From NCBI GenBank assembly GCA_031292305.1, contig JARLHJ010000027.1:1-21645 (forward strand): a stretch of 21,645 nt of DNA. The letters are read 5' to 3'. The position numbers and the translations under genes are program-made. The stretch comes from Candidatus Babeliales bacterium (GTDB taxonomy: Bacteria > Babelota > Babeliae > Babelales > JABDEC01). Shown here in pieces: positions 1 to 21,645 of this stretch. The first letter of the stretch is position 1. The number at the start of each line of letters is the position of its first letter. The notes under the pieces were generated by a model, which did no database searches, had not been told where the DNA came from, and was given only the letters and a program-made list of their open reading frames with translations.

Positions 1-23
1 ATAAACCCACCAATCCTAAAATA

Positions 24-51
24 TTGGGCACGCTGTAAATAGCGTGCCCAA
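24..51 (-). terminator. Hairpin terminator after the 67-924 gene
   Basis: A perfect 11-bp GC-containing inverted repeat (TTGGGCACGCT and its complement) with a 6-nt loop lies 15 nt past the stop codon of the minus-strand gene. The T-tract that follows on the minus strand is short (TATTTT), so termination may be moderate. Confidence 0.7.
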
Positions 52-66
52 ATTAATGACTATTAA

Positions 67-924
67 TTACTCAACCATTTTAAGTGTTGATGGTGTTCCT
101 TCAACTTCTACTTCAGCAGTAGACGCACCCTCTACATTGTCATTAGATGCATTAGCCATATTGTCATTAGATGCATTAGCCATTCTTGCAGCTCTAGCAT
201 CTGCAATCACTTTTGCATTTGCAGCATTTTTTCCTTGTATATATTGTAAATTTGCAAGTTGGTCTTCAGCTGAAAGCTCTTTATATTCAGCTTGAGCTTG
301 AGAAACTTGATCATCACCATATAAATCTGATACGCCAGTAAGGTTGTCACCAGATGTAACTAGTGCATCATTTGCACGTTGCCCTTGAACTTTTTCTATT
401 TTTCCTGCTACTGCCACTAGTTGATCATCATTCATTGAAGAAATTAATTTGCCTGCTTCTTCAATAGGTAAACCCTGTTCTGCTAAATACTCCTCTTTAG
501 TTTGAGGACCAAATTGAGGCGCATTTTTTGCAGTATAATATTTATATGCAACTGCAGCACTAATACCTAAAGCAGCTGCAACACCTACAGTGATTGCGGC
601 AATATCTGCAGCAGTTAATTTCTTAGAACCACCATTAGAAGCTTTTGCTATTGCGCTAGCAACCGCACCAGCAATTACCGCGGGTGTTTTTGGTCCAGCT
701 GGTACCTTTGCTGTGGCTTGAGCAACTGCTCCAGAAATTACTTTTGGAGGTAGTTTAGGCTTAATTTTAGCTTTAGCTGCTAAAATAGCTTTGTGAGCTT
801 TAGCTTTTAAAAGCGCTTGTTGTCTAGCTTTTGCAAGCTTAGATTGCTTTGAATTTACAGGAGCGGCTTGCAATAATGTGCTACCACTCATTAACAATAC
901 TAAAATAAACATTAACTTTTTCAT
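67..924 (-). CDS. Secreted Ala-rich protein of unknown function
   Basis: This 285-residue protein is not assignable to a known family. The ATG at 924 follows a clear GGGAGA ribosome binding site. Residues 1-20 form a typical signal peptide (basic MKK, hydrophobic core, LLQA before the likely cleavage). Residues 21-60 are Lys/Ala-rich and helical. Residues 61-100 hold an internal duplication (VISGAVAQATAK, then VIAGAVASAIAK). Residues 105-127 form a second Ala/Gly-rich hydrophobic segment, long enough to span a membrane, ending ALGISAAVAYKYY. A related ALGLS..AAYSKY segment is present in the neighbour at 1162-2850, suggesting shared ancestry. The C-terminal part is acidic and Asn/Asp-rich and includes an exact tandem repeat (MANASNDN twice). 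Its own promoter (1033-1062) and terminator (24-51) make it monocistronic. A membrane-tethered or surface role is an inference. Confidence 0.85.
   Translation of the reverse strand: MKKLMFILVLLMSGSTLLQAAPVNSKQSKLAKARQQALLKAKAHKAILAAKAKIKPKLPPKVISGAVAQATAKVPAGPKTPAVIAGAVASAIAKASNGGSKKLTAADIAAITVGVAAALGISAAVAYKYYTAKNAPQFGPQTKEEYLAEQGLPIEEAGKLISSMNDDQLVAVAGKIEKVQGQRANDALVTSGDNLTGVSDLYGDDQVSQAQAEYKELSAEDQLANLQYIQGKNAANAKVIADARAARMANASNDNMANASNDNVEGASTAEVEVEGTPSTLKMVE
136..183. repeat. Exact 24-bp in-frame tandem duplication
   Basis: Positions 136-159 and 160-183 are identical. The unit is a multiple of three and encodes the MANASNDN-type repeat near the C-terminus of the 67-924 protein, so copy number can change without a frameshift. 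Confidence 0.95.
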
Positions 925-964
925 AACATTCTCCCTTTTTTAATTTTATAACTCATTAAGCCCT

Positions 965-977
965 TGCCACCATGGCA
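965..977 (-). promoter_or_regulatory. Small GC-rich hairpin in the 5' leader of the 67-924 gene
   Basis: TGCCA and TGGCA arms with a 3-nt loop lie inside the roughly 100-nt leader predicted from the promoter at 1033-1062. It is one of few GC-rich spots in an AT-rich leader. A regulatory role is only a possibility. Confidence 0.3.
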
Positions 978-1032
978 CTGCCTAAAGTTTATACTTAGAG
1001 CAGAAAAACCCTAAAATATTACTATTAGTCTT

Positions 1033-1062
1033 ATTCTAGCAAAATTAAATTTATAAAATCAA
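1033..1062 (-). promoter_or_regulatory. Promoter of the 67-924 gene (family type)
   Basis: On the minus strand TTGATT (1057-1062) is followed by an 18-bp spacer and TAGAAT (1033-1038), preceded by TGC as an extended -10. The same layout occurs before the genes starting at 2850, 6369 and 17513. The start site would be near 1026, giving a leader of about 100 nt. Confidence 0.7.
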
Positions 1063-1103
1063 CAGTTTTGAACAAAAAGACTTGAGGTTTAAATACCGAA
1101 AAA

Positions 1104-1141
1104 GAATAAAGCGTATTGATTTAAATCAATACGCTTTATTC
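1104..1141 (-). terminator. Perfect-palindrome terminator after the 1162-2850 gene
   Basis: Two 19-nt arms are exact complements with no unpaired centre, including the GCGTATTGAT core. On the minus strand the stem is followed by TTTTT (complement of 1099-1103). It sits 20 nt beyond the stop codon at 1162, so it is read as a strong intrinsic terminator. Confidence 0.85.
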
Positions 1142-1161
1142 GCTAATTTATAAATTAAAGC

Positions 1162-2850
1162 CTATCCTCTGTTGAAATCAAAATGTACATCGCCCTCTTC
1201 ATTTACAGAATAAGTAACGTCATCATTATTAGCATCCACAGGTGACGCAATATTGTCAGCTGCCTGGCTTCCTGCAGCAGGAGTTCCTGGAGCTTCTGCG
1301 TTCGCTAATTCATTTTGCGCATCTGCTAATTGCTGTTCTGCCTGAACGCGTGCAAGTTCTGCTCTTGCTGCAATTTCAGCCTTTTGCTCTGCAGATAGTG
1401 CTGGTGGACCACTTTTTACCACAGCTGGAGCTTCGGCTTTGGTTGCAACTTGTGCCTTTTCTACAGGAGCTGGCTTTCCCTGAGCATTTAATAACTTAGC
1501 CTCAGCTGATATCATCTCATTTTGTAGCTTTTTAAACCCTGCATCAACAACATCTTTTTGATACGCTTTTACCTTAGCCTCTATCGCCTGAGAACTTAAC
1601 CCCTCAGCTTTAAGCTTTTGGCCATAATCATTTAACCCTTTATTTAACGCAGATACTTCTGCAGCAACTTTTTTTGAAGTCGTTTCATAATTCAATTTTG
1701 CACTTGCAACTTCAGACTCTATTGAAGCGGCATTTTTTGCTGCAGTAACAGCCTTTGCATTAGCCACTTCAGCTTTTGATCGCGCCGCATCAGCGTCCGC
1801 CTGTGCTTTTATAGCAGCTTGAGCTTTTGCACTTGATCTTAGGCCACCTACTGCATCTTTTGCTTCTTGTTTGGCAATATCTGCTTTTGCTTGCGCTGCT
1901 TTAGCTTTATTTTGTGCAGCTATTTTAGCTTGTTGTGAAGTAATTTTTTCAAGGTTGGCTTTAGCGAGCGCCGGTGAGTCAGAAGTTTTAAGATCTGCTT
2001 GTGCTTTTAATCTAGCTTGCTCTAATGCCTTATCTAGCTGTTTAGCATTTCCCTTTTCAAAATTCGTTGTATCTTTCACATTTTGTTGTGCCGCAGATTT
2101 AGCTTCTATAAGTTCTTTTTTTGCATCTTGAAGAGCAATTTTTGCTTGGTTTGCCATTTTTGTAGATGCCATAGATTTTGTAAATGCTTCATCAAATTTG
2201 TCTTGCGCATCTGCTTTTTGCTCTGCTGTACCTGTTTTTTTAACAGCATCTAATTCATTTTTTGCAGCTTTTAGATCAGCGGCTTCCTGCTTTGCTATTT
2301 TTGCTGTTTTTTCTACATTTGCTTGTTCTGTTTTAATTATTTCTGGTAACGCAGCTTCTTGTTGTGTTTTATATTGCTGATATTTACTATAAGCTGCTTT
2401 GCCACTAAGTCCAAGCGCTGATGCAGCTGCCAATCCAGCAGCACTTAAACCAGCTATTTCCAATTCTTTTTTATATTTCTTAAAAAAGTCTTCCATCTTA
2501 GAACCAACAGATTCACTTGAGCCAGAATCACTAGCTTCTGGTATAGTAACTGGTGTTGAACTAGTTACTGGAAGAACGGTTGTTAAACCAGTACCAGTAT
2601 TTGCTGGTGTAGATGGCACAGTAATTGGTGTTGTTATTGGCCCAGTCGCTTTAACAGATATAGGCTTATTAACTACCGGCTTAGGTTTTACAGTAACCTT
2701 AGGTTTAGGCTGAACTTTTGTAGTCTTTGGTTTAACTTTTACTTTTACAACTTTTTTTACAACTTCAGTTTTCACTAAAAAACTTGTAGTTAAACCCAAC
2801 ACAATAAAGCTTATGCTTAGTGCTTTAACTAAATATAATAACTTCTTCAT
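1162..2850 (-). CDS. Secreted Ala/Lys-rich coiled-coil protein
   Basis: The ATG at 2850 was chosen because AAAGGA lies just upstream and MKKLLYLVKALSISFIVLGL then forms a signal peptide; the frame is open 26 codons further, but that extension overlaps the promoter. The product is 562 residues. Residues 27-60 are Lys/Val/Pro-rich, 61-105 Thr/Pro/Val-rich and probably unstructured. Residues 130-160 carry an Ala/Gly hydrophobic segment ending ALGLSGKAAYSKYQQY, like that of the 67-924 protein. About 170-470 is long Ala/Lys/Gln/Glu heptad-type helix, likely coiled coil. Residues 481-486 (GPPALS) begin a segment resembling the end of the 3820-5040 protein, followed by an acidic tail (VDANNDDV). No enzyme motif was seen. 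It has its own promoter and terminator. An export and envelope or host-contact role is inferred from composition only. Confidence 0.85.
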   Translation of the reverse strand: MKKLLYLVKALSISFIVLGLTTSFLVKTEVVKKVVKVKVKPKTTKVQPKPKVTVKPKPVVNKPISVKATGPITTPITVPSTPANTGTGLTTVLPVTSSTPVTIPEASDSGSSESVGSKMEDFFKKYKKELEIAGLSAAGLAAASALGLSGKAAYSKYQQYKTQQEAALPEIIKTEQANVEKTAKIAKQEAADLKAAKNELDAVKKTGTAEQKADAQDKFDEAFTKSMASTKMANQAKIALQDAKKELIEAKSAAQQNVKDTTNFEKGNAKQLDKALEQARLKAQADLKTSDSPALAKANLEKITSQQAKIAAQNKAKAAQAKADIAKQEAKDAVGGLRSSAKAQAAIKAQADADAARSKAEVANAKAVTAAKNAASIESEVASAKLNYETTSKKVAAEVSALNKGLNDYGQKLKAEGLSSQAIEAKVKAYQKDVVDAGFKKLQNEMISAEAKLLNAQGKPAPVEKAQVATKAEAPAVVKSGPPALSAEQKAEIAARAELARVQAEQQLADAQNELANAEAPGTPAAGSQAADNIASPVDANNDDVTYSVNEEGDVHFDFNRG

Positions 2851-2905
2851 AATATCCTTTAGTATATTAATAATGTGTATTTCATTCTCAAATACACTTA
2901 ATATT

Positions 2906-2935
2906 ACCTTAGCAAAGTTATTAAACAAAAATCAA
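2906..2935 (-). promoter_or_regulatory. Promoter of the 1162-2850 gene (family type)
   Basis: Minus strand: TTGATT (2930-2935), 18-bp spacer, TGC extension and TAAGGT (2906-2911). The -10 is imperfect, but the -35, spacer length and extended -10 match the other three family promoters. Confidence 0.65.
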
Positions 2936-2979
2936 TGTTTTTAAATTCAATTTGGATATTAATTAGGTGGGAATAACTT

Positions 2980-3008
2980 TTAGGGCTTACTTCTTAAGTA
3001 AGCCCTAA
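2980..3008 (-). terminator. Hairpin terminator after the 3017-3769 gene
   Basis: A perfect 13-bp inverted repeat (TTAGGGCTTACTT arm) with a 3-nt loop lies 8 nt past the stop codon. The minus-strand tail (AAGTTATT) is poor in T, so this may act partly as an RNA 3'-end stabiliser. Confidence 0.65.
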
Positions 3009-3016
3009 TTTAAATT

Positions 3017-3769
3017 TTATAATCCCATCTCAGTTAAGCTAATGCCTTCTCGAGATTCAACATCAGGCACAACATCTACAGATGAATTCAAGTCTACATT
3101 CGATTGAGCATCTCTTTGCGATACTGTAGTAGTTTCTCTCGCTTTATTTTGCAAACTAGTAAGTTCTTCTTGCGCTCGAAGGCTTTCTAATGCATCTTCT
3201 CTTTCTTTTATAGCTGCGTCCGTCTTTGCTTTAGCTTTAGCTAATTTATTATTAATTTTAGCTTTATCAGCAGCAGCTGTTTGTTGCGCAGCGGTTCGTT
3301 TAGCGCTTAGTTCAGCGGATTTTGCATTAGGTCCACCACTTTTTGAAATCTCTGTAGAAATTTGACTATCTAATATTTTTGCTTTTTCTTCATTTGCTCT
3401 TATGTTTTGGGCATAAGAGCTTTTGTTTATTTCATTTTGCTTATTCAAAGCTTTGATCACTTTTGAATTAGCATTTTCTAAATGCACAGCTGTTTCATTA
3501 GACAAATCTTTTTGTGCTTTAGCAACTTTTTTTTGAGCAGCATCAACTGCCAATGTAGCTTCCTCTGGATTTCCTGAGCCACGGTCAGCTAACTTACTCA
3601 ATTCCTTAGCTTTTTGCAGGTTGTTTTTCGCTATTTCTAACTTAGATTGAGCTGCTTTGACACTAACAGAAGTCCCTTTAGTAGTTAGTTTGGTTAAAAA
3701 ACCTATTGCATAAGCATTAAATGAACTAATTAATACAAAACTCAATAACACATAAATTAACTTATTCAT
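3017..3769 (-). CDS. Secreted helical protein with the shared acidic C-tail
   Basis: The product is 250 residues. MNKLIYVLLSFVLISSFNAY forms a signal peptide with likely cleavage after AYA. Two adjacent ATGs exist (3772 and 3769); 3769 gives better spacing to GGGGG. An earlier in-frame start at 3796 is rejected because it lies within the terminator hairpin of the preceding gene. The body is Lys/Ala/Glu-rich with heptad character, likely coiled coil throughout. The last about 50 residues (RAQEELTSLQNKAR to ISLTEMGL) are nearly the same as those of the 406-residue neighbour, including synonymous positions. The gene starts only 47 nt after that neighbour's stop, with a hairpin between, so expression probably depends on readthrough. 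Function unknown. Confidence 0.82.
   Translation of the reverse strand: MNKLIYVLLSFVLISSFNAYAIGFLTKLTTKGTSVSVKAAQSKLEIAKNNLQKAKELSKLADRGSGNPEEATLAVDAAQKKVAKAQKDLSNETAVHLENANSKVIKALNKQNEINKSSYAQNIRANEEKAKILDSQISTEISKSGGPNAKSAELSAKRTAAQQTAAADKAKINNKLAKAKAKTDAAIKEREDALESLRAQEELTSLQNKARETTTVSQRDAQSNVDLNSSVDVVPDVESREGISLTEMGL
3018..3180. repeat. Direct repeat copy 1 (C-tail coding)
   Basis: This segment matches 3821-3983 at a constant offset of 803 nt. The first 105 nt differ at 4 positions; the rest diverges to roughly three-quarters identity. It encodes the shared C-terminal tail. Confidence 0.9.
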
Positions 3770-3788
3770 CATAAGCCCCCAAATAAAT

Positions 3789-3809
3789 AGGCCCACTATT
3801 CGTGGGCCT
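3789..3809 (-). terminator. Hairpin between the 3820-5040 and 3017-3769 genes
   Basis: AGGCCCAC and GTGGGCCT arms (8 bp, GC-rich) with a 5-nt loop are followed on the minus strand by ATTTATTT. It starts 10 nt past the stop at 3820 and ends about 20 nt before the next start codon, leaving no room for a separate promoter between the two genes. It may be a partial terminator. Confidence 0.7.
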
Positions 3810-3819
3810 TCAATTTAAC

Positions 3820-5040
3820 CTATAATCCCATCTCTGTTAAGCTGATGTCTTCTCGAGATTCAACATCAGGCACATCATCTACAGATGAATTCAAGTCTAC
3901 ATTCGATTGAGCATCTCTTTGCGATGCAGCACTAGTTTCTTTAGCTGTATTTTGCAAGCTCGTAAGTTTTTCTTGAGCTCTAAGAGTTGCTAATTCTGCC
4001 TTCGCTTTAGCTTGCGCAACTGTTCTTGCAATATCAGCTTTATTTTGTTCACTTAATGGTGGCGGACCTTTTTTTATTACAGGTTTTGCAATTAGATCTT
4101 CTGAAATTTTTGCTTTTGCCGACCCAGATTTCACTCTTTCTAGCTCTGCATTTTTGGCTTGACGAGCAGCCATTTTCTTTTCTAATTCACTCATTGGTCT
4201 TTCTGTAGAAGTTTGTTTTGCAGGAGCTGATTGCGATCTAGATGCGGAATTTAATTTTGGCATTGTTCTAACTTCAGATATATTATCAGTAGTAGCTGAT
4301 TTAGGTGCAATAGCTTTAGAAGTTGCTTGACGTGCTGCTAATTTTGCTTTCATTTCTGCCATCATATCTGGTTTTGCAACAGCTTTATTTTCCACTGATG
4401 CAGACTTTAATTTTGCACTTCCTAATGCATCAGCCAGCGATTTTCCACCTACTCTTGAAGGTGCTTTAAAAGATGATGATGGAGCTGGTGGCGCACCTGG
4501 TGCCATTGGCGGAGCCGCTGGTGCCATTGATGGTGCCATTGGAGGAGCTTCAGGCGCTAATGATGGCGCTGAAGGCACAGCTGTATTTTCAGTTGAAACA
4601 ACTGGTGATGTTTCTTTAGCTGAAACCTTAGCTTTAACATCTAATGATGCTGCTTTATTTTTTTCTATATCTAACTTTGCTTGCTCAACATCTGCTTTAG
4701 CTTGAATTGCATCTTTTAATTCTTTATGAGCTGCAGCTTCTTTGGCTGTTCCTTTTGCTTGTGCTAATTTATCAGTTGCATTTTTAATGTTTCTATCTAA
4801 CCTTGCTGCCATTTTAGATTCTAAAGTTTCTACTGGCTTAGCAACTGCTTTTGGTGCTGATGTTTTTACTTTTGCAGCTAAAGCCTGCTTCCAAGCTGGA
4901 ACTCCTTTTGCAGATGAGTGCGGCGAAGAAGGCGCACCAGGTGCCATAGGCGGCGCCATTGGGGGTGCCATTGGTGGAGCATCAGGAACTGCTAATACTA
5001 AATTAACTATTGATAAACTAAACAAAAATAACTTTTTCAT
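3820..5040 (-). CDS. Secreted modular Pro/Met-rich protein with the shared C-tail
   Basis: The product is 406 residues, with a perfect AAGGAG site before the ATG at 5040. Residues 1-17 are a signal peptide. Two similar modules follow. Module one has an APPMAP repeat at 21-36, then VPAWKQALAAKVKTSA (47-62), KAVAKP and KMAAR. Module two has APPMAP repeats at 165-186, then SLADALGSAKLKSA (201-214), KAVAKP and KLAAR. A third KMAAR.AKN copy lies at 289-297. GPPPLS (325-330) starts a segment shared with the 1162-2850 protein, and the last about 50 residues match the 3017-3769 protein. Proline-rich stretches next to short amphipathic basic helices recall actin-regulating proteins, but the LADALGSAKLK segment fits the WH2 consensus only loosely, so this is a conjecture. 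The gene lies 57 nt after the 5098-6369 gene with no hairpin between, so they are probably cotranscribed. Confidence 0.85.
   Translation of the reverse strand: MKKLFLFSLSIVNLVLAVPDAPPMAPPMAPPMAPGAPSSPHSSAKGVPAWKQALAAKVKTSAPKAVAKPVETLESKMAARLDRNIKNATDKLAQAKGTAKEAAAHKELKDAIQAKADVEQAKLDIEKNKAASLDVKAKVSAKETSPVVSTENTAVPSAPSLAPEAPPMAPSMAPAAPPMAPGAPPAPSSSFKAPSRVGGKSLADALGSAKLKSASVENKAVAKPDMMAEMKAKLAARQATSKAIAPKSATTDNISEVRTMPKLNSASRSQSAPAKQTSTERPMSELEKKMAARQAKNAELERVKSGSAKAKISEDLIAKPVIKKGPPPLSEQNKADIARTVAQAKAKAELATLRAQEKLTSLQNTAKETSAASQRDAQSNVDLNSSVDDVPDVESREDISLTEMGL
3821..3983. repeat. Direct repeat copy 2 (C-tail coding)
   Basis: Partner of 3018-3180. It spans the end of the 3820-5040 gene including its stop codon (TAG here, TAA in the partner). 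Confidence 0.9.
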
Positions 5041-5097
5041 TTTATCTCCTTTTTAAAAATCATTAAAACATCCGTAATAAATTAAAACGCTTTCTAT

Positions 5098-6369
5098 CTA
5101 TTTCCATTTGAGCACAGTCGCTACCTTACATTGTGCTTTAGTAATAGGTAATTGAACAGGTACAGTAGGTTTATTTTTTAACTTTAAATTACAACTTTTA
5201 GACTTAGCATTATAAGTTGCAGTTATGTTCGATGCACTACATAAAGCTGCAGTATTTAAGCCCAATTGCTTAGTTATATTATTTCCAACTATATAACAAT
5301 TTTTAGGAGCTGCCGCCACTGGTTTTGCAACTGGAACTGCTACTGGTTTTGGTGCTGCTGCCACTGGTTTTGCAACTGGAACTGCTACTGGTTTTGCAAC
5401 TGGAGCCACCAGGGGTACTGTTACTGGCGTCGCTTGTTGAACTGGCGTCGCTTGCTGCACTGGCGTCACTTGTTGAACCACTGGTGACGTTTGCTGCACT
5501 GTTGTCGAAACTGCTGCTGGTGTTGGCTGAACTACCGATGCCGCTGATGAAACTGCTTCTGGAGCTTTAAGAAGCTTACGCCCTTCATTATGACCATACT
5601 GTTGATAGTGATTAAATATAGAAACTAACCATTGTGTATCTGATACGTTGCCTTGAGCTAACATACCTGCATTTTGCAAATCTTGTTTGGTAGGGCTATA
5701 TGTACTTAAATCTGTAAAATTACCAGTATCTGACCAACTTGGGCCATTAATTTTTATCATTCTACCTTCTTTATATCCATAAGTAGTAAAATGCTGAATT
5801 GGATCCACTCCCGCAGCTTTTAAATCCGCGTTTGACGGGAAATTTATATAGGCTTGAGTATCAAACCCAGACAAAGATACAGGAACTACTACTGGCGTTT
5901 CGGGAGCTGAATTAGTCGTAGCGCATGTATTTTGATAACTTGGCCATGGATAGCCATCACATTCTAATGTGTGCGTTGTTTTCCAATTATTTCCACTTTG
6001 ATTTTTAAATAAACTTACATTTCCACTGCCATCCCAATTGAATTGAACTTCTAAATTGTCTCCATCTACAGGGGTATAATATGGCGCTGCCGTTGGGAAA
6101 TCAGTGTTATTATCAGAGATCTGATGACCACCACCTGTATTGCTATAATTAAAACCTAAATTCCCAGTACATGCTATTGGTATAGTTTGGGTTTGATTGC
6201 CTGAAATTGTTAATGGAAAAGCAGTAGAACTTGTACAATTTATAAGTTTATTAATCTGAATTGTATCGCCAGTTCCATTGGTAAATTTAAGGGTACCTTG
6301 TGTAGCTTCTGCTTTGAAGCATAATAAAATTGCTATAAGTAACAACAATTTAACTATATTACTTTTCAT
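5098..6369 (-). CDS. Secreted Cys-containing protein with FD..Y/EGR repeats and Pro-rich linker
   Basis: The product is 423 residues; AAGGAG precedes the ATG. Residues 1-22 are a signal peptide. Residues 24-140 look beta-rich, with four Cys (45, 67, 137, 149) suited to disulfides outside the cytoplasm. Residues 169-203 match a short repeat known from secreted bacterial proteins (FD..AY, then D..AAGVDP..H, then YGYKEGR). A weaker second copy at 220-264 ends YGHNEGR. Residues 270-356 are a Pro/Val/Ala linker made of VQQATP and KPVAVPVAKPVAAAP repeats. The last about 65 residues hold four more Cys (358, 377, 393, 414) in a small domain. The layout is two globular ends joined by a stiff linker, as in surface or secreted binding proteins. 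It appears to be the first gene of an operon leading into 3820-5040. Ligand unknown. Confidence 0.85.
   Translation of the reverse strand: MKSNIVKLLLLIAILLCFKAEATQGTLKFTNGTGDTIQINKLINCTSSTAFPLTISGNQTQTIPIACTGNLGFNYSNTGGGHQISDNNTDFPTAAPYYTPVDGDNLEVQFNWDGSGNVSLFKNQSGNNWKTTHTLECDGYPWPSYQNTCATTNSAPETPVVVPVSLSGFDTQAYINFPSNADLKAAGVDPIQHFTTYGYKEGRMIKINGPSWSDTGNFTDLSTYSPTKQDLQNAGMLAQGNVSDTQWLVSIFNHYQQYGHNEGRKLLKAPEAVSSAASVVQPTPAAVSTTVQQTSPVVQQVTPVQQATPVQQATPVTVPLVAPVAKPVAVPVAKPVAAAPKPVAVPVAKPVAAAPKNCYIVGNNITKQLGLNTAALCSASNITATYNAKSKSCNLKLKNKPTVPVQLPITKAQCKVATVLKWK
5316..5396. repeat. Tandem repeat coding the Pro/Val/Ala linker
   Basis: An exact 36-nt match (5316-5351 and 5361-5396) recurs with a 45-nt period. 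The period equals 15 codons, giving two KPVAVPVAKPVAAAP units in the 5098-6369 protein. Confidence 0.9.
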
Positions 6370-6404
6370 ATCAACTCCTTTTAAATTAAGATTATATTAA
6401 GTAA

Positions 6405-6434
6405 ATATTATCATATACAAGAAGAGAAAATCAA
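6405..6434 (-). promoter_or_regulatory. Promoter of the 5098-6369 gene (family type)
   Basis: Minus strand: TTGATT (6429-6434), 18-bp spacer, TGA extension and TAATAT (6405-6410). The start codon is about 36 nt downstream. It probably drives 5098-6369, 3820-5040 and, by readthrough, 3017-3769. Confidence 0.7.
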
Positions 6435-6525
6435 TAGAATTGCAATTAGAAATATTTTCCCGAGGCCTTTTTAGGGTAAAACAGGGTAGTTATTAAGAAC
6501 AAGTCATATCCAGCCTAAAACTTAT

Positions 6526-7023
6526 TTAAAAGTTCAAGTCATATATTAGAAATCTTGTTTTTTGAGTATTAATATCTTCATCATGCATTGTTATTTTTTT
6601 TAATTTAGATTCCATAAAATAATTTTCGGAAGTGTGCAAATTAATTAACTTACTCTTAATAATTGCAATTTCTTTGTCTAGGGTAAGTGTAATTATAGAA
6701 TTATACTGCAGCATTGGATTACTTAGTTTCATCAATTCTAAGGTGGATTCTATAGGCCAGGGACCATTATAAAGCATAATAGATTGTACAGTCCCGTTGT
6801 TGGGGTTTTTATTCTTTGAAGCATTTCTGTAATTATTTAAACATTTGAAAACACCGAAATTATGCAAACCTTCTAGCATCCTAAAATTAAATTCATATTC
6901 ATATTGTTTTTGTACTAAATCGGAATTGAAGATAATTGATTGCCATAGATTTAATGAAAAAATTAGAATGATAGAGAAAATAACTGTGACTAGCAATATG
7001 CATGATCCATTATTATTTTTCAT
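6526..7023 (-). CDS. Minor pseudopilin-like protein (PilX/GspK-like position)
   Basis: This 165-residue protein is last in a three-gene operon; its ATG overlaps the stop of the previous gene by 4 nt (ATGA). The N-terminus is a short polar leader ending in Gly (MKNNNG) and then a hydrophobic helix (about 8-28), the shape of a type IV prepilin. Unlike the two upstream proteins it lacks the Glu expected at mature position 5 (SCILL), a trait of GspK-type tip pseudopilins. The remainder is a small extracytoplasmic domain that I cannot match further. The gene order (two Glu5 prepilins followed by a Glu-less one) resembles gspI-gspJ-gspK or pilV-pilW-pilX. The assignment rests on the N-terminus and context. 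No clear terminator follows. Confidence 0.6.
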   Translation of the reverse strand: MKNNNGSCILLVTVIFSIILIFSLNLWQSIIFNSDLVQKQYEYEFNFRMLEGLHNFGVFKCLNNYRNASKNKNPNNGTVQSIMLYNGPWPIESTLELMKLSNPMLQYNSIITLTLDKEIAIIKSKLINLHTSENYFMESKLKKITMHDEDINTQKTRFLIYDLNF

Positions 7024-7490
7024 AGCTCTCTATTTCTTATAAATACATGTTTATTAATCTTATATATTTTAGTCCCGTTTTGTATTTCAAGATTGATTTT
7101 AATAGATTGTCCCTGGTTTTTAAATTCACATGACAATGTATTATAGTGAACTAAGCTCTTAATTTGGTTTTCCCACTTATTATTTTCTTTATTAAATTCC
7201 CCTTCTATTCTATATAATTTATTTTTTATTAAATTCCAGCCAATATCTTTATTAAATATAGAAATAACTATTATGTTTTTATCAATTAATTTTATAGTGT
7301 TTGTTTTTTGCAAATCACGAGCGATTAAATCTATTACTGACCATGACTGACTATTTAAATTCGAACTAATAGATTTATATTTTTTATACATTTGATTAGA
7401 AAATTGAAATAACAAAATAAAAAACATAGAAGATAATGCTATGTAAATTATTACCTCTGTTAGATAAAATCCAGGATTTTTGCGTGTCAT
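7020..7490 (-). CDS. Prepilin-type minor pseudopilin (PilW/GspJ-like)
   Basis: The product is 156 residues. The N-terminus MTRKNPG then FYLTEVIIYIALSS is a class III (prepilin) signal: basic leader, Gly before the cleavage site, Phe at +1 and Glu at +5, followed by a hydrophobic helix to about residue 28. Such proteins are cut and N-methylated by prepilin peptidase and enter type IV pilus or type II secretion pseudopilus fibres. The mature part looks like a small beta-rich domain with one Cys. It overlaps both neighbours by 4 nt, which indicates translational coupling. The middle place in the cluster fits a GspJ or PilW role. No assembly ATPase, platform protein or peptidase is present in the window. 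Confidence 0.75.
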   Translation of the reverse strand: MTRKNPGFYLTEVIIYIALSSMFFILLFQFSNQMYKKYKSISSNLNSQSWSVIDLIARDLQKTNTIKLIDKNIIVISIFNKDIGWNLIKNKLYRIEGEFNKENNKWENQIKSLVHYNTLSCEFKNQGQSIKINLEIQNGTKIYKINKHVFIRNREL

Positions 7491-7858
7491 ATAATTATTC
7501 CGGTAACAAAAGACACTGATTTATTTTTTTCATAAATATCCCAGCTTACTATAATTTTAACAATTACAAATTTCTTCTTATATTGTCCTTTTTTAATAAA
7601 TATTGGTTCAATTTTAACTTTATATTTTTGTTCGACTATAAACTCTTGAGAGATGTTTTTACTGCTTTGCAAATCTTCTAAGTAACTAGACGCAATATTA
7701 ATTGCATTAATTTTCATTTCGTTTTCTAAATTTAACTTGATTATATGCCAATAGAAACTTAATGACAATAATGCAACCAAAGAAAATATACCAATAGCGA
7801 TAACTAGCTCAATTAATAGAAAACCTTTATACTTGGTGGGAAAGATGGTAGCATTCAT
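7487..7858 (-). CDS. Prepilin-type minor pseudopilin (PilV/GspI-like)
   Basis: The product is 123 residues. The leader MNATIFPTKYKG precedes FLLIELVIAIGIFSLVALL, with Gly at -1, Phe at +1 and Glu at +5: a clear type IV prepilin processing site and membrane helix. The short length and place at the head of the operon fit GspI or PilV. The start is fixed because no other ATG lies before the leader. A GAGG site lies rather far upstream (about 15 nt). The start codon is only 27 nt from the divergent start at 7886, so each promoter must sit partly inside the other gene. Confidence 0.75.
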   Translation of the reverse strand: MNATIFPTKYKGFLLIELVIAIGIFSLVALLSLSFYWHIIKLNLENEMKINAINIASSYLEDLQSSKNISQEFIVEQKYKVKIEPIFIKKGQYKKKFVIVKIIVSWDIYEKNKSVSFVTGIII

Positions 7859-7885
7859 AAAAATTCTTTAACCTCAAGGATCAAA

Positions 7886-9706
7886 ATGAAACAGTTAAAA
7901 TTTCTCTACAGCATAATACTATCGTGTTCTTTATTATCTTCTAATATTTTTTGTTACGATGAACCAAAAGTAGGTCCAATTTCTATGGATCAAGTTTCTC
8001 AAGATGAAATGGATTTAGCAAAACTAACAGAAGAATTAATGGGTTCAATGACTCCAGAACAAAGAGCTGAAGTGGATCAGGAATTAGCAAAATTTATGTC
8101 TTTAGATGAAAAAGACCAAGGTGAATACTTAGAAAATAAATTCAAAGAACTTTCTGTAGATTTAGAAAAAGCTGAAGCTATGCAAAAAGAAGAACAGCCA
8201 GAAATCCCAGAACCACAAGAAGAAGTTAAGATTGAAGAACCAAAAACTAAACCGGTTGTAAAAGCAGAACTTACAAAAGTTGAGCAAGTAAATACTGCGT
8301 TGAAAAAAATTATTCAACACACAGAACCTTTGATTTTAAAAACAAAAGTATTACCACAAGTATCTAAAGATACTAAAATAGCAACAGACTGGTTATCATT
8401 GTCTGATAATCTTATAGAATTAAATTCATTTGCAAAAATCATCTCACCAAAAGAAAATCTAATAGATTTATTAGCTACAGAAGAATTCTTATTAGTACGA
8501 GATCAACTTAAAACAATAGCAAACTATTTAGAAGAAAATGAACCAACTGTTATAGTTCCTGACACAGCAGGACTTACAATAAATTATGATGAAGAAGATG
8601 AAGATGAAGCGGCAAACGTTATTGTAACTGCCCAAAATAAACTAAAAATAATTATCCCTAAGTTAAAATCATTAATAGAAGATGATCAAGTAATATGGGG
8701 ATTAAAAAGATTACTTCAAAAATATGCTCCGGAAGAATTAAAAAAAGTTGAAACAGAAAAAAAAGCGGAAAAAAAGTTTATTGCTGATTTTAAACCAGGC
8801 AAAGAAACTCCATCAACATACACACCAAAGTATAATGAACCATTCTTTCCTAATTATGGTGGATCTGGCTACAATCCTACAGCCTCAACCACATCAGACA
8901 AACCTGCGTTAAGCGGCTCTTCTGAAAAAGGTAAAGGCGGTAAAGGCGGCGGTGGAGATAAAGGGGATAAAGACAAAGGCGGCAAAAACAAAGATGGCAA
9001 AGACAAAGACGGTAAAGATAAAGATGGTAAAGATGGCAAACCTAAAAAAGATGATAAAAATAAAGGACCTGATTTAAAAAGCTTTAATGAATTAAAAGCA
9101 ACATTGGAAAATATTTCTAAAATAGCGAAAGACAATAAGATTTTAGATCTTATTAAAGATGATAAAGATAAAGACGAGAAAGACTCAGAAGAAGTTTATG
9201 GACCAAATGGTGAAGTATTAGAAGATTCAGGTGCATTTGGACCAAAAACTGAAGAACAAACAGAAAAAGAAGAGGCTAAACTAAAACCAGTTGATATTAA
9301 TAGCCATGATTTAACAGCACCATTTACACAAATTAATATGCATTATGACAAAGCTGCAAAATTAGTTGCTAAATTGAATGGTTCAATTAAAGCATTGCCA
9401 GATGATATAAAAAAGCATTTACAAAAGGACATCAAAGCTTTATTTGATAATCCAGAACTAAAATTAAAGAAAATAGACCAAGCTTATAAATTAATAAATG
9501 ATACATTAATCAAGCGAACAAAAAAAGGCGGTGTAGATGCAAATGCTACATCACTAACGCCTGACCAATTACTACAAAAACAAGTTGGTTTTGCATTAAA
9601 AAAACATACTGATCTACAAGATTTAATTGCAAACAAACCAAAAGTTAATCCTCTAGCGCCTGTTAATAAGAATATTAAAGTTCCTAAAGGGCCTAAAATA
9701 ACTTAA
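7886..9706 (+). CDS. Large secreted charged protein with Gly/Lys/Asp-rich linker
   Basis: The product is 606 residues with AAGGA before the ATG. Residues 1-23 are a signal peptide. Residues 35-100 are acidic and helical (LAKLTEELMGSMTPEQRAEV region), 101-125 a Pro/Glu linker, and 130-290 helical with an Asp/Glu cluster at 235-241. Residues 348-393 are low-complexity Gly/Lys/Asp repeats (KDGKDKDGKD). Residues 395-430 and 470-580 are again helical. The C-terminus is basic and Pro-rich. No catalytic motif or known domain was recognised. It has a solo strong terminator and faces the pseudopilin operon; sharing a control region with it could mean co-regulation, but a link in function is not shown. 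A weak promoter guess (TTGGTG at 7833, CATAAA at 7856) lies within the divergent gene. Confidence 0.85.
   Translation: MKQLKFLYSIILSCSLLSSNIFCYDEPKVGPISMDQVSQDEMDLAKLTEELMGSMTPEQRAEVDQELAKFMSLDEKDQGEYLENKFKELSVDLEKAEAMQKEEQPEIPEPQEEVKIEEPKTKPVVKAELTKVEQVNTALKKIIQHTEPLILKTKVLPQVSKDTKIATDWLSLSDNLIELNSFAKIISPKENLIDLLATEEFLLVRDQLKTIANYLEENEPTVIVPDTAGLTINYDEEDEDEAANVIVTAQNKLKIIIPKLKSLIEDDQVIWGLKRLLQKYAPEELKKVETEKKAEKKFIADFKPGKETPSTYTPKYNEPFFPNYGGSGYNPTASTTSDKPALSGSSEKGKGGKGGGGDKGDKDKGGKNKDGKDKDGKDKDGKDGKPKKDDKNKGPDLKSFNELKATLENISKIAKDNKILDLIKDDKDKDEKDSEEVYGPNGEVLEDSGAFGPKTEEQTEKEEAKLKPVDINSHDLTAPFTQINMHYDKAAKLVAKLNGSIKALPDDIKKHLQKDIKALFDNPELKLKKIDQAYKLINDTLIKRTKKGGVDANATSLTPDQLLQKQVGFALKKHTDLQDLIANKPKVNPLAPVNKNIKVPKGPKIT
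8927..9064 (+). repeat. Low-complexity repeat coding Gly/Lys/Asp linker
   Basis: Imperfect short units of the kind AAAGATGGT/AAAGACAAA repeat in frame and encode residues 348-393 of the 606-residue protein. The tract has the purine-rich bias expected of slippage-grown sequence. Confidence 0.8.
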
Positions 9707-9713
9707 TCTAGCT

Positions 9714-9758
9714 AATACAAAAAGCTACCAAGAAGGTTTCTTGGTAGCTTTTTGTATT
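9714..9758 (+). terminator. Very long hairpin terminator after the 7886-9706 gene
   Basis: A perfect 21-bp stem (9714-9734 with 9738-9758) with loop GGT begins 8 nt past the stop. The stem contains GCTACCAAGAA. The T-rich tail (TTTTTGTATTTT) serves the plus strand. Confidence 0.9.
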
Positions 9759-9760
9759 TT

Positions 9761-9883
9761 CCCTGTAGGCGAACCCGAAGCCAATAAATAACACTTAAAA
9801 TTTAATTGGCTGAGGGTGAGACAACCCGTCCAGGCCCGAAGCCACCGGCGGGTACAGCTAAATTTTAATTAAAATTATTTTTT
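9761..9883 (+). ncRNA. GC-rich structured intergenic element, possible small RNA
   Basis: The stretch 9707-10032 has no gene. This part is far richer in GC than its surroundings. It contains CCCGAAGCC twice (9774-9782 and 9835-9843), a GGGT/ACCC hairpin (9814-9827), an ACCCG/CGGGT pairing (9824-9828 with 9849-9853), and outer arms around GGCTG (9808-9812) and CAGCT (9855-9859). It ends in the 16-nt AT palindrome 9861-9876 followed by a T-run (9878-9883), like a weak terminator. No ORF fits. The strand, and whether it is transcribed at all, are not known. It could instead be a dispersed repeat. Confidence 0.35.
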
Positions 9884-9910
9884 CCAAAAAAATTTCTCGA
9901 ACATCATTCG

Positions 9911-9955
9911 CACACAATCAAGATATTGCATTACATAACTAACGAATTATACGAC
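9911..9955. repeat. Direct repeat flanking the 10033-10569 gene, copy 1
   Basis: 38 of 45 positions match 10609-10653, with an exact 21-nt core beginning CAAGATATTGCATTACATAA. It lies 78 nt upstream of the start codon. Confidence 0.8.
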
Positions 9956-9969
9956 AAATTAATAGAGTA

Positions 9970-9998
9970 TTGTATATACCCAAAAAAGCTTCTATGTT
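9970..9998 (+). promoter_or_regulatory. Candidate promoter of the 10033-10569 gene
   Basis: TTGTAT (9970-9975), 17-bp spacer and TATGTT (9993-9998) would start transcription about 28 nt before the ATG. It differs from the TTGATTTT family type. Confidence 0.4.
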
Positions 9999-10032
9999 AT
10001 TAATATTAAATCTCTAATATAAGGATCAACAG

Positions 10033-10569
10033 ATGAAGTATTTTATTATCGCCTTACACTTATTTATAATATGCTCCTATACATCAGAAACTTCAGCTCA
10101 TCATCCTACATATTCAGATTCCATAAGAAGAAGTCTTGTATTTAAAGCAACAACAAGAAGCAAAATATTCAATACTTATAATACACCTGAATGTTTAAAA
10201 ACTTTTGAAAAAAGAGGTAAAAAACAATTATTAAAGAACTTTAATAATTGTTTATCGACTGATATATTCACTGACAAATTCAAAGCTAGTTTAATAGTGT
10301 ATAACGGTTGTCCTCTGGTAAGCACTAGTCGAAAATTAAATGAAGAGCAAATTGAATTAATAAAGCCCTATTTAAAAGCTATTATAAGACATATTTATTT
10401 ATCTAAAGCATGGCATAATTATTTTACCAGCAGAAGAATGTTAAAAGAAATAATTATGTTAGTTAATAAGCTTGGTTTAGAAAAACAAATAATAAAAGAT
10501 TTGGTAAATGAAATTTTATATGAACTTAATCCAAATATTCAAGTCGATCAAAGAGCCGAGGAGAACTAG
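10033..10569 (+). CDS. Small secreted protein of unknown function
   Basis: The product is 178 residues. AAGGATCAACAG precedes the ATG. Residues 1-22 form a signal peptide with likely cleavage at ETSA/HH. The mature part is basic and mostly helical, with three Cys outside the signal (PEC, NNC and NGC) that could pair in an oxidising compartment. No family was recognised. The gene stands alone, is convergent with 10771-11328, and is bracketed by a 45-nt direct repeat, which may point to insertion or duplication as a unit. No terminator of standard form follows. Confidence 0.75.
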   Translation: MKYFIIALHLFIICSYTSETSAHHPTYSDSIRRSLVFKATTRSKIFNTYNTPECLKTFEKRGKKQLLKNFNNCLSTDIFTDKFKASLIVYNGCPLVSTSRKLNEEQIELIKPYLKAIIRHIYLSKAWHNYFTSRRMLKEIIMLVNKLGLEKQIIKDLVNEILYELNPNIQVDQRAEEN

Positions 10570-10608
10570 AAAACCATGAAGGCATAACTGGCAAATTAAA
10601 CAAATTCT

Positions 10609-10653
10609 CACACGGACAAGATATTGCATTACATAACCAACCAATTATGTGAC
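10609..10653. repeat. Direct repeat flanking the 10033-10569 gene, copy 2
   Basis: Partner of 9911-9955. This copy contains an ACATAA...TTATGT inverted repeat (10631-10650). A much weaker third likeness (ATTGCGTTATGCGAC) lies at 10738-10752. The convergent gap 10570-10770 otherwise holds only an imperfect AGCG(T5)/(A5)CGCT hairpin at 10702-10720. Confidence 0.8.
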
Positions 10654-10770
10654 GAGCGTATTAATATTCTGAGTACTTTGCATTCACTTAGATACCTGTA
10701 AAGCGTTTTTAAAAATCGCTCTAACCTGGTCATAATGATTGCGTTATGCGACAAGACTTTATTTATCTTC

Positions 10771-11328
10771 TTAGATAATTCCAAGTCTGCTAAATATTTT
10801 AATACAAAAATCATCTATCTTATTATATAAAGAATCAGCTTGTCCGGTTAAAAATTGATTAACAATTAAATAACCCATAAATCTTAGATATGGTATATTC
10901 GATATATTTAAGCAAGGTGAATAAGGAACAGCTAGTTTGCAAGATGTAGTATATTTTGGATTACCTAACTTATTAATACATAATTTCCATAAAATAAAAT
11001 ATTTTACTGCTAAAGAAATCATTTTTTTAAATTCACGCATAATATCTTCACCGTTAGAATTTTCATTTTCAGATAAACTCTTAAAAGCATTAAGAGCAAC
11101 TAAGCCGTCTTTCGTTGCTTTGCTTTGTAATAAAAAAATAAATCCGTTAAAAATACCTGTTGCCAATTCTTTTATAACCTCTGGACTATCTGCTTTTAAA
11201 GCAGATACTATGACCCTTGAATGTGATTGGGCAATAGAAAGTGCCATAGAATTTTCTAAAGAATAAGATTTATAACTAAAACCTAAAGACATCATAATAA
11301 AAGCAATCAAACCTATCTTTTTTAACAT
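10771..11328 (-). CDS. Small secreted protein of unknown function
   Basis: The product is 185 residues. AGGGGG lies before the ATG at 11328. Residues 1-23 are a signal peptide (cleavage likely after YKSYS). The rest is mainly helical, with four Cys (KLC, TSC, SPC, DFC) compatible with two disulfides. Hydrophobic stretches at about 58-68 and 105-118 are too short to be sure membrane spans. No family match was recognised. The promoter upstream (TTGACA) is the best -35 in the window, suggesting high expression. The gene runs towards 10033-10569 and may form a functional pair with it, but that is only positional. Confidence 0.75.
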   Translation of the reverse strand: MLKKIGLIAFIMMSLGFSYKSYSLENSMALSIAQSHSRVIVSALKADSPEVIKELATGIFNGFIFLLQSKATKDGLVALNAFKSLSENENSNGEDIMREFKKMISLAVKYFILWKLCINKLGNPKYTTSCKLAVPYSPCLNISNIPYLRFMGYLIVNQFLTGQADSLYNKIDDFCIKIFSRLGII

Positions 11329-11368
11329 TATAACCCCCTATTATAAATATAATTTACTATTAATTATA

Positions 11369-11396
11369 ATAATAACAAAGTGGTCAAATATGTCAA
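11369..11396 (-). promoter_or_regulatory. Promoter of the 10771-11328 gene
   Basis: Minus strand: consensus TTGACA (11391-11396), 16-bp spacer and TATTAT (11369-11374). The start would fall about 35 nt before the ATG. Confidence 0.6.
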
Positions 11397-11410
11397 ATGG
11401 AAATATTTAA

Positions 11411-11421
11411 ACCCGAAGGGT
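11411..11421 (-). terminator. Weak hairpin after ftsW
   Basis: ACCC/GGGT arms around a 3-nt loop are followed on the minus strand by TTTAAATATTT. It lies 16 nt past the ftsW stop. The 4-bp stem makes this a poor terminator. Confidence 0.3.
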
Positions 11422-11437
11422 ATGCCTATAATTTCTA

Positions 11438-12547
11438 TTAATAACTATTATTTTTTACATAATTTATGATAAGGCCAACCATTAACAAACTACAAATTAA
11501 TGCAGAATTACCATAACTAACAAATGGCAGCCCAATACCTTTAGTAGGAAAAAGCCCAGCAGCAACGCAGAAATTAATAAGTGCTTGCGCGCTAATCAAA
11601 ACAACAAAACCTAAAGTAGAAAACACACAAAATGTGTCATTAAATTTAAATGCAATACGTATACCAAAATATAAAAAGCCTACAAATAACATAATTAAAC
11701 ATGCAGACCCTACAAAGCCGGTTTCTTCTGCAATAATAGAAAATATAAAATCTGTATGTTGCATAGGCAGATAAAAAAATTTCTGCTTTGAATTAGAAAT
11801 TCCTATTCCCCAAAATCCACCTGAACCAATTGCAATTAACGATTGTATAATTTGAAACCCTGCACCTTGCGAATCTTGCCAAGGATCTAAAAAAGTTAAT
11901 ATACGTTTTAATCTATAAGATTTAAAAAGCACAAGGCTAATCAATACAGGCAAACTTAATAAGATAGTAGAAACTAAATATATTGCTTTAAATTGAGCTA
12001 TAAAAAGAAGAATAAAAGTGGTGAATGCTAAAGCAACTGATAAACCAAAATCAGGCTGTTTTAATAAAATACCACATGTGATAACTAAAATAAAAACCAA
12101 TGGCAAATAACTATGCGCAAAAGAAGCTCTTTGATATATTTTCTTTTCTAATAAATAGGCTACATATAAAATTAAAGATACTTTTAAAAGCTCACTCGGT
12201 TGAAAACTAAAACCTGCCAAAGAAAGCCAACGGGAAGAACCGTGAATTTTTTGACCTAAACCGGGAATTAAAGTTAATGCGGTTAAAAAGAGAGATCCAT
12301 AAAAAAACAATGGAGAAAGTTTTTTAATAAAATTTAATGGTAATTTTATCGTGATCAAAACAAAAACAATACCTAAGAGCGCACCAAAAATCTGCTTTTT
12401 TACAAAATAAGAAGCAAATCCAAATTTCTCTAAAGCAAATACTGAACTGGCTGAGTATATAAAAACAAAGCCAGTAATTAGTAAAGCTAGAACTATCGCT
12501 AAGAATATTCTGAGATTGAATATAAGTTCACTTCGATTAGAATACAT
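11438..12547 (-). CDS. ftsW: FtsW, SEDS peptidoglycan glycosyltransferase of division
   Basis: FtsW polymerises lipid II into septal glycan strands together with its partner class B PBP. The 369-residue product has 9-10 hydrophobic spans and SEDS signatures: YSASS (31-35), GSSRWL with GFSFQPSELLK (103-122), LKQPDFG (162-168), DPWQDSQGAGFQ (221-232), PMQHTDF (261-267) and NFCVAAGLFPTKGIGLPFVSYG (325-346 region). D266 in HTD aligns with the catalytic Asp of the family. RodA is the close alternative; FtsW is preferred because the gene directly follows murD, as in division/cell-wall clusters. AAGGAG precedes the ATG. It is the third gene of pepA-murD-ftsW. Confidence 0.92.
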   Translation of the reverse strand: MYSNRSELIFNLRIFLAIVLALLITGFVFIYSASSVFALEKFGFASYFVKKQIFGALLGIVFVLITIKLPLNFIKKLSPLFFYGSLFLTALTLIPGLGQKIHGSSRWLSLAGFSFQPSELLKVSLILYVAYLLEKKIYQRASFAHSYLPLVFILVITCGILLKQPDFGLSVALAFTTFILLFIAQFKAIYLVSTILLSLPVLISLVLFKSYRLKRILTFLDPWQDSQGAGFQIIQSLIAIGSGGFWGIGISNSKQKFFYLPMQHTDFIFSIIAEETGFVGSACLIMLFVGFLYFGIRIAFKFNDTFCVFSTLGFVVLISAQALINFCVAAGLFPTKGIGLPFVSYGNSALICSLLMVGLIINYVKNNSY

Positions 12548-12567
12548 ATTCTCCTTGCAATACGTTA

Positions 12568-12596
12568 TTTAAAATTTAATCTTATTAAATTTTAAA
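12568..12596 (-). other. AT-only inverted repeat between murD and ftsW
   Basis: Perfect 13-bp arms (TTTAAAATTTAAT) with loop CTT overlap the murD stop codon and precede the ftsW ribosome binding site. With no G or C in the stem it is unlikely to terminate well; it could modulate readthrough or RNA processing. Confidence 0.5.
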
Positions 12597-13953
12597 CTCG
12601 TTTTGCAATTTCTTTATTTACCAATTGCTTAAAAGCTTTTCCACGCTCAGTGTAAATAGTAAATAAATCATAACTTGAACCAGCTGGAGAAAATATAACC
12701 TTGTCTTTATCACAAGCAATTTTCATACAAATATCTACAGCCTCTTCAAGCGTTTTACTTTTGTAAGCTGGTATTGTATTTAAATCACAAAAATCTTTAA
12801 GTTGTTCAGCTTCAGCACCAAAACAAATTATAGTTTTAACTTTATCTTTTAATTCTTTAATCATTATAGAGCGATCAAAGCCTTTGCTTAACCCACCTAA
12901 AAATAAAATAATATTATTAGTTTTAAATTTTGACACAGCAGCAAGCGTAGCTTCTGGCACGGTGGATTTTGAATCATTATAAAACTCAACATCACCCTTT
13001 TGTGCAAACTTTTCTAATCTATGCTCGGGGATATCTAACTTAGTAACATCTATATTTAACTGAGTTTTATTCAAATAAAATGCGGCACAGATCATTAACC
13101 AATTTTCTACAAACGTAATTTCTGGCAGATTTTTTAGCGGATAGATAAATTCATGCGCGCTTGCATGATACTTATAAATATTCTCATCACTTATATAAAA
13201 TAAACTATCACCCTGCTTTAACAAAGCAAAATCACTTTCAAAAACTGGGTTAATTGAAAAGAAATTAAGTTTACATGAAGGGTTTTTTTTATAAATTTCT
13301 TTAATCAAATTAAACGGCACAAGAGCACAATCAAACTCATCTTGTTTTGACATAATCATGAATTTAGCGTCAAAATAAGATGACATATCCCCATGTCTAT
13401 CTAAATGATTAGGATATAGATTGGTCCAAATAGCAATTGCAGGCTTTAAAACATTAGAACATTCTAATTGGAAGCTAGAAATCTCTAAAACAACATTATC
13501 AATTTCGTCCTGGCGAAAAAGCAAATCACACATCCCCAGTCCAATATTGCCTGCAGCAACAGCACGAATGCCTTGCATACATAATAATGTAGTTAATAAA
13601 TGCGTTGTAGAAGTTTTGCCTAAAGTTCCTGTAATGGCAATAATAGGCTTGTTAAAATGCAAAGCAAAAAGATCTAGCTCAGATAAAAACTTATCTTTAT
13701 ATTTTGCTACGCTCGATAAATCAATACCAGGACTTGGAACTATAATATCATTGTGATTAAGAAAAGATTCTAAGTCTGCAGCCTGTGCAAAGAAAGATAT
13801 ATCTCTTTCTTTGCACCATGCTACTTCTAACTCAGTCAAATTTCGTTTTTCTAAAACTTCTAAATCATAGTTCCTAGAATACAAATAATTGGCAACTGAT
13901 TTACCAACAATACCAAATCCCCAGATGCCTATTTTTTTAGAACTAAGATCCAT
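12592..13953 (-). CDS. murD: MurD, UDP-MurNAc-L-alanine:D-glutamate ligase
   Basis: MurD adds D-Glu to UDP-MurNAc-L-Ala in the cytoplasm, using ATP. At 453 residues it is of normal length. Domain 1 has the Rossmann-like GIWGFGIVGKS (9-19) and PSPGID (73-78). The central ATPase domain has ITGTLGKTSTT (107-117), GNIG (135-138), EISSFQLE (157-164), NHLDRHG (182-188) and the candidate carbamylated Lys in DAKF (K197). The C-terminal domain has EHRLE (310-314), NDSKS (326-330), GGLSKG (353-358), SPAGSSYD (422-429) and RGKAF (437-441). The P-loop has Leu where GTNGK/GSNGK is usual. The start codon directly abuts the pepA stop (TAAATG), so translation is probably coupled; the own Shine-Dalgarno (GGGA) is weak. 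Confidence 0.95.
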   Translation of the reverse strand: MDLSSKKIGIWGFGIVGKSVANYLYSRNYDLEVLEKRNLTELEVAWCKERDISFFAQAADLESFLNHNDIIVPSPGIDLSSVAKYKDKFLSELDLFALHFNKPIIAITGTLGKTSTTHLLTTLLCMQGIRAVAAGNIGLGMCDLLFRQDEIDNVVLEISSFQLECSNVLKPAIAIWTNLYPNHLDRHGDMSSYFDAKFMIMSKQDEFDCALVPFNLIKEIYKKNPSCKLNFFSINPVFESDFALLKQGDSLFYISDENIYKYHASAHEFIYPLKNLPEITFVENWLMICAAFYLNKTQLNIDVTKLDIPEHRLEKFAQKGDVEFYNDSKSTVPEATLAAVSKFKTNNIILFLGGLSKGFDRSIMIKELKDKVKTIICFGAEAEQLKDFCDLNTIPAYKSKTLEEAVDICMKIACDKDKVIFSPAGSSYDLFTIYTERGKAFKQLVNKEIAKRV

Positions 13954-15453
13954 TTATTTTTCCCAGTTCATCGCAAGTTCAGTAAGCAATCTTATACCAA
14001 CACCAGTAGCAGTTGCACGTCTGTAATAAGACACATCAGGTACATTAAATGCAGTACCAGCTATATCTAAATGCACCCAAGGTGTTTCGCCTACAAAATG
14101 TTGTAAGAAACATGCAGCGGTTGTACCACCAGCCATATAATCTTTGCGACCAATATTGCAAAGATCTGCAACATCAGCTTTAACTGCAACTTTATAATCA
14201 TCAGTTAATGGCAATCTCCATACAGCTTCACCAGACACTTTAGAAGCATCTAAAACACGTTGAGTTAATTCATCATGTTGGCTAAATAAACCACTAAAGA
14301 ATGGCCCAAGTGCATAAGCACAAGCACCAGTTAAAGTTGCTAAATCTATAATTGCATCTGGCTTGTAATGCTTTACTGCATAAGAAAGCGCATCTGCTAA
14401 AATCAATCTACCTTCAGCATCTGTATTTTTAACTTCTGCAGTTTTACCATTATAAAATTTAACAATGTCTCCAGGTTTTAACGCTGTACCACTAGGTAAG
14501 TTTTCAGCAATTGGCGCAATTCCTACAATATTAATCTTAGGTTTTAATTGTCCAATTACTTTCATGGTTGCAATAACAGCAGCAGCACCAGACATATCTT
14601 CTTTCATAGTTTCCATACTTGCGGCTGGCTTGATACTTAATCCTCCAGAATCGAAAGTAATTCCCTTACCTACAAAAGCAACTGTCGGAGCATTTTTTTC
14701 TTTGGTTTTATATTCGATTATTACTAATTTACAATCTAACTCTGAGCCTTTTGAAACTCCTGCTAAACCACCCATGCCCATTTTAATAATTTCTTTTTCT
14801 GTAAATACTGTACATTTAAGACCTTCATGCTTAGAAATAGATTCTGCATGTGCGGCTAAATCTGCTGGTGTTAACATATTTGCAGGTAGATCAATCCATG
14901 ATCTTGCATCGTTAACTGCTTCTGCAATTAATAAGCCTTTATCAAGAGCAGATTTTAATTTTTTAACTAAAGCTGTAGATACAACAATATTAATATCTGT
15001 TTTTAATATAGTTTTTTTATCGGTGTGAAAAACATTAAACACATAATCTGCCATTTTTGCAATAACAGCAGTATGCTCAACAATGTATTCTGGCGTTGCA
15101 TCTAATTTTGGTAAATCAAAACCAACTGAACTTATATTATGTGTTGGTAATAATTTTACTAATGACCCTATTGCTCTTCTGTAGTTTTCGAATGCAACTT
15201 CGTTATTAATCTTGGTTTTGCCTAATCCCATCAAAATTAGATAAGAAAAATTATCATTAAATGTAGGTACTATTAATACACTACCTAAAGCACCTTTAAA
15301 CTTTTTATCTTTTGCTAATTTTTCTATATTTGGAGATATCTTTTTTAAACTTTTATAATCTAATAAATCTGAATCATCATTTACAAAATATACAACCGCA
15401 TCATATTTTGATTTTAGAAGATCTTTATCAGTTAATTTAATATTTACTGCCAT
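13954..15453 (-). CDS. pepA: Leucyl (cytosol) aminopeptidase, M17 family
   Basis: This two-metal cytosolic exopeptidase releases N-terminal amino acids from peptides. The ATG at 15453 is chosen over an upstream TTG at 15480 because AAAGGA stands just before it; the product is 499 residues, the usual length. The catalytic half has VGKGITFDSGGLSIK (261-275), EDMSGAA (285-291) and the signature NTDAEGRL (343-350). Metal and catalytic residues K263, D268, K275, D286, D345, E347 and R349 are all present and evenly spaced relative to E. coli PepA. The N-terminal half is the more variable macro-like domain. First gene of the pepA-murD-ftsW operon; in a host-dependent bacterium it may serve to use imported peptides. 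Confidence 0.95.
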   Translation of the reverse strand: MAVNIKLTDKDLLKSKYDAVVYFVNDDSDLLDYKSLKKISPNIEKLAKDKKFKGALGSVLIVPTFNDNFSYLILMGLGKTKINNEVAFENYRRAIGSLVKLLPTHNISSVGFDLPKLDATPEYIVEHTAVIAKMADYVFNVFHTDKKTILKTDINIVVSTALVKKLKSALDKGLLIAEAVNDARSWIDLPANMLTPADLAAHAESISKHEGLKCTVFTEKEIIKMGMGGLAGVSKGSELDCKLVIIEYKTKEKNAPTVAFVGKGITFDSGGLSIKPAASMETMKEDMSGAAAVIATMKVIGQLKPKINIVGIAPIAENLPSGTALKPGDIVKFYNGKTAEVKNTDAEGRLILADALSYAVKHYKPDAIIDLATLTGACAYALGPFFSGLFSQHDELTQRVLDASKVSGEAVWRLPLTDDYKVAVKADVADLCNIGRKDYMAGGTTAACFLQHFVGETPWVHLDIAGTAFNVPDVSYYRRATATGVGIRLLTELAMNWEK

Positions 15454-15467
15454 AAAATCCTTTATTG

Positions 15468-15484
15468 TTAATTGTAACAATTAA
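15468..15484. promoter_or_regulatory. Palindrome at the pepA start region, possible operator
   Basis: TTAATTGT and ACAATTAA arms (8 bp, perfect) around one base lie over the expected transcription start of pepA. It shares TTGTAA with the palindrome at 15520-15536. Confidence 0.4.
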
Positions 15485-15512
15485 AGATTAGCAGTTGTTA
15501 TTGCAAAAACAA
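15485..15512 (-). promoter_or_regulatory. Candidate promoter of pepA-murD-ftsW
   Basis: Minus strand: TTGTTT (15507-15512), 16-bp spacer, TGC extension and TAATCT (15485-15490). The start site would fall near 15478, about 25 nt before the ATG. Confidence 0.45.
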
Positions 15513-15519
15513 GGGTTTT

Positions 15520-15536
15520 ATTACAATGCTTGTAAT
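15520..15536. promoter_or_regulatory. Palindrome upstream of the pepA -35, possible operator
   Basis: ATTACAA and TTGTAAT arms (7 bp, perfect) around TGC. Its centre lies 52 nt from that of 15468-15484, about five helical turns, an arrangement that could allow paired binding. Confidence 0.4.
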
Positions 15537-15568
15537 TGAAAATAACTTCTAGAAATATAACCAACTTT

Positions 15569-15893
15569 TTAAATATTTATTGCATATTGCTTTCTTAAAA
15601 TATTTTGTTCTTCAGTGGTAAAACTTTTAAATACAGACTTTATATAGGCAAAATCTATTTTTAACCTTTGTGATAAATTGTAAAACTTTATCTTTTTTAT
15701 CGACAGATAGTTTATTTGCCTTGATTAAATCTTCTAATATTCTTGAATATTTATCGAGTAAATAAATCAAAGCACTCTGTTTTGGCGAAAACTGATCAAT
15801 AGTCCATTTGATTTTGGGAGTGAATATTATTCCACCATTAGGTATTTTCAATGAGATTGAATCACCTTTCCATTCTCCTTCATCAAGATTGTA
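15569..15893 (-). pseudogene. Frameshifted gene remnant
   Basis: A minus-strand frame with no ATG is open from 15893 (after a TAG) and reads protein-like sequence (EWKGDSISLKIPNGG ... YSRILEDLIKANKLSVDKK) to a stop at 15627. A second frame then continues just as plausibly (KIDFAYIKSVFKSFTTEEQN ... QYAINI) to a stop at 15569. A single base change in length near 15665-15680, in an A/T-run, would join them. The 5' part with a start codon and signal peptide is missing. The likeliest reading is a decayed 3' end of a gene of unknown family. The alternative is a chance open frame starting at a TTG (15851). Confidence 0.45.
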
Positions 15894-15963
15894 CTAATAT
15901 TAAATTCAAATAAGCAATAGTTTAACAGGGTAATCAGAGAGATCTTATAGCTATATTGGATTA

Positions 15964-16278
15964 TTAAATATCAAATCCAAATGAGATAGATTTAAAAGGC
16001 TTACGCCAATAAGGGTCACTAAACCTGGAATGGGATTTTACATAATTGGGTCTATAATAGCGCCTGTTATTGTAGATTTGTTGCTTATACACAACATCCG
16101 GCTTATCTTGATAAATAACCTCTTGTTTTGATTTTCTAATTTTGGGCCCATTAATTGATACAAGGCTAGATGCATTTGCGTCTGAATCCTTTGATAATAA
16201 TGCTGCGCATTCACTTGGAATGAACCAGAATGTGATAAATAATAATAAAATTAATCTATTATTGTACAACAACTTCAT
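15964..16278 (-). CDS. Small basic secreted protein
   Basis: The product is 104 residues from the ATG at 16278; a TTG three codons earlier is an alternative. Residues 1-24 form a signal peptide (LILLLFITFWFIPSECAA). The mature part is rich in Arg, Lys and Tyr (NNRRYYRPNYVK), strongly basic and probably unstructured. The start overlaps the end of the upstream hydrolase gene by 20 nt and has AAGG too close to serve well, so it probably depends on translational coupling. No family was recognised. The pairing with the hydrolase suggests a joint role outside the cytoplasm, but nothing in the sequence states it. Confidence 0.65.
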   Translation of the reverse strand: MKLLYNNRLILLLFITFWFIPSECAALLSKDSDANASSLVSINGPKIRKSKQEVIYQDKPDVVYKQQIYNNRRYYRPNYVKSHSRFSDPYWRKPFKSISFGFDI

Positions 16279-17263
16279 CCTTATCAATTAAAACAATTTC
16301 CGGATCTTGTGAATATATTTTTTTAGTTATGACATCCATAAAAAAATTATTTAGTCTTTTTAAATATTCTTCAGGATCGTAAAATACTGAATCACAATGT
16401 TCACGACCATTAGTAATCCAAAGACGTTTATATCCATTGGCATTTTCATAAATTTGCTCAACAGATTCTGGCGAACTTTTACTATCATTTTTACAAACAA
16501 CAAAATAAGTAGGTATTGTAATATTTTTGATAGATTCAACAGGGTTAATAGGCTTTACCAGTGTTTCTATATTTACATCATTAACATTGGCAATTTTTTT
16601 TAATAAATATCTAATAATAGATTGCACATACGGGTTAAATGCATATTTTTCTAATAATCCACAACCAGGTAAATCAAATTCGTATCCCCAAATTCCTACC
16701 TTTAATTTTGATAATATTTTATGCAGCACATCTACGCTTGATGTAAATGGAGCATCTAAAAACATCGCTTGGCATAAATTAGGATCTAGAGATTGTGCTT
16801 CAATAGCAGAAGCTGCACCCATAGAAAATCCAAATATAAATATAGGCTTATCCTTTAAATCTGGTCTTGATTTTAAATAATCTATTGCAGCAAATATATC
16901 ATATATTTCATCATAGCCTAATGTACTACATTGATCTTCTATATGTTCACCATGCGCTCTAAAATCAAAAGTAAAACAGTTATAATCACTTAAAAAAATA
17001 CGAAATGGGCCAACATCAAATTTATCTCTTGAATACCCATGTAATATCAAAATAGTCGCTTTTGCATTATCTCTTTTTACTAAAATCCCTTTTCTGCCAA
17101 TTCTTTCATTTGAGCCTTCTTCCTTTATTGCATAAAAGGTAACATGCTCTTTAACAGAATTTTTAGAAGCAACTACTTTTTTTTCTGGAATATCTTTATA
17201 AAATAAAGCTGCAACAGGAAATGTTATAGAAAAAAACACACTTAATATAAATAAATTTATCAT
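16259..17263 (-). CDS. Exported alpha/beta hydrolase (serine esterase/lipase-like)
   Basis: The product is 334 residues from the ATG at 17263, chosen for AAGGA about 6 nt upstream; a TTG ten codons earlier is less likely. Residues 1-19 (MINLFILSVFFSITFPVAA) are a signal peptide or anchor. The fold is plain: LHGYSRDK (74-81, oxyanion region), FDFRAHGEH (99-107), nucleophile elbow GFSMG (145-149, S147), acid in CKNDSKSS (D260) and base in GREHCDS (H289). A lid-like insertion covers about 185-240. Exact substrate (lipid, ester or peptide) cannot be told. First gene of a pair with the overlapping 104-residue basic protein, transcribed away from the coiled-coil gene at 17513. Confidence 0.88.
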   Translation of the reverse strand: MINLFILSVFFSITFPVAALFYKDIPEKKVVASKNSVKEHVTFYAIKEEGSNERIGRKGILVKRDNAKATILILHGYSRDKFDVGPFRIFLSDYNCFTFDFRAHGEHIEDQCSTLGYDEIYDIFAAIDYLKSRPDLKDKPIFIFGFSMGAASAIEAQSLDPNLCQAMFLDAPFTSSVDVLHKILSKLKVGIWGYEFDLPGCGLLEKYAFNPYVQSIIRYLLKKIANVNDVNIETLVKPINPVESIKNITIPTYFVVCKNDSKSSPESVEQIYENANGYKRLWITNGREHCDSVFYDPEEYLKRLNNFFMDVITKKIYSQDPEIVLIDKDEVVVQ

Positions 17264-17318
17264 CGTCTTCCTTAGATTAAAGCTGCTTAGCAACCTTACT
17301 CAAAAATTATTTGATATT

Positions 17319-17348
17319 ATTTTACAAATATTTAATTTAACATTGCAA
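17319..17348 (-). promoter_or_regulatory. Candidate promoter of the hydrolase gene
   Basis: Minus strand: TTGCAA (17343-17348), 18-bp spacer and TAAAAT (17319-17324), about 56 nt before the ATG. Confidence 0.4.
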
Positions 17349-17423
17349 GACATTATTTAAATAAATTAGAAACATGTACACATAACGAACAAATCAACCT
17401 AAATTTTTTTTATTTTCAAATGG

Positions 17424-17453
17424 TTGATTTTTTTAATAATAAATTGATATATT
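17424..17453 (+). promoter_or_regulatory. Promoter of the 17513-18220 gene (family type)
   Basis: TTGATT (17424-17429), 18-bp spacer, TGA extension and TATATT (17448-17453). It has the same layout as the promoters at 1033, 2906 and 6405 although it lies 11 kb away and on the other strand. Confidence 0.65.
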
Positions 17454-17512
17454 CATTCATATAATATGAAATAAAGAAATATTATATTATATATAACCAG
17501 AAAAGGAAAAAA

Positions 17513-18220
17513 GTGATAAAAAAATATGTTAACAATTTGACTCCAATATTTATATTATTTTTTATTGGTTCAAATTCAATAGTCCTAAAAGGTATGACTG
17601 TTAAAGAGCTTAGACAAAAATACGAAAAATTGGCAACCTCGCACCCAATAAGCAAACAAAACCAACCGCATGAAGTACTTGATTTAATAGCAAAACGCAA
17701 ATCTGACAAACTAGCAAAAGAAAAAGAACACAATCAAAAAGAATTTAATAAAGCGCAAGAAGAAGTTGATATGTTAACAGGTCCTGAGTCTACATTTAGC
17801 AAGATAAAACAGGCACAAGCGCTAAATCATCTACGAGTGAATGAGTTAACGCGTAAAGCAAAACTAGATCCTAGTCATAATAAAGAATTAAATATAGCAA
17901 AATACAGAAAAAACAAATTAAGTGATTTAGAAAAAGAAGAAAAATCGGTTGTAAGCGAAGCCAATAAAATGCTAAAGGCAAGAAGTGATGTAATAGCAGG
18001 AAAAGGAACGGCTGCCCTAGAAAAATTACTGCAACAAGAAAAAATACGTTTAGATGAAGAGTGGATTACTTTAAAAAACGAAGAATTAGTAGAACAACGC
18101 AAACGTGATGCACAAGATTTATTAAATAAAGAACGCGCCGCTTCTAATATTATCGATGAAAATAACGAAATACCAGAAGTGGAAACTCCAGTAAAGTCAA
18201 ACCCATTTGAAGGCTTTTAA
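17513..18220 (+). CDS. Secreted helical coiled-coil protein with acidic C-tail
   Basis: The product is 235 residues with a GTG start well placed after AAAAGGAAAA. Residues 1-26 are a signal peptide (hydrophobic PIFILFFIG core). The body is Lys/Glu/Gln-rich and helical, likely coiled coil between about 28 and 205. The acidic tail (SNIIDENNEIPEVET) resembles the tail of the 3017-3769 and 3820-5040 proteins (SNVDLNSSVDDVPDVES), with the pattern acidic-aliphatic-Pro-acidic-Val-Glu. Together with the shared promoter type this makes it a distant fourth member of the exported family. It ends at a bidirectional terminator. Function unknown. Confidence 0.82.
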   Translation: MIKKYVNNLTPIFILFFIGSNSIVLKGMTVKELRQKYEKLATSHPISKQNQPHEVLDLIAKRKSDKLAKEKEHNQKEFNKAQEEVDMLTGPESTFSKIKQAQALNHLRVNELTRKAKLDPSHNKELNIAKYRKNKLSDLEKEEKSVVSEANKMLKARSDVIAGKGTAALEKLLQQEKIRLDEEWITLKNEELVEQRKRDAQDLLNKERAASNIIDENNEIPEVETPVKSNPFEGF

Positions 18221-18226
18221 ATTAAT

Positions 18227-18257
18227 GAACCCAGATTATAAATTATAATCTGGGTTC
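18227..18257. terminator. Bidirectional terminator between convergent genes
   Basis: Perfect 15-bp arms (GAACCCAGATTATAA) meet at one base. The plus-strand tail is TATTTATT. The stem starts 7 nt after the stop of 17513-18220 and 7 nt after the stop of trxB on the other strand. Confidence 0.8.
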
Positions 18258-18263
18258 TATTTA

Positions 18264-19703
18264 TTAAATAAATCGTTCAACAAATTCTGTCATTTGGGCT
18301 TTATCCATAACATCATGGTATCTTGATAAAATTTTGCCCTGTTTAATTACTATAAAAGATGGAACTTTTAAAACATATAGCTTTTTAACAATATCTTCAG
18401 CCTCATCAACATTAACTTTTACGAATTTCATTTTACCTTCAAATTTAGCAGCAACTGCTTTAAATGTTGGCAACATTTGTATACAAGTTGGGCAATACTC
18501 AGCCCAGAAATCTAATATTACCGGCAACTCAGAATTAGAAACTTTATCTAATTCTTCTAATGTAGATATTTCATCAACTTCTAAATATTTTGTTAAATCT
18601 ATGTTAAATAATTTAGGCTCAACTGTTTTTGCAACATCCGCAGTAAAACCGATAGATTGTAAGAAATTAGAAGCATCAATTGCTGCTTTACTTCCTTCAC
18701 CCGCAGAAGATACCGCTTGCATGTAAACATGATCATCTACATCACCTGCTGAAAACACTCCAGGCACAGATGTTTTTTGCGAACGACCTTCTAACTCAAC
18801 ATAACCTAATTCATCTAAGTCTATTTTGCCTTTAAATAAGTCTGTATTTGGATCATGCCCAATTGATAAAAAGAAACCATCAATGCGCATTTTAGATAGT
18901 TGCTTAGTTTTATTATCAAAAAGTTCAATTTCATTTACATGTTCTTTATCACCATAAATATTTTTTACTTCTTGGTTATACAAAACTTTTATATTATTAA
19001 TTTGCTTTAATCTATCTTGCATAGCTTGTGAAGCTCTAAAACTATCTTTGCGCACTAGCATTGTCACAAGTTTTGCATGTGGAGCTAATTGCATTGCTTT
19101 TTCTATTGCTGAATCTCCACCACCCACTACAACTACGTCTTTGCCTTTATAAAAAGGTGCATCACAAACTGCACAAGTTGTCACACCTTTACCCCAATAT
19201 TCTTGCTCACCTGGAATTTGTAAAGTTTTGGGTTTTGAGCCTGTAGCTATAATAACGGAAAGCGCATTATATTTTTTGTTATCATGCGTCCAAAGTTCAA
19301 ATGGCCATACGTCTAAGTTAACTTTAGCAATTGAATCTTGTAAAAATGAAACATTTAAATCACTTACATGTTCACGCATATTTTGCATTAATTGTGGTCC
19401 TGTAATTTTTCTATTACCAGGCCAATTTTCTACATCGGTTGTACCAGTTAATTGCCCACCTGGTGTTGAACCTTCAAAAATTAATGTTTTAAAACCTAAA
19501 CGTGTTGCGTATATACCTGCTGTTAACCCTGCTGGGCCTGAACCGATTACAGCAACTGGAACTACATTTTCTGATTTTAATACATTATCTAATTTGTATT
19601 CTATGCCTTTTACTTTTGAACATGATAGCTTTTTTGAATACAAAATAGTGGCCAAACCAAATATTAATAACCCAGTAAATATTCTTAATTTATTTTTACG
19701 CAT
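18264..19703 (-). CDS. trxB: Thioredoxin reductase-thioredoxin fusion with N-terminal anchor
   Basis: The product is 479 residues from the ATG at 19703 (GGAG 8 nt upstream). Residues 8-22 are a hydrophobic segment flanked by basic residues, absent from ordinary cytosolic TrxB. Residues 48-350 are the FAD/NADPH reductase: GSGPAGL (54-60), PGGQL (81-85), redox pair CAVC (C177, C180), NADPH-site VVGGGDSAIEKA (192-203) and FAD-site GDVDDHVYMQAVSSAGEG (320-337). Residues 365-479 are a thioredoxin domain: FWAEYCPTC (399-407; C404, C407) and cis-Pro VPSF (447-450). CPTC replaces the usual CGPC. The fusion would pass electrons from NADPH to its own thioredoxin, as in NTRC-type enzymes. Its topology is open: NADPH needs a cytoplasmic catalytic face. 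It follows rpiB by 69 nt. Confidence 0.9.
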   Translation of the reverse strand: MRKNKLRIFTGLLIFGLATILYSKKLSCSKVKGIEYKLDNVLKSENVVPVAVIGSGPAGLTAGIYATRLGFKTLIFEGSTPGGQLTGTTDVENWPGNRKITGPQLMQNMREHVSDLNVSFLQDSIAKVNLDVWPFELWTHDNKKYNALSVIIATGSKPKTLQIPGEQEYWGKGVTTCAVCDAPFYKGKDVVVVGGGDSAIEKAMQLAPHAKLVTMLVRKDSFRASQAMQDRLKQINNIKVLYNQEVKNIYGDKEHVNEIELFDNKTKQLSKMRIDGFFLSIGHDPNTDLFKGKIDLDELGYVELEGRSQKTSVPGVFSAGDVDDHVYMQAVSSAGEGSKAAIDASNFLQSIGFTADVAKTVEPKLFNIDLTKYLEVDEISTLEELDKVSNSELPVILDFWAEYCPTCIQMLPTFKAVAAKFEGKMKFVKVNVDEAEDIVKKLYVLKVPSFIVIKQGKILSRYHDVMDKAQMTEFVERFI

Positions 19704-19737
19704 ATAAAATCTCCACAATAATAATTAATTTTTTCAC

Positions 19738-19766
19738 AGTATGACAAATTCAAAATTTTTATGCAA
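19738..19766 (-). promoter_or_regulatory. Candidate promoter of trxB
   Basis: Minus strand: TTGCAT (19761-19766), 17-bp spacer and CATACT (19738-19743), in the gap after rpiB. trxB could also be read from the rpiB promoter, since no terminator separates them. Confidence 0.4.
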
Positions 19767-19772
19767 AACTTA

Positions 19773-20225
19773 TCAACAGCAACCACTAGTTTTTTCTATT
19801 TCCGGGCCATCTATCATTTCTAGACGCTCTTTATGGCGACCACCTAAAAACTCAGCATTTAACCAGCTATTTATTATTTTAATTGCATTTTCGTTTGTCA
19901 CAAAATCAGCAGGCAAAATTAAAATATTTGCATTATCATGTTCTTTATTTAATTTTGCAATTTCTTCATTCCATGCAAGCCCTGCATAAATACCAGAAAA
20001 TCTATTTGCAGCGATTGACATACCAACACCTGTACCACAAATAAGTATTGCGAGATCTGCGCTGCCTTGTAAAAGTTCTACACAAACACGTAATGTAAAT
20101 TCGGGGTAATCTGATCTTTCATTATCAAAAGCACCTACATCATTAAAAGTTATTTCAGAAAACTGCTCTTTAATAAATTCTTTTAATTGAAAACCTCTGT
20201 GATCTGCACCTATTGCTATACGCAT
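19773..20225 (-). CDS. rpiB: Ribose-5-phosphate isomerase B
   Basis: RpiB interconverts ribose-5-phosphate and ribulose-5-phosphate in the non-oxidative pentose phosphate pathway. The 150-residue length is typical. Motifs: IGADHRGF (5-12; D8, H9), SDYPEF (38-43), LICGTGVGMSIAANRF (61-76; catalytic C63 and the phosphate-binding GTGVG) and EHDNANIL (95-102; H96). LacA/B family relatives are ruled out as less likely by these motifs. AAGGGA lies 7 nt before the ATG. The gene is divergent from the permease at 20265 with only 39 nt between start codons. The C-terminus ends in an unusual GCC. Confidence 0.95.
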   Translation of the reverse strand: MRIAIGADHRGFQLKEFIKEQFSEITFNDVGAFDNERSDYPEFTLRVCVELLQGSADLAILICGTGVGMSIAANRFSGIYAGLAWNEEIAKLNKEHDNANILILPADFVTNENAIKIINSWLNAEFLGGRHKERLEMIDGPEIEKTSGCC

Positions 20226-20264
20226 TTATTTCCCTTAATAATTTTCCTGTTATTATTAATAATT

Positions 20265-21479
20265 ATGAACATAACATCTATTTTAGCATTTAAATATTTA
20301 TTTTCAGTAAAAAATGAAAATAGCATTTCTACAACAATAAAAATATGCGCATCTGGAATATTAATTGGAACCTTTTCTTTGGCCTTAGTAATGTCTATAA
20401 TGAATGGCTTTGAACATGTTACAATTGAAAAAATGCAAGCACTTTATCCACAAGTGATAATGGAAAAAAACAATACATCTTTAGATATGAAAAAAATTTC
20501 TAAGGTAATAAAAAACGAATTTCCTGAAGTTGAATGCTTTGCACCTAACAATATACAATATGTAATTTTACAAATTAATGGCGATAACGATATTAATAAT
20601 GTTGTAATTTTAAAAGGAATATACCCAAAACAAGAATCAAAAATTAATAAGATTCAAGATAAAATTATCTCTCCATTCCATAACAATCTTGAAACCTTAC
20701 TACAAAAGAATCTTGTTATTATAGGTGAAAAAATAGCAAAGAATTTTAATATCAAATTAAACGACAAAGTAAATTTATTATTTCCTGATAAAGTTAATTC
20801 AAACCAAATAATTTTTGACAAGAAAGAGATGGTAGTTTCAGGCATATTTAAAACAGGCTTAGATGAATTTGATAGTAAATTAATTTTTACTTCTTTAGAT
20901 TTCTTAAAAAAACAATTTAATTATACAGCGACACAAATAGGTATAAAATTGAAGCAAAATTGCAATGAGCAATGTATTATAGAAAAATTAAAAACACGCT
21001 TTAAATTTGATGTCTATTCATGGCAAAGTTTACAACCGTCATTGTTATCAGCACTAAAATTAGAAAAATATGTAATGTATTTTATTATTCTTTTAATCAC
21101 ATTTGTGGCAAGCACAAATATAATATCATTAATTTTTATGCTTATAATTCAAAAACAACGTGATATTGCAATTCTTAAAGCCATGGGCACTAAAAATATT
21201 ACACTACAAATTATATTCTTAAAAATTGGATTAATAATTTCTCTATTTTCTACCTTTGCAGGATTACTATTAGCTTATCTATTTGGTAAATTTTTAGAGA
21301 TATATCCATTTATTGAATTACCTGATGTTTATTATGTAACAACTTTGCCAATAAAAATGAACTTTAGTATATTTTCTAGTGTTTTTATCTCCGTAATGAT
21401 TATCTGCATTATTGCCATTTTAATCCCTCTTAAAAAAATAAAAACCTTAAATATTTGCGATGTGCTTAAATACGAATAA
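20265..21479 (+). CDS. LolC/LolE-family ABC transporter permease
   Basis: LolC/E-type permeases, with ATPase LolD, extract lipoproteins from the inner membrane for transfer to the outer membrane. The start is set at the ATG at 20265 because MNITSILAFKYL matches the family N-terminus; the open frame extends further up only into rpiB antisense. The product is 404 residues. TM1 spans about 25-46, ending in LVMSIMNGFE, a hallmark of the family. A large periplasmic domain covers about 50-265. The FtsX-like core has TM2 269-293, coupling segment QRDIAILKAMG (298-308 region), TM3 about 316-341 and TM4 about 368-389. LolC and LolE cannot be told apart here. No Shine-Dalgarno is visible, so initiation may be leaderless or weak. 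No LolD gene lies in the window; it could lie beyond the right edge. Confidence 0.88.
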   Translation: MNITSILAFKYLFSVKNENSISTTIKICASGILIGTFSLALVMSIMNGFEHVTIEKMQALYPQVIMEKNNTSLDMKKISKVIKNEFPEVECFAPNNIQYVILQINGDNDINNVVILKGIYPKQESKINKIQDKIISPFHNNLETLLQKNLVIIGEKIAKNFNIKLNDKVNLLFPDKVNSNQIIFDKKEMVVSGIFKTGLDEFDSKLIFTSLDFLKKQFNYTATQIGIKLKQNCNEQCIIEKLKTRFKFDVYSWQSLQPSLLSALKLEKYVMYFIILLITFVASTNIISLIFMLIIQKQRDIAILKAMGTKNITLQIIFLKIGLIISLFSTFAGLLLAYLFGKFLEIYPFIELPDVYYVTTLPIKMNFSIFSSVFISVMIICIIAILIPLKKIKTLNICDVLKYE

Positions 21480-21565
21480 AATTACCCATTTTTAGCCCAT
21501 TAAACCCCTTTTTTATATAATTTTAGCAATTTCACTCTGTAATTTACTCAAGGAACAAAAAAGCC

Positions 21566-21595
21566 TAGATTTCAAACATGCAAATAAGGTATAAT
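21566..21595 (+). promoter_or_regulatory. Promoter-like sequence at the window's right end
   Basis: TAGATT (21566-21571), 18-bp spacer and consensus TATAAT (21590-21595). The transcript would run out of the window. Downstream, ATCAAA and TTTGAT arms (about 21609-21632) could form a hairpin. No start codon with a ribosome binding site is seen before the edge. Confidence 0.4.
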
Positions 21596-21645
21596 TACAA
21601 TAAGAAAACATCAAAGCGGTTTTGGCGTTTGATCTAAAATCTCTA

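Follow-up and report, generated by a model that had tools for sequence, protein, structure and literature searches.

A C-terminal module shared by exported proteins of a Dependentiae bacterium, and the probable recent conversion of its 3′ tip between two neighbouring genes

The Dependentiae, intracellular parasites of protists about which little is known, carry many orphan exported proteins. In tandem families of secreted or surface-protein paralogues gene conversion is a general phenomenon, and several C-terminal sorting tags are established, such as LPXTG, PEP-CTERM, GlyGly-CTERM and the type IX CTD. In type II secretion such recognition as is known is structural rather than linear, and one Vibrio substrate requires the PDZ domain of EpsC (PMC12369372). 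The passages of the published account of Chromulinavorax destructans drawn on here report that 44% of its predicted proteins are orphan proteins with signal sequences, and describe genes for type IV pili and a derived pulD channel (PMC6561590). Here we analyse a 21,645-nt stretch of DNA (the window) from an uncultured bacterium, one of whose window proteins has Candidatus Dependentiae or Babeliales as its nearest phylum-named relatives, and in which two neighbouring genes for otherwise unlike exported proteins share their 3′ ends.

Both genes lie on the minus strand. Gene 1 (T1, 3017..3772) encodes an Ala/Lys-rich helical protein ending ...EGISLTEMGL, assigned as exported from the ORF list, translation, alignment and a hydrophobic N-terminus. 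The product of gene 2 (T2, 3820..5040), also exported, is 406 aa long, carries APPMAP repeats and ends in ...EDISLTEMGL (ORF list and alignment). We set the start of T1 at the inner ATG at 3772, most likely in preference to the GTG at 3796 of the listed ORF, because it has a GGGGG motif upstream (the better ribosome site) and gives the signal peptide MMNKLIYVLLSFVLISSFNAYA. The original prediction described near-identical tails at an 803-nt offset, and the alignment bears this out: 3018-3191 and 3821-3994 are 89.1% identical over 174 nt, ungapped (blastn E 2.8e-60; 19 of 174 sites differ), so that the match also extends further than described, to 3191. Within the 105 nt of 3018-3122 exactly four sites differ from the T2 partner (3032, 3041, 3045 and 3072), two synonymously and two non-synonymously.

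Similarity ends on either side of this stretch. The stop codons are unlike (TAA in T1, TAG in T2), identity in the 3′ flanks is 17/60 after the stop, which is background at the same offset, and the terminator-like hairpin after gene 2 (3789..3809, minus strand) is unrelated in sequence to the hairpin after gene 1 (2980..3008). Upstream, about 4-14 of every 30 positions are identical at the 803-nt offset, again background. The bodies are unlike in length and motif content and, once the last 62 residues are removed, have no significant blastp match to each other (best E 0.10); their DNA matches are low-complexity pieces of 9-53 nt only (best E 0.006). The remainder of the two genes is thus unrelated, as had been stated, and the pair do not look like simple full-length duplicates.

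The shared stretch itself falls into two parts. Over about the last 34 codons (3018..3122 in gene 1, 3821..3925 in gene 2, minus strand) pS is 0.087 and pN 0.025, against a pS of 0.44 and a pN of 0.15 in the preceding 23 codons (3123..3191 and 3926..3994, minus strand), with no homology further upstream. Differences number 4/102 in the former and 15/69 in the latter (Fisher p 0.0004); for synonymous sites alone the p value is 0.02, on few sites (23 and 16). The adjacent helix, by comparison, has a pS of 0.53 between T1 and T2, 0.52 between T1 and C25, a paralogue on another contig, and 0.35 between T2 and C25. Since the helices of T1 and T2 are as far apart as they are from that of C25 while their tips are near-identical, we suggest that the tip was converted recently, on top of a module of older origin. 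Such a high-identity tract, synonymous sites included, inside diverged homologues is the pattern of gene conversion, and recent conversion of the last ~105 nt over older homology, the 3′ end alone as originally proposed, is well supported by these comparisons. The tract would end at the stop codon, since the hairpins beyond share no sequence. Rfam gave no RNA family in the window, and a two-sequence fold of the shared stretch showed no covariation; neither offers an RNA-based explanation for the synonymous conservation.

The genome was also searched in six frames by protein, by profile and by pattern, and we read the stretches around the matches. A single-sequence search gave weak matches on contigs C19 and C25, where diverged tails end three more ORFs, exported or partial: C25 (...ALEDMGL), C19a (...ESLMGL, cut by the contig end) and C19b (...SESIAGL). 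The DNA of T2 and C25 matches at 84% over 50 nt. A profile match added P588 (1162..2850, minus strand), a third exported, coiled-coil-like protein of the window, whose diverged module (AELARVQAEQQLADAQNE...PAAGSQAADNI...) has the helix but ends in FNRG, not MGL. A profile of all six tails, which contains its own members, found with confidence only these six in the genome. In leave-one-out HMM searches 5 of the 6 were recovered at E 2.5e-3 or better (T2 3.6e-7, C19b 2e-7, P588 1.6e-4, T1 2.3e-3, C25 2.5e-3) and C19a was missed; with this exception, the helix and acidic Φ-G-L tail are recognised by an independent profile, as would be a domain family of their own. The acidic low-complexity composition of the tail makes weak similarity by chance easier, and a seventh tail on C16, ending EPILGM, is marginal (E 0.161 with the six-tail profile, 0.003 in a leave-one-out round). 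The C16 protein is flanked by Sel1-like exported paralogues (locus L047, 8210-8877 and 10667-11334, plus strand) that are 83% identical over 668 nt. The tail proteins had no match above cut-off in Pfam or NCBIfam, and a comparison with solved structures gave none.

Other proteins of the same genome therefore carry the tail in diverged form, where the original prediction had left room for there being none; related genomes lack it. Among 101 genomes of the phylum, this one included and none of the others of the same genus, we found no convincing member outside its own genome, so that the domain family was seen in one genome alone. A marginal match in one relative (G016, E 0.01) lies within a 2342-aa open frame, and matches in two others (G013 and G026) look like chance on inspection. 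GTDB contigs, IMG/VR and phages yielded no relative of the tail or of the region. Just downstream of the C25 tail gene is a copy of the 3′ end of a LolC/E-like gene (locus L045, 690-752; 87% over 63 nt to 21419-21481 of the window); since no intact gene is present there, this remnant suggests an old rearrangement.

The module comprises a long helix (AELxxLxAQExLxxLQN) and a disordered acidic tip of 25-35 residues that usually ends in Φ-G-L. The bodies of the members are Ala/Lys-rich and net positive, and their last 36 residues have a net charge of -4 to -8. In a model of the T2 end (130 residues), built from three window sequences, residues 55-103 form a helix that is predicted with confidence along most of its extent (pLDDT about 80-91), and the last 27 are disordered; with a pTM of 0.27, the local structure of the model alone is meaningful. 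The hydrophobic moment of the helix is not above that of shuffles, so a classical coiled-coil interface is unsupported by this test. In the members for which a start is known the N-terminus is hydrophobic and resembles a signal peptide, by eye and by hydropathy, C19b falling just below the threshold used; the proteins, originally called secreted, can safely be called no more than exported by Sec. Among T1, T2, C25 and C19b the helix has a pN of 0.10-0.27 and a pS of 0.35-0.78, and because pN is well below pS this indicates purifying selection on the helix.

Taken together, homology of the ends, the conversion pattern and restriction to one genome lead us to an account that we consider probable, namely a fast-evolving exported family with an old C-terminal docking module, of which the tip has recently been homogenised by conversion in two neighbours. 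T1 and T2 would be members of a lineage-specific family, in a Dependentiae bacterium, of helical, Ala/Lys-rich proteins exported by Sec; the bodies of these proteins change fast, but their C-terminal module, helix and acidic tip, is old and common to the members. The module may dock these proteins on a shared partner or on each other, in the periplasm or outside, and conversion between the adjacent genes would homogenise the last ~105 nt of T1 and T2. Docking or assembly by a conserved helix with an acidic disordered end is the most economical and most likely reading of the role of the module, which we infer from these features. A module found on otherwise unrelated exported proteins would then offer a handle by which to group orphans and to seek their partner.

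Most members sit in a cluster of about 17 exported ORFs. In a relative of the same family (G001) the gene order is pseudopilins, two genes, rplI, dnaB. Here C14 carries the pseudopilins and C19 carries rplI-dnaB, and exported ORFs reach both contig ends; given this and the G001 order, C14 in reverse very probably adjoins C19, and the intervening ORFs, spread over at least 23 kb, form a lineage-specific island between the pseudopilin genes and rplI-dnaB. The island is absent from G001, the sole family relative with a readable junction; the rplI-dnaB contig of G002 was too short and was left out of this comparison. Its conserved flank in the window consists of three pseudopilin-like genes (6526..7858, minus strand) in the same order as in G001 (NCBIfam ComGE-like, 3.7e-8, below cut-off). 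Within the window the island also has exported proteins without the tail, the Ala-rich P285 (67..924, minus strand; ORF list, no profile match) and P423 at the upstream edge of the island (5098..6369, minus strand; ORF list). Elsewhere in the window a 45-nt direct repeat (9906-9950 and 10604-10648, 87%) surrounds a 178-aa exported ORF (10033-10569), and a thioredoxin reductase-like protein (18264-19718, minus strand), which begins with a hydrophobic segment and has a thioredoxin-like part at its C-terminus, has similar proteins in other Dependentiae. G001 has a tandem set of its own, six small exported proteins near ileS (locus L066, C9 of G001, 8722-11602, plus strand), which is another lineage-specific expansion in a different place.

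Three other genes of the island share a second 3′ module, SLAGEVSxADAQAAQ...EEEE, which is unrelated to the first tail and ends in a Glu-rich run (locus L044 on C19, 2806-3126, 4415-4714 and 16748-17071, plus strand). These proteins are exported and their bodies otherwise differ. The second module was absent from relatives, being found in its own genome alone among 39 searched. Exchange or retention of C-terminal ends therefore goes beyond T1 and T2, suggesting that young exported-protein islands of the phylum exchange and homogenise their 3′ ends. An island so rich in repeats and shared 3′ ends, with neither tail in any relative, would also suit a functionless tail, that is, a low-complexity 3′ end spread by recombination among tandem exported genes and yet to decay. 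We regard this as unlikely, since the amino acids of the helix are kept, as its pN and pS values indicate, and the final Φ-G-L recurs in diverged members.

Alternatively, the tail could be a C-terminal export or sorting signal, its free Φ-G-[LM] end being recognised by a PDZ domain in the periplasm (for example that of a GspC-like protein) or by a C-terminal processing protease, with exit via a secretin. The signal-peptide-like N-termini, as judged by hydropathy, would suit type II substrates, and the ends EMGL, EMGL, DMGL, LMGL and IAGL, with a weak ILGM, roughly fit x-Φ-x-Φ-COOH, which we take to be a class II PDZ ligand. A GspC-like protein that combines T2SSC and PDZ domains is also encoded in the genome, beside four secretins. 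These belong to a type II-like locus (L076, G000 C21:10000-29900, 4874-17101, plus strand) comprising the GspC-PDZ protein, a PilM-like protein and four clustered secretin ORFs; C34, apart from this cluster, carries a fifth secretin. The need of a Vibrio substrate for the EpsC PDZ domain speaks for such a signal, but type II substrates have no universal linear signal, and what PDZ-dependent information is known resides in a folded Ig domain (PMC12369372). Moreover, the tail is carried by about six proteins while exported ORFs number about 17 in the island alone, and P588 lacks the Φ-G-L end. MGL-stop is not clearly enriched in the genome (43 pattern matches against 31 for a reversed control), and among the 30 of the 43 matches that were read the tail was seen on the known tail ORFs alone. 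We find this explanation doubtful, slightly more so than a functionless tail, and judge a genome-wide sorting tag unlikely. In the strongest form of the explanation, the GspC PDZ domain of a Dependentiae type II-like system with several secretins would recognise the tail as a new linear C-terminal tag, and conversion would keep that tag uniform; this seems very unlikely, and nothing in the sequences appears to mark the tail as a general export signal. An export function, if proven, would be relevant to the still open matter of how substrates are selected in type II secretion, although this is not the likeliest reading. Of the originally proposed recognised signal, what stands is that a diverged tail recurs on other exported proteins and that its helix is under purifying selection; its presence on about six proteins of one genome weighs against the rest.

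Plain tandem duplication of a whole gene, with bodies diverged beyond recognition and the tail kept by selection, would account for two adjacent, co-oriented genes for exported, Ala/Lys-rich proteins, but we hold it to be highly improbable because selection on the protein does not account for a tip pS of 0.087 beside 0.44 a few codons away, and the bodies are unlike in length and motif content. A repeat collapsed or mis-joined in this metagenome-assembled genome is barely credible, for although the cluster does break assembly, the tail genes of C19 and C25 being at contig ends, the two copies differ at 19 sites, neither ORF is interrupted, a separate hairpin follows each of them and the flanking genes are syntenic with G001.

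The docking module that we favour resembles C-terminal sorting tags in placing a common C-terminal end on otherwise unrelated exported proteins. It differs from them in lacking both the arrangement of motif, membrane helix and basic cluster and a type IX domain, and in marking about six proteins rather than a genome-wide set. A tag of the sortase, PEP-CTERM or GlyGly-CTERM type was rejected, since the last 60 residues of the tail proteins contain no hydrophobic segment, the tip is acidic and NCBIfam and Pfam give no match above cut-off, as was a type IX secretion C-terminal domain, since no tail protein matches Por_Secre_tail (the only match in the genome is on C35, below cut-off). With Chromulinavorax destructans the genome shares a large proportion of signal-sequence orphans, genes for type IV pili and a derived pulD channel; the cited passages of that account describe ankyrin proteins and orphans, and no shared C-terminal tail (PMC6561590). 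Compared with tandem surface-protein families, the converted tract here is only about 105 nt, involves the C-terminal tip alone and belongs to a family confined to one genome among those examined, but the locus is like them in its adjacent exported paralogues, fast bodies, one conserved end and homogenisation over a short tract.
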